From: a virus
DNA length: 40,900 nt
Reading direction: 5' to 3' (one strand)
Virus record (IMG/VR): IMGVR_UViG_3300033146_002590
Span: 1 to 40,900 of that record
This document shows positions 1 through 40,900 of the stretch, one piece after another. The notes beneath the pieces are model-generated. The model was not told where the DNA came from. It worked only from the letters and a program-made list of their open reading frames with translations, and searched no databases. Numbering within the stretch: the first letter of the stretch is position 1; each line of letters opens with the position of its first letter. A program made the position numbers and the translations under genes.

Positions 1-33
1 TCCGTTTGTTGGTTAATCCCTTATCTCACTTAT

Positions 34-62
34 AAGATACGGATTTGATTTATTAATGTCAA
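34..62 (-). promoter_or_regulatory. Candidate sigma70-type promoter reading out of the window
   Basis: On the minus strand TTGACA (57-62) is followed after exactly 17 bases by TATCTT (34-39). The 12-mer TTGACATTAATA is shared with the promoter candidate in the 21.3 kb gap. It lies beyond the late-operon terminator, so it would start a new leftward transcript whose genes are outside the window. Sequence match only. Confidence 0.5.
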
Positions 63-119
63 GTCTTTTTTTAATTTATTTTAAGTTTTTTTATTTAATT
101 GTCAAATGATACGAAAAAT

Positions 120-292
120 TACAGGTTCTTAGGATTGACTATTTTACATGCGTTAAGTTATTGTTTTTATTAAAGTTGACTAGCTTTGGCGTTTTATTGA
201 TAAAGTTTTTTATGTTTTTTTATTTAAAAAGAAACCAGCTAAATCTTCTATTTTGCGTAAAGCGTTGTTTTTATTGTAGTTAGCTGTAAAAT
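120..292 (+). repeat. Paired-repeat non-coding element, left copy
   Basis: The 360 bases left of the late terminator hold no convincing gene. They contain the box TTCTTAGGATTGA (about 126-138) followed by two related repeats centred on TTGTTTTTATT at 161-171 and 265-275, 104 bases apart. The same box and repeat pair occur in opposite orientation near 35.2-35.4 kb with 106-base spacing. An operator, origin or recombination site is possible; the role is unknown. Confidence 0.5.
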
Positions 293-360
293 TATAAGGC
301 CATAGGAAGCCTTGTAAACAACGATAATACCAGTGGCTATATGTTTGTATGGGTAGGTTA

Positions 361-396
361 AAATAAAAAACCCCTGCAAGAATTAACTTGCAGGGG
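361..396 (-). terminator. Rho-independent terminator of the late/lysis operon
   Basis: The arms at 371-380 and 387-396 form a perfect 10-bp stem (CCCCTGCAAG with CTTGCAGGGG) around a 6-base loop. Read on the minus strand it is followed directly by TTTTTTATTT (361-370). It sits about 45 bases after the stop codon of the last lysis-cassette gene. This is a textbook intrinsic terminator closing the leftward late transcript. Confidence 0.93.
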
Positions 397-441
397 CCGG
401 GAGATGTTGCCCCTAAACAAAGGGGAAAAGAGGCAACGATT

Positions 442-813
442 TTATTTTATTAGCGGTATTTTTGTGATAGCGGCTTTCATTCCGTTTATGCCGAAACCGT
501 TCAAAAATAATAATATTGTGTTCATCAAGTCGGCGGGTATTTCAATCCCTGCTAATTTTAACGATCCGATCACTGTAATTACTCCGGCTGAGGTGTAACT
601 TTTCCAGCCTTTATTATCTCCTTTCGATACTTCCGAGATCAACGACCTAAAAAAAGCTAATCCTATGCCATTAAAAAAAATCCAAACCCCGCCGGGGATA
701 TCTGTAAATTCAAGTGGAGTTACGAGCAGGACGATTGAAAATAAAATTATCAACCCGCCTATAATGTAAAGGACGTGGGCCTTTAGCCATTTTAAAACTT
801 TCATAATTTTCAT
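442..813 (-). CDS. Holin-like membrane protein
   Basis: A 123-residue protein whose short charged N-terminus (MKIMKVLKWLKAH) is followed by a strong membrane segment at about 14-32. Weaker hydrophobic stretches lie near 42-60, 72-86 and 93-110. It is the last gene before the terminator and follows the endolysin and two other membrane genes, so holin or another lysis-membrane role is likely from context; no family motif is recognised. The start at 813 is chosen over an upstream in-frame ATG at 840 because AAGGAG lies a few bases before it and because it avoids overlap with the upstream gene. It could instead be a structural membrane protein. Confidence 0.65.
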   Translation of the reverse strand: MKIMKVLKWLKAHVLYIIGGLIILFSIVLLVTPLEFTDIPGGVWIFFNGIGLAFFRSLISEVSKGDNKGWKSYTSAGVITVIGSLKLAGIEIPADLMNTILLFLNGFGINGMKAAITKIPLIK

Positions 814-823
814 AATTTTCTCC

Positions 824-1111
824 TTATAATTTAATTGCAATTATTGTCTTCATTGCCAATATGGCAAATTCGACAATCCCCTTAAAGATGCGTTTATAAG
901 CGGGTGTTTTCTTGTCTATCCGCTTTTTGGTTTCGATTAATATTTCATACCAGTAAATCAAAAACTTTATTATTTGGTCTCGTTTATACCTCCGCTTCAA
1001 TGAGAGCGGAATCTTGATTTTAACTTTTCCCTTTTTAGGCCTCCGCATTTTAGGAATATATCTTTCATGCGTTTTTAGATATTCCTCAATTTTTTTATCA
1101 ATATCAGACAC
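824..1111 (-). CDS. Small basic protein of the lysis cassette
   Basis: A 95-residue, strongly basic protein not recognised as a family. Residues 20-45 are rich in Lys/Arg, and the C-terminal third (about 75-95) is hydrophobic. It starts with GTG, preceded by AGGTGG, and overlaps the endolysin stop by 8 bases, so the two are probably translationally coupled. Position between endolysin and holin-like gene suggests an accessory lysis or membrane-associated protein. Function is not assigned. Confidence 0.6.
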   Translation of the reverse strand: MSDIDKKIEEYLKTHERYIPKMRRPKKGKVKIKIPLSLKRRYKRDQIIKFLIYWYEILIETKKRIDKKTPAYKRIFKGIVEFAILAMKTIIAIKL

Positions 1112-1535
1112 GGGTCCACCTAACTTTTTTTTCTCTTACATCAATATGCACGCCCCAAATATATAACCCTATTCCATATTTATTAGGGTATTGGTTGTCA
1201 AGGTAATCGTATATTTCTTGAGGCGTTTTTACTTTGCTCTGGGCATCGGCGGCTTTGCCTTTTAAATGCTGGCTCCGTTTTGATGATCTTTGTCGGCCAG
1301 CCAGCGAACACACGGGGCAAAACAATCCGTAAAAATCCCCATGTGCTTCACAGGTTCTAATTCTTATATTATGTTCTGGGCATCGGTTCCCACCGATTAT
1401 TATTTCCCCGCCTGACCAGTTTCTTAAATCAACTAAAACCGCGATCAGCTCATGGTCAACTACATCAAATCCGCAACCGCATGAGCATGCAAATTCTGAT
1501 CTTTCAAACGGGATATTTTCAAACACATCAATCAT
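1104..1535 (-). CDS. M15-type peptidase endolysin
   Basis: A 143-residue peptidoglycan peptidase of the M15 (VanY/D-Ala-D-Ala carboxypeptidase-like) family. The zinc site is visible: SQHLKGKAAD at 88-97 supplies His90 and Asp97, and WGVHIDV supplies His130 with the following Asp132. The N-terminal part (Cys-rich FACSCGCGF, then a GGNRCPEHN stretch) matches the usual layout of phage M15 endolysins. An unusual insertion at about 60-87 carries Cys62, His65, Cys73 and Cys76, suggesting a second metal site. There is no signal peptide, so release would depend on the holin-like neighbour. It overlaps the next gene by 8 bases. Confidence 0.88.
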   Translation of the reverse strand: MIDVFENIPFERSEFACSCGCGFDVVDHELIAVLVDLRNWSGGEIIIGGNRCPEHNIRIRTCEAHGDFYGLFCPVCSLAGRQRSSKRSQHLKGKAADAQSKVKTPQEIYDYLDNQYPNKYGIGLYIWGVHIDVREKKVRWTRV

Positions 1536-1554
1536 AATTGCAATATAAGTCCTC

Positions 1555-1851
1555 TTAATTTAAAAAGCAAGTTATTTTTAGTATTGCCCAACCGGTAACA
1601 ATTCCGGCGGAATCAGCGACCAAGTCAAAAAGCGAATCTTTGGAAAATAGTTTTCCCAAAAATACCTTCAGGTCTCGTTTGATAAATTTCAAGTTTTCAA
1701 ACTCAACCCCTGCCTCGGCCTGAACCAGCTCGATAGTAATTGCCAGTAACCCAGCAACTAAAATCCCCTGCTTGAAAATTAATTCTCCACCAATATAGCA
1801 AAGAATCATCAAGATAAAATGTTTAACTTTGTCTTTTGGCATTTTCTTCAT
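1555..1851 (-). CDS. Small membrane protein, YfiM/VanZ-like pattern
   Basis: A 98-residue protein with Lys-rich N-terminus (MKKMPKDKVKHF), hydrophobic segments at about 12-26 and 29-43, and a third at about 80-97 preceded by a D-x-x-AD-x-x-G pattern. The 'DK-x-x-HF … E … D-x-x-AD-x-x-G' layout resembles YfiM/VanZ-like small membrane proteins often found near phage lysis genes, but this is pattern memory only. AAGGA precedes the ATG. Its 5' end overlaps the small Cys-rich gene upstream. Confidence 0.6.
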   Translation of the reverse strand: MKKMPKDKVKHFILMILCYIGGELIFKQGILVAGLLAITIELVQAEAGVEFENLKFIKRDLKVFLGKLFSKDSLFDLVADSAGIVTGWAILKITCFLN

Positions 1852-1972
1852 ATTCCTTTTTTTGGGCCATAGTTAATTTGCAATTTTTGCAATCAAACCA
1901 CGGAGTCGTCATGCACGCCATCGGGGGATATTCTGGGCACATCCCCGGCTGTTCTTTTTTGTTTTCTTTCAA
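1823..1972 (-). CDS. Small four-cysteine protein with TTG start
   Basis: A 49-residue reading frame with cysteines at 12, 20, 28 and 31, which suggests a small zinc-binding fold. AAAGGGGGC lies just before the TTG start, and the TTG overlaps the TGA stop of the cupin-like gene (TTGA), a typical coupling arrangement. Its end overlaps the next gene by 29 bases in another frame. No homologue is recognised. The coding call rests on the ribosome site, stop-start overlap and gap filling. Confidence 0.5.
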   Translation of the reverse strand: MKENKKEQPGMCPEYPPMACMTTPWFDCKNCKLTMAQKKEYEENAKRQS

Positions 1973-2349
1973 ATTTTGCCCCCTTTAATTATTAACCACA
2001 ATAAACCAATCGCTAAAATTGTTCTGTAATAATAAACCATTACAGAACCTTTTGTAACTTCTAACCATTCTTTTCCGGGGTGCCGGTGTTCTGGAAAATC
2101 ACTTTTCCCCTCAACTTTTACAACTTTTATATCTTTATCCGAATATACGCCGGTCACTTTAAAATTGTATATATCTGCAATTTCACCTTGTTCCGGCAAA
2201 TCTTTATCTACTGGGCAAAACAAAAACGCTTTGACAGTTGAGCCTTTTCCAAAATCAACCCGGTGAATTTCATCGGCTGGGAGAAGTACACCTTCGCCAG
2301 CTTTTAATGTTATCTTTTTATAAGATCGTCCTGGCTTACCCTTTGTCAT
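1969..2349 (-). CDS. Cupin-like protein with reversed motif order and a C-terminal membrane segment
   Basis: A 126-residue protein. Residues 86-101 hold a cupin motif 1: His88, His90, Glu94 and Gly101 with the canonical H-x-H-x3-E-x6-G spacing. The motif-2-like stretch (AGEGVLLPADEIH, Pro24 and His29) lies before it, whereas in normal cupins motif 2 follows motif 1. The last 20 residues are a hydrophobic, membrane-like helix. GAGGA lies 6 bases before the ATG, so the start is well supported. It overlaps its upstream neighbour by 14 bases. It may be a circularly permuted cupin or a fusion of two half-domains; its ligand is unknown. Confidence 0.6.
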   Translation of the reverse strand: MTKGKPGRSYKKITLKAGEGVLLPADEIHRVDFGKGSTVKAFLFCPVDKDLPEQGEIADIYNFKVTGVYSDKDIKVVKVEGKSDFPEHRHPGKEWLEVTKGSVMVYYYRTILAIGLLWLIIKGGKI

Positions 2350-2734
2350 TCTTGTCCTCTAATTCCTTTAGGAGTTTCTTTTTATCGTCATCAATTTCTT
2401 TTAACTTTTCTTTGCCGTGTTCTGGATCAATTAATCTAACCAACAAAGCAACTTTTTGATCGATAGCATGTTGGTTTACAATTACGGTATTTTGCAATGT
2501 ATCAACTTTACTCTTTAAGATTGTAACGGCTTTACTTGTGTCGGCTGTCTGGGCATAGAAAATACCAATTTTTACCAGTAAAAAAACTATTGGCAATAAA
2601 GTCAAAATTAACTTGGCATTTAAATTAAAACCAATCTTCCGCAAAATATGCCCGTCTTGATCTTTTAAGACTTCCCCGTTTTTACCTTTTACTGGTCGAG
2701 AGATTATCGTTGATTTTCCGTTAAAAAATTCCAT
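2336..2734 (-). CDS. Single-pass membrane protein with coiled coil (spanin-like or stator-like)
   Basis: A 132-residue protein with a cytoplasmic-type N-terminal segment (1-38), one transmembrane helix at about 40-61, then a charged, heptad-rich region to the end. N-in topology with a periplasmic coiled coil resembles an inner-membrane spanin, which fits its place in the lysis cassette, but no outer-membrane partner lipoprotein is seen here. After the helix it has AQTADT, also found after the hydrophobic stretch of the 16788-17129 protein. GAGGG precedes the ATG. Confidence 0.6.
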   Translation of the reverse strand: MEFFNGKSTIISRPVKGKNGEVLKDQDGHILRKIGFNLNAKLILTLLPIVFLLVKIGIFYAQTADTSKAVTILKSKVDTLQNTVIVNQHAIDQKVALLVRLIDPEHGKEKLKEIDDDKKKLLKELEDKNDKG

Positions 2735-2735
2735 G

Positions 2736-2948
2736 TCAAACCCTCATTGTTAATATATCGTTTTTCTCATCAGGCATAAATTTTTGTCCTCTTAATTTCC
2801 AAAATCCCGCACCTCTGCATTTTTTGTCTGGGTGTTTAGGGTTTATTTCCCAGTAATAAACTGAAAAATATCTTGTTTTTCTAATTCTCTTTAATTTTAC
2901 CTTAAAAGAATTAATATGATTGTTCCCCTGATGCCCCACTGCCAGCAT
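2736..2948 (-). CDS. Hypothetical protein between fibre and lysis genes
   Basis: A 70-residue protein of unknown family, basic and rich in aromatic residues. The start at 2948 is chosen because its ATG shares the A of the upstream TAA stop (TAATG), a common coupling arrangement. A longer in-frame start at 2981 would run into the upstream fibre gene. It ends 2 bases before the next gene. Function cannot be assigned; position suggests a fibre accessory or lysis-associated role. Confidence 0.55.
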   Translation of the reverse strand: MLAVGHQGNNHINSFKVKLKRIRKTRYFSVYYWEINPKHPDKKCRGAGFWKLRGQKFMPDEKNDILTMRV

Positions 2949-4867
2949 TACAGTGCCTTTGTAGCTGTTAAAATAAACCACAAACTTCCACTCGCTACTA
3001 TCTGATAGAAATTGGCACTATCAAAATCATCAATGTAACATGTCCAACCGTCGCCTTTTGTAGCTGGGCTTGTAAATAATGCGTCTAATTCTGCGTCCGT
3101 TGGGGGATTGCTTACATTAGAAGAATACACTTTTTGCTGTCTATCCCCATTAATATAGTGAAATGTTGGAGCGTTTACTAATGTTGCCCCACTTATCGTA
3201 GCGTTATTTTCATTCCCGCTCGCATTATACCAGATTGTTGGAGTCATTTCACTTGGGCGGTATTTGGCTACTTCGCCGACCGCAGTAATCGATACATTAT
3301 CAAAACAAAAACAACCGCCAGCAGTTGTGGAGTACCCTTGAATATTAATTGTAGATGACGTGCTTTGCATTGTAACCAGTAAGGATATTGTTTGCCATGT
3401 ATCTTCAGTTGTCAGCACAGCATTACTAAACACATAATCACTACCAGCAAAAGATGGAGCCATACGAATTAATGTAAAATTATTACTACTGCTGGATAAA
3501 TACACATCGGCCTGTATTAAGTATCTCTGGCCGATTATAAAATCAGTAGAATAGGCGGCTAATAATCTTCCATCTGTATGGGTTCCGGGGGTTGTTCCTA
3601 CTATTACTTTTCCAACTTTTTCCCCCGCTGGCCCTGCATTGTAAATACATGTTCCGTTGCCGTCTGTTGAGACAGCCCAATCGTTTATACTTCCATTTGC
3701 AAAATTCCGATTATTTGAATCAGTAATATTATTTACAGTACTTGCGTTTGCATATTTAGCCTCTGTCTCTGCTCCGCTGTACCGAGCGTTAATTTCATCA
3801 GCTGAAAGGATACGGTTGTATAAGCGTTTTTCTGTAATCTGTCCATTATAAAAATTAGCCCCTGCGGTCGTTGAGCCGAGCCTTAATGCCCCTGCATTAT
3901 CTAAAGTTAAATTTGCAGAAGAAATGTCAACTGTTCCCACAATATCGCCATTTATGTAGGCTGTAGCGTTTCCGTCTCGGTCAAATATGACAAGTATCTT
4001 ATGTATTGCCCCAGTAGAAAAACAAGCCGTCCCAATTATTCCGGAAGCATCTGTTGTATTGTCATCGAATCTAATATATAAATCATCATCGACCATATAC
4101 AATCCATAACCGATACCTCCAGATTCTTTATTTATTAAATATTGTGTGCCTGAAATAGATGCGGGGATAACGCCAGATAAAAATATACTAAAATCATCGG
4201 TTCCGAAATCTAAATTACCATCATCTGCAATTGAAACATAATCATCAACCCCATCGAAACTGTAAGAACAGCCTGCCCCTCCAAGGTCAGTTATATTTTG
4301 GGTATTGGTGAGGTAATTTCCATTAAGAGTAATATTAGCACCGGCAATGCTTAGATTATCATTTCCGTTTTCATTATATTTAATTGAAACATCTTGATCA
4401 TTACCGAAATATAGTTTTTTGTCATCGGCAAGATAAACATCTCCTAATTCTGCCGAGGCACTGCCAATGTCAATAGCCCCTGAAACTGAGGGAGTAAGCC
4501 CACTAGATAAATATATGTCACCAATAAATAAAGAATCCCACGTAAACAAAGGCGAGCCAAGATCGTAAGTATCTGTGATCCTTGGCAAAGATGAAGCGGA
4601 TAAAGTTTTTCCGGTTGAATCTACAGCCCAAACTTTTACCCCATTAGAATCAAACATGCTAATATTCCAATTGAACCCACCAGACTGTATCCAGAAAACC
4701 AACGAAGCGGAATCAACATTAACTATTACATCGGTAGTAACGGCGTGTTCAATAAGTGAATTAATATAAGCATGTGAGGTACTGTTCCAATTTTTTGTAA
4801 ACTTAGTTTGTCCAAATGTAATCGTTGGCAATAAAAATGCCAATAATAATATAATTCTTTTTTTCAT
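2948..4867 (-). CDS. Exported LamG-domain fibre/adhesin-like protein
   Basis: A 639-residue protein with an N-terminal signal peptide (MKKRIILLLAFLLPTITFG, then Gln20). Residues ~110-190 have the repetitive Gly/Asn-rich pattern of phage fibre shafts. Residues ~200-365 are a LamG/concanavalin-like jelly roll (YSFDGVDDYV near its start, RLYNRILSADEI at its end). Residues ~385-535 look like a second beta-sandwich carbohydrate-binding module. It follows the tail-tip genes where receptor-binding proteins normally lie. Virion fibres assemble in the cytoplasm, so the signal peptide is odd: it could be a displayed adhesin or decoy instead. AAAGGA supports the start. Confidence 0.8.
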   Translation of the reverse strand: MKKRIILLLAFLLPTITFGQTKFTKNWNSTSHAYINSLIEHAVTTDVIVNVDSASLVFWIQSGGFNWNISMFDSNGVKVWAVDSTGKTLSASSLPRITDTYDLGSPLFTWDSLFIGDIYLSSGLTPSVSGAIDIGSASAELGDVYLADDKKLYFGNDQDVSIKYNENGNDNLSIAGANITLNGNYLTNTQNITDLGGAGCSYSFDGVDDYVSIADDGNLDFGTDDFSIFLSGVIPASISGTQYLINKESGGIGYGLYMVDDDLYIRFDDNTTDASGIIGTACFSTGAIHKILVIFDRDGNATAYINGDIVGTVDISSANLTLDNAGALRLGSTTAGANFYNGQITEKRLYNRILSADEINARYSGAETEAKYANASTVNNITDSNNRNFANGSINDWAVSTDGNGTCIYNAGPAGEKVGKVIVGTTPGTHTDGRLLAAYSTDFIIGQRYLIQADVYLSSSSNNFTLIRMAPSFAGSDYVFSNAVLTTEDTWQTISLLVTMQSTSSTINIQGYSTTAGGCFCFDNVSITAVGEVAKYRPSEMTPTIWYNASGNENNATISGATLVNAPTFHYINGDRQQKVYSSNVSNPPTDAELDALFTSPATKGDGWTCYIDDFDSANFYQIVASGSLWFILTATKAL

Positions 4868-4877
4868 AATTTATCCT

Positions 4878-6134
4878 TTAAATTGCCTCGACAAATCCAT
4901 CTTCATCGACCGGTTCCCATTTGCAATGCCAATGGATCTTACCGCTGGTTGCAACCCCACTATAAACTACCCTAATATAAGTATCTGCTCCGCTTTTTTG
5001 TGTTATAAAAAATGGTATTCTTGGCCTCCGGAAATTGGTGTTTTCGCCAACCCTGACTTGCGAAGAATTATATAAAGTGATCCCTGCTGTAGCTTTTTCA
5101 GTTTTTATAATTAATGACCCAACCCCGGCGTTACTTACGTCTGTACCGCCTCCACCATTATCTGTAATTTCTACTGCATTGGTGCCGTCATAAGCCTCAA
5201 GATAAATATCGTCAATATCGGCACTCAAAACAACATCAACATCTCCAAAAATATATTCTATTTGTACTGATCCAGTTATTTTAAATAGATTGTCAAAACT
5301 GCCACCACCACCGGCAAAAGTTGTAATATGATAAACTTCATCAGCATATTCAAAATTACTCCACACATTACTATTATCAACATCTACCCATCGGCCATCA
5401 TCAGCGCCTGAGCTACAATTTAAAATAGTCCAATTTTTAGAACCGGCAGAAACATAATAACTTGATGTTTCATGCCCTACAGAAGTGCAATTTGTTAAAA
5501 CACCAGTATCAACATTATTATTTATTTTGTATCCATAAGAAGCACCAATCCCAACAGTAGAACAATTATGCAATCTTGTCTGAGAGCCTTGGATATCAAA
5601 AGCTATTGATGTTTGATTACCGCATGCGTAATTATCAATTACCGCTCCCTGCCCAGTTATTCTCATTCCAGTTCCGCCGGCCAAAATTCTACCATCTGAA
5701 ATATTACAAAATGAGCCAGAAATTAATAATCCTATTTCTCCGATGGTTGGTGAAATTATATGATCTCCGGAAACCCTGCAATAATTAGCCGATACCGTTA
5801 AAGCTGTTCCAGAAGCCGGATCAATTATTGATCCTATTTCAAACCATAATTCACAATTTGCAACATTAAGATCAATTCCGGTTTCGGTATACGTTCCAGC
5901 CTTTATTTTGATAGCATCACCAAATGAAAGCAAAGATATTGCTGCCCCAATTGTAGCCATTGCCTTTTCTGGTTTTTCTCCGTTATTATTATCGTTTCCA
6001 TTGGTAGCATCTACATAATATACGTGCCCAGTGAATAACTTTATATGTCCCTTTATTCCGGCAATATCACCATTATGCCCATATTGGGCAAATGCTGTAC
6101 CGGCAAACAATATTAAAAAAAGTAATTTCTTCAT
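4878..6134 (-). CDS. Exported right-handed beta-helix (pectate-lyase-like) spike protein
   Basis: A 418-residue protein with a signal peptide (MKKLLFLILFAGTAFA, then Gln17). Residues ~39-65 contain YYVDATNGNDNNNG followed by ATIGAAI, the usual entry to parallel beta-helix polysaccharide-binding or lyase proteins. Residues ~65-260 show short repeating hydrophobic/Asn/Gly strands typical of helix rungs, and ~270-418 form a C-terminal beta-rich domain. This architecture is known for tail spikes and surface polysaccharide enzymes; no catalytic residues can be named. It is the second of three consecutive exported proteins, 3 bases after the preceding gene and 10 before the next. Confidence 0.78.
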   Translation of the reverse strand: MKKLLFLILFAGTAFAQYGHNGDIAGIKGHIKLFTGHVYYVDATNGNDNNNGEKPEKAMATIGAAISLLSFGDAIKIKAGTYTETGIDLNVANCELWFEIGSIIDPASGTALTVSANYCRVSGDHIISPTIGEIGLLISGSFCNISDGRILAGGTGMRITGQGAVIDNYACGNQTSIAFDIQGSQTRLHNCSTVGIGASYGYKINNNVDTGVLTNCTSVGHETSSYYVSAGSKNWTILNCSSGADDGRWVDVDNSNVWSNFEYADEVYHITTFAGGGGSFDNLFKITGSVQIEYIFGDVDVVLSADIDDIYLEAYDGTNAVEITDNGGGGTDVSNAGVGSLIIKTEKATAGITLYNSSQVRVGENTNFRRPRIPFFITQKSGADTYIRVVYSGVATSGKIHWHCKWEPVDEDGFVEAI

Positions 6135-6136
6135 AA

Positions 6137-6643
6137 TTATCGCCTCTTTATTGGGTTAGTATTATGCCCACTGCTAAAATTTTTATGTTTTATTCTTGCG
6201 AAAACAGCCGAACTTTTTTTATTTGTAGCTCCGCCGGTTATAACATATCTACCATTTAAATCGATAGGGATTATGTTGTCAGTAATATTATTTTTGACAA
6301 CAATAGAATCGGTAGTTATTGTCCAACTTTCCACCGTTTTCCAGCTATCGAAAAAGTTTTGATATGTTGTATCTGACCGTGTGCAAGTTTGAAACTCAAT
6401 CGTAATTGCGACTGAATCACTGGCAGAAGTATCAGCAGCCCAGAAGTCATTTCCCATAAACGGATAAATATCAAAAACCGCTGAGGTATCTGCTCCCGTT
6501 CCGGTAATTTTAAAAGTTCTTGTATCGCTGTTGGCATTTGCCTCATTTACAGATGATGGCCGAACTAATACGGGCACATGTTGGCCTTGCGGAAATACGT
6601 TCTCGACTACAAGCAAGCTTAAAATAATAAATAATTTCTTCAT
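6137..6643 (-). CDS. Exported protein of the fibre cluster
   Basis: A 168-residue protein with a signal peptide-like start (MKKLFIILSLLVVENVFP, then Gln19); the Pro at the presumed -1 position is unusual. The mature part is beta-rich with many Thr/Ser/Asp residues (DTRTFKITGTGADTSAVFD). No family is recognised. AAAGGAG lies 6 bases before the ATG. Tight packing with the beta-helix and LamG genes suggests the three act together as a receptor-binding or surface-exposed assembly. Confidence 0.65.
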   Translation of the reverse strand: MKKLFIILSLLVVENVFPQGQHVPVLVRPSSVNEANANSDTRTFKITGTGADTSAVFDIYPFMGNDFWAADTSASDSVAITIEFQTCTRSDTTYQNFFDSWKTVESWTITTDSIVVKNNITDNIIPIDLNGRYVITGGATNKKSSAVFARIKHKNFSSGHNTNPIKRR

Positions 6644-6653
6644 GATTTCTCCT

Positions 6654-6932
6654 TTATCCTAAATTAGGAATACTTTCAGGTGCTATTTGCCTACTATTAA
6701 TATTTTCCGTTCCCGTGCTTGTCGTTACATAAATATCATAGTGCATATTATCAGTTAATACATCAGTTTCAAAAATCCAACGTGAAGTATTGCCAAAGCA
6801 TTTTGTCATTGCGATCCTGCCGGCTGGATATGTTTGATTAATTGGCTGGAAATAAACCGCTGTAATCCCTGTTGTTTTGTCATTCCCATATTCATCTATA
6901 AATTGTTTGCCTTTGTGTTTTCCCCACGCCAT
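6654..6932 (-). CDS. Hypothetical tail-region protein
   Basis: A 92-residue protein without signal peptide, beginning MAWGKHKGKQFIDEYGNDKTTGITAVYFQP. It looks like a compact beta-rich domain; no family is recognised. AGGTG precedes the ATG. It lies between tail-tip genes and the exported fibre genes, so a role in fibre attachment is possible but not shown. Confidence 0.6.
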   Translation of the reverse strand: MAWGKHKGKQFIDEYGNDKTTGITAVYFQPINQTYPAGRIAMTKCFGNTSRWIFETDVLTDNMHYDIYVTTSTGTENINSRQIAPESIPNLG

Positions 6933-6940
6933 ATTTTCAC

Positions 6941-7372
6941 CTATATTTTAATTATATCTTTATTAACATCTATGATTGAAAATTGCAATTGATCGGCTAA
7001 TGTTTTATAAAATTGCAAAGTTATTGTATTATCGCCAACTTTATAAGCTAAATCATATGCCCATTGCATTCCTTGCTTAAGCATCTTTACTGTTTCTTTT
7101 GATTCTGTATTAATCAATAATTCATAGTATAAAACCATTGCTTCGGATTCGTTATACAATTGTTCAAGCTTTTCCATTGTGCCCATGCGGTTAATAAAAG
7201 TTATGCTATATATTGTTTTTTCTTTCCCGTATCTAAATATTGCGTTTCCATATTCTCCACCTCTAAAAACCTGTTCTTTTTGGTTGATAAATTGAGTATG
7301 CGTTAATACTTCATCTCTTACAAATAAAATTTCAGTAGAATCATTTAATATAAATTTTATTACATTATCCAT
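6941..7372 (-). CDS. Putative tail-tip component
   Basis: A 143-residue protein (MDNVIKFILNDS…), mixed alpha/beta, not recognised as a family. The ATG at 7372 shares a base with the upstream TAA stop (TAATG), so it is preferred over a TTG two codons earlier. Length and position just after the large tail-tip protein fit a distal-tail or hub accessory protein. This is inference from gene order. Confidence 0.6.
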   Translation of the reverse strand: MDNVIKFILNDSTEILFVRDEVLTHTQFINQKEQVFRGGEYGNAIFRYGKEKTIYSITFINRMGTMEKLEQLYNESEAMVLYYELLINTESKETVKMLKQGMQWAYDLAYKVGDNTITLQFYKTLADQLQFSIIDVNKDIIKI

Positions 7373-9630
7373 TACCAAGCCCCCAGTAAAGGATTGTCTT
7401 CAATATAAGTGTATTTACATAATATTTTATTATTAGTCATCTGCATGCTCATTTTAAATAATGTCATATCATTAGATAAATAGTCAACACTTGATTTTTT
7501 AGTAAATAATTCAAAATCAAATCCACGTTCTGGAATACAATCGAGAGTTATTGCTCTCAAGTTAAATCCGAAAAATTCATATAGTCGTTTTGCTATAATT
7601 AAAGCTGAAGCCTTTGAATAACAAACTGGCAAATTAATGCTTACGGCTCGTTCTTCAGAATACAAAGTTTTTGATAAGTTTTCTTCATCTGTTTCTGGAT
7701 ATTGCATTGAATATAAATAATCTAAAGTTTCAGGGTCATAACCGTATTTAATATTAAATTTATTTGTTATTGTTAATTTCTCATTATACCGGTTGTCGCT
7801 ATTATCTAATAACGAATTAAAATTACTTGTGCCTCTTTCATGATCGCCAAGCCTTAATAATCCAAGGGCGATTGCCCCGCTATTCATTTGAAATAAAAAT
7901 CCCGGCAAATGACGAACAAACATTTCAACAATTTCAGAAATTAGTAAATTATCTGTTATGCTGAAATTGTATGTTTCACTACTTAACAAATCATGAATTC
8001 TATTAAATGAATAATGATCACTACTTACTGTAATATCTGTTCCGTAAATATCAATTAAATCAATAGATACTCCAGCATAATTATAAATTAACTCATATAA
8101 TATTTGGGCGATTGTTTTATTGTTAAAATTAACAGAAACGTAAAAAACAAGAACGTCTCCGGTTACAGGTGTTCCGCTCCAATCTGAACTTGCAATTTTG
8201 ATAGTAGAATCAGAAGAATCAGTTTCATCATAGAAATCTGTTGAGGTTGATCCGGCTTTTGTCGCCCCTGATTGAAATGTTACGGTATAATTAGTAAGAC
8301 TTGTAAAAGTTAATGTCCATGACCCAATATTCGCCCCAGAATAAACAGTAACATCAGCCAATGACCCAGAACCGGTTTGCGTTGTCCAATTATTTAAAGT
8401 TGATGTCAAATTTCCGTCAGAATCTATTTTTTTTGTTGGCTCATAGCTACTATCATAAATTGATATAATTTTATTAAAATACCCGGACAGAATATTTTCC
8501 AAAACAAGAACGGCTGTTCCGGTTTTAGACTTAAACATTTTCTTTATAAGCCCCTTATATTGCAAGATAGAACTTCTTTCGCTTCTCTGGAATGATTCAA
8601 TCGCACCCTCTGTATTTATAGTAATGTCAACTTGCTTGTCTAATATTAAATTGTTTGAAACTAAATCCCCAGTCTTAAACACAGTCATTCCAATGTCACT
8701 TGCAAAATTTAATTGTACTTTATCTGTTGCATGTGTAGATATTGATATAATATAAACGTCTTTAACATCACCTGAATCATTTACAAATCTTACTGAATTC
8801 CCAGCTTTAAAAATGTAAGCAGGGTTTGAATTTGTTAAATCTAATTTTGCAGTCGTAGTAGTTGCGTCTGCATATAATTTTACTATATTAAAAGAAAACA
8901 TTGAATTTTGCTTATCACCTAATAATGAAAAATTGTTATTACTGTTGAAAAACTCAACTTGCAATTCTTGCAAACTAAGGGCTGTAAATTCATGAGGAGT
9001 AAAATTCACCCCTTTTTTTATTGTAGACATTCCCTTAATATCATTAATTGAATCAAGATATATCACTTCTTCATTAAAATCTGTCATTTTTATAGTATAG
9101 CTTATATCTAAATATCCAGCATCTACGGCCCCTGATTCTATCATCCTTATATCTGGGTTATATTCATAAAAAATAAGTTCATTTATTTGGCTGGCCGTTT
9201 CTTCTCCAAGGGAATAAACTCTTTTTCTATTCCTTGACAGTAAACCCCAAAATAAAGTTTCATCAGTTCCGTCTTCTTGCTCTCTCACTATCTTCCACAC
9301 ACAAAACTTTATTATATTTTTATATACCCCGCCTGTTATTAAAACCTCTGTTGCGGATTCAAATAAACTATCTATTTTAGCTCTTGTCAAACCGGTATAT
9401 TCCCTAATGTTTAACTTGAAAACTTTTTGCTGGAAAAGGCTCCGGTTAATATCTACTGTTTCGCCCTGCGAATCAATTATTGTATCGTTATTGTCAGGAG
9501 CGATTACAGATAGGGCAATTTCTTCATAATCAAATTCAACATCATAATCTGAGTAATGTCTAAATGTAAATTCATCTGAAGCATACCAATAACCGCTATA
9601 TGCTAAAAGTTTTATTTTTGGTTTAATCAT
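7372..9630 (-). CDS. Large tail-tip / baseplate hub protein
   Basis: A 752-residue protein immediately downstream of the tape measure gene, the usual place for the distal tail or tail-associated (hub) protein. It is predicted mostly beta, with a Thr/Ser/Gly-rich segment at ~405-490 that could be an inserted carbohydrate-binding or Ig-like domain. No protease or lysozyme motif is visible. It overlaps the tape measure gene by 8 bases and the following gene by one. The specific family cannot be named without a profile search. Confidence 0.65.
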   Translation of the reverse strand: MIKPKIKLLAYSGYWYASDEFTFRHYSDYDVEFDYEEIALSVIAPDNNDTIIDSQGETVDINRSLFQQKVFKLNIREYTGLTRAKIDSLFESATEVLITGGVYKNIIKFCVWKIVREQEDGTDETLFWGLLSRNRKRVYSLGEETASQINELIFYEYNPDIRMIESGAVDAGYLDISYTIKMTDFNEEVIYLDSINDIKGMSTIKKGVNFTPHEFTALSLQELQVEFFNSNNNFSLLGDKQNSMFSFNIVKLYADATTTTAKLDLTNSNPAYIFKAGNSVRFVNDSGDVKDVYIISISTHATDKVQLNFASDIGMTVFKTGDLVSNNLILDKQVDITINTEGAIESFQRSERSSILQYKGLIKKMFKSKTGTAVLVLENILSGYFNKIISIYDSSYEPTKKIDSDGNLTSTLNNWTTQTGSGSLADVTVYSGANIGSWTLTFTSLTNYTVTFQSGATKAGSTSTDFYDETDSSDSTIKIASSDWSGTPVTGDVLVFYVSVNFNNKTIAQILYELIYNYAGVSIDLIDIYGTDITVSSDHYSFNRIHDLLSSETYNFSITDNLLISEIVEMFVRHLPGFLFQMNSGAIALGLLRLGDHERGTSNFNSLLDNSDNRYNEKLTITNKFNIKYGYDPETLDYLYSMQYPETDEENLSKTLYSEERAVSINLPVCYSKASALIIAKRLYEFFGFNLRAITLDCIPERGFDFELFTKKSSVDYLSNDMTLFKMSMQMTNNKILCKYTYIEDNPLLGAW

Positions 9631-12600
9631 ATATCCCTATCTTTTTCTGATAGTTCTGATTTTGTTCAATCCTCGGCTGTGCAATATCATCAACAAAAGA
9701 TACTGTTGTAATGGGTGATGGATCATTTATTATTACCGTCGGAGGCGTAACATTAATATTATTTATAGCCGGGGATTCTTTTCTTTGATAACTATTGGCA
9801 GATGATGGCTCTCTGTAACTGCCATAAATTTCACCGCTCGGCTGGTTGAGCGTTTTATATCTTACTGAAACAATTACTGTTTTATCTTTAATCTCAGACA
9901 TGGATAATTTGACCCTCTCCAATGCCAGTTCCGCTTCAGATGTTTTCGTTTTTACTGTAACAGTTTTAGTGACCGGTAATTGAATTTTTGGTAATTCGTT
10001 ACCAAATTTATCAACATCTTTTAATATTGGTGTTATCTCTATTGTTATCCCAGTCCCCAGCTTGTCCCATTCATCTCTTAATGCTTCTAACGATTTTATA
10101 GCATCTTTGTATGCCTGTGAATTTGGGTTTAGTTGCCCTAAATATGCTCGTTGTGCATTTATGGCTGATAATATTTGTTCATCGATAGTCGTTTTTGACG
10201 GATCAAGATTAAAATAAAGCATTTCATTAATGGCTTTACTTATTGCTTTTGAATTTGATTCAAAAGTATTCCTATTCCCGAATAAAGCCGACTCCATTAA
10301 AGACCATTTAAAAACAACAGTCTCTAATGATTCTGTCAAATTATCAAACATCCCTCCTATTAACTCGATATCACCATTAAGAGAGTCGAGCCCTTCACCA
10401 AAATTTTTAATATCGTTTGTTGCCTTTACAAATCCATCCCCAATTAAATGATTTAATTTATCTTTAGCGCGCTCCATTAAATCAGTTAATTGTTCCCACG
10501 AGTCAGTAATCCCTAATATTTCATATAATGATTCTATTTTTTCCTTGGCCTGTCCCCATTCGTAAGAATTTTTCTTCAAATGTCCCATCAATTCAAAAAG
10601 TTTACTTATTTGTGCCCTAATGGAACTCTCAGAAATAATTCCAAATTCATTCATATATCCGCTTAATTTGCCCCATTCTTTTTTGCCGACACCTGCTAAA
10701 TTAACCCATGCCCCGCCAACATCATTAAGGGCCATGATATAAGATTCAAAGCTAAGTCGTTTTTTCTCCAAATCTTTATGAATTTTGTCTGAAGTTTTCT
10801 TCCAGTTTTTCAGGGCAGCAGAAACTATAGTCACCACTGACCCAACTACATCACCATCAATTAAATTTTGAGTAGCTGATAATAGCCCGTCTAAACTTTC
10901 CGATGTTAGCCCTATAGCTTCTGATATTTCACCAAAAGCATAAACTCCGTCTGTCATTTCCTTATTTACTTTTTTCTGGATAGCTTCAAGCTCTTCTTGG
11001 CTCTGAACAAGATTGTCAGTCTTTATTTTCTGCTCTTCCATTTTAACGGTAACTTTTTCCATCTCAGTTCTAATTTCTGGGAGAATTTTATTACCGGCCT
11101 CAAACTTGTCCATATAATTTTGTACTTCTTTTGCAGTTGGATCAATTTCTGTTTTCAGTTCTGTAATTTTATCTGTCAATCCTTTTGTAGCCAAAGCATC
11201 CCCTTTGGCCAAAGGTAACATTTTTTCATATTTTGCAATTAAATCTTTTACTGATTTAGTTGTTTTTATTCCAGCGTCAGAAAGTAATTTATTGTTATCT
11301 GCTAATTTCTTGGCCTTAAATGCTGCCCGGTCAAAATCAATTGCAACGGCAGGAATAATTTTCCCTGAAGAATTACTATAAGCTTTTAATTGTGCTTCTG
11401 TTTTGATTATGGCTTCCTTCACTGTTATCCATTTGCCGTTATATTTTACAAGTTCATCGCCACCCTTTTTCCTTAATTCTTCTAAATTAGTAACAGCATT
11501 TTTCATTAAAGTTTCTGCTTGCATCTGAACTTTATTTGTAAGCTCGATTGAATCATGCAATTGGTCTAATGATTCCCCCCAAACGTTCATTGCATCATTA
11601 ACTAATTTAACGGCTGTATATATTGCCGTTATTGCAATCAAAAATAATCCAAATGAAGCCCCAAGCGATACAACCGCAGCTTTTAACCCGGCAAAATATC
11701 CAGCCATTTTAAGCCCTATCAATGCAGCATTAACAGCTGTCCAGGTTTTCCAAACACCGATTAATAATCCAACCGGAACCAATATAGCGGCAATTGTTTT
11801 CAATATACTTTTAAGTAGCCCTGGATGTTTAGCAAATAATGAAGTAAGACTTTTAAGCATAGGAAGAACTTCATTACCCATTTCAACAAAAGCAACATGT
11901 AATTGATTTTTTATTATTGTCGCTTGTGCCGCAAGGGTTGAGTTTTGTTTATCAAAAGCTTTTTGCATTTCCTTTGTAGAATCTGAGACAGCTGTTAAGG
12001 TTTTTTTATATCCCGCCCAGTTATTTGTAATGCTCTTAATGGCCTTACTCGATCTTGTATTTAGCTTTAAATTGCGTAATGTTAAATCTCTTGTTTCGGT
12101 GCTTAATCCACTCAAGGATTTATTAAGATCGCCCATTATGTCCAGCATGCCCCGAAATTCACCTTTGTCATAAAGATTAACTCCGGCTTCTTTCCATTTA
12201 TCAGCATGTTCAGTCATTGAGTCGAACGCTCTTGCTAAGAACGTTGAGGCTTGCTGTGCCCCTATTCCAGATTTAGTAATATGTGCTAAAGTTCCAGCTA
12301 CTTCTTTAAATGGTATTTTTAAAGAGGCTGCGGCAGGAAGAACGGCACCCAAAGAACTTGCAAGCTGTTCATAAGTTAAAACTCCTTTTTTAACAGTAGC
12401 AAATTGGATGTCATATATATCATTTAGTTCTGATATATCTCCGCCGTAAGCATTAACTACAGACATCCCAGCATTAACGGCAGTTTCTACGGATGTTAAT
12501 CCGGCAGAAGCAGCCATTGCAGCAGACTTTAACGCAACTAATTCTTTACCGGCAGGGGCGCCAGCACTTACCAAATCATATAAACCTTTAGTCAATGATC

Positions 12601-12898
12601 CAATTGCAACCGGAGTACTTGAGGCAATTTCCAAGACTCCGGTATTTAATTTATCAAAGGCTTTGGTTGATCCCTCCAATAGCGTATTAACGTTTGCCAT
12701 TTCTTTTTCAAATTTTGCAGCAGCGATAACGGCGGTAGCACCAAGAGCAACACCAATTAAACTAACAGCAGTTAACATTTGGTTCATTTTGGCAGATGAT
12801 TGCAAAACCTGTGCATCCATAGCTTTCATTTTACCTATAAATGCTTTATCTCCAAAAACTCCAATATGTGCAACTATATCATTTACGCCAAAGGCCAT
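9623..12898 (-). CDS. Tail tape measure protein
   Basis: A 1091-residue protein and the longest gene in the window. Residues ~80-270 match the conserved N-terminal part of phage tape measure proteins (FEKEMANVNTLLEGS near 63-77, PVAIGSLTKGLYDLVSAGAP, then a KSGIGAQQASTFLARAF stretch). Hydrophobic segments lie at ~40-60, ~365-385 and ~408-432. Long helical, heptad-rich regions follow. The usual rule of about 0.15 nm per residue predicts a tail near 160 nm. It directly follows the G/GT chaperone frameshift unit. AGGGAAATAAT precedes the ATG. Confidence 0.93.
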   Translation of the reverse strand: MAFGVNDIVAHIGVFGDKAFIGKMKAMDAQVLQSSAKMNQMLTAVSLIGVALGATAVIAAAKFEKEMANVNTLLEGSTKAFDKLNTGVLEIASSTPVAIGSLTKGLYDLVSAGAPAGKELVALKSAAMAASAGLTSVETAVNAGMSVVNAYGGDISELNDIYDIQFATVKKGVLTYEQLASSLGAVLPAAASLKIPFKEVAGTLAHITKSGIGAQQASTFLARAFDSMTEHADKWKEAGVNLYDKGEFRGMLDIMGDLNKSLSGLSTETRDLTLRNLKLNTRSSKAIKSITNNWAGYKKTLTAVSDSTKEMQKAFDKQNSTLAAQATIIKNQLHVAFVEMGNEVLPMLKSLTSLFAKHPGLLKSILKTIAAILVPVGLLIGVWKTWTAVNAALIGLKMAGYFAGLKAAVVSLGASFGLFLIAITAIYTAVKLVNDAMNVWGESLDQLHDSIELTNKVQMQAETLMKNAVTNLEELRKKGGDELVKYNGKWITVKEAIIKTEAQLKAYSNSSGKIIPAVAIDFDRAAFKAKKLADNNKLLSDAGIKTTKSVKDLIAKYEKMLPLAKGDALATKGLTDKITELKTEIDPTAKEVQNYMDKFEAGNKILPEIRTEMEKVTVKMEEQKIKTDNLVQSQEELEAIQKKVNKEMTDGVYAFGEISEAIGLTSESLDGLLSATQNLIDGDVVGSVVTIVSAALKNWKKTSDKIHKDLEKKRLSFESYIMALNDVGGAWVNLAGVGKKEWGKLSGYMNEFGIISESSIRAQISKLFELMGHLKKNSYEWGQAKEKIESLYEILGITDSWEQLTDLMERAKDKLNHLIGDGFVKATNDIKNFGEGLDSLNGDIELIGGMFDNLTESLETVVFKWSLMESALFGNRNTFESNSKAISKAINEMLYFNLDPSKTTIDEQILSAINAQRAYLGQLNPNSQAYKDAIKSLEALRDEWDKLGTGITIEITPILKDVDKFGNELPKIQLPVTKTVTVKTKTSEAELALERVKLSMSEIKDKTVIVSVRYKTLNQPSGEIYGSYREPSSANSYQRKESPAINNINVTPPTVIINDPSPITTVSFVDDIAQPRIEQNQNYQKKIGIYD

Positions 12899-12899
12899 A

Positions 12900-13274
12900 T
12901 TATTTCCCTAAAATAACTTTCTTTGATGTTCCGGGGATAGGCAGGACTTGTTGTTTTCTAAAGAGTTTGCCAGTACTGTCATTTTTCTTATATAACTTAT
13001 CCATATTCAATATAGGTTTTTTCAGTACACTATTCATTCCACCAACTAAACAAGCGTTCCCAACTCTATCAGCAATTTTTACTAAATTACTTTCAAGATA
13101 TTCAGCAATAAAATCTATCGGCTGTTTTATTTCTGCTAATATTCCAGAATACAATTGTTTTAAAAAATCATCTTGCATTATGCCGTTTACCTCTTCCCCT
13201 GTTGGTAATAGTCCAAAAGATAACCCTATTTTAAATCTTAAAACATAATCAGGTAAATCCCCGGACTTTATCAG
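12900..13274 (-). CDS. T part of tail assembly chaperone GT (made by -1 frameshift)
   Basis: The open frame runs from the codon after the slippery site (CTG at 13274-13272) to a stop at 12900, adding 124 residues to protein G. Its frame has no good start at its upstream end: the stretch 13179-13274 is open and coding-like but begins without ATG/GTG/TTG. This is what a lambda gpT-type extension looks like. An internal ATG at 13178 could give only a 92-residue fragment. The fusion would be about 308 residues and would load onto the tape measure protein encoded next. No enzymatic motif is visible. Confidence 0.75.
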   Translation of the reverse strand: MIKSGDLPDYVLRFKIGLSFGLLPTGEEVNGIMQDDFLKQLYSGILAEIKQPIDFIAEYLESNLVKIADRVGNACLVGGMNSVLKKPILNMDKLYKKNDSTGKLFRKQQVLPIPGTSKKVILGK

Positions 13275-13825
13275 TTTTTTACTGCTTCCCCTAATTCATC
13301 TACTTTATTCTGTAATTCTGTGAATTTGGTTGTGATGATTCCGGTCAGGTCAGTATTGTTTTTCATTAATTTAGTAAAAGCTTTTGCATCCTGTGAACCG
13401 GGTTCAAAAGCTCTTTTGTCTGTTTCCGGGTCAATCAAAAATGTAGGAATAATTTCTTGAATAGCATAAATTGTTGACATTTCACCGGCCAGTCTTTCGG
13501 CTTCTGTTTTAGGCGCAGACAGGGCATCTTCATCTAAAATACTTTTTACTTTTTCTTTCGCGTTTGGCTTGCCGGCAAACTGTTTTTTCAGTGCCTTTTC
13601 ACGATCCACAAGGTATTGATTCCATTTGGTCAAATTTGCATCAACCTTATCAAGCCCAAGAGCAGTATATTTCTTAATTAATAATATTTTGGTAATAGCA
13701 ATTTGCTCCTGTATTGCCATTAAGTCAATATTCCGTAATCTTACCGGTATTCCATAAACTTCAAAATCAACTACGATATGTCTTTCTTTTTCTGCATCCC
13801 GAAATTTCTGCATCATACTTTTCAT
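13271..13825 (-). CDS. Tail assembly chaperone G
   Basis: A 184-residue, charged, mainly helical protein encoded just before the tape measure gene, the standard place of the lambda gpG-type tail chaperone. Its last codons are GTA AAA AAC followed by TGA, which embeds the classic -1 slippery heptamer A AAA AAC (13274-13280). A slip there bypasses the stop and continues into the 12900-13274 frame. Two overlapping chaperones (G and GT) in a fixed ratio are the known outcome in siphoviruses. It follows the upstream gene after 2 bases. Confidence 0.8.
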   Translation of the reverse strand: MKSMMQKFRDAEKERHIVVDFEVYGIPVRLRNIDLMAIQEQIAITKILLIKKYTALGLDKVDANLTKWNQYLVDREKALKKQFAGKPNAKEKVKSILDEDALSAPKTEAERLAGEMSTIYAIQEIIPTFLIDPETDKRAFEPGSQDAKAFTKLMKNNTDLTGIITTKFTELQNKVDELGEAVKN

Positions 13826-13827
13826 TT

Positions 13828-14154
13828 TTACGCCTCTCTTTTTTTCTGGTTTTCTTCGTCTATTTTTACAAAAAATCCCTTTTCGCCGTGCTTTACTATC
13901 TTAATAGCTTGTTCAAGGGACATTACACTAGAGCCATATTCAGAAACAAGCGGGGCTGATATTTCTTCCCCGCTTTGTTTCTTCCAAGTAATGTATAATT
14001 CTTCGGCAGGAATTACCACCGAATCCTTTTTAAACTCAGCTGCAACATAAGGTTTCCCGCCGCTTGGGGGGACATGATAAACCAACCTTGCCGGCTCAGT
14101 TCCGACCAAGCATAAATTCGCAGCTACTTCAATAATTCTTGATTTCTCTATCAT
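13828..14154 (-). CDS. Hypothetical protein between tail tube and chaperone genes
   Basis: A 108-residue protein of unknown family. The N-terminal part (RIIEVAANLCLVGTEPARLVYHV) is mixed and the C-terminus is charged and helical. It lies between the tail tube and chaperone genes, so it is probably a tail assembly factor. The next gene follows after 2 bases. Confidence 0.6.
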   Translation of the reverse strand: MIEKSRIIEVAANLCLVGTEPARLVYHVPPSGGKPYVAAEFKKDSVVIPAEELYITWKKQSGEEISAPLVSEYGSSVMSLEQAIKIVKHGEKGFFVKIDEENQKKREA

Positions 14155-14168
14155 CTTTTTTTTATTCC

Positions 14169-14969
14169 TTATACTGTTATATCATAAGCGTACAATACTT
14201 GTACAACTGTTCCAGAAGCCGGGGCAGATGTAGCCGTAAGCGTTGTCCCTGACAGGCTAAATCCACTGGTTTGGATAGTCCCTTCTGAAGCTGTGGAGAC
14301 TTTCTTTTTGATATAAATAAAATCATCAAAATATAAATGATCCCATGTTGAGGCGGTTGTTAGATTAAGCGGGGTATTTGTAAGCGTAAAAGCGGTTGTA
14401 CTTCCATCGCCTGTAAATTGTTCATAACATATCGCTGCATCTGCACATAAAAACCCCGGTGCTATTTGGGTTTTCAATGGTAAAGTAATATTTTCGCTTT
14501 CCAAAGTTTGAGAAAATGGAATACTTCCGATTTTTGCATCAGGAATAATCAAAGACATCAAATGCTCATCATTATCCTGCGCTCTAATCAAAGCTTCAAT
14601 GATTACATCAGGATAATCATCTTGTTTAACCATAGGCAAAAACGCATCATTCGATTTATTGAATGTTACTCCACGTATTGCCGCTAACTGATTTTGAACT
14701 TCTCCGGGCAAGAATTCAAGGTCCACACCCCACTCATAGCCAATTTCAACATTTCTGCTTTTATTCCCACCGCCCATTTGCAAAACTTTTGCTGAAAGTT
14801 CTACATCCGGATCTCCTATACTATACCCTTGCAATCCTTCTAAGTCGTCACTTGCAACAACTTGCGGGGTTGTTGCGGCTTCACATTTATAAATTCTAAC
14901 ATCCGTAAACCGGCCGTATACTTCGGCATTCTCGCCCGGGGCTCCTAATTGAGTTCCTATTGAAGACAT
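14169..14969 (-). CDS. Major tail tube protein (putative)
   Basis: A 266-residue beta-rich protein without Cys-rich or enzymatic motifs, lying between the tail terminator-like gene and the chaperone/tape measure genes, the expected position of the major tail tube protein. The first ~185 residues would be the tube fold. The C-terminal ~80 residues (from about FTGDGSTTAFTLTN to ASGTVVQVLYAYD) resemble a decorative beta-sandwich domain common at the C-termini of phage surface proteins. AGGAGG precedes the start. Assignment rests on order and size. Confidence 0.72.
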   Translation of the reverse strand: MSSIGTQLGAPGENAEVYGRFTDVRIYKCEAATTPQVVASDDLEGLQGYSIGDPDVELSAKVLQMGGGNKSRNVEIGYEWGVDLEFLPGEVQNQLAAIRGVTFNKSNDAFLPMVKQDDYPDVIIEALIRAQDNDEHLMSLIIPDAKIGSIPFSQTLESENITLPLKTQIAPGFLCADAAICYEQFTGDGSTTAFTLTNTPLNLTTASTWDHLYFDDFIYIKKKVSTASEGTIQTSGFSLSGTTLTATSAPASGTVVQVLYAYDITV

Positions 14970-14981
14970 ATAAAGTCCTCC

Positions 14982-15467
14982 TTATGCTGTTAAATGTAAT
15001 TGTACTTCCAATCTATAGTCATCATTTTCGTCTGTTGGAATAGTCCTAACACTAGATATACTTTTTAACATTATGCCCTGTGCCTTTAGAGTTGTATCAG
15101 AATATTCAACCCCGCCTATTTCAACATTAAATTCTTTTTTATATAAATTGTATTTATTTTGGACTAAATTAATTAATTCAGATAACCATTCCTGTGCCTC
15201 TCCTCGATCACCCATATCGAGATTCACCCAAAAGCCAACCTGAACGATCCACGAATTTAATTTTTGCCCTGCCATTTGTTCTACTGATTCACCGGATAAA
15301 ATAGGCTCTTCGATATACATAAAAACTTTATTCTGTGCTTCTATTATTTCTGTATTCGGAAAACCATAAACCACACTCCAATTGCTCCACGGTAAAGTAG
15401 TTGTTAATGATGCAAACAACTCATATAAAATTGTCTGAATGTCTCCTATATTATTATCTCTTATCAT
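14982..15467 (-). CDS. Tail terminator / tail completion protein (putative)
   Basis: A 161-residue protein with the layout of small tail terminators: an N-terminal helix (MIRDNNIGDIQTILYELFASL), a short beta strand with …VYGFPNTE, then alternating strands ending in LEVQLHLTA. It sits between the gp10-like neck protein and the tail tube gene and overlaps the neck gene by 4 bases. Fold and order support the call; no catalytic motif is expected. Confidence 0.65.
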   Translation of the reverse strand: MIRDNNIGDIQTILYELFASLTTTLPWSNWSVVYGFPNTEIIEAQNKVFMYIEEPILSGESVEQMAGQKLNSWIVQVGFWVNLDMGDRGEAQEWLSELINLVQNKYNLYKKEFNVEIGGVEYSDTTLKAQGIMLKSISSVRTIPTDENDDYRLEVQLHLTA

Positions 15468-15898
15468 TTTAAACCTATTCTTCTAAGTTTAATTTTAATA
15501 TTTCTTTCAAGATCGTGTTGCATTTTATACCCATACATGGTTTTTACATTTCCTATAAATCGCCTCGGCTCTCTGCTTCTATTTCCGTCATGTACTAATT
15601 TATTATATGGGGCAATATTGCTATCACTATAAACTGCATGGTAAAAACTATAAACAATTTGTCTTTTGATCGATCTTACTAAATTTTTCTCTCTTCTCGG
15701 TATTGGCATTTTCCCAATAGCCGGATTGTTTGTATCTTTAACATTTATACTCGGGCCAGAACAATTTTTAACAGTTTCCCTTAAATAAAAATCACTCGTG
15801 ATTTTTACTTCTGAACCAACAATAGGGCGCAATTCCCGCATTATTTTATTAATCTTCAACCGCCATTTTACGGTTGAAACATAAGATTTCTTATTCAT
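15464..15898 (-). CDS. HK97 gp10-like neck protein (putative)
   Basis: A 144-residue basic protein starting MNKKSYVSTVKWRLK. The start at 15898 is inferred because the upstream 33 residues of the open frame overlap the preceding gene, and this ATG overlaps that gene's stop region. The helical basic N-terminus and Arg/Lys-rich end are typical of HK97 gp10-type head-tail joining proteins. Position between the head-closure and terminator genes agrees. Confidence 0.6.
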   Translation of the reverse strand: MNKKSYVSTVKWRLKINKIMRELRPIVGSEVKITSDFYLRETVKNCSGPSINVKDTNNPAIGKMPIPRREKNLVRSIKRQIVYSFYHAVYSDSNIAPYNKLVHDGNRSREPRRFIGNVKTMYGYKMQHDLERNIKIKLRRIGLK

Positions 15899-16364
15899 AT
15901 TGCACCAATAGAGCTTCTTGCCCAGTATTGTAAACATTAGAAACATGTCTAACTTTAAAACTCTTGCCATCATAGATAAGTTTACTTTGATATTCAATCA
16001 AAGATGACAAACTGTAAAATTCTAATGTATCTGTATCGATTGATCCTACCAAATAATAACTGTTGCTTTTTATCCTTCCAATTTCAGCAACTATTTCCTT
16101 ACTTAATTTCATGATTGAAGTATTATCAATAGGGATTATTATTGCCTTCAAATTTACCGTCGTAGTAATTCTTCCAGCAACTAATAAACCAGTCCCCCCA
16201 CAATCCGGAACGTTTTTTCCGGGGTTAGGATTTCTGTGCCATACCGGAGAATATCCTTTTCCTCTGTAGTCCCAGCAACCGCATTTAGTACCAGTATAAA
16301 TTTCAAGTACACAAGTATCGCCTGTTCTGTACAAATTTTGCATATACCTGTCTTTATCACTCAT
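15891..16364 (-). CDS. Head closure/stopper-like protein (putative)
   Basis: A 157-residue protein beginning MSDKDRYMQNLYRTGD. It has CGCWDYRGKGYSPVW and a later DCGG, possibly a small metal site. The beta-rich C-terminal half (KAIIIPIDNTS, SIDTDTLEFYSL) resembles head-closure proteins. The start at 16364 is used because the longer ATG at 16397 lies deep inside the upstream gene, whereas this one overlaps the upstream stop by only 8 bases. Function inferred from position in the connector block. Confidence 0.58.
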   Translation of the reverse strand: MSDKDRYMQNLYRTGDTCVLEIYTGTKCGCWDYRGKGYSPVWHRNPNPGKNVPDCGGTGLLVAGRITTTVNLKAIIIPIDNTSIMKLSKEIVAEIGRIKSNSYYLVGSIDTDTLEFYSLSSLIEYQSKLIYDGKSFKVRHVSNVYNTGQEALLVQYE

Positions 16365-16785
16365 TTCTAACCCATGACATACTTGTGCTGTTTCCATAAT
16401 CAGGCCCTGTTGCTTCGCCTACATAAAAACTAAACTTTTTATACCCTGCGGTACTCATAGCGTCTTTTACCTCCCGCTTAAGTTCCTTAATCGTAACTTT
16501 CTTTAGTTCCGCTGGGATATATTTCGGATCTATTACACTTGTTTTTGTTAATTGTACCGGGGCGGAGGAAACAACAGTTAAACTTGTATGTGCAATCTTT
16601 GCCGCCTTAATACAAGCCTCTTCATCTGTAGTCAAAACAGCACTTGCCCCGATATTTATATTTGCCCAAGCATCAGTATGAGGTATAAAACTTGCAGAGT
16701 TTAATGTATTATCTGATAAATCTAAAACAGTTAATGACCGAAGTCTAAATCTTATCTCTGCGGGGGTTATTAATGGCAACGCCAT
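16357..16785 (-). CDS. Head-tail connector/adaptor protein (putative)
   Basis: A 142-residue protein with the look of gp6/gp15-type adaptors: a short N-terminal helix (LITPAEIRFRLRSL), helical segments around TTDEEACIKAAKIAHTSL, and a C-terminal beta hairpin. It is the first of four consecutive connector-sized genes downstream of the capsid block. It ends overlapping the next gene by 8 bases. Confidence 0.62.
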   Translation of the reverse strand: MALPLITPAEIRFRLRSLTVLDLSDNTLNSASFIPHTDAWANINIGASAVLTTDEEACIKAAKIAHTSLTVVSSAPVQLTKTSVIDPKYIPAELKKVTIKELKREVKDAMSTAGYKKFSFYVGEATGPDYGNSTSMSWVRNE

Positions 16786-16787
16786 GA

Positions 16788-17129
16788 TTACCTCAATTTA
16801 TATTTGTGTAAAGTTTCTTTAAGTTCTTGGTCAGTTTTTGCTGACTTTATATCTTTTACCATTTTACCAATATTATCAGATTGAACTTTCAGCCGTTCTT
16901 TCATGGTCTGATTTTCAAGGTATAGTTTTATAATTAAATCTTTCGGATCATCTCTTTCGAGCAATGAAGCCAGAAGCAATTGCCGGTAAAGAGTTACCTT
17001 ACTTTTCACATCAGCCAGTTCCTTTTCAAGGGCAATTACTTTTTTATTAATTACTGCGGTTGTATCTGCGGTTTGTGCGAATATTGGAACAGTTATTAAA
17101 AATAAAATTGTAACTATAATTTTCTTCAT
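16788..17129 (-). CDS. Exported or membrane-anchored coiled-coil protein in the head module
   Basis: A 113-residue protein. Residues 1-18 are a signal peptide (MKKIIVTILFLITVPIFA, Gln at 19), followed by TADTT and then an almost continuous coiled coil to the end. GAGAGG lies about 8 bases before the ATG at 17129, so this start is preferred over one 10 codons upstream. The shared AQTADT with the 2336-2734 protein suggests a related design. It lies between an exported beta protein and the connector genes. No family recognised. Confidence 0.65.
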   Translation of the reverse strand: MKKIIVTILFLITVPIFAQTADTTAVINKKVIALEKELADVKSKVTLYRQLLLASLLERDDPKDLIIKLYLENQTMKERLKVQSDNIGKMVKDIKSAKTDQELKETLHKYKLR

Positions 17130-17189
17130 ATATTTTCCTCTCGGTTTACTTTTCCCCACAGAACAATATTGCTCTGTGGGGAAATTACT

Positions 17190-17726
17190 TTAATCTGTAG
17201 ATGTTGCCGGATTAGTTAAAATCCAGTTTGTTCCATCGTAAATCAAAATTGAAACTGAGGTTGTGACTAAATCACTATTAGCCGGGTCTGCGCCTGACGC
17301 TGTTTTAATGTTTTTTACAGTCTGCCCGTTATACGCTAATGTACAAGCGCCTATATTATTTACAGCTGGAACAAATATTACCAACGTTCCAGTAGTATAA
17401 GCTGGTGGCGTTGGAGCCATTATTCCGCCGTAAGTATCATTTGCTGTACTGGTGTCAATTAATGCATTAATAGTTGGAGCAACTACCGGATCACTAAAAG
17501 CAAATCCATCATCAAGCGTTAACGTAACTGTATCAGTATTTATAAAAGTCATGTTGCCCGTTATTATCGGGGCGGCAAAAGTTTTATATGACAGTGTCTC
17601 TTGACCTGTCAATATCCACTGTACAGTTTCGAACCATGATGTTCTAATAGTTGGTCTGGCCGTCTGGCCGGATACAGTATTAGATATTAATAGATACAAA
17701 ACGATAAAACCTAAAATTCTTTTCAT
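17190..17726 (-). CDS. Exported beta-rich protein in the head module
   Basis: A 178-residue protein with a signal peptide (MKRILGFIVLYLLISNTVSG, then Gln21) and a beta-rich mature part that ends in ILIYDGTNWILTNPATST, a pattern seen at the ends of phage fibre and decoration proteins. Its ATG overlaps the upstream TGA stop (ATGA), so it is part of the capsid operon. A virion decoration role conflicts with export to the periplasm, so the location of the product is uncertain. Confidence 0.65.
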   Translation of the reverse strand: MKRILGFIVLYLLISNTVSGQTARPTIRTSWFETVQWILTGQETLSYKTFAAPIITGNMTFINTDTVTLTLDDGFAFSDPVVAPTINALIDTSTANDTYGGIMAPTPPAYTTGTLVIFVPAVNNIGACTLAYNGQTVKNIKTASGADPANSDLVTTSVSILIYDGTNWILTNPATSTD

Positions 17727-17989
17727 TTCGTTTCCTTTCTATTAACTTTTGGGGCAACCTTGGGCTTATCTTTCGACACAAAAATGATCGTACCAATTTC
17801 GGCGTACCCTGCGAAAGTTTTTGTATTCGGAACCTTTTTAGGTTTTTTAAGTTCCTTTTCCGACCAATTTACATTAAAAAACTCTACTATGCCGGTATTT
17901 TTATCTCTGCTGACAATAGTAGTCTCATCTGTAAGATTCAAGGCGGCTCCGGTTCCGGGAATAGCAAGTAAATATTGTTCCTTTTGCAT
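17723..17989 (-). CDS. Hypothetical protein next to the capsid gene
   Basis: An 88-residue protein, beta-rich in its first half (YLLAIPGTGAALNLTDETTIVS) and Lys/Pro-rich at the end (VAPKVNRKETK). AAGGAGG precedes the ATG. It directly follows the major capsid gene and overlaps the next by 4 bases. It may be a head-decoration or assembly protein; not recognised. Confidence 0.6.
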   Translation of the reverse strand: MQKEQYLLAIPGTGAALNLTDETTIVSRDKNTGIVEFFNVNWSEKELKKPKKVPNTKTFAGYAEIGTIIFVSKDKPKVAPKVNRKETK

Positions 17990-17998
17990 AATCCCTCC

Positions 17999-19114
17999 TT
18001 ATGAGTGCATATCAAGAACTGCCACGGCTTTGGGCTGAGAAACAGCATACTCAAACATGGTGGTTATTGCGGTTCCTTCTGAAGCACTCCTTACTAATTT
18101 TTCATACTCAACCTTTGGAGCGCCGGTAGTAATTTCTTTTAACGCAAACCGTTTATCATACCCGATACCATAATTTGCAGTAACGGCTGATCTGTCCCAT
18201 TCAAGACAATTTGGGAAAACTTTGAACTTATCACTGCCGATAGATGATGTTGATCCATCATACAGCCGCGAATGCCACGTTGTCCAATTTGTTTTCCTTA
18301 CGATAAAATGACTCATTTTAAATGGAGTCGGGAGCTGAGCGGCCCAAGCGAGAGTGTTTTTGAAACTTATCTCGTCTGCACCATTACCGCAAACCAAAGT
18401 TCCACCCTGTGGGGTAGTGTTTGCGTTGCCGTCACCATCTCTAAGCCGTTTGATTGCAAGGTCTGTCTGCCTCACTCCAATTTGCAACCCAAACATAACC
18501 ATAAAATTAGCAAATGCTTGCATTGAAATATCATTTTTATCATATTCGCTAATTTGTAAATATCTACCAAACAGCCCAAGCTTATTAACTCGATCACTGG
18601 TTGATATTTTAGTTTTTGGCAAATCAGCCAATTTGACGACTCTTTTAATATCCAAGTCATCATCGTCAGAATCCGCTTCGAGGAATAGTTTTTTATATGT
18701 ATCTGTTGTTACGGTTTCTGATTCATAAATCATATCAGGAACTAATGAACCCATGATTATTCCGGCTTCAACCTGATCAGAAATTAATGCAGGAAATAGG
18801 ACATCTGTCCCAGAATATTCAAAGTACTTAATGATCTTATCAGTTTTTCTGATCCCTGATTTTGCTATTAGTGTTTCAAAAGCTGTCAATGGCGGGGCCT
18901 GTCCTGCGGCCCGCATGGCTGCTTTTGTTTTCATTACTTCGGCTTTTGTCATTCCGGAATAAGGGGAAAGTTCCCCTTCAAAATTTTCTTTCATCCCTTC
19001 AAGGGCCATATTAAATGATATGCCTTTTGTAGCGGCATCCTTATATAACCCAACGCCAAAGCTGTCATTTACCCATTCGACTGATTTAAATGGATTTTCT
19101 CTTGTTTTTGGCAT
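17999..19114 (-). CDS. Major capsid protein (HK97-fold, putative)
   Basis: A 371-residue protein in the expected place after protease/scaffold and decoration genes. The first ~110 residues are charged and helical, like an N-arm or delta region. The rest has mixed alpha/beta content with Asp/Glu loops (EADSDDDDLD) and the RQTDLAIKRLRDGDG spine-like helix. These fit HK97-type capsid proteins of this gene order. AAGGAG lies 6 bases before ATG. A profile search would be needed to name the family. Confidence 0.8.
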   Translation of the reverse strand: MPKTRENPFKSVEWVNDSFGVGLYKDAATKGISFNMALEGMKENFEGELSPYSGMTKAEVMKTKAAMRAAGQAPPLTAFETLIAKSGIRKTDKIIKYFEYSGTDVLFPALISDQVEAGIIMGSLVPDMIYESETVTTDTYKKLFLEADSDDDDLDIKRVVKLADLPKTKISTSDRVNKLGLFGRYLQISEYDKNDISMQAFANFMVMFGLQIGVRQTDLAIKRLRDGDGNANTTPQGGTLVCGNGADEISFKNTLAWAAQLPTPFKMSHFIVRKTNWTTWHSRLYDGSTSSIGSDKFKVFPNCLEWDRSAVTANYGIGYDKRFALKEITTGAPKVEYEKLVRSASEGTAITTMFEYAVSQPKAVAVLDMHS

Positions 19115-19134
19115 GATAACTCCTTAGTTAATTA

Positions 19135-19590
19135 TTAAAATAATACTTCTACCTTCTCGGCAGATGTATCCTTGCTTATTACTGCGCCCCATCCGCCAGT
19201 TGTCCCGTCTTTTACGCTCATATAGGTTGCTCCATCAATAACAACGGAATCTTGTAATGCAATTGTATCACTATATGGCAAACTTACGATACAAACAGGG
19301 GTGTGCCTTTTTGAGTTTTGATCGAGATAACTAAACAATTTTACAGTTAACTCATAATCTGTACCAGCAGCATATTGCACAGGCCGGCAGGCGATTATCA
19401 TACCGTCCGGAATGGCTCCATCAGCCGGACTTGTGATCTCATAATTATCACTAAAAGTTAATGAGACCAATTTACCAACAACTTTTGTTTTTGCTGCTAT
19501 CAAGGCAGTTATTTCAGCCTTAAAAGTTGCGTCTGGCTGGGCTGGGATTTCAATCCCTCCCTGTACTCCACTAAATTCCAATACGTCCAT
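19135..19590 (-). CDS. Capsid decoration/head protein (putative)
   Basis: A 151-residue beta-rich protein between the protease/scaffold gene and the capsid gene, the usual place of lambda gpD-like decoration proteins. The ATG at 19590 is taken rather than the TTG two codons upstream because GAGG is then 8 bases away. It contains runs such as IEIPAQPDATFKAEITALIA and YELTVKLFSYL. No metal or catalytic motif. Confidence 0.62.
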   Translation of the reverse strand: MDVLEFSGVQGGIEIPAQPDATFKAEITALIAAKTKVVGKLVSLTFSDNYEITSPADGAIPDGMIIACRPVQYAAGTDYELTVKLFSYLDQNSKRHTPVCIVSLPYSDTIALQDSVVIDGATYMSVKDGTTGGWGAVISKDTSAEKVEVLF

Positions 19591-19606
19591 ATCCAATACC
19601 TCTTTT

Positions 19607-20125
19607 TTAATTTAGTTCGTAATCTTTAGTCCTGATCAATTCTGGGGACTTATTATCAGAATTAGAAATTTGTGATTTTTGGGGCTTGCCGACAGCTTTC
19701 AACAAAGATTTCTTTGTGTCTTCAAGTTCGTCAATATCCCATTTTGCTAATGCGACAACACGCTTTTCAACTCTTTCAGGCTCGTTTTTGATTTCGTTGT
19801 TAAGAATTTGCATTTTGACAATTTCGTTACACAAGGCAGTCTTAAGAGTTTCAGCCTCTGCTTTTGCCTTTTTAAGTTGTTCAGCGGCAGCTTTGAGCGT
19901 GTCAACATCAGTATCACCTAAAGCTACTTTAATGTCTGCAAGCTCTTTCAATGGGTCAACTGTTTTTTCAAGTTGTGACTTAAGGTCAACTACTTCATTT
20001 TCAACCCCTTTCTTGTCTGCCAGCAACTTTTCTACTTTCTCCTCTATTGATGCGGTAATATGCTTGATCTCTGCGACTTCCTCAAGCTCTACATCAATAC
20101 TGAGAGATTTCACTATAAAATTCAT
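19607..20125 (-). CDS. Scaffolding protein from nested in-frame start
   Basis: The codon at residue 298 of the protease reading frame is ATG, preceded at 5-10 bases by AAGGAG in the run AAAAAAGGAGAAAAT, as strong as any start in the window. It would make a 172-residue, helical, charged protein without the protease domain. Separate production of scaffold from an internal start is known in lambda (Nu3 within C). Expression is inferred, not shown. Confidence 0.62.
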   Translation of the reverse strand: MNFIVKSLSIDVELEEVAEIKHITASIEEKVEKLLADKKGVENEVVDLKSQLEKTVDPLKELADIKVALGDTDVDTLKAAAEQLKKAKAEAETLKTALCNEIVKMQILNNEIKNEPERVEKRVVALAKWDIDELEDTKKSLLKAVGKPQKSQISNSDNKSPELIRTKDYELN

Positions 20126-21016
20126 ATTTTCTCCTTTTTTAAAACTCAATTTTTCATTTTCATCGGATATTATCCGGGATTCATCACCGCTATCGCGATG
20201 GATTGATTTTAGGGCAGTGGGTGACTGTCCTTTTATTTCTGCTCCGTATTGTGATTCAACAACAACTTTACTCCCCTCAACTGCTTCGGTTCTATCAGTT
20301 AAAGTATATTCATAATATTTAAAATTCCCATTATTATCAGTGACCGTAATATAACTACCGCCAATTAATCCAATAGACGATTTTGTCAGCCCTGCCCCAA
20401 TATCCGAAATTGCTCTTTCGTTATATATTGGAACATAAAACGAAGCTACCAGCCAATAAAGACCTTTATCTTTGGCCTCTATTTCTTTAAGTAATGTTTT
20501 ATAATTTGATCTTGGGTCATTACTCATTTTCATCATTTCGTCTACACTTACCTTTTTTAACCTTGTTTTGTAATACTTCCCTATTCCAGATGGAGCGTCC
20601 CAATTATGAGAGTCAATTTTTAATTTGCCGGGTAATGTTTTTGCTAACCTATTTAAAACATTTTTTGGGAAACGTTCTCCAGAACGATCAACAATATTAA
20701 ACGCTAAATAATCATCAAATGATACAAATTGAGAAGCGTCAAGGCTATCCCCATTAGGCATGAGCTTAACCATTAAGCCCCAGTCTTTATCAGTAATTTC
20801 GCTTTTTTCAATTATTGAATCTGATATTGATTTGTTGATTACTATCCCATCAGGAGTGCCGGACTTAATCCATGCCTCACAATCAGATTGATTATTAAAC
20901 GATTTAGCAGAAAATAATATCTTTCCGTTCTCTGCTGTTACTTCAGGGGTTTTAAAGCTTAACGATTTGGGGCATTTGAATATAAAATTATTACGGGATC
21001 TTTTTACAAGCTTCAT
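19607..21016 (-). CDS. Prohead protease fused to scaffolding protein
   Basis: A 469-residue protein. Residues ~75-230 resemble the serine-type prohead protease fold: a His in KLKIDSHNWDAPSG (His137) and a Ser in GLTKSSIGLIGG (Ser213/214) are likely catalytic residues. Residues ~298-440 are a long helical, Glu/Lys-rich scaffold-like region. An internal in-frame ATG with a strong ribosome site at 20125 would produce the scaffold alone. This arrangement is known from lambda C/Nu3. It overlaps no neighbour; the next gene starts 17 bases later. Confidence 0.8.
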   Translation of the reverse strand: MKLVKRSRNNFIFKCPKSLSFKTPEVTAENGKILFSAKSFNNQSDCEAWIKSGTPDGIVINKSISDSIIEKSEITDKDWGLMVKLMPNGDSLDASQFVSFDDYLAFNIVDRSGERFPKNVLNRLAKTLPGKLKIDSHNWDAPSGIGKYYKTRLKKVSVDEMMKMSNDPRSNYKTLLKEIEAKDKGLYWLVASFYVPIYNERAISDIGAGLTKSSIGLIGGSYITVTDNNGNFKYYEYTLTDRTEAVEGSKVVVESQYGAEIKGQSPTALKSIHRDSGDESRIISDENEKLSFKKGENMNFIVKSLSIDVELEEVAEIKHITASIEEKVEKLLADKKGVENEVVDLKSQLEKTVDPLKELADIKVALGDTDVDTLKAAAEQLKKAKAEAETLKTALCNEIVKMQILNNEIKNEPERVEKRVVALAKWDIDELEDTKKSLLKAVGKPQKSQISNSDNKSPELIRTKDYELN

Positions 21017-21018
21017 AA

Positions 21019-21228
21019 TTAATCCCCTTCTGTTGTTTCGTCATGCTCGGTAAAATAATCATCATTTTTATTTTTCTTTAATTGTTTTTCAGATTTACCA
21101 GGCTTGCTTTTTGGGCAAAGTCCACAACCGGCAAGAGACGTAACGCCTTTTTTTACCAAACTAGCATAATCACCCTTGCTATAATGATGCTCTGCCCCGC
21201 ACTTTTCACATATTAATATAGGTTTCAT
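21019..21228 (-). CDS. Small zinc-ribbon-like protein
   Basis: A 69-residue protein starting MKPILICEKCGAEHHYSKGDYA with a first CxxC and a later CGLC pair, consistent with one zinc site, followed by an acidic/Lys-rich tail. The start at 21228 has AAGGAG about 10 bases upstream; a longer frame would begin inside the promoter region. It is the first gene after the 21.3 kb promoter and ends 2 bases before the protease gene. Function unknown; perhaps an assembly or regulatory adaptor. Confidence 0.6.
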   Translation of the reverse strand: MKPILICEKCGAEHHYSKGDYASLVKKGVTSLAGCGLCPKSKPGKSEKQLKKNKNDDYFTEHDETTEGD

Positions 21229-21597
21229 AATAATTTTCTCCTTAATCCTTGTTTGCAAATAAACGATTTTTTATATTAATGTCAATTTATTTTTTATATT
21301 ATTTTCTTTTTTATCGTATCAATAACTATGCCAAAATTAACAGACTTATTAAATGCAGTTATATTCTCAGGTTTGCATTTAGGGAAAATGTGATTGACCT
21401 TAGGGGAAAATTAACGCTCAATGAGATTACAGGGATATTAATTAGGTTCTTAGGATAAATTTTATCATTTGCATAATAGTTAATCTCATTAATCAATCTG
21501 TACATAATAACTGTTTTATATAGATTTTAATTTTTCTATAATCAATCCGGCCGATCGATATTGAGTTGTTGTATTTTGTACAAATTATTCTTGGCAA
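21229..21597. promoter_or_regulatory. Regulatory gap between gpF-like and capsid operons
   Basis: This 369-base stretch has no convincing gene. It contains a copy of the 13-mer AGGTTCTTAGGAT (21444-21456) that also occurs at 123-135, and two tandem TTAGGG/TTAGGGG-AAAAT motifs at about 21378-21390 and 21399-21412. The motif spacing and the promoter at its left end suggest a control region for the late structural operon. Confidence 0.5.
21257..21285 (-). promoter_or_regulatory. Candidate promoter for the capsid/tail operon
   Basis: On the minus strand TTGACA (21280-21285) is followed after 17 bases by TTATTT (21257-21262); TTTG follows, as in the -7 element of Bacteroidetes promoters. It lies 29 bases before the ATG of the 21019-21228 gene. 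TTGACATTAATA is shared with the promoter at 34-62. Confidence 0.58.
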
Positions 21598-22626
21598 TCA
21601 GACCGCCTTTCTTATCCTGTCATAAAAAGTTGTCAATTTAACTGATTTCTCGTACTTGTTTGTAATATGGTAGATTTGATGCAGTTCAATTTCATACTTA
21701 AGCCCCTTATTATAAACTGGCGGAGCATCCCAATCATGCTGAACGGGTTTTTCTGTAGTAAATTGCGGGATTCTAATACAATAACAATTTGGATGAGTAT
21801 CTTCGACTGGTCTCGGCCCCTTGCCACGCATCCAAACTTGGCCATCAAGAGGCGAACAAATCTTGCAAGCTGTAGCAGTCGCACTCCACATGTCATAAAT
21901 TATTCCTTGCTTATCTGCCTGTAAATCATAGCCCCGGCCAAAGGCCAGAGTTATTTCACTTCTTACGAATCTTGCCCAATCCCAAGCGGCACCCTCTCCA
22001 ACTTTCCGGTGTAAGGTTTTAGCAATATCCATATATGATACATTCTCGGCTATCCCATTAATTATTGTATCGTCAATAATTTTCTTGTAATCAACAAGTA
22101 ACTTCTTATTTATTCTGTCACTGCCTTGAGACAAAAGCCTTGTAATAAATCCTTCTGAATTTGTCCCTGCATAAATAGCATTAACTTCTATTTGCTCTGT
22201 CATGCTTTCAGGGGCATGTTCTAATATTAACTTTTGCGTATCACTTAACCCAACAGCCAGCCCTAAAGTCATCATTCGCTTATAAACATCTGGATCTTTT
22301 ATTATATCATCAAACCAAGAGCCTAAAACATTATCCACTTTCATTTCATAATTTTCAGGAGCAACATACGGACTGTCAACGCCTTTTTTGTTATAATCTG
22401 CCCGGATTTTATTTATGCCCGGCAAGCTCAATGCTTTCAAAAGGTCAATTTCATTTTTTTCAACTATGTCCATAAAAATATTAAAATATTCTTTTGTAAT
22501 ATCATTAATATCTTTAACCCTATGATTCCGAGTTATCAACTCCTGCATTTTTCGGGTATAATCTAAATCTAAAAAATCAGGAACAATTAACCCCCTCATA
22601 ATGCTATAAACTTTTAAGTTGTTCAT
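21598..22626 (-). CDS. Phage Mu gpF-like head morphogenesis protein
   Basis: A 342-residue minor head protein. The conserved C-terminal motif is clear: residues 213-223 WDWARFVRSEI, then Cys254-x2-Cys257 (ACKICSPLDG), and His278-Pro with Cys281/Cys283 (THPNCYCIRI). This pattern defines the Mu gpF/SPP1 gp7-like family, which associates with portal and DNA injection. It lies directly downstream of the portal block, as is usual. Confidence 0.88.
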   Translation of the reverse strand: MNNLKVYSIMRGLIVPDFLDLDYTRKMQELITRNHRVKDINDITKEYFNIFMDIVEKNEIDLLKALSLPGINKIRADYNKKGVDSPYVAPENYEMKVDNVLGSWFDDIIKDPDVYKRMMTLGLAVGLSDTQKLILEHAPESMTEQIEVNAIYAGTNSEGFITRLLSQGSDRINKKLLVDYKKIIDDTIINGIAENVSYMDIAKTLHRKVGEGAAWDWARFVRSEITLAFGRGYDLQADKQGIIYDMWSATATACKICSPLDGQVWMRGKGPRPVEDTHPNCYCIRIPQFTTEKPVQHDWDAPPVYNKGLKYEIELHQIYHITNKYEKSVKLTTFYDRIRKAV

Positions 22627-22627
22627 T

Positions 22628-22924
22628 TTAATTAATTTCCTGTATCATAAACCCAAGTAAAACCTTTCTCACCTTACTTCTTGATATCCATTCTCTTTTT
22701 ATATTTTTAAATTTTGTTTTAAATGTTTCGCCTGAAACAGAATCAAAAGTAAAAGCTTCAGGCTCTTTCCGCCCATCAAAAATATGAATACTTACAGGGT
22801 TGTCATCTTGGTCTCTGCTTACAGCCATTGCCAGCCCAAGCGGATGAAAAAACTTCCTGTTTACCTCTTGCAAATATCCAAAATCTCTAAACTCTTTCAA
22901 CTTCATCCTTTTTATTCCGTCCAT
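22628..22924 (-). CDS. Hypothetical protein between portal and gpF-like genes
   Basis: A 98-residue protein, beginning MDGIKRMKLKEFRDFGYLQEV, with a later stretch AMAVSRDQDDNPVSIHIFDGR. Small conserved proteins occur at this spot in several siphophages, but no family is recognised. GAGAGG precedes the ATG, and it is packed between portal (3-base gap) and gpF-like gene (1-base gap). Confidence 0.58.
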   Translation of the reverse strand: MDGIKRMKLKEFRDFGYLQEVNRKFFHPLGLAMAVSRDQDDNPVSIHIFDGRKEPEAFTFDSVSGETFKTKFKNIKREWISRSKVRKVLLGFMIQEIN

Positions 22925-22927
22925 TTC

Positions 22928-24253
22928 TTACCTCTCAATTAAGGATACTGTACTTTTTAGGGTTAAATAATTTTCAATTTTCCCCCATTCCATCTTGGTA
23001 AACCTTATTCCGAGGGCATGCTCTGCTTCCGGCTTGGTCATAAACCCATTTTCTACTTTGCTGAGGATTACTTCCCAATTAACTTTATTTGTTAGGGCAT
23101 TTTTATAATCAACCGTGGCTTGTAATCCGTTATCCTCAAGTCCGGTGGAATCCCAAGCGTAAGACCACGTTTTCCCGATAAACCCTTCCATAACCAAAGC
23201 CTTATTAAAAAAATCTTTAATTATCGGATCTAACATTTTACGATACCAAGTTATATTTTTCATCAGGATTTTAAATTGATTATCAGATAATGATTCAGTC
23301 CTCCCAAAATTATAACCAAAAACATAATCAGGAATCCCAGATTTCCCAATGCACGGTTTGATCATTTCCTCTATCGGAAATTTTAAAGCCTCAACCATAG
23401 CTTCCCCACCGGCTCCGATTATTTCAACACTCACAGTTGATCCATGTGATAACCCGGCATACGCATCACCAACACGCCCGGCACGTTTCATTTTCATAAT
23501 ATTCGAAATGCTGGCCTTTAATGCCCTTGCAGCTTCATTAGTTTCTGCTTGAATATCTTCAAAATCTGCATCTTCTGAAGTTTCTCCACCAATAACGGTT
23601 ATTAGAAATGAAGGGTCAGCAATTCGCCAGCTAATATTATCAATCGCTTTATATAACCTCTCCAATATTGTAGCCATCCACGGCATGCCATGATAAATTG
23701 AATAGCCTATTGGATAACCGTCTCTAAGATCAGGTGCAAAATAATAAATCAACTCCTGTTGAGGAAATGGGGTTATTTGTCTAAATGTACTCCTTTGGCC
23801 AAACAGAATATTATCCCCTTCCTGCGAAACTCCAACTGTCTTTGCATCAATGTTTTTAAGGCCGTACCAACCAGTAAGCCCATCATAAGGGATGGCCTCT
23901 CCAAGTCCTATACCGTTTGCAACCCCAGAATCAACTAATTGATTCTGGAAAACCGGCCATGAAGTACTTATACCATTTACATTGATTTTATCGTAAACAT
24001 CCCGCAAAAATTCTTGTACATTCGGATCATCAGATTCTATTGTAAAATGTCCTATCAGCCTATTATAAACTAACGGGATAACATCCATAAACGGGAGTAA
24101 CGCCCTTAATTTACTAATAGTTTGCATTTCCAGCATATACCTTGGCCCGTTTAAATTCAAATCGAACAAACTTGATGTTCCTTGCCTTGATTGTGATGAT
24201 GTTGGGGTGCTTTGTTTTCTTGGTTTCGGTTTAGCTTTTTTAAATAAACTCAT
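22928..24253 (-). CDS. Portal protein
   Basis: A 441-residue portal, the dodecameric gate for DNA packaging at the head vertex. It sits between the large terminase and the gpF-like gene. Recognisable portal features include FQNQLVDSGVANGIGLGEAIPY (wing), EEMIKPCIGKSGIPDYVFGYN with the following long helix, and the C-terminal LTNKVNWEVILSKVENGF/TKPEAEHALGI clip-crown region. It overlaps the terminase by 4 bases. The DUF935/phage portal family cannot be distinguished by eye. Confidence 0.83.
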   Translation of the reverse strand: MSLFKKAKPKPRKQSTPTSSQSRQGTSSLFDLNLNGPRYMLEMQTISKLRALLPFMDVIPLVYNRLIGHFTIESDDPNVQEFLRDVYDKINVNGISTSWPVFQNQLVDSGVANGIGLGEAIPYDGLTGWYGLKNIDAKTVGVSQEGDNILFGQRSTFRQITPFPQQELIYYFAPDLRDGYPIGYSIYHGMPWMATILERLYKAIDNISWRIADPSFLITVIGGETSEDADFEDIQAETNEAARALKASISNIMKMKRAGRVGDAYAGLSHGSTVSVEIIGAGGEAMVEALKFPIEEMIKPCIGKSGIPDYVFGYNFGRTESLSDNQFKILMKNITWYRKMLDPIIKDFFNKALVMEGFIGKTWSYAWDSTGLEDNGLQATVDYKNALTNKVNWEVILSKVENGFMTKPEAEHALGIRFTKMEWGKIENYLTLKSTVSLIER

Positions 24254-25767
24254 CTTTCTCCACTCCCCACGGCATACCTTGCGGATACTCGTTTTTTAGG
24301 GTAAAATGTCATTGACAAAGCTGATAAATTATCAGGACTGCGTCCTGTTGCCTTTTTTATCTTTTCTGTAGATGTCAACATTATTAATCCTGTACTTGTC
24401 ACGCTCTCTATTTTAATTTTAGTTAATTCTTCTTTTAAATTATCATTAAAAGGTAAAGCCAAATTAAACCCTGTTTTCGGGTCTAAGGCATCACGAATAG
24501 CCCACAACAAAAAACACCGCATATTTAAAAACTTGTTTACTCCAAAATGACAAGTTAATTTTTTTGCGTTACGGCTACCCTTAACCGCCCTTATTTTTAA
24601 TTTTATTTCTTTTCCTCTTGAATATACCCCGGCGCCTTCTCCAATAGCATCAACATTACAAACTCCATCGCCTATTGCGTTTTTTATCTTGCCGACAATA
24701 TTCATGTGTATTTTATCAGGGTCAGAGCATTCCCATTCCTCTATTGATTTTATATAATTATCATATCTCTTAACTGCTATAGTTTTATCTTGTCCTTCTC
24801 CGGCAACATCTACGCCTAATATAAATTCTCTATTCTGGATATATTCCTCATCTGCGTTTATATCTTCCCATCTCTTAAAAGCTGCATCTATCCAAGCTGA
24901 TTTAATTACCTGGTCTTCATCTTCTTCTGGAAATTCTCCTAAAACTTTTACCCTTAAATAATTATCTGGCCGATAACATTTGCCTTCAAATTCAAAATCA
25001 TGTTTTTCTGGTAATATATCTTCTCTGGCAATTATGGTACCATGATTATCAATTTGATCTTTAACCCATATATAATCAACCCGTCCGGGGATTATAGTTT
25101 TTTTTAATGTTACATTTGGAACTGTTAAACAGTTTAACTTTCTGCTTACGTAACGTTTACTTTCAGTTGATTTAAACGCCTCACCAGATCGAGAATTAGC
25201 ATTGAATACAAGTAATCTTTTAGAATTATCACCTGTATGTAACCCTTCGAGAGCCTCATGTACTTTATCTGATACACCTGAGGCCTCTGTTACTATTACA
25301 AAACAATTAGAGCTATGAAACCCTGTCCAACTTTCAACAGCATGATCACCAGCCTTAAACGCCAAAATAAAATGCTCAGTATCTACTTCATTTGTAATTT
25401 TATTATTTTTAACTAAAGGAAACCTAACCATTGAATCTAATATTATACCGGGCAAAGGGATCTTTGCTTTTCTCGATATGGCAGCAATCTCACTCATTAC
25501 GACCTTTACGGCCTGCCGATGGGTAGGGGCCGTACAAATAATTTTTGCTGGATAATTTGTATAAATATAACAAAGAGCAGAAACGGCAGCAAGATAATCT
25601 TTACCCCACGCATGCCCTGCCCTTAATGATATAAGTCTGTTATTTTGTATTAATGCAAGCAATTTGTTTTGCTCTTCGTCAAGGCCAGCATTCAAAATAA
25701 TTTTGGCAAACCGAACCCAGTCTGTTTTTAACTCCCCATATTTTTTAATTGCCTTGTCTATTGTCAA
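24250..25767 (-). CDS. terL: Terminase large subunit
   Basis: A 505-residue packaging motor. The ATPase part has a Walker A-like RAGHAWGKDY (49-58), where Asp replaces the usual Ser/Thr after GK, a TAPTHRQAV motif (79-87), and a Walker B-like CFVIVTEAS (155-163). The nuclease part begins at FILGVDVAGEGQDKTIAV with Asp320 as likely metal ligand. It starts with TTG at 25767, with AGAGGAA upstream, 2 bases after the small subunit gene. Family membership is secure; the Walker A variation is worth a look. Confidence 0.92.
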   Translation of the reverse strand: MTIDKAIKKYGELKTDWVRFAKIILNAGLDEEQNKLLALIQNNRLISLRAGHAWGKDYLAAVSALCYIYTNYPAKIICTAPTHRQAVKVVMSEIAAISRKAKIPLPGIILDSMVRFPLVKNNKITNEVDTEHFILAFKAGDHAVESWTGFHSSNCFVIVTEASGVSDKVHEALEGLHTGDNSKRLLVFNANSRSGEAFKSTESKRYVSRKLNCLTVPNVTLKKTIIPGRVDYIWVKDQIDNHGTIIAREDILPEKHDFEFEGKCYRPDNYLRVKVLGEFPEEDEDQVIKSAWIDAAFKRWEDINADEEYIQNREFILGVDVAGEGQDKTIAVKRYDNYIKSIEEWECSDPDKIHMNIVGKIKNAIGDGVCNVDAIGEGAGVYSRGKEIKLKIRAVKGSRNAKKLTCHFGVNKFLNMRCFLLWAIRDALDPKTGFNLALPFNDNLKEELTKIKIESVTSTGLIMLTSTEKIKKATGRSPDNLSALSMTFYPKKRVSARYAVGSGER

Positions 25768-25769
25768 AT

Positions 25770-26261
25770 TTATTCCTCTTGATCATCTTTTTCTGCTTTT
25801 GAGCTTGCGACCAATAAGGCCATAATATTTAGGGGGTTTTCTGGATTATTTGAAAGTTCTTGTTTGTCTGTTTGCCCTAAATAATTTTTTCCTAAAAATA
25901 TTGCCATAGCTACTGATGGCTTATCAATATAATATTTTGTACCATCTTTTTTTTCCCCCCTTTCCCCTGTTAGCATTTTAAATTGCATCCGCCTTATACT
26001 CATATGAAACCCAGTAGCTTTTGTTTTTAAATACTCGGAAAACGTGCAACCATGTTCCTTTTTACAATGATTAACTATAGTATCATAATGCACACCAAAA
26101 TGTTCCGCTATTTCTTCGCCCGTACATCCTATTTTAAGTAAAGAATCTACCTGTGCCCACGGTATTTTTTTTTCTGCATTAGTATTCCCAAGATACGAAG
26201 CCCGACTCCTTCCGTATTTATTCTTCTTTGTTTCATCTATTTTTTTCTTTTTTGTTTTCAT
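25770..26261 (-). CDS. Terminase small subunit (putative)
   Basis: A 163-residue DNA-binding protein. Basic N-terminus (1-30), then a helix-turn-helix-like part (VDSLLKIGCTGEEIAEHFGVHYDTIVNHCKK in pieces at ~40-70), and a C-terminal region with the AIFLGKNYLGQTDKQE motif that is typical of small terminases. It precedes the large subunit by 2 bases. Confidence 0.85.
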   Translation of the reverse strand: MKTKKKKIDETKKNKYGRSRASYLGNTNAEKKIPWAQVDSLLKIGCTGEEIAEHFGVHYDTIVNHCKKEHGCTFSEYLKTKATGFHMSIRRMQFKMLTGERGEKKDGTKYYIDKPSVAMAIFLGKNYLGQTDKQELSNNPENPLNIMALLVASSKAEKDDQEE

Positions 26262-26277
26262 TTTATGCCAAATATAA

Positions 26278-27288
26278 TTATATCATATCCAATATATTTT
26301 TTTTAATATTTAAAGCAATTGCTTCCATTAATTTTGGAGGAACAGAATTGCCAATTATTGTTACTAAATTTTGATAATTTAATTTATAATTATCAAAGAT
26401 ATTAAACCTAAATTCATCAGGGAATGATCCTATTCTTTTTAACAATAAAGATGGCAAAATATGCAATTCTCCATCTTTAATAATAAATAATTTAGATTTA
26501 GGCATAGCCATAGTTTTAATAATAGTTGGTGATGACTTATTTATGTCTATAACCCCAAATCCGAAATATTTATTTACAAAATACTTGCCAAGATTTTCGC
26601 CTGGCTTCACTCTTTTACTTAATAAATAGCAATATGGCTTTGCTTCCCAATTAATATCATTATTAACCATCCGATCATCTTCTGTAACTTCTACAGGCAT
26701 TAAATCTTTTATTTTTATAATATTATTAGTTGGCGTAGGGTACGTTGGAACAATATTTAAATCATACCTTACCCCTATAAAAATTACTCTTTGTCTCGAT
26801 TGGGGCACATTATAATATTTAGCATTTATTAATTTACATTTGACGTTATACCCACAAGACTTAAGTTCTTTTATTATTTGAATAAAAGAACCCTTCATCT
26901 TTCCTTTAACCATACCAGATACATTTTCCATGACAAAAACTTTTGGATACAACCCATTTATAAGTCTAATAAAATCTTTAAATAAATCATTTCTATCATC
27001 ATTAATAATTCTCTTTCCTGCTGTACTAAACCCTTGACATGGTGGAGATCCATCTAATATGTCTAATTCACCCTTATTAATATTACAAAAATCAAGAATC
27101 TCTTTTGCTTTTACATCTTGAATATTCCGCTCCCATGCTTGGCAATCAAAATTTAAATTAAATGTTTTATAAGCATTTTTATCAAAATCTATTGCTAAAA
27201 GTTCATGGAATCCCGCTAATTTATAGCCAAGTGAACTGCCACCGCCACCAGCAAAAGTTGAAATAACTGTATATTTACCTCTTACCAT
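26278..27288 (-). CDS. C5-cytosine DNA methyltransferase
   Basis: A 336-residue SAM-dependent methyltransferase that converts cytosine to 5-methylcytosine. Motif I is STFAGGGGSSLGY (10-22), motif IV SPPCQGFS with catalytic Cys84, motif VI ENV (121-123), motif VIII QSRQR (163-167), and motif X GNSVPP near the C-terminus. All key residues are present, so it is likely active. The start at 27288 overlaps the ParB-like gene by 7 bases. No restriction partner is present, so it probably protects phage DNA from host restriction. Confidence 0.95.
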   Translation of the reverse strand: MVRGKYTVISTFAGGGGSSLGYKLAGFHELLAIDFDKNAYKTFNLNFDCQAWERNIQDVKAKEILDFCNINKGELDILDGSPPCQGFSTAGKRIINDDRNDLFKDFIRLINGLYPKVFVMENVSGMVKGKMKGSFIQIIKELKSCGYNVKCKLINAKYYNVPQSRQRVIFIGVRYDLNIVPTYPTPTNNIIKIKDLMPVEVTEDDRMVNNDINWEAKPYCYLLSKRVKPGENLGKYFVNKYFGFGVIDINKSSPTIIKTMAMPKSKLFIIKDGELHILPSLLLKRIGSFPDEFRFNIFDNYKLNYQNLVTIIGNSVPPKLMEAIALNIKKNILDMI

Positions 27289-27758
27289 ACATATCCACAC
27301 TTTGGGCATTCATTATTTGTATCAATACCTTCATCAAACTCTTTTTCTCCATCACCGGCAATACTGCTATTAATATTATCATTACATATATCACTTATAT
27401 CATTAAGTCCAAATTCAGTCAATTTAATATTAATATCCATATTATTAATGGCTTCAAGTTCATCACTCAATACATCCATATCAAATTCAGTATTCATTGT
27501 CAACTTATTGTGAGCGATAATATACGTTCGTTTTTGAGTATCAGTTAAATGTGTTAATTTAATGACTGGCACACTATCGAGGGCAAGTTCTTTTGCAGCT
27601 AATAATCTCCCATGCCCTTCAATTATCACATTATCACCATCTATTGCAATTGGATCATTAAAGCCAAATTCTTCGATTGAGTTTACAATCTGTGCTATAT
27701 GCCACGATGGATGCAATTTAGCATTACTCTTATATTCTTTTAATTCTGCAATTTTCAT
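27282..27758 (-). CDS. ParB/Srx-like domain protein
   Basis: A 158-residue protein. Residues ~1-90 form a ParB N-terminal (ParB/Srx fold) domain: MKIAELKEYKSNAKLHP, SIEEFGFNDPIAID and the EGHGRLLAAKEL signature (47-58). The C-terminus ends in CPKCGYVW, half of a zinc ribbon. Such proteins commonly lie beside methyltransferases in phages. Start 27758 is preferred to upstream ATGs because a short leader ORF (27761-27808) ends two bases before it and the homology begins here. It overlaps the C5 methyltransferase. Confidence 0.8.
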   Translation of the reverse strand: MKIAELKEYKSNAKLHPSWHIAQIVNSIEEFGFNDPIAIDGDNVIIEGHGRLLAAKELALDSVPVIKLTHLTDTQKRTYIIAHNKLTMNTEFDMDVLSDELEAINNMDINIKLTEFGLNDISDICNDNINSSIAGDGEKEFDEGIDTNNECPKCGYVW

Positions 27759-27760
27759 AC

Positions 27761-27808
27761 TTATAATTTGCATATTAGATTGCCTATTGATTGTGGTAAT
27801 TTTTTCAT
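27761..27808 (-). CDS. Short leader ORF upstream of the ParB-like gene
   Basis: A 15-codon frame starting MKKLPQSIGNLICKL, with an AAAAGGGC ribosome-site candidate, ends two bases before the ParB-like ATG. The first 24 bases nearly match the start of the small membrane ORF at 28116-28241. Termination next to the downstream start suggests translational coupling, or a decayed copy of the longer ORF. Not proven to be translated. Confidence 0.35.
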   Translation of the reverse strand: MKKLPQSIGNLICKL

Positions 27809-27835
27809 AGCTTTTGCCCTTTTTTAAGATTCTCC

Positions 27836-27866
27836 ATAATATGTGAATATAACAAGTAAATGTCAA
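27836..27866 (-). promoter_or_regulatory. Candidate promoter for ParB-like and C5 methyltransferase genes
   Basis: TTGACA (27861-27866) is followed by TATTAT (27836-27841) after 19 bases, or by a weaker CATATT after 17. It lies inside the extended open frame but upstream of the chosen start, which argues against the longer N-terminus. Confidence 0.4.
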
Positions 27867-28096
27867 GTGATTTTTACGGGGTACAAAATCACGCCCATCA
27901 TATCCCGTTTCGCTTCTAGCTTATCAGAATATTCCTCTAAGGCTTTTTTTATGTACTTCTCTTTCAAATTTCTATACTCAACCATCCCGCACGACTGTTC
28001 AAGTTTCATATAACCATCAAGGATATTTACGCATTCAATTTCTCCAACTGTAATATCAAAGTTCCCCCTGAATTTAACTACAACCCTTGCTTTCAT
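27863..28096 (-). CDS. Hypothetical protein
   Basis: A 77-residue protein (MKARVVVKFRGNFDITVGEIE…) with beta strands first and a Lys/Glu-rich helix after. Start at 28096 because GGGAGGCG lies just before; an earlier ATG is five codons upstream. No family recognised. It closes the accessory block. Confidence 0.55.
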   Translation of the reverse strand: MKARVVVKFRGNFDITVGEIECVNILDGYMKLEQSCGMVEYRNLKEKYIKKALEEYSDKLEAKRDMMGVILYPVKIT

Positions 28097-28115
28097 GTTT
28101 TCGCCTCCCATTTAA

Positions 28116-28241
28116 TTAATGTATACTATTTAACAAAACTTCAAAACTATAAGCTAACACTAACATAAACACAAGCCCGCCTATAATTATTCCAATAGCA
28201 ATGTAGATTATTGCTGTTATTGATTGCGGTAATTTTTTCAT
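28116..28241 (-). CDS. Small single-pass membrane protein
   Basis: A 41-residue ORF beginning MKKLPQSITAIIYIA. Residues ~8-35 form one long hydrophobic helix rich in Ile, Gly and Leu. ACAGGGAGAAAATA just before the ATG is a good ribosome site. The N-terminal codons recur in the leader ORF at 27761-27808. Function unknown; an anti-phage-exclusion or membrane-signalling peptide is only a guess. Confidence 0.55.
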   Translation of the reverse strand: MKKLPQSITAIIYIAIGIIIGGLVFMLVLAYSFEVLLNSIH

Positions 28242-28263
28242 TATTTTCTCCCTGTTATTTGTT

Positions 28264-28290
28264 TTAGGGCAATATTACCCATCTTACCAT
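28264..28290 (-). CDS. Eight-codon ORF with strong ribosome site
   Basis: A short frame MVRWVILP preceded by TAGGGAGAAAGTA, part of the repeated leader at 28294-28324. It may be a leader peptide or a remnant left after loss of the gene once attached to this leader. Weak evidence. Confidence 0.2.
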   Translation of the reverse strand: MVRWVILP

Positions 28291-28293
28291 TAC

Positions 28294-28324
28294 TTTCTCC
28301 CTACTGGTTTATATTTCTTTGTTA
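28294..28324 (-). repeat. Cassette-leader repeat, copy 1
   Basis: On the minus strand this reads TAACAAAGAAATATAAACCA followed by GTAGGGAGAAA. Close copies lie at 28996-29022 and 30901-30932. Each copy carries a Shine-Dalgarno-like GGGAG or GGAG, so the repeat acts as, or contains, a translation leader for the next small gene. Confidence 0.7.
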
Positions 28325-28383
28325 TTGTTGCCCTGCACAGAATCGAACAGGTAAGTTTCAGGAGTGTTCTTAAGGATTCTCCT

Positions 28384-28931
28384 TTAATATTTTTTCAGTT
28401 CCAATTTTAAATATAGATTAACAGCCTCAATCCCAGGTTTCCTTGGCATCCGGCCTTTAAATTTAAGCTTCTCATAAAAATCAGCCCCTCTTATCTCTGC
28501 AAGTTTTTCTTCCCACTCGTCCCTTGAGCAAAAAATTTGTGATTTCCAGCAGTTAAAGAAATTCCATTATCTAAATCCCACCTTAATACTTTGTTTGCTC
28601 TGGTGATTATATGGTGAGCATTTAACGGTTGATCGGAGCTACCATTCACTTCACATTTATACCCTGCCCGGGCTTTAACTATTTTTGCCCAAAGTTCATC
28701 ATTTTCTTTTGCTATTAATTGTCGAGGAGTTTTGCCTACTTTTTTCCCTCCGACTTTAAAGACCTTGTGCTTGATTTTTAAAGTATGTTTTACCCTGAAA
28801 TTACTTTCACAGTGTGGGCAGGTTAAAGCGTATTCTTTCCGGTATTCTTTTATCTCTGTTATGGTTATCCTCATCTTACAATAAGGACAATTAATTGTTG
28901 CAGATGGCAATGTGTATTGGATTTTAATCAT
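28384..28931 (-). pseudogene. HNH endonuclease gene with a frameshift near its 3' end
   Basis: The upstream frame (28491-28931) encodes a zinc-finger N-terminus (two CxxC pairs: CPYCK and CPHC), then an HNH-like domain: CEVNGSS, NAHHIITRAN, DLDNGISLTAGNHK. After GNHK it meets a T6 run (28530-28535), goes out of frame and stops. In the -1 frame the sequence continues as FCSRDEWEEKLAEI…GADFYEKLK and on to a stop at 28384, the expected phage HNH C-terminus. One missing T would explain it; slippage is also possible. Homing or DNA nicking/packaging roles are known for such phage HNH proteins. Confidence 0.75.
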
Positions 28932-28995
28932 TTTTTTTTCTGACTTTCTTTAAGCAGCATCTTGTATATTAGACAACGAAAGCTTAATATCTGCA

Positions 28996-29022
28996 CTCCT
29001 ACTGGTTTATATTTCCTTGTTA
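28996..29022 (-). repeat. Cassette-leader repeat, copy 2
   Basis: A 27-base close copy of the leader at 28294-28324 and 30901-30932, with CAAGGA in place of CAAAGA. Downstream on the minus strand, a possible short GTG-initiated frame ends ATGA-style at the HNH start. The gap 28932-29120 otherwise holds only a TTGGCTT/AAGCCAA hairpin just after the radical SAM stop. Confidence 0.6.
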
Positions 29023-29120
29023 CCAAACATATTTCGCTAATGTTGGTTTTTCAAATGAAGTGAGTGCTAAATTAACCGTAATTAAAATAACCCCACCGCA
29101 CTTTTGGCTTTACAAGCCAA

Positions 29121-30158
29121 TTAGGTTTTGATAAAATATTCATCTAATTCTCTATTCCAACTTAATGACAATTCATTATTTGATAATAATTTCAAATTAT
29201 TTATTTTATTTTCTTCTGTTACCTTTCTCATCATTCCTGTATAATTACCAAAATTCCAATTTAATATTATTGGAGTTTTTAATGGTATCATTGTATTTTT
29301 AACAAACCCAAATTGTAAATCATTTTCAATTATACAACAATTATATTTATCGCTAAAATAATTTTGTATATCATTAAATAAACTTAATGTTTGTTCATCA
29401 GATAACCGATTTTCGTTAGCCCATTTAGTTTTATAATCAACAACAGAAAAACTATCAGTTTCTAATAATGGACTTATCTTAACGGAATTAGAATAATTTT
29501 TAACAGCATTATAAAAATCAATAATATCAATTAAATTATCGTTATTCCCTAAAAATACATTATTATTAATTCTAACATTTACTTTATTTTTATTTGCTGT
29601 TTCATAAATATTTTTGATGTCATTTACTGTTAAAATATATTTAGAATTAGTTATTTGTTTTTGTTTATCTATATCAATATTCATAAATGAAATATTAATA
29701 TTTGTAAGCCCGCAACTTAATACTTTCTCTCTATATTTTTTATTTTGTGCAAGTCTTATCCCGTTGGTTGTCATTACAATTTTATCTAATTTAAGTGTAG
29801 ATAACCACTCAATCATAGGTAATAACATTTTACTCATTGTTGGTTCCCCACCAAGTAATAAAACTTCCCTAACATTCATATTGTTAATTGCGAATAATAT
29901 CTTTTCTTTAAAAATTTCAATATCACCATTTAATTTGTTATGTATTAAATCCGCAATGCAGAAATTACAGTTTGCATTACAATAATCTGTTAATACTATA
30001 TCTAAATAAGGCTCTTTATTTAAAAGATATTTCTTCCCATTATTTTCAAATTCAGAATAAACATTATCTCCAAATTTAAAAACTTCAAATTCATTTATTT
30101 TAATTTTTTTTGCCATCGCTTGCTCAATTTCTTCTCTTAATCTACTTTGTTTTGTCAT
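29121..30158 (-). CDS. Radical SAM enzyme
   Basis: A 345-residue protein with the cluster motif C-x3-C-x2-C at Cys60, Cys64 and Cys67 (DYCNANCNFCIAD) and the SAM-binding GGEPT at 103-107, followed by a MTTNGIRLA-type strand. These are hallmarks of radical SAM enzymes, which cleave S-adenosylmethionine to start radical chemistry. No second Cys cluster (SPASM/twitch) is seen. The start at 30158 has GGGAG upstream; longer frames run into the attC-like palindrome. It differs from QueE, the radical SAM enzyme often carried by phages. Substrate unknown; a partner peptide nearby is not obvious. Confidence 0.85.
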   Translation of the reverse strand: MTKQSRLREEIEQAMAKKIKINEFEVFKFGDNVYSEFENNGKKYLLNKEPYLDIVLTDYCNANCNFCIADLIHNKLNGDIEIFKEKILFAINNMNVREVLLLGGEPTMSKMLLPMIEWLSTLKLDKIVMTTNGIRLAQNKKYREKVLSCGLTNINISFMNIDIDKQKQITNSKYILTVNDIKNIYETANKNKVNVRINNNVFLGNNDNLIDIIDFYNAVKNYSNSVKISPLLETDSFSVVDYKTKWANENRLSDEQTLSLFNDIQNYFSDKYNCCIIENDLQFGFVKNTMIPLKTPIILNWNFGNYTGMMRKVTEENKINNLKLLSNNELSLSWNRELDEYFIKT

Positions 30159-30194
30159 TTTATTAAAATCTCCCATCATTTTTAAATTTACGTT

Positions 30195-30289
30195 GCCTAA
30201 CACACGGTATAAACAAACCGCTATCAAGCATTATTATTAAATTTGAACTGTCTTATATGCGGTCAGTTCATACCGCAATCCGTTAGCGG
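30195..30289 (-). repeat. attC-like imperfect palindrome
   Basis: The ends read (plus strand) GCCTAAC … CGGTAT and ATACCG … GTTAGCG, giving paired outer (TAAC/GTTA) and inner (CGGTAT/ATACCG) boxes across 95 bases. On the minus strand the 3' end is GTTAGGC, a match to the integron core GTTRRRY. Internal GAACTG/CAGTTC pairing adds structure. It lies between two accessory genes, as attC sites lie between cassettes. Spacer lengths (3 and 6) are not quite canonical, so it is called attC-like only. Confidence 0.45.
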
Positions 30290-30293
30290 TAAT

Positions 30294-30623
30294 TTAAACC
30301 ACATTCCATTCAACTATGTGATTATAACTATCACCATTACCTTTTGCATCTAAGGCATAGTTTGTATTATCAACTCTTACTTCGGCATAACTACCATCTT
30401 CTAAATATATTTCTACACCATCAGGTAAGTGGTTTTCTAAGAAGTCAGTCATTGTAAAAGCATTGTCATTATGGTAATAGTCAGTAGTCCAAGAAAAACT
30501 ACCGCTAACATCGGCTATATGTAATGCCTTAGTTTCGTTGTTATCGGAAGTTTCATGTTCTTTTTGGCGTTCATCTGTTGTTACAAAATGTATAGTTGTT
30601 TCTATAATATCTTCAATTTTCAT
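30294..30623 (-). CDS. Small mosaic protein, shorter paralogue
   Basis: A 109-residue protein. Residues 1-17 (MKIEDIIETTIHFVTTD) and the following ~22 (ERQKEHETSDNNETKALH…) are identical to parts of the 30930-31367 product, but 42 residues between them are missing. Its C-terminal half (YYHNDNAFTMTDFLENHLP…) is unrelated. Function unknown; acidic and soluble. The ribosome site is weak (GAAAG). Confidence 0.6.
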   Translation of the reverse strand: MKIEDIIETTIHFVTTDERQKEHETSDNNETKALHIADVSGSFSWTTDYYHNDNAFTMTDFLENHLPDGVEIYLEDGSYAEVRVDNTNYALDAKGNGDSYNHIVEWNVV

Positions 30624-30658
30624 AATTCTATACTTTCTATTAAGTTAATATTTCTTTG
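30505..30658. repeat. Direct-repeat modules R2 and R1, joined copy
   Basis: R2 (30505-30574, 70 bases) and R1 (30572-30658, 87 bases) recur at 31123-31192 and 31316-31402. Here they are fused, overlapping by three bases; in the other copy 123 bases separate them. The fusion is in frame and creates the shorter paralogue by a 126-base deletion. Confidence 0.85.
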
Positions 30659-30896
30659 ATGTGGCAGTAAGAAACCACCCACTGCCGCATATTTTTCCAT
30701 CTCCGTCGTATGTTGGTTTTAACGTAACTTTCTTTTTAGCATTTAAAACTTTCATACCTTTTTTCAATTCTTTGATAGAATATTTATTTCCACATTCATC
30801 GGCAAGGGCGGAATACCCAAACCACACCGCATCAAAAATAGTTTTGTCCCATTTATCTAGCGCCTTTAAAATGTCGCCACATAACTCAGCTTTCAT
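30645..30896 (-). CDS. Small accessory protein
   Basis: An 83-residue protein (MKAELCGDILKALDKWDKTIFDA…) with a helical N-terminus and a Lys-rich C-terminal hairpin. The layout VWFGYSALADECGNKYSIKELKKGMKVL is helix-turn-helix-like and resembles a small winged helix, but this is not certain. AATAGGGAG of leader copy 3 provides the ribosome site. No family recognised. Confidence 0.55.
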   Translation of the reverse strand: MKAELCGDILKALDKWDKTIFDAVWFGYSALADECGNKYSIKELKKGMKVLNAKKKVTLKPTYDGDGKICGSGWFLTATSKKY

Positions 30897-30900
30897 CTGT

Positions 30901-30932
30901 TTTTCTCCCTATTGGTTTATATTTCTTTGTTA
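30901..30932 (-). repeat. Cassette-leader repeat, copy 3
   Basis: The copy begins at the TAA stop of the upstream gene and ends just before the ATG of the 30645-30896 gene, so one small gene is joined to the next through this shared leader. Compare 28294-28324 and 28996-29022. Confidence 0.7.
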
Positions 30933-31367
30933 GCCACAATAATACTCATATTCAAATTCTCCAAAGAAAAATTTGTAATTATATTCTATAGCTTCATCTT
31001 TTGTTTTAAATTTCATAGCATCTTTTTTGCTGTCTGTTAGTGTCATTCCAAATTTTTCTTTTTGCTTAAAATATACTTTTACAACTTCATTTCTCGTTAG
31101 CAATACAGAACAATTACTATGCCTAACATCGGCTATATGTAATGCCTTAGTTTCGTTGTTATCGGAAGTTTCATGTTCTTTTTGGCGTTCATTTGCCAAC
31201 GCACTTTGAAACATCGCTTCCAATTCCTTACAATCATACTCGGGTTCATCACTCTCACCCATTCTTACAGTCCAACTATCTGCCGAATATCTTGTATATT
31301 CATTCCACTCATCTGCATCTGTTGTTACAAAATGTATAGTTGTTTCTATAATATCTTCAATTTTCAT
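30930..31367 (-). CDS. Small mosaic protein, longer paralogue
   Basis: A 145-residue protein: shared N-terminus (1-17), an acidic middle (ADEWNEYTRYSADSW … ELEAMFQSALAN), the shared ERQKEHETSDNNETKALHIADV segment, and a distinct basic C-terminus ending FGEFEYEYYCG. The DEW/Cys/ALA-x-E pattern of the middle resembles the 31389-31598 product. Role unknown. Confidence 0.6.
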   Translation of the reverse strand: MKIEDIIETTIHFVTTDADEWNEYTRYSADSWTVRMGESDEPEYDCKELEAMFQSALANERQKEHETSDNNETKALHIADVRHSNCSVLLTRNEVVKVYFKQKEKFGMTLTDSKKDAMKFKTKDEAIEYNYKFFFGEFEYEYYCG

Positions 31368-31402
31368 AATTCTATACTTTCTATTAAGTTAATATTTCTT
31401 TG
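31123..31402. repeat. Direct-repeat modules R2 and R1, separated copy
   Basis: R2 at 31123-31192 and R1 at 31316-31402 match the fused copy at 30505-30658. R1 covers the 5' end of the gene and its upstream leader; its edge abuts the short GCTATATGTAATGCCTT repeat (31402-31418) shared by the three KALHIA genes. Confidence 0.85.
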
Positions 31403-31598
31403 CTATATGTAATGCCTTGCTGTCGTGCTGTTTGGTAGTTTCGGAGCGTTCTTGCCGTTCGCTTAGTACATTTTCAACGCATAATCTTGCGAAATCTTGA
31501 CAATCTGCACTATCAAATAATAATTGATTGCTGTCGTTTACGTGTGAATGTCCTCGCCATTCTCTATACCATTCATCTAATTTTGCTATAATATTCAT
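31389..31598 (-). CDS. Small KALHIA-type accessory protein
   Basis: A 69-residue protein (MNIIAKLDEWYREWRGHSHV…), with an acidic middle and ending SETTKQHDSKALHIAKKY. The KALHIA end matches the internal segment of the two mosaic paralogues, also at DNA level (GCTATATGTAATGCCTT). It may be the ancestral short form. Function unknown. The 31599-31692 gap holds TAACGGATTACGG, a partial match to the attC-like site at 30195-30289, and a GTGTAGT/ACTACAC hairpin. Confidence 0.55.
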   Translation of the reverse strand: MNIIAKLDEWYREWRGHSHVNDSNQLLFDSADCQDFARLCVENVLSERQERSETTKQHDSKALHIAKKY

Positions 31599-31692
31599 CG
31601 CTCACTAATTTAAGTTAATAATTCAAAGTTTAGTGTAGTTTAATCGGCACTACACATAGCCGTAATCCGTTACAAGCCATTTAATAAATCCT

Positions 31693-32037
31693 TTATTTTA
31701 TTTCTACAGTGTCAGACGGTAAACTTTCACCAGCCTGATTAAATGCGGTGACGTAATATTTTCTCGTTACTGGCCAACTTGCCCCTGTTTCAGTGCCGAC
31801 TAGTGGAACTACTTGATAAATATTGTAACCGTCGGCTCTTGGATTTGCGTCCCATGTTAAAATATATTCTTTTTTTGATAACTTAGACAGTAAAATGTTA
31901 AAGCTGTCTATTTTTGTTTTTTGAACAATCAGCAAAGAATCAATCTTTTGTAATTGTTGCTTTATGCTTGTATCATCATAAAGCGGGCTGCAACTTATCA
32001 ATATAGTCAATAATAATAAAATAAGTTTACTTTTCAT
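31693..32037 (-). CDS. Small lipoprotein with fibronectin type III-like domain
   Basis: A 114-residue protein. Residues 1-16 form a type II signal peptide with lipobox LISC; Cys16 would be lipidated. Residues ~24-53 are a helical linker. Residues ~58-114 look like an FN3 domain (ILTWDANPRADGYNIYQV … YYVTAFNQAGESLPSDTVEI). It lies next to the helicase gene. Phage-coded lipoproteins of this size can block superinfection by binding the receptor (as Llp of T5), which is an inference here. Confidence 0.75.
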   Translation of the reverse strand: MKSKLILLLLTILISCSPLYDDTSIKQQLQKIDSLLIVQKTKIDSFNILLSKLSKKEYILTWDANPRADGYNIYQVVPLVGTETGASWPVTRKYYVTAFNQAGESLPSDTVEIK

Positions 32038-32123
32038 CTTACTTTCTCCTTATTTTTGAATCGATAATTATTAGCTTTTAATCTTGCCAATATTTCACCT
32101 AAAGATTCATATTTCGCTTTTAT
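32034..32123 (-). CDS. Possible 29-residue ORF with ATA start
   Basis: The frame IKAKYESLGEILARLKANNY… is open and ends in TGA overlapping the lipoprotein ATG (ATGA), the usual coupling in this genome. No ATG/GTG/TTG lies at its 5' end; GGTGAGGG lies just before an ATA pair. It may be a real small protein with an unusual start, or chance. Confidence 0.25.
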   Translation of the reverse strand: MKAKYESLGEILARLKANNYRFKNKEKVR

Positions 32124-33361
32124 TATATACCCTCACCAAACATCATCGTTTCAGGAGTAAAAGATAAAACAGTTTCACAAGTTGCACCATTCCTCGCTTT
32201 TACTGTGTCGCAAATAACTCTACTTTTATCTGCTGGATTTGGTCTTGATAGTAATATTATTCTATCAGCATCTTGTTCTATTGATCCAGAGTCCCGTAAG
32301 TGGTGCATTTGTGGCCGTCCTCCCGATCTTCCGTCACGGCTCAATTGTGATAAAAGCAAAATATGCAATCCGGTCCTCACTGCATGCCTTGCGATTGCTC
32401 TCGATATATTCCCCACCTCAATATTTTTACTTTCAGAGGTTCCCCCCTGAATCAATTGTAAATAATCTATAACAAGCAGTTTAATGCCATGTTTAGAAAT
32501 CCAGCCATGCGATCTGGCAAGAATTTCATGAATTTTACCGCCATAAAATTCTGTATAAATTTTAGTATTACTCAACTTGGCAGAGGCAGCAATTACCAGT
32601 TCAAGCTCAGCCTCTCTCATTTTTCCGGTTCTAATAGCTGTAAAATCAACTCCTGAAATTTGAGATAACATTCTACCGGCAACTACTTTATCATTACTTT
32701 CAAGTGAAATATAACCAACCGGAACATTGGTTTCATAGGCCGTTTGAGTAACTAAAGATGTTTTCCCTACTGATGGAGCCGCCCCGATTATTGTTACTTC
32801 TCCAGGTTCACACCCTCCAATAAGTGGGGCATCAATTAATTGTATTTCACCCCTTGCCCGCTTATCAACATCATCCATGAACGCATGAATCGCTGATGAT
32901 ATATGCGAATCACTTTGTTCTGATATTGATAACCTTATCAAGGCGTCACATGTATCATCAATTAATTGTTCAGGGTCTTCAAGTTCGTGTGCGTCCCGTT
33001 GGAGTATAGAAGCAATTTCTATTAATTGCCTTGCTTTGAAACGATTTATTATTATTTTCTCGTATTCTTTTATCAAGGCGGCAGAAGGAACAATTTCATT
33101 TAATTCTGTTAGATAATATATTCCTCCAACCTCTTTAAGCTTTCCTTTTGGCTTTAACGCCTCGCCGAGTGTCGTCACATCTGCCGGCAACGCATCGTTT
33201 ATCATCTCCCGCATTTTATCAAAAATTATCCTATGGGCTGATTTATAAAACTGATTACCAGTCAATGATAAAAAGTTTATGCTTGAGTTATCAATCAAGA
33301 TACACCCAAGAACTGACATTTCCGCATCAATTGAATGCGGGGGGATTCTATCGTTAATCAA
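32123..33361 (-). CDS. Replicative DNA helicase, DnaB-like
   Basis: A 412-residue hexameric helicase. The N-terminal domain (IPPHSIDAEMSVLGCILID, 6-24) matches DnaB. The RecA-like core has Walker A GAAPSVGKTS (193-202), Walker B LLVIDYLQL (295-303), and a later SQLSRD and RDSGSIEQDADRI pair, all DnaB motifs. It starts with TTG overlapping the initiator's stop (TTGA). It will be loaded at the phage origin by the upstream initiator product. Confidence 0.95.
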   Translation of the reverse strand: MINDRIPPHSIDAEMSVLGCILIDNSSINFLSLTGNQFYKSAHRIIFDKMREMINDALPADVTTLGEALKPKGKLKEVGGIYYLTELNEIVPSAALIKEYEKIIINRFKARQLIEIASILQRDAHELEDPEQLIDDTCDALIRLSISEQSDSHISSAIHAFMDDVDKRARGEIQLIDAPLIGGCEPGEVTIIGAAPSVGKTSLVTQTAYETNVPVGYISLESNDKVVAGRMLSQISGVDFTAIRTGKMREAELELVIAASAKLSNTKIYTEFYGGKIHEILARSHGWISKHGIKLLVIDYLQLIQGGTSESKNIEVGNISRAIARHAVRTGLHILLLSQLSRDGRSGGRPQMHHLRDSGSIEQDADRIILLSRPNPADKSRVICDTVKARNGATCETVLSFTPETMMFGEGI

Positions 33362-34161
33362 TTTGCTTTCCCGAATGAGGCAAGATTCTTTCTAACTTCT
33401 TCCGGTAGTTTCCCAATATCAAATTCATTGCTTTGCCGGCCCCATGACTTTATTTCGTAAACATCAGTATAATTTTTTATGACGCTTTGGTTGAGTATTT
33501 CTATAGCAGTGTCTACTTTATTACCGCTAAACCTTATTAGCTTTTTAAATATTAGCGTCAAGGCGTGGGTTGTTGGTGGGGCCTTCTTTGTTATCCTCAT
33601 TTCAAGGTAACCTTCCAATGCCAATTTAAATTCTGCGGTCTCAAAGGCTGGAGGTAGAGATGGAATTATAATTTTCTTTTTAATCTTTTTCTTTTTCGTG
33701 ACAATCCCCTGGTTAATAGAAGAATTAATAATAGAAGGATCTTTGGGTAATAAATTTTTATTAGTGGGTCTTGCTTGTAGCACTGATAAATTTTTATTAG
33801 TGGGCAGCACTTGCCTTTTTCGGTTAGTGGTCGAAATAAGATCAATATATACGTTTCTTACTATTCTATAATAAGTGTACGTACCTGATTTTGTTTTTTC
33901 CAATTTCTTTTCTATTAGCCCAGATGTTACCATTTTTTTTAAAATCAATACTAATGCCTGTTTCTTGACTTTTAATATCGGAATTTCATTTATTATATAG
34001 TCATGCAATAGCCAGAAATATTCATTACCATTGAAAGATTTAGATTTCATTTCACCTGTAGCTTTAAAATCTACTATAAATCTCAATATTGCTGCTTCCT
34101 TTAACCCAAAATCTAAATCAAGTAATCCTTGTTGGCTGAATCCAAAAATGGTATACTTCAT
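33358..34161 (-). CDS. Replication initiator protein (O-like, winged-helix)
   Basis: A 267-residue protein directly upstream of the helicase gene. Residues ~1-110 look like a winged helix domain (KKMVTSGLIEKKLEKTKSGTY). A basic linker (~113-165) carries PTNKNL twice and a Lys-rich KKKKIKKKI run. The C-terminal ~85 residues form a helical domain likely to contact the helicase. The layout (DNA-binding head, iteron-containing hinge, helicase-interaction tail) is that of lambda O. AGGAG precedes the ATG. Confidence 0.78.
   Translation of the reverse strand: MKYTIFGFSQQGLLDLDFGLKEAAILRFIVDFKATGEMKSKSFNGNEYFWLLHDYIINEIPILKVKKQALVLILKKMVTSGLIEKKLEKTKSGTYTYYRIVRNVYIDLISTTNRKRQVLPTNKNLSVLQARPTNKNLLPKDPSIINSSINQGIVTKKKKIKKKIIIPSLPPAFETAEFKLALEGYLEMRITKKAPPTTHALTLIFKKLIRFSGNKVDTAIEILNQSVIKNYTDVYEIKSWGRQSNEFDIGKLPEEVRKNLASFGKAN
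33655..33835. other. Candidate replication origin inside the initiator gene
   Basis: The 19-mer ATAAATTTTTATTAGTGGG occurs exactly at 33750-33768 and 33786-33804, with a partial TTAGTGG at 33824-33830 (spacings 36 and 27). A very AT-rich tract (33655-33740) follows on the minus strand. In lambda the origin iterons and AT-rich region also lie within O. The protein-level repeat (PTNKNL) could alone explain part of the identity. Confidence 0.5.
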
Positions 34162-34187
34162 GTTATCTCCTGTAAACTATAAAATAC

Positions 34188-34250
34188 AAAACCCGTCAAA
34201 GCAATTTTCAGTAGGCCACTACCAACAACAATCACGCTTTAACGGGTTTT
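34188..34250. other. Long inverted repeat with internal hairpin upstream of the initiator gene
   Basis: The arms 34188-34202 (AAAACCCGTCAAAGC) and 34236-34250 (GCTTTAACGGGTTTT) pair at 14 of 15 positions. Inside, GTAG/CTAC (34211-34222) forms a second hairpin. Minus-strand transcription continues into TTTTGTATTTT, so it could terminate the methyltransferase transcript, or be an RNA or DNA control element for the initiator. The rest of 34162-34365 shows nothing else. Confidence 0.55.
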
Positions 34251-34365
34251 AAAAAATGTCGTATTTCTTTATGTTGTTGTCGTACTCGTGGCCTGTTATA
34301 ATTTAAATAATCCATTTCATAAATACAAGGATTATTTTGGTTTTTTTTAATGGTATTTATTAAGC

Positions 34366-35172
34366 TTAAATCGTTTTGGTTTTCTCATGATATTTTTTCC
34401 CCTTAATAATGTTGCTTTTAAATAAATCAGTTTGACTCTCATATTCATTAATCCAATTGCTGGCTTGATTATAAAAATTTTTTTTAATTTCAAAGCCATA
34501 ATATTTTCTATTTAAACTACTGGCAGCAATCAATGAGGATCCGCTCCCCGCAACAGGATCAATTACAACGTCACCCTCATCTGTAAAAATATTAATTAAC
34601 TTTTGCAATACCTTTACAGGTTTTTGTGTCGGGTGTATTTTTCTGTAAAGTAAACTGCCCTCTTTATCTTTTTCCCAATTCATAACATTGAAAACCATCT
34701 TCCCGTTATTCCTAAATTTTGGCAGTTTATCTCGATATAAAACAAGTCCGTATTCAGCATTTCCAACTATTCGCATATTAGCCTTTAAAACTTGAGCAGA
34801 AAAGTTTTTGCGAAAAACTAAATTAATATATCCGTTTATCCCATGGTCTTTTGCTTTTTTTATTATCTCAAATTGTTGCTCAAATTCACAAAAAACAATC
34901 ATTGCCGGGGCTGATTTTGTTTGCTTTGGTTCTTTTTTAATCATTTTTGCACAAAAATGTAAAAATTCACTTATCCTAAAATCTTTATCGGTATCAAAAA
35001 ATTCTTTATTAGCAAGATCGCTTTCACCGTTTTTGTTATCCCCGCCTACATACCATGCGGGGTTTGAACCATAAGCATTTTTCCCCACGTTATACGGGAT
35101 ATCAGCGATAACAAGTTGAGCCTTTGGAATCCCATACGATTTATAATTTTGAAAATGATCGTTAATCAACAT
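34366..35172 (-). CDS. DNA N4/N6 methyltransferase, beta class
   Basis: A 268-residue SAM-dependent methyltransferase. Catalytic motif IV is ADIPYN near residue 23-28 (a DPPY variant), and the SAM-binding motif I, DPVAGSGSS (~208), comes after it, the order of beta-class enzymes. KIHPTQKPVKVLQKL is the usual motif just ahead of motif I. It would methylate adenine N6 or cytosine N4 in phage DNA. GGGAG precedes the ATG. It is an orphan with no nuclease partner, likely anti-restriction. Confidence 0.9.
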   Translation of the reverse strand: MLINDHFQNYKSYGIPKAQLVIADIPYNVGKNAYGSNPAWYVGGDNKNGESDLANKEFFDTDKDFRISEFLHFCAKMIKKEPKQTKSAPAMIVFCEFEQQFEIIKKAKDHGINGYINLVFRKNFSAQVLKANMRIVGNAEYGLVLYRDKLPKFRNNGKMVFNVMNWEKDKEGSLLYRKIHPTQKPVKVLQKLINIFTDEGDVVIDPVAGSGSSLIAASSLNRKYYGFEIKKNFYNQASNWINEYESQTDLFKSNIIKGKKYHEKTKTI

Positions 35173-35468
35173 CTATTTTTCTCCCAGTTTAATGTATGTT
35201 TGTATACCAAGTATAATTAAAGTCGCTTAGAATCAATGTATGTGCGTTTATTTTTTTCACGTAACATCAATAAAAACAAACAGTTAGACTACATTCTCTT
35301 TTTTGCATTAATCAATATTAGTTTTTAATATTTAAGTTACTTGTCTATCAATCTATGCCTTTACACGTAAGTACAATAAAAACAAACAGTTAGCCCTTAG
35401 TAAATAATCAATCCTAAGAGACTTTAAAAAAATAAAAATCATAGTATTAAAGCGGTAAAATTATTATT
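35173..35468. repeat. Paired-repeat non-coding element, right copy
   Basis: No gene is seen in this 296-base gap. Two exact 20-base copies of CAATAAAAACAAACAGTTAG lie at about 35268-35287 and 35374-35393. They are bracketed by an imperfect inverted pair of TTAAAGTC-CTTAG boxes at 35217-35236 and 35409-35427. The same box plus repeat arrangement occurs in opposite orientation at 120-292. Confidence 0.75.
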
Positions 35469-35957
35469 TTATTCCCCTCCGTTATATTTTGTAATAATTT
35501 GATCTTCGTGTCCTGTTATCCACTCATCACGATTCTCTAAAAACTCAATCCCCCATTCGGTAGACCAAAACGCCGTGATAAGTTCTGTAAAATGGACTAA
35601 TCCTTTATGCGATAGTTTTGTTGTACTACCGCCTACGATTCTGGTTTCCTTGGTCTTGGTTTCATAATTAAAAAGTTCAATTTCTTCTGGGTTGAACTTT
35701 ATTTTCATTCCGTTATGACACCGGAGAATTGCTCTTTTTCTTGCCTCTGGAGTCACATCATATTTGGCATAACCGGATTGATCCGCTATAGTTGAATATA
35801 TGTAGCCGAACAGATAGGCGTACTGTCCGGCATGTTTTAATTTTACCTTGCTGTATTTTCTTATGAGGATTTCTATCTTTTCCCCATGGAGTTTTTTAGG
35901 AATTGGAACCATAAGGTTGCCAGCGTCTGACGGGATCCCTGTCCATATTATTTTCAT
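35469..35957 (-). CDS. Conserved phage protein, possibly recombination-related
   Basis: A 162-residue protein. N-terminal beta part (MKIIWTGIPSDAGNLMVPIPKKL) then a helical segment AYLFGYIYSTIADQSGYAKY similar in style to NinB-like phage recombination proteins. Family not certain. Its ATG overlaps the preceding small ORF stop (TAATG). It is the last gene before the paired-repeat element. Confidence 0.6.
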   Translation of the reverse strand: MKIIWTGIPSDAGNLMVPIPKKLHGEKIEILIRKYSKVKLKHAGQYAYLFGYIYSTIADQSGYAKYDVTPEARKRAILRCHNGMKIKFNPEEIELFNYETKTKETRIVGGSTTKLSHKGLVHFTELITAFWSTEWGIEFLENRDEWITGHEDQIITKYNGGE

Positions 35958-36049
35958 TATCTTCTACCTTTCGAGCCTCTAAATAACGCAATTACAAATA
36001 ATACTCCTATAATATAGACTAAAATAATAACTGTAATTTTAATAATCAT
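35957..36049 (-). CDS. Tiny membrane protein
   Basis: A 30-residue ORF (MIIKITVIILVYIIGVLFVI then ALFRGSKGRR): one transmembrane helix and a basic tail. GAAAGGA precedes the ATG, which overlaps the upstream TGA (ATGA). The stop overlaps the next ATG. The twin of the gene upstream in size and topology. Function unknown. Confidence 0.55.
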   Translation of the reverse strand: MIIKITVIILVYIIGVLFVIALFRGSKGRR

Positions 36050-36186
36050 AACTTTAATCCTTTCTTTATTCTTGGCCATCTTTCAGCTCTTAATTCTGTT
36101 TCTACTCGTTTCCTTATATTATTTAAGTAGACAACAATAATTAAAAATACTATATTTACACATGTTAATATAATTGTTACTGTCAT
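36046..36186 (-). CDS. Tiny membrane protein
   Basis: A 46-residue ORF with start MTVTIILTCVNIVFLIIVVY: one N-terminal transmembrane helix, then a basic cytoplasmic tail (KRVETELRAERWPRIKKGL). AAAAAGG lies 9 bases before the ATG at 36186, preferred over the upstream ATG at 36234. It could be half of a two-component membrane pair with the next gene. Confidence 0.55.
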   Translation of the reverse strand: MTVTIILTCVNIVFLIIVVYLNNIRKRVETELRAERWPRIKKGLKL

Positions 36187-36276
36187 TTCAATTTTCCTTT
36201 TTATATACGTATGGGCGTAATATCTCTTCAGCATTTATTACCCAATGTCCGGTTATAGTTTCCGGATACATTCCTC

Positions 36277-36753
36277 TTATTTAATATTAAAAAATCCCTT
36301 AAATCTTTTATATTCCATCATAAGCCTTGTATAATGTGGCTTATAATTATTATTTAATTTAAACTGTTTACCAGTGGTTTTGATATAGTCCCAGCGGAGC
36401 ATTCCCCACAAAACATCAAAGCCGTATTTTGTGTGGCCTTCTGCCATTTTATCAATGGCAAGTATTTTTAATTTTTCTAAAACATGCGGATTGTCTTTGT
36501 GAAAGATTAAAAATTCTTCGTGCATTTCAAGGCGATACTTTGCCTTTTTTGCCTTTTTATTATTTACCCGGCGAGACTTGTCAACTTTTTTCTCGCATTC
36601 TGGATGGTATTTGCGGTGTTTAGCAAACCCTTTTAGCGATTTTCTGCAAGGTTTTTCGCCGGTTATTTTATAACACTTGCAAAAACGGGTTGTGATAGTC
36701 TCTAAAGCTGTCTTTATTTCGTGCCGTAACTGCGTTTCCGCAATGTTTTTCAT
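36277..36753 (-). CDS. Conserved phage protein of unknown function
   Basis: A 158-residue protein. The N-terminal part has CKCYKITGEKPC and HPEC, a likely zinc site. The C-terminal half follows a pattern conserved in many phages: FLIFHKDNPHVLEKLKILA, a VLWGMLRWD helix, then FKLNNNYKPHYTRLMM and a terminal FF. No biochemical role is known to me. It lies between SSB and small membrane genes. Confidence 0.65.
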   Translation of the reverse strand: MKNIAETQLRHEIKTALETITTRFCKCYKITGEKPCRKSLKGFAKHRKYHPECEKKVDKSRRVNNKKAKKAKYRLEMHEEFLIFHKDNPHVLEKLKILAIDKMAEGHTKYGFDVLWGMLRWDYIKTTGKQFKLNNNYKPHYTRLMMEYKRFKGFFNIK

Positions 36754-36794
36754 GCTTCACGCCCCTTTTAGTTGCTATCCAAGTTAAGCCCTCT

Positions 36795-36839
36795 TAAATT
36801 TAAATTTTGCCCCGATCGACAATGTGCCAATCGGGGCAA
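36795..36839 (-). terminator. Terminator-like hairpin after the SSB gene
   Basis: Arms 36807-36816 and 36830-36839 (TTGCCCCGAT with ATCGGGGCAA) form a perfect 10-bp stem around 13 bases. On the minus strand it is followed by AAAATTTAAATTT, so the U-tract is interrupted; moderate strength. Confidence 0.6.
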
Positions 36840-36848
36840 TTAAAGTGG

Positions 36849-37262
36849 TTAAAAAGGCAAGTCTTCATTAATCGGCGGTTGCTGTTCCGCTGGTGCTGGC
36901 TGTTGGGGTTTTTGCCCCTGTGTTTTATTGCCCAGCATTTCAAGGTCTGTAGCAACAACTTCAGTTATATATCTTTTTTGACCATCCTGCTCATAAGTGC
37001 GGGTTTGTAACCGGCCTTCAAGAAAAACATTACTGCCTTTTTTAAGCCATTCACCGATAATCTCTGCAAGTTTACCCCAGGCAACGACTCTATGCCAATC
37101 GGTTTTTTCTTGTTTGTTACCCTGTTGATCTTTCCAGTAATAGTTTGTAGCCATACTGAAATTAGCATTGGCTTTGCCGTTTGTAGTATATCTTAGCTCC
37201 GGGTCTTGTCCCAGTTTGCCGATAAGGATTACTTTATTGACGGTCCCTCTTCCTTGTGACAT
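36849..37262 (-). CDS. ssb: Single-stranded DNA-binding protein
   Basis: A 137-residue SSB that coats ssDNA in replication and recombination. The OB fold runs from NKVILIGKLGQDPELRYT through DWHRVVAWGKLAEIIGEWLKKG to VVATDLEML. The C-terminus is Pro/Gln-rich and ends in the acidic tip EDLPF that binds partner proteins. AAGGGG precedes the ATG. It lies in one transcript with the annealing protein. Confidence 0.96.
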   Translation of the reverse strand: MSQGRGTVNKVILIGKLGQDPELRYTTNGKANANFSMATNYYWKDQQGNKQEKTDWHRVVAWGKLAEIIGEWLKKGSNVFLEGRLQTRTYEQDGQKRYITEVVATDLEMLGNKTQGQKPQQPAPAEQQPPINEDLPF

Positions 37263-37272
37263 TATTTTCCCC

Positions 37273-38265
37273 TTATAGGTTTACAATTGCTTGTTTGATT
37301 TTTCCAGCTGTTTCGGCAAGGGCATTTACAGTGGAAGTTATGATTAACTTTGCCTTCGCATCTTTCAGGTCAGGCATTTTAAAGTTAATCAGCTCTGTTG
37401 CCAATTTCTCCAGCTTCTCACGGTCTGGAGCAAGAGCTGACATTCGTTCTTTTTTTTCTTTTGCTTCTTTAGCAGTTTTCTCTTTGTGAAGCCGTTTTTT
37501 TTCTTGTTCTTCTTTTTTCTTTAGAACGGCTTCGGCGGCAATTCTTTTTTCTTCGGCAATCTTTAGTCTTGCAGCTTCGGCTTGCCGTTCCTTTTCTCTT
37601 CCGGCCTCTAATTTTTTTTCTCTGGCTTCCCGCTTGGCCTTTTCTTTTTTTTCTCTGGCTTCTCGCTGTTGGGCCTCTTTCTTGAGCTGGATATTTTCCA
37701 GCCTTATTTTTTCCTGTTCCTCTTCATAGGCCTTTTCACGAGCAATCCGCTCGTTTTCGAATTTTTTCTGAGCGGCTATTTTAAGCTGATGAGATCCTAT
37801 GCTTTGAGTTAAGAGCGTTTTGTATCTTTCTTCACTCATGTCTTTTAAATTGTAGAACTCAATATCCACATCATATTTAAGCAACTCCTTTTCTCTATCT
37901 TCTGCCAGCCTGGCCTTCCGTTTTTCTTCCTGAATCATTGGAAAATCTTCTTGTTCTTGGAGATATTTTTCTACCGGCACGGTTAATGCCTTTACTATAT
38001 TCGCAAAACCGTCAATCGCTTTTCCGGCCAAAATTATGTTTTCTTTTTTTGCCTTTCTTTGCTTTTCAACTTCACAACGAACACCTTTCACCCTTAAACG
38101 CAATTCTCTGGCGAGAGCCATTTCTTCAATTTGATCAAGGCTGGTAATGATAATAGCCTCAGCCTTTTTTTTAATGTTCTCTGCCTCTTGAATAAAATTT
38201 ATAAAAGGATTTTCTTGAGGAATTGTTATTTCTTGAGCTTTATATCCTTTTGCTTTTGTAGCCAT
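37273..38265 (-). CDS. Long coiled-coil protein of the recombination module
   Basis: A 330-residue, highly charged protein. The central ~115-290 is an almost continuous Glu/Lys/Arg-rich coiled coil (EKKRKARLAEDREKELL … KEKKERMS). The ends are less charged and possibly globular. It resembles DUF1351-type proteins that accompany phage recombinases. Its ATG overlaps the stop of the annealing protein gene by 1 base. Biochemical role unknown. Confidence 0.65.
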   Translation of the reverse strand: MATKAKGYKAQEITIPQENPFINFIQEAENIKKKAEAIIITSLDQIEEMALARELRLRVKGVRCEVEKQRKAKKENIILAGKAIDGFANIVKALTVPVEKYLQEQEDFPMIQEEKRKARLAEDREKELLKYDVDIEFYNLKDMSEERYKTLLTQSIGSHQLKIAAQKKFENERIAREKAYEEEQEKIRLENIQLKKEAQQREAREKKEKAKREAREKKLEAGREKERQAEAARLKIAEEKRIAAEAVLKKKEEQEKKRLHKEKTAKEAKEKKERMSALAPDREKLEKLATELINFKMPDLKDAKAKLIITSTVNALAETAGKIKQAIVNL

Positions 38266-38942
38266 TAAGCACCTCCCGTTGTTTGTTTTTCAAATTTTTC
38301 AACTTCTACTTTATATTTATCCCATACTTTAGCAAAAACAGAAGTTGAAATTTGTTTGGACGTTTTACTTTTACATTCTCCCAGTATGGCTTGTTTTGCT
38401 ATATCCTCACTATTGTGTATTGCTGTAAGATACTCATACAACAATTTAAATTGTAAGGACTGTTCTTTTGTCAAGCCCTTTTTTGTTGATGGTGGGGTTG
38501 GTTTGTTAAGGTATTTATTCCCATCAAACGCACCCATAAATATATCGGCATTAAACCCGAGCATGGATAATCCTTTTGTCAAAGCGTCTGTTCTGACCTT
38601 TTTAATACAGTCAGAGTCCATTTTTTGCCCTTTACTAAATTTTGGGGCTAAAGGGTATCCACTCGCTAACGGGATAATATTGTTTTTATTTTCTCCGTAA
38701 TATAAATTCGCTTGATAGACTATTAACATATCAAGCCCTTCACCAAATTGGGTAAAGGTTTCATCTCTTACGCCCCAACCATCGCCAAAAGCTCCCCAAA
38801 GCTTAGTTGCCTTTTTAATTTGGCTATAGGCGTCAATAGCCGTTAATTTTGCCCCCTTCTCAGAGATTCGGCTTGCATTGGCAGGGTTGGTTGTATCAAC
38901 TGAATTCCATAATGTCATATTGGCATTTTCTTTATTTGTCAT
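38265..38942 (-). CDS. Rad52/Sak-like single-strand annealing protein (putative)
   Basis: A 225-residue protein. The N-terminal ~145 residues follow the layout of phage Rad52-superfamily annealing proteins: LTAIDAYSQIKKATKLWGAFG, GWGVRDETF, then VRTDALTKGLSMLGFNADIFMG and FDGNKY. These promote annealing of complementary strands during phage recombination. SSB encoded downstream supports the role. The C-terminal tail is helical. AGGGG precedes the ATG. Confidence 0.8.
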   Translation of the reverse strand: MTNKENANMTLWNSVDTTNPANASRISEKGAKLTAIDAYSQIKKATKLWGAFGDGWGVRDETFTQFGEGLDMLIVYQANLYYGENKNNIIPLASGYPLAPKFSKGQKMDSDCIKKVRTDALTKGLSMLGFNADIFMGAFDGNKYLNKPTPPSTKKGLTKEQSLQFKLLYEYLTAIHNSEDIAKQAILGECKSKTSKQISTSVFAKVWDKYKVEVEKFEKQTTGGA

Positions 38943-39399
38943 ATTCGTACCCCTTAAAAGATACAGAAATTAACGGGGTTTCGGTATATGACGCAGGGGA
39001 TATTATTTCTCCTGTTTCAGTATCGGCGATTGGAGCCGATAAACTTTGTAAAAAATTCTTTCTCTTCTTTATCTTTTCGGCCACATTGTTTTTCTTTTCT
39101 TCCAATTCTGTATAAACAGAATCAGAGCAAACCGAAAAATCCCATTTTTTACGTCTTACAATAGAAATCTTTGCATTAAACATTTTGAAAGATTTCCCGT
39201 TTTTTTCCGCTTCATCCAAAAGAGATCCCTTGATCTCGTAATCATTAATAATGTTTTTCATTATTAATTCTATACTTTTCAGGGCGATGTGAACTTTTAA
39301 CGGATCAAGTTCACCCTCTAAAATAGCTGTTTTTATTTCGGCCACTATTACATTTTGTTCTGATAGTGATAATGGCGTTGTTAATGTTTCCATCTTCAT
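38932..39399 (-). CDS. Conserved phage protein of the recombination module
   Basis: A 155-residue protein (MKMETLTTPLSLSEQNVIVA…). The middle has KSFKMFNAKISIVRRKKWDFSVCSDSVY, a pattern seen in phage proteins encoded before annealing proteins; then a charged helix. It overlaps the annealing gene by 11 bases. No known function. Confidence 0.6.
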   Translation of the reverse strand: MKMETLTTPLSLSEQNVIVAEIKTAILEGELDPLKVHIALKSIELIMKNIINDYEIKGSLLDEAEKNGKSFKMFNAKISIVRRKKWDFSVCSDSVYTELEEKKNNVAEKIKKRKNFLQSLSAPIADTETGEIISPASYTETPLISVSFKGYEYDK

Positions 39400-39483
39400 A
39401 AAGTCCCCTTTCTGTTATATTGTTTTCTCCCGTTTCCACCGTGAAAGGATAATCAAGGTGAAAGCTTTGTTTTGCCGAATGTC

Positions 39484-39684
39484 TCAATTTTCCCCCTTTT
39501 CAAATTCCAGCTGATCCTTTATGATCAGCCTGATTGTTGCCCGAGTAAAATTTGTACGATCTACGCCTGATGCCACCCGCTCTGTAAATCGCTGAACAAT
39601 TTTATACTCTTCCATTCCGGCTTGTGTGCCGGTGTTAATTCCTATTGAAGCAATCGCAATCCCTGTTTTTTTGCTTAAGTTCAT
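39484..39684 (-). CDS. Small hypothetical protein at the head of the recombination operon
   Basis: A 66-residue helical protein (MNLSKKTGIAIASIGINTGT…). First gene downstream of the promoter at 39720-39748, with GGAAAGGA before the ATG. A basic, Thr/Arg-rich centre (VDRTNFTRATIRLII) would fit DNA binding, for example an early regulator; no clear helix-turn-helix. The 39400-39483 gap holds nothing obvious. Confidence 0.5.
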   Translation of the reverse strand: MNLSKKTGIAIASIGINTGTQAGMEEYKIVQRFTERVASGVDRTNFTRATIRLIIKDQLEFEKGEN

Positions 39685-39719
39685 GTTGAGTCCTTTCCGT
39701 TTTTGTTATTAGTTAATTT

Positions 39720-39748
39720 AGTTTAAGTATTTTTAATACAAAAGTCAA
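39720..39748 (-). promoter_or_regulatory. Candidate promoter for the recombination/replication operon
   Basis: TTGACT (39743-39748) is followed after exactly 17 bases by TAAACT (39720-39725) on the minus strand. It sits between a hairpin terminator and the 39484-39684 gene. Good match to the sigma70 form. Confidence 0.6.
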
Positions 39749-39771
39749 GCTTTTTATTTTTATAATTACCA

Positions 39772-39811
39772 CAAAAAAGGAGGGCTTCCGGCCCAGCTAT
39801 GAACCGGAAGC
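39772..39811 (-). terminator. Terminator-like hairpin between early operons
   Basis: Arms 39784-39791 and 39804-39811 (GCTTCCGG with CCGGAAGC) are perfect. Read on the minus strand, CCTCC and then TTTTTT follow. A terminator directly ahead of the next promoter is plausible. Confidence 0.6.
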
Positions 39812-39832
39812 GTTGTAGCTATGGGGTATGGT

Positions 39833-40096
39833 CTATAATAAAAAATTTTCTTCTACTTTTTTGAATATTTTTTTTTGTGATATTTCTGTGGTCAATTTTT
39901 GCATATACTTCCACGGTATGCCGGGCGATAAAAAACAACCTGACATAAAAAGTTGTGGGAATCTCCCGCTCGTAATGTATGCGGGGATGATATAGGAGCC
40001 ATCATAATCAACGGCTCGTAAAATTACATTTGTTCGTTTTGGATTTTCTGTAACTTTAAAACTTACTACCTCAATTCGTATATTGTTATTTGTCAT
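39833..40096 (-). CDS. Small hypothetical early protein
   Basis: An 87-residue protein with a beta-rich N-terminal half (IRIEVVSFKVTENPKRTNVILRA in pieces) and a basic helical C-terminus. AGGAG lies 7 bases before the ATG. Last gene before the hairpin. No family recognised. Confidence 0.55.
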   Translation of the reverse strand: MTNNNIRIEVVSFKVTENPKRTNVILRAVDYDGSYIIPAYITSGRFPQLFMSGCFLSPGIPWKYMQKLTTEISQKKIFKKVEENFLL

Positions 40097-40181
40097 TTTT
40101 TTCTCCTGTTAAACTTTTGCCCCGCTCTGTACGTTTGGCTTCCGGGTTATTAACGGAGTTTTCTCTCCGAATTAATCTCAA
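40086..40181 (-). CDS. Possible small ORF with TTG start
   Basis: A 31-residue frame (RLIRRENSVNNPEAKRTERG near its start) that overlaps the next gene by 11 bases. It is basic and compositionally protein-like, but has no clear ribosome site, and its DNA also forms a CGGAG/CTCCG hairpin (40155-40170). Uncertain. Confidence 0.3.
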   Translation of the reverse strand: MRLIRRENSVNNPEAKRTERGKSLTGEKNDK

Positions 40182-40220
40182 GGTATCTACCCAAATTTAA
40201 AAAGAACGTCAGGCGTAAAG

Positions 40221-40325
40221 TTATTTAAAATTGATTAATGTTTTTATTATACTCTCTTCCCCCATTTCAATTATTTCCTCCATTACTTTATAATCTACAT
40301 TTTTTGTTACTTTTAACTCTGCCAT
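40221..40325 (-). CDS. Small acidic early protein
   Basis: A 34-residue ORF (MAELKVTKNVDYKVMEEIIE…). GGGGGT precedes the ATG, which overlaps the upstream gene's end by 13 bases in another frame. Predicted helical. Unknown function. Confidence 0.45.
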   Translation of the reverse strand: MAELKVTKNVDYKVMEEIIEMGEESIIKTLINFK

Positions 40326-40702
40326 GTTTTACCCCCGCATTCGGGATGGATAACTTTTTCCATCCTTCCTTTGTGGTTCAAAAGAAAAACTGCTTTATCT
40401 CCCCGTTTGATCGGGGCTTTGCAGAAAGAACAATACAACTTATCAGATTTCACAGTTGATACTTTTATCTCAAATTCTTTTGTAAAAGTATAATCAGCAT
40501 AAATAAACATAAAATCTTCAGCCCACGCCCCGAAGCAATCATCCGCTGTTATCTCTTTTTCTTCGCAGAACGTCTCTACCAATTCAAGAAATTCTGAAAA
40601 GGTTGGTGAGAATAGAAGAACATCTTCCAAGCTGTCCGACAACTCAAGGTGTTTATTTAGGCAGGAAACATAATTTTCTTCTGCTTCTGGGAAATTTTTC
40701 AT
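40313..40702 (-). CDS. Early protein with C-terminal zinc finger
   Basis: A 129-residue protein. The first ~85 residues are acidic and helical. The C-terminus contains CSFCKAPIKRGDKAVFL and, 22 residues after the second Cys, HPEC, giving a Cys2-His-Cys zinc-binding site. Such fingers bind nucleic acid or protein partners. Family unnamed. It starts 3 bases after the small ORF upstream. Confidence 0.6.
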   Translation of the reverse strand: MKNFPEAEENYVSCLNKHLELSDSLEDVLLFSPTFSEFLELVETFCEEKEITADDCFGAWAEDFMFIYADYTFTKEFEIKVSTVKSDKLYCSFCKAPIKRGDKAVFLLNHKGRMEKVIHPECGGKTWQS

Positions 40703-40705
40703 GGC

Positions 40706-40780
40706 TTAATCCCATTTTCTTTTTTTGCTCTGGCAATCCATTGCCGGAATGGCATCTCTTAAATTACTTATTTGTTTCAT
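40706..40780 (-). CDS. Tiny early ORF
   Basis: A 24-codon frame (MKQISNLRDAIPAMDCQSKK then RKWD) with the strong ribosome site AAAGGGAG 6 bases upstream and a stop 3 bases before the next gene. Basic C-terminus. It could be a leader peptide or small regulator. Confidence 0.45.
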   Translation of the reverse strand: MKQISNLRDAIPAMDCQSKKRKWD

Positions 40781-40800
40781 AATTTTCTCCCTTTTGTTAT

Positions 40801-40825
40801 CCCCTCGCCTGTTATAGGTGAGGGG
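40801..40825. other. Hairpin between the first two genes
   Basis: Arms 40801-40810 and 40816-40825 (CCCCTCGCCT with AGGTGAGGGG, one G-T wobble) enclose a 5-base loop. No T-run follows on either strand, so it is more likely a leader or mRNA-end structure than an intrinsic terminator. Confidence 0.5.
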
Positions 40826-40861
40826 CTAGTTTTAGTTATTATTTTATGAGGTGGTCTTCCT

Positions 40862-40900
40862 TCAAAATGCGCCTTCTTCGTGCCAGCCGGCTTTGAAGGC
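40862..40900 (-). CDS. C-terminal end of a gene cut by the window edge
   Basis: The last 12 codons (AFKAGWHEEGAF) and a TGA of a minus-strand frame that continues beyond the window. The ending resembles C-termini of small phage proteins (FKAGWHEEG). Only the tail is visible. Confidence 0.4.
   Translation of the reverse strand, partial: AFKAGWHEEGAF

What the first reader, a model, noticed from the sequence alone, without database searches (positions are those of the whole stretch)
2948..17726. Five structural-region genes carry Sec signal peptides that all obey the Bacteroidetes Q-rule
Genes at 2948-4867, 4878-6134, 6137-6643, 16788-17129 and 17190-17726 start with Lys-rich hydrophobic leaders and have Gln right after the predicted cleavage site. 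Two clusters are involved: the fibre/spike position and the spot between capsid and connector genes. Classical siphovirus fibres fold in the cytoplasm, so systematic export is unexpected. The proteins may be displayed on the infected cell (adhesin, decoy, exclusion), join virions during lysis, or decorate envelopes. That they lie in the structural operon suggests late expression with virion genes.
Basis: partly seen in the sequence, partly recalled or inferred. Interest (0 to 1): 0.72.

Follow-up and report, generated by a model that had tools for sequence, protein, structure and literature searches.

The report
Phage fibres built for export
This virus of bacteria puts export tags on its host-grabbing fibres, so they are probably made outside the compartment where the rest of the particle is built; other cultured phages show the same pattern, and their tagged fibres were found in purified particles.

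Summary
All five genes (on the minus strand) start with Sec-type leaders followed by Gln; no other ORF of at least 80 aa in the window does. Given the leaders, Gln at all five sites has a chance of about 1e-8.

Two related uncultivated phages keep the leaders. In P5 the leader sequence has turned over, but strong conservation begins exactly at the Gln. P1 and P5 keep the leader plus a short N-terminal module while the C-terminal domain is swapped, the classic architecture of phage fibres.

The key evidence is from cultured Cellulophaga phages. Four of them carry 13 fibre-cluster proteins with such leaders (12 with Gln) that their GenBank records list as found in virions by MS/MS. None of 31 other MS/MS-listed proteins has one. 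Homologous fibre domains also occur without leaders, so the leader is a separable module.

Best reading: tail fibres/tailspikes (P1-P3) and a capsid- or neck-proximal fibre with a coiled-coil partner (P5, P4) are exported, trimmed to an N-terminal pyroglutamate, and joined to cytoplasmically built particles at or after lysis. Export and late joining are inferred. In the papers I could search, Q-rule phage proteins were reported only as 'unknown function'.

The parts
2948..4867 (-). P1, 639 aa: exported fibre with LamG/ConA-like domain
   Evidence: (Laminin_G_3 E 7e-17, residues 205-360)
4811..4867 (-). P1 signal peptide, 19 aa, then Q
   Evidence: kept in G001
4610..4810 (-). P1 N-terminal module (residues 20-86), 55% identical in G001 while the rest is unrelated
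4878..6134 (-). P2, 418 aa: exported tailspike/fibre, probably beta-helix (inferred from sequence)
   Evidence: (PHROG tail fibre E 3e-7)
6087..6134 (-). P2 signal peptide, 16 aa, then Q
6137..6643 (-). P3, 168 aa: exported protein, first of the fibre cluster; 54% identical homologue at the same place in G001
6590..6643 (-). P3 signal peptide, 18 aa, then Q (Pro at -1; Ala in G001)
16788..17129 (-). P4, 113 aa: exported coiled-coil-like protein, next to P5 here and in G001
17076..17129 (-). P4 signal peptide, 18 aa, then Q
17190..17726 (-). P5, 178 aa: exported modular fibre encoded between capsid and connector genes
17667..17726 (-). P5 signal peptide, 20 aa, then Q
17544..17666 (-). P5 N-terminal module QTxRPS/TxRTSWFETVQWILTGxETLxxKT, conserved from the Q onward in three lineages
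17999..19114 (-). major capsid protein (context)
   Evidence: phrog_3922 E 1e-35
16357..16785 (-). putative connector (context), 56% identical in G001
   Evidence: function inferred from position
9623..12898 (-). tape measure protein (context)
1104..1535 (-). endolysin, M15 peptidase, no leader (context: lysis)
369..398 (-). terminator-like hairpin at the end of the late gene block

Best explanation
The five genes encode surface appendages of the virion and a partner: P3-P2-P1 form the tail fibre/tailspike cluster, P5 is a fibre attached near the capsid or neck, and P4 is its coiled-coil partner or assembly helper. They are made with Sec signal peptides, cross the inner membrane, and are cut by signal peptidase I so that Gln is exposed and cyclised to pyroglutamate, which protects the N-terminus. 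They wait in the periplasm. Heads and tails are built in the cytoplasm. When holin and endolysin breach the envelope, the conserved N-terminal module of each fibre docks on the particle. Shown: leaders, Gln, conservation, modular fibre architecture, and MS/MS listing of analogous proteins in other phages. Inferred: export in vivo, cleavage, pyroglutamate, docking at or after lysis, and the exact docking site of P5/P4.
For: Leaders and Q in 5/5, none elsewhere in the window. Relatives: G001 keeps leader+Q on P1, P3, P4 and P5, and L024 on P5. Aligned ungapped at the Q, the P5 pairs share 3-6 of 20-21 leader residues but 28-31 of the first 40 mature residues, so the mature protein most likely starts at Q. 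P1 and P5 keep leader + N-module while C-termini are unrelated; the P5 C-terminal domain (residues 101-170) recurs in leaderless proteins L029/L031, L031 matching PHROG tail families. phi10:1 gp91-94, phi19:1 gp101-104, phi39:1 gp25-26 and phi18:3 gp85-87 have leaders (12/13 with Q) and are annotated as virion proteins from MS/MS; 0 of 31 other MS/MS-listed proteins do (Fisher p 2e-11). phi10:1 gp93 shares residues 1-118/131 with phi18:3/Nekkels but 117-777 with leaderless phi4:1/phi14:2 proteins.
Against: No direct proof of export or cleavage in any phage; the MS/MS notes do not give N-termini. The Cellulophaga phages are not close relatives of this window. No leader-bearing protein encoded near the capsid has MS/MS support. 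P3 has Pro at -1. Homologous fibres without leaders show export is not needed for folding, so the benefit is unclear. AlphaFold models were uninformative (pLDDT 34 and 38).
Confidence: 0.62

Rival explanations
1. The proteins act on the infected cell: exported to the envelope or surface as adhesins, receptor decoys or superinfection-exclusion factors; they are not virion parts.
For: Leaders are of the host's export type; earlier authors proposed envelope modification for Q-rule proteins of P. gingivalis phages (PMC10367356). Lambda carries envelope proteins (Lom, Bor) with leaders.
Against: The analogous leader-bearing fibre-cluster proteins are listed as virion proteins by MS/MS. Modular anchor plus swapped C-terminus is virion-fibre architecture. 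No T9SS sorting domain was found. They lie among structural genes, not at operon ends.
Confidence: 0.15
2. Dual use: most copies are exported and modify or clear the cell surface (for example free depolymerase), while virions carry them too.
For: P1 carries a LamG lectin-like domain and analogues are annotated pectate lyases; such enzymes could work free. Compatible with all sequence data.
Against: No direct evidence for a free function; the conserved docking-type N-module argues that the virion role dominates.
Confidence: 0.15
3. The leaders are not cleaved and serve as membrane anchors that tether assembling virions to the inner membrane, or are not used for export at all.
For: No N-terminal sequencing exists; P3 has Pro at -1.
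Against: Conservation in P5 begins exactly at the Gln while the leader sequence turns over; Gln is kept in 10 of 10 proteins of the window and its two relatives. A full-length homologue of a leader-bearing fibre exists without any leader in phi12:1.
Confidence: 0.07

Closest known systems
Cellulophaga phages phi10:1, phi19:1, phi39:1, phi18:3 (fibre clusters with MS/MS-listed virion proteins)
   Same: Runs of fibre-position genes with Sec leaders and Gln at +1; modular N-anchor and swapped C-termini
   Different: No sequence homology to the window's fibres found; no leader-bearing gene by the capsid; records do not mention the leaders
Q-rule genes of Porphyromonas gingivalis prophages (proposed Nixviridae, PMC10367356)
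   Same: Five phage genes with Q-rule signal peptides
   Different: Reported as unknown function with possible outer-membrane effects; not identified as fibres there; position not checked here
Classical cytoplasmic tailspikes/fibres (here phi4:1, phi14:2, phi12:1, phi46:1, lambda)
   Same: Same C-terminal domains as the leader-bearing Cellulophaga fibres in some cases (phi4:1, phi14:2, phi12:1) and same modular build
   Different: No leader, different N-terminal anchor
Uncultivated phages G001 (IMGVR_UViG_3300025669_000001) and L024 (IMGVR_UViG_3300005915_003292)
   Same: Capsid 53-61% identical; P5 with leader+Q in the same position; G001 also has P1, P3, P4
   Different: P5 (both) and P1 (G001) carry other C-terminal domains; P2 not found in G001

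Membership tests
Bacteroidetes Q-rule SPI substrates | Sec leader with n/h/c regions | tested here: met
   mechanical rule; SignalP not available
Bacteroidetes Q-rule SPI substrates | Gln immediately after the cleavage site | tested here: met
   5/5 here and 5/5 in relatives G001 (4) and L024 (1)
Bacteroidetes Q-rule SPI substrates | cleavage and pyroglutamate formation | not testable with these tools
   needs N-terminal peptides
Bacteroidetes Q-rule SPI substrates | host is a Q-rule bacterium | tested here: inconclusive
   no host genome found; strong Shine-Dalgarno use is atypical for Bacteroidia/Flavobacteriia; Ignavibacterium album has Q-value 77% (PMC5837995)
Phage fibre/tailspike | conserved N-terminal module with exchanged C-terminal domains | tested here: met
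   P1, P5; P3 is conserved throughout; for P2 no relative with a shared anchor was found
Phage fibre/tailspike | position after tail-tip genes and before lysis genes | tested here: met
   P1-P3 only; P4/P5 lie between capsid and connector
Phage fibre/tailspike | present in purified virions | not testable with these tools
   uncultivated phage; met for analogues according to their GenBank notes
T9SS cargo | C-terminal sorting domain | tested here: not met
   no such Pfam hit at E 0.1 for P1-P5
Bacterial lipoprotein | lipobox Cys at +1 | tested here: not met
   Gln, not Cys, at +1 in all five

The most novel reading that the evidence does not exclude
Several unrelated phage families infecting Q-rule bacteria build virions in two compartments: heads and tails in the cytoplasm, adsorption fibres (tail and capsid-proximal) in the periplasm after Sec export, joined only at lysis. 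Particles inside the intact cell would then be unable to adsorb, and the export tag plus docking module would be exchanged between phage families as a cassette.
Probability: 0.5. Interest if true: 0.87.

Novelty: new variant of a known kind. Interest (0 to 1): 0.76.

Why it matters
Tailed phages are generally taken to be completed in the cytoplasm. A whole adsorption apparatus routed through Sec and signal peptidase would change how assembly, timing of infectivity and lysis are viewed in phages of a major gut and marine phylum. It would suggest a function for phage Q-rule proteins so far called unknown, and it means fibre annotation and recombinant expression for these phages should treat the first ~20 residues as a leader.

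Tried and rejected
Periplasmic O-glycosylation as the reason for export: motif D[ST][AILMTV] is not enriched in exported fibres (38 seen, 66 expected from shuffles), and the ratio is much like that of leaderless fibres (29 seen, 45 expected). Disulfide formation as a general reason: Cys is 1.1 per 100 residues in the window's five but 0.1-0.7 in the Cellulophaga fibres. T9SS secretion: no sorting domain. Structure prediction of P3 and P5 from 2-4 sequences failed (pLDDT 34 and 38), so no fold search was run. Host search with terminase and capsid profiles in genome contigs found nothing. Direct relatives of P1 and P5 in annotated phages: none. Human-faecal capsid hits are distant and uninformative.

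Full report
OBSERVATION. The five ORFs exist exactly as listed, all on the minus strand. Each begins with a short basic n-region and a hydrophobic core, and has Gln after a plausible signal-peptidase site. SignalP was not available, so I applied one mechanical rule to every ORF of at least 80 aa. In the window the five pass and no other ORF does; nine other Bacteroidota phages give zero, FCL-2 one and lambda one. The chance of Gln at all five +1 positions, given the leaders, is about 9e-9, with the caveat that the pattern was noticed first. P3 (6137-6643) has Pro at -1, which is poor for signal peptidase, but its homologue has Ala there.

RELATIVES. Capsid, terminase and portal searches found few relatives; the lineage is rare and no host genome turned up. 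A search with P5 found two further lineages. G001 (IMGVR_UViG_3300025669_000001, 52,303 bases) has the same order: capsid, 97-aa protein, P5-like protein (MKFRNTLIVLLCLLLVGVAFG|QTPRPS), P4-like protein (MKTLTTILLVLALTLPLYS|QSKVN), connector. Its fibre region holds P3 (MKKFIVLTIVLTCANLFA|QGNF, 54% identical overall) and P1 (leader ...VPALLFG|QSKW). L024 has P5 with MKLKKLFVISFCLFMAGVSFS|QTARPS. So leader and Gln are kept in ten proteins of three lineages. Aligned at the Gln, P5 pairs share 3-6 of 20-21 leader residues but 28-31 of the first 40 mature residues; in the three-way alignment the leader has three invariant positions while conservation is nearly continuous from the Gln. This is what selection for a leader's properties, with a mature protein starting at the Gln, would produce.

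FIBRE ARCHITECTURE. P1 of the window and of G001 are 53-55% identical over roughly the first 86 residues; beyond that the window has a LamG domain and G001 something else. P5 keeps leader plus about 40 residues while the rest differs; its own C-terminal domain recurs at 36-41% identity in leaderless proteins of other phages, one of which (L031) matches PHROG tail families. P2 matches PHROG tail-fibre families. A conserved N-terminal docking part with exchanged C-terminal binding domains is the usual build of phage fibres and tailspikes (established knowledge).

CULTURED PHAGES WITH VIRION PROTEOMICS. GenBank records of Cellulophaga phages carry MS/MS notes. In phi10:1 gp91-gp95 are five consecutive leader-bearing, Q-rule genes and gp91-94 are noted as MS/MS-identified. 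The same holds for phi19:1 gp101-104 (gp104 has Lys at +1), phi39:1 gp25-26 and phi18:3 gp85-87. In these four phages 13 of 13 MS/MS-listed fibre-cluster proteins have leaders and 0 of 31 other MS/MS-listed proteins do (p = 2e-11; several of the 13 are homologous, so they are not 13 independent cases). phi13:2, Nekkels and Ingeline show the same arrangement. phi4:1, phi14:2, phi18:1 and phi46:1 have leaderless fibres.

THE LEADER IS A MODULE. phi10:1 gp93 shares residues 1-118 or 1-131 with phi18:3 and Nekkels but residues 117-777 with leaderless proteins of phi4:1 and phi14:2. Ingeline gp34 (leader, then residues 21-433) is homologous over its length to phi12:1 gp51, which has no leader and no upstream open frame that could encode one. 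The leader plus N-module of phi10:1 gp94 (51 residues) is 88-96% identical in other phages of three named families (Assiduviridae, Pachyviridae, Duneviridae). Export therefore travels with the docking part, not with the enzyme or lectin part, and these folds do not need the periplasm.

MECHANISM. Shown: leaders, Gln, their conservation, fibre architecture, and MS/MS listing of the analogues in virions. Inferred: that the proteins are exported and cut (a cytoplasmic protein with such a leader would be misrouted; reading the translations, the first internal Met lies beyond residue 55 in every one of the five, so a leaderless product from an internal ATG would lose the conserved N-module); that Gln becomes pyroglutamate, as for host proteins (PMC5837995, PMC10653852); and that joining to the particle happens at or after lysis, since heads and tails are made in the cytoplasm. 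P5 and P4 lie between capsid and connector genes, so a capsid- or neck-attached fibre is most likely; no analogue at that position has MS/MS support, and P4's role as partner or helper is a guess from its pairing with P5 and its coiled-coil-like sequence.

WHAT IS KNOWN. Q-rule genes in phages were reported for P. gingivalis prophages as genes of unknown function (PMC10367356), repeated in PMC10653852. The paper describing Nekkels and Ingeline does not mention signal peptides (PMC8776804). None of the ten text searches turned up a report of exported virion fibres in tailed phages, but the library lacks most subscription papers, including the original Cellulophaga phage paper. Novelty is therefore stated with reserve.

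REJECTED IDEAS. O-glycosylation and disulfides as general reasons for export are not supported. Structure predictions were too poor to use.

Noticed in passing
window, 35 genes with likely starts: 29 of 35 genes have a Shine-Dalgarno-like match of at least 4 nt (12% background), far more than the four flavobacterial phages examined (4/28 to 6/20). With the Q-rule this suggests a host such as Ignavibacteria (I. album Q-value 77% in PMC5837995) rather than Bacteroidia or Flavobacteriia.
   Followed up: partly
L008:46438-46590 and relatives: The 51-residue leader plus N-module of phi10:1 gp94 is 88-96% identical in other Assiduviridae, Pachyviridae and Duneviridae phages of Cellulophaga, as if an exported-fibre cassette moves between unrelated phages.
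   Followed up: partly
L018:19145-20449 versus L013:27687-28799: Natural pair: Ingeline gp34 with leader and its full-length homologue phi12:1 gp51 without one.
   Followed up: yes
L042:45363-45806: Flavobacterium phage FCL-2 gp71 is a small Q-rule leader protein whose PHROG matches include tail-fibre families (MKTIVITLLLSISTYS|QVGIATTTPTETLDVNG).
   Followed up: no
window 31693-32037, minus strand: Predicted lipoprotein (MKSKLILLLLTILISC) outside the structural block; possibly envelope or lysis related.
   Followed up: no
window 30294-30623 and 30930-31367, minus strand: Two small genes share the N-terminus MKIEDIIETTIHFVTTD: a local duplication.
   Followed up: no
L009:27114-28919, L013:26368-28799: phi18:1 and phi12:1 have leaderless fibre-type genes between head-closure and tail-completion genes, a position somewhat like that of P5/P4.
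   Followed up: no

Follow-up and report, generated by a model that had tools for sequence, protein, structure and literature searches.

Integron-type gene cassettes in a probable Bacteroidota phage, and a candidate integron lineage run by an Xer-like recombinase

Integrons combine the recombinase IntI with an attI site and attC sites, and the account of IntegronFinder 2.0 (PMC9024848) lists a single complete integron for Bacteroidetes proper, that of Salinibacter ruber. In one published view, the insert specific to IntI is essential for integron function, and the same source describes XerA as an enzyme of chromosome-dimer resolution rather than as a cassette recombinase (PMC8138268). Among phages, Qi et al. 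2023 (PMC9892861) report attC sites and methyltransferase cassettes, a Polaribacter phage being among the carriers. The complete integrons they describe belong to temperate phages or prophages with integron-integrases, two from Vibrio chromosomal integrons and one from class 1 integrons on P1.

Here we describe a block of small genes on the - strand of IMG/VR record IMGVR_UViG_3300033146_002590, positions 1-40,900 (the whole 40.9-kb stretch is called the window below). Its cassettes appear to belong to a little-known integron-like system, of which related viruses carry long arrays beside their own recombinase. As in an integron, the cassette array of this system adjoins a tyrosine recombinase, attI lies at the recombinase end, the folded sites have a GTT/AAC core, cassette ends are complementary, and cassettes are gained at attI and lost between sites. 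Unlike in an integron, the phage recombinase lacks the IntI insert, the GTTRRRY box is rare, genes read towards attI, and the start codon of a gene often lies inside the site. The gain and loss of the many small accessory genes of phages is rarely caught in the act. The exchange unit, its borders, the adjacent recombinase and near-isogenic isolates of phage Freya are all identified here, and the mechanism is therefore directly testable.

Sites and cassettes in the window

A covariance model (R1) was built from 26 relatives of the window sites. The features of the block, all on the - strand, are as follows.

31645..31675, -, cassette-site left arm, TAACGGATTACGGCTATGTGTAGTGCCG (R1 match 31675-31546, 36.9 bits, E 2e-5)
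31389..31598, -, ORF69, starting within the first site's long loop, with a degenerate tag copy (..SKALHIAKKY) at its end; a third D1 repeat copy, at 71% identity
30930..31367, -, ORF145, with a site-encoded tag (MKIEDI..ALHIADV) and the body RHSNCSV..
31124..31146, -, ORF145-internal right arm GGCATTACATATAGCCGATGTTA, with the translation ALHIADV (duplex with the 31675 left arm, -19.1 kcal/mol)
30645..30896, -, ORF83, between both tagged ORFs, with a private leader ahead
30294..30623, -, ORF109, with a duplicated tag and the body SGSFSWTTDYY..WNVV
30506..30528, -, a further right arm, lying within ORF109 and likewise read as ALHIADV (R1 30503-30628, 18.2 bits, E 0.2)
30282..30509, -, complete body of one cassette, GTTAGCGGTA...TACCGCTAAC, with ends that complement each other at 10/10 positions
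30195..30289, -, attC-like site with both arms and next box GTTAGGC (R1 36.2 bits, E 2.9e-5)
29121..30179, -, radical SAM gene after the site (Pfam PF04055, 7e-13)

Only two R1 matches in the window are significant (36.9 and 36.2 bits), and they bear out the two sites named by an earlier sequence-only reading, an attC-like site at 30195-30289 and a second half-site, TAACGGATT, near 31675. In the former, the arms pair as TAAC/GTTA and CGGTATGAACTGACCGC pairs with GCGGTTTGTTTATACCG; when it is folded as DNA, the coding (-) strand gives a z of -2.8 and the + strand one of -2.65. The left arm of the 31675 site recurs in many viral contigs. In R1 this arm is wrongly paired with 31546, a poor right arm, and a better partner is the right arm at 31146-31124, with which it forms the best duplex of 8172 tiles, albeit one whose strength is not unique (an unrelated tile at 13555-13595 reaches -18.7). 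That reading had not noticed that a right half-site lies within two ORFs (31146-31124 and 30528-30506), translated as KALHIADV. No left arm belonging to the second of these was seen, and the tag region there is a duplication: ORF145 and ORF109 have 87 + 59 identical nucleotides in common and diverge exactly past the site.

The complete cassette body, which lies between the two R1 sites, starts at ~30509 and ends at ~30282 with a perfect 10-nucleotide complement, and the ORF145 body carries GTTAGGC at its start and GGCTAAC at its end, with 3/4 variable bases complementary. The idea that such repeats merely arose by chance because this phage region is rich in A and T, without any system, deserves almost no credence. 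The leader and the radical SAM hairpin (see below) are indeed unrelated to the sites, and just two model matches are significant, but the E values of these two matches and the complementary cassette ends speak against chance, which is already contradicted by the sequence identity of the window sites with a large site family in viral contigs.

PF00589 is absent from the window record, possibly a fragment, and attI was not seen in it. With two R1 sites and no PF00589 in this possibly fragmentary record, the block resembles a CALIN, for which two or more sites must occur without an integrase close by. An Rfam search gave a sub-threshold snoRNA as its sole match, which was discarded, and phage BLAST with the block yielded weak matches only, the best one in the ParB region. 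The only relatives found through the terminase (L002 and L003) are too distant for an empty-site comparison, such that swapping is not demonstrable at the window locus. The block is very probably a small phage-borne cluster of integron-type gene cassettes that lacks a recombinase, the phage itself probably having a Bacteroidota host.

The site family in related viruses

The first left-arm pattern matched 39 contigs, many of them at unrelated genes, and only contigs with matching context were kept. Arrays in these relatives reach about 14 sites within 4.5 kb, each site being a half-site pair of the form TAAC-spacer-GGCTAT.. and ..ATAGCC-GAT-GTTA. As in attC, R and L boxes pair in a hairpin: the stem is 95.8% paired in 26 elements, and the coding strand gives the more stable fold in 232 of 248 sites. 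The covariation score of the same 26 elements exceeds 500/500 shuffles; two measures of this analysis, based on counts of pairs or types, do not rise above the shuffled values. The sites retain the GTT core, but the integron consensus GTTRRRY is found in just 18/248 3' boxes and 21/248 5' boxes (read on the other strand); the box of the window site is GTTAGGC.

The two ends of the same cassette are complementary in 44/70 cases (permuted mean 4.4, maximum 13) and in 55/78 cases (permuted mean 7.5, maximum 17), whereas the two boxes within one element are complementary in just 5/136. These complementary ends, as of a circular intermediate, are thus found both in the relatives and in the window. 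The permutation counts cover neighbours less than 1 kb apart, with repeated pairs counted once. For the 44/70 test and the tag comparison, 136 of 205 listed site rows were entered, with E up to 0.016. Rows excluded in that range lie on the strand opposite a stronger match (L079, L080, L015 and L066) or are cut by a contig end (L051 and L064), and L057:3903, L077:2783, L074:3510, L043:9589 and L059:3360 were also excluded.

In about two-thirds of the sites, a start codon lies in the loop and the reading frame continues across the right arm, and cassette proteins therefore carry a site-encoded N-terminal tag (..NDFIADV or ..ALHIADV). The TAA of the next site often serves as the stop codon of the preceding cassette gene. 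Recombination sites bearing translation signals are also described for ORF-11 of attI1 and for fused cassettes (PMC8876359); those examples are coupled short ORFs and occasional fusions, whereas the cassette protein here usually starts within the site, which supplies its tag. Equal tags occur on different bodies in the window ORFs and also in L066/L086.

Recombinase, attI and cassette exchange

Among 50 records searched, nine contain PF00589, and in seven of these a tyrosine recombinase lies directly downstream of the array. In the reciprocal test, all 124 of 124 R1 sites near 80 recombinases are upstream and on the same strand; R1 sites were found beside only 33/80 recombinases, or 32/63 of those with at least 1 kb upstream. 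A conserved attI is present ahead of the recombinase at 72/75 loci under a loose definition and 47/75 under a strict one, compared with 41 and 0 of 1461 control windows, and its flanks comprise 36 different 10-mers on the left and 5 on the right. Cassette genes read towards attI and the recombinase, and the recombinase reads away from attI. Recombinase and cassette genes also share one strand in Treponema integrons (PMC3607928), although intI is described there as transcribed toward attI.

These recombinases score 125-158 bits against TIGR02249 (cut-off 265) in a match split into two stretches, and their match to 2A3V likewise consists of two stretches around the IntI insert, which the array-adjacent recombinases lack. 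Their best family is the XerA-type NF040815 (164-206 bits, under the curated cut-off of 220), and their best PDB match is 4a8e. If a recombinase without this insert does act on folded sites, it would bear on the view that the insert is essential. We infer that this integron-like system was overlooked because neither its recombinase nor its sites conform to the models of IntI and attC.

Seven Polaribacter phage Freya isolates (7/10 compared; 3, 4 and 7 left out) agree apart from the gain or loss of whole cassettes, with borders at the end of AAC and at attI, which lies beside the recombinase as in the other relatives. The differences are exactly one or a few cassettes, and the AAC borders coincide with the end of sequence identity. 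R1 misses the Freya sites, and in 2/6 Freya segments the complementary ends are just 6 nucleotides. Precise gain and loss is thus observed in Freya, not at the window locus. The sequence-only reading had proposed gene cassettes with attC-like sites and a hotspot of cargo acquisition in the phage; both proposals gain support from the R1 matches and complementary ends in the window, the arrays in relatives, and the cassette gain and loss at such Freya borders. Insertion through host enzymes, which the same reading suggested, may have occurred; relatives, for their part, encode a recombinase next to the array, and classical IntI exceeds its curated cut-off in just 1/198 Bacteroidia genomes.

A translated RNA hairpin that starts phage accessory genes, with mosaicism arising by homologous recombination between copies, would account for the G.U-tolerant stem on the mRNA strand, the start codon in the loop and the long identical repeats in the window. 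We consider this very unlikely, given that same-cassette ends are complementary, attI is fixed, the Freya borders fall where identity stops and the recombinase is adjacent to the arrays.

R1 sites also occur in 39/198 Bacteroidia genomes, and the cassette source may therefore be chromosomal; the notion of a virus-only element, drawn from nine genome-contig matches, is ruled out by this count. In six chromosomal regions, picked because a recombinase match shared a contig with sites, an Xer-like recombinase lies within about 10 kb of the sites and is convergent with them in 5/6. The chromosomal sites would also suit an ordinary CALIN, in which a phage captured classical-IntI cassettes from the host chromosome and host IntI moves them. 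CALINs are known in phages, IntI1 recombined 5/6 tested phage attC sites as reported by Qi et al. 2023 (PMC9892861), and P12002L, a phage of that study, has a marginal R1 match (E 0.037). Nonetheless, this origin appears improbable to us, as classical IntI exceeds its curated cut-off in just 1/198 Bacteroidia genomes, the recombinases adjoining phage arrays are not IntI, few boxes (18/248) read GTTRRRY, and cassette genes read towards attI. Compared with Qi et al. 2023, attC-type sites and methyltransferase cassettes in phages, a Polaribacter phage included, are shared features, but unlike the complete integrons described there, the viral records here contain an Xer-like recombinase and an attI of their own.

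Complementary cassette ends, Freya gain and loss with AAC borders, and the placement of attI and recombinase can all be read from the sequences themselves. We think it likely that a separate integron lineage, run by an Xer-like recombinase without the IntI insert, resides in phages of Bacteroidota and has relatives in Bacteroidia chromosomes and on at least one plasmid. In this lineage, sites would double as translation starts, so that each captured gene would come with a start codon and a tag of its own and receive its stop from the next site. Phages would keep a store of anti-restriction genes in this way, adding and removing them within a single host population. The half-sites of each site would fold on the coding strand, which would form the substrate of the adjacent recombinase, and this enzyme would carry out the exchange. 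New cassettes would enter at attI, next to the recombinase, and recombination between sites would remove them. Crossover is predicted at TAA^C, so that a site would move together with its downstream gene. In the window, the cassettes remain and one tag has been duplicated, in a record without recombinase.

Crossover at the translated GTTA, with tags shuffled among bodies, was considered earlier and replaced by TAA^C after the attI side of the arrays was viewed. Equal tags with different bodies do not simply follow from TAA^C crossover.

Cargo, radical SAM gene and leader

The 100 longest of 155 cassette ORFs were scanned with Pfam, and their proteins match N6_N4_Mtase (7), Lar (3), Mom, D12, Dam, UPF0020 and DUF551 (1 each). 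The recognised cargo is thus mostly anti-restriction, which suggests a role in counter-defence.

A 3' box matching the radical SAM gene was looked for in the window and none was found, and a 74% relative in L043 lies outside any cassette; its standing as a proven cassette gene is therefore unsupported. The palindrome TTGGCTTgtaAAGCCAA past this gene (~29100), noted previously as recombination-like, is present but forms a plain hairpin without attC features.

A leader, TAACAAAGAAATATAAACCA, had been counted among the recurring cassette pieces. Its three copies do exist on the - strand (30932-30913, 29022-29003 with one mismatch, and 28324-28305), but a role as recombination site is not supported. 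Because TAACAARGAAATATAAACCA is present in only 4 other viral contigs, where the surroundings differ from those of the window and the matches are judged to be chance, the leader is, by its sequence distribution, a private 5' UTR of the window phage and not a piece of a wider recombination site. It bears the Shine-Dalgarno-like AGGGAGAAA.

Sites in the cassette block

In the window, the genes between the C5 methyltransferase and the lipoprotein-like gene are all on the - strand. They comprise a radical SAM gene, an HNH gene and small ORFs for which no relatives are known.

31693-32037, - strand, lipoprotein-like gene, one flank of the small-ORF block (the other is the C5 methyltransferase)
28491-28931, - strand, HNH-like protein whose N-terminal part includes a zinc-ribbon stretch

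The zinc-ribbon part of the HNH-like protein (28491-28931) is weakly similar to a Lar-like restriction alleviation family. The sequence-only reading had proposed an attC-like site at 30195-30289 and a second half-site, and both were recovered by a covariance model (R1) built from 26 complete elements of ~130 nt each. Matches were 36.2 bits (E 2.9e-5) for the former and 36.9 bits (E 2e-5) for the latter, whose left arm is at 31675. The coding-strand fold of the first site is GCTAAC-GGATTG-CGGTATGAACTGACCGC...GCGGTTTGTTTATACCG-TGT-GTTAGGC. The right arm GGCATTACATATAGCCGATGTTAG is present twice in the window, within ORF145 and within ORF109, and is translated as ALHIADV. These ORFs share this site-encoded N-terminal tag (with an additional stretch in ORF145), and their bodies are unrelated, diverging exactly at GTTA. 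The ORF109 body starts with GTTAGCGGTA and ends with TACCGCTAAC, and these ends are complementary at 10/10 positions. At 30491-31402, the tag and leader stretches of the two ORFs are duplicated (87 and 59 nt at 100% identity) with different bodies. A weak R1 match on the opposite strand, in the tape-measure region (11600-11714, + strand; 21.0 bits, E 0.051), is probably a chance match.

Searches with the left-arm pattern matched 39 viral contigs, many of them at unrelated genes and a subset with the same architecture, and the right-arm pattern matched 47. In nearly all right-arm contigs (exception: locus L085), the arm is translated in one frame (..IADV) that leads into differing proteins. Stem pairing among the 26 aligned elements is 95.8%, and the stem covariation score lies above 500/500 shuffles, although two measures counting pairs or types do not exceed shuffles. 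The motif GTTRRRY occurs in 18/248 boxes.

Arrays, recombinase and attI

R1 reveals arrays, for example ~14 elements within 4.5 kb of a 265,845-bp viral record (locus L065). The array of this record, G024, lies at one record end and continues at the other (L102, L113), and the recombinase stands where the array ends; the record is probably circular. Among neighbouring elements <1 kb apart, the 5' box was compared with the complement of the 3' box at the four variable positions. Boxes of the same cassette agree in 44/70 cases, versus a mean of 4.4 and a maximum of 13 in 10,000 permutations of partners, and both boxes of a single element match in 5/136. In a second set, located via the recombinase, cassette ends are complementary in 55/78 cases versus 7.5 when permuted. 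Complementary ends of the same cassette are as predicted by circular cassettes exchanging at the box.

A tyrosine recombinase domain (PF00589) is present in 9/50 records searched, and in seven of these (L100-L106) the gene directly follows the array and is read in the same direction as it; L107 and L108 fall outside this pattern. Terminase, for which one family was tried, is present in 7/26 recombinase-bearing records. With six of these recombinases as queries, 125 relatives were found in viral contigs, and 80 of the 125 loci were examined. R1 sites near these relatives number 124, in 33/80 loci, and all 124 are upstream of the recombinase and on its strand. A motif, NNNTAACTAttATATATA, taken as attI, recurs ~54 nt ahead of the recombinase (median, strict matches). 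Its strict form is found in 47/75 loci versus 0/1461 control windows, and its loose form in 72/75 versus 41/1461. The 10-mers flanking it comprise 36 different sequences on the left and only 5 on the right, so the array terminates at a fixed site. The usual integron order of diverging recombinase, attI and cassettes is also the order here, read from the opposite strand, but the cassette genes here point in the opposite direction.

ORFs of at least 40 aa that start in the loop and cross the right box are present in 155/246 distinct elements (frames 120:5:30), compared with 17/246 on the reverse strand and 335/1230 random same-strand windows. The TAA of the next TAAC often ends the cassette body. 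The coding strand folds better than the opposite strand in 232/248 cases, and G.T wobbles in the stem are on the coding strand. Since attI adjoins the array at the 3' end of the genes, crossover would occur at TAA^C, and each site would be carried along with the gene downstream of it.

Relation to integrons and the Freya isolates

By way of working, this system is an integron. Its recombinases do not classify as IntI, scoring 125-158 bits with TIGR02249 against a cut-off of 265, with the match split around the IntI insert; the alignment with 2A3V likewise falls in two stretches. In a tree, IntI1 and a Bacteroidia IntI form a clade separate from the phage recombinases, with weakly supported deep branches (phage group 87/72). 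Phage CALINs and integrons have been described (Qi et al. 2023, PMC9892861). Neither a phage's own integron with an Xer-like recombinase nor sites holding a gene start were found in the literature covered, chiefly freely accessible journal papers.

Named phages with the system are Cellulophaga phi17:1, Cellulophaga phi4:1 and Polaribacter Freya. Several isolations of Freya were made on a single host strain, in a study whose main text lacks the word 'integron' (Bartlau et al. 2021, PMC8776804). Freya encodes a recombinase relative (35.8% identity), and seven isolates are identical from the last shared gene to the recombinase, cassettes excepted.

Cassette content of the Freya isolates
Freya_1: no cassettes
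Freya_2: +842 nt
Freya_5: +1744 nt
Freya_6: Freya_5 plus a different cassette of ~470 nt
Freya_9: Freya_5 plus 2891 nt
Freya_10: Freya_9 plus 307 nt
Freya_8: Freya_10 without an internal 902 nt

All borders are AAC| or the attI AAC|ACCCCTATAACA. Growth beside the recombinase with internal loss is integron behaviour, although nested stepwise loss would produce the same picture. The ends of the Freya segments are complementary over 9-10 nt in 4/6 cases and over only 6 nt in 2/6. R1 did not recognize the Freya sites, so the system extends beyond what the model captures.

For phage P12002L, IntI1 is reported to recombine one of two tested attC sites (Qi et al. 2023, PMC9892861). A marginal R1 match (E 0.037), possibly that tested site, adjoins a methyltransferase gene that has GTTAGGCAC and GTGCCTAAC at its two sides.

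Cargo and chromosomal relatives

Pfam recognized few of 100 cassette proteins, nearly all of these being for DNA modification or restriction alleviation. PHROGs agree, with additional matches to a pyrophosphatase and an acyl carrier protein. A Flagellimonas marinaquae plasmid (NZ_CP092416, 3889-6801; L195) has a xerA gene with two R1 sites upstream of it, scoring 53.8 and 33.6 bits. The sites are arranged around erm(F) and a dihydrofolate reductase-like gene; resistance genes may also be among the system's cargo.

R1 sites are present in 39/198 Bacteroidia genomes. Bacteroidia chromosomes (L226-L232) hold R1-site arrays with an Xer-like recombinase at most ~10 kb away, in six regions picked for a recombinase match on the same contig as the sites. 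Most of these recombinases have an N-terminal extension, and the recombinase is convergent with the sites in 5/6 regions.
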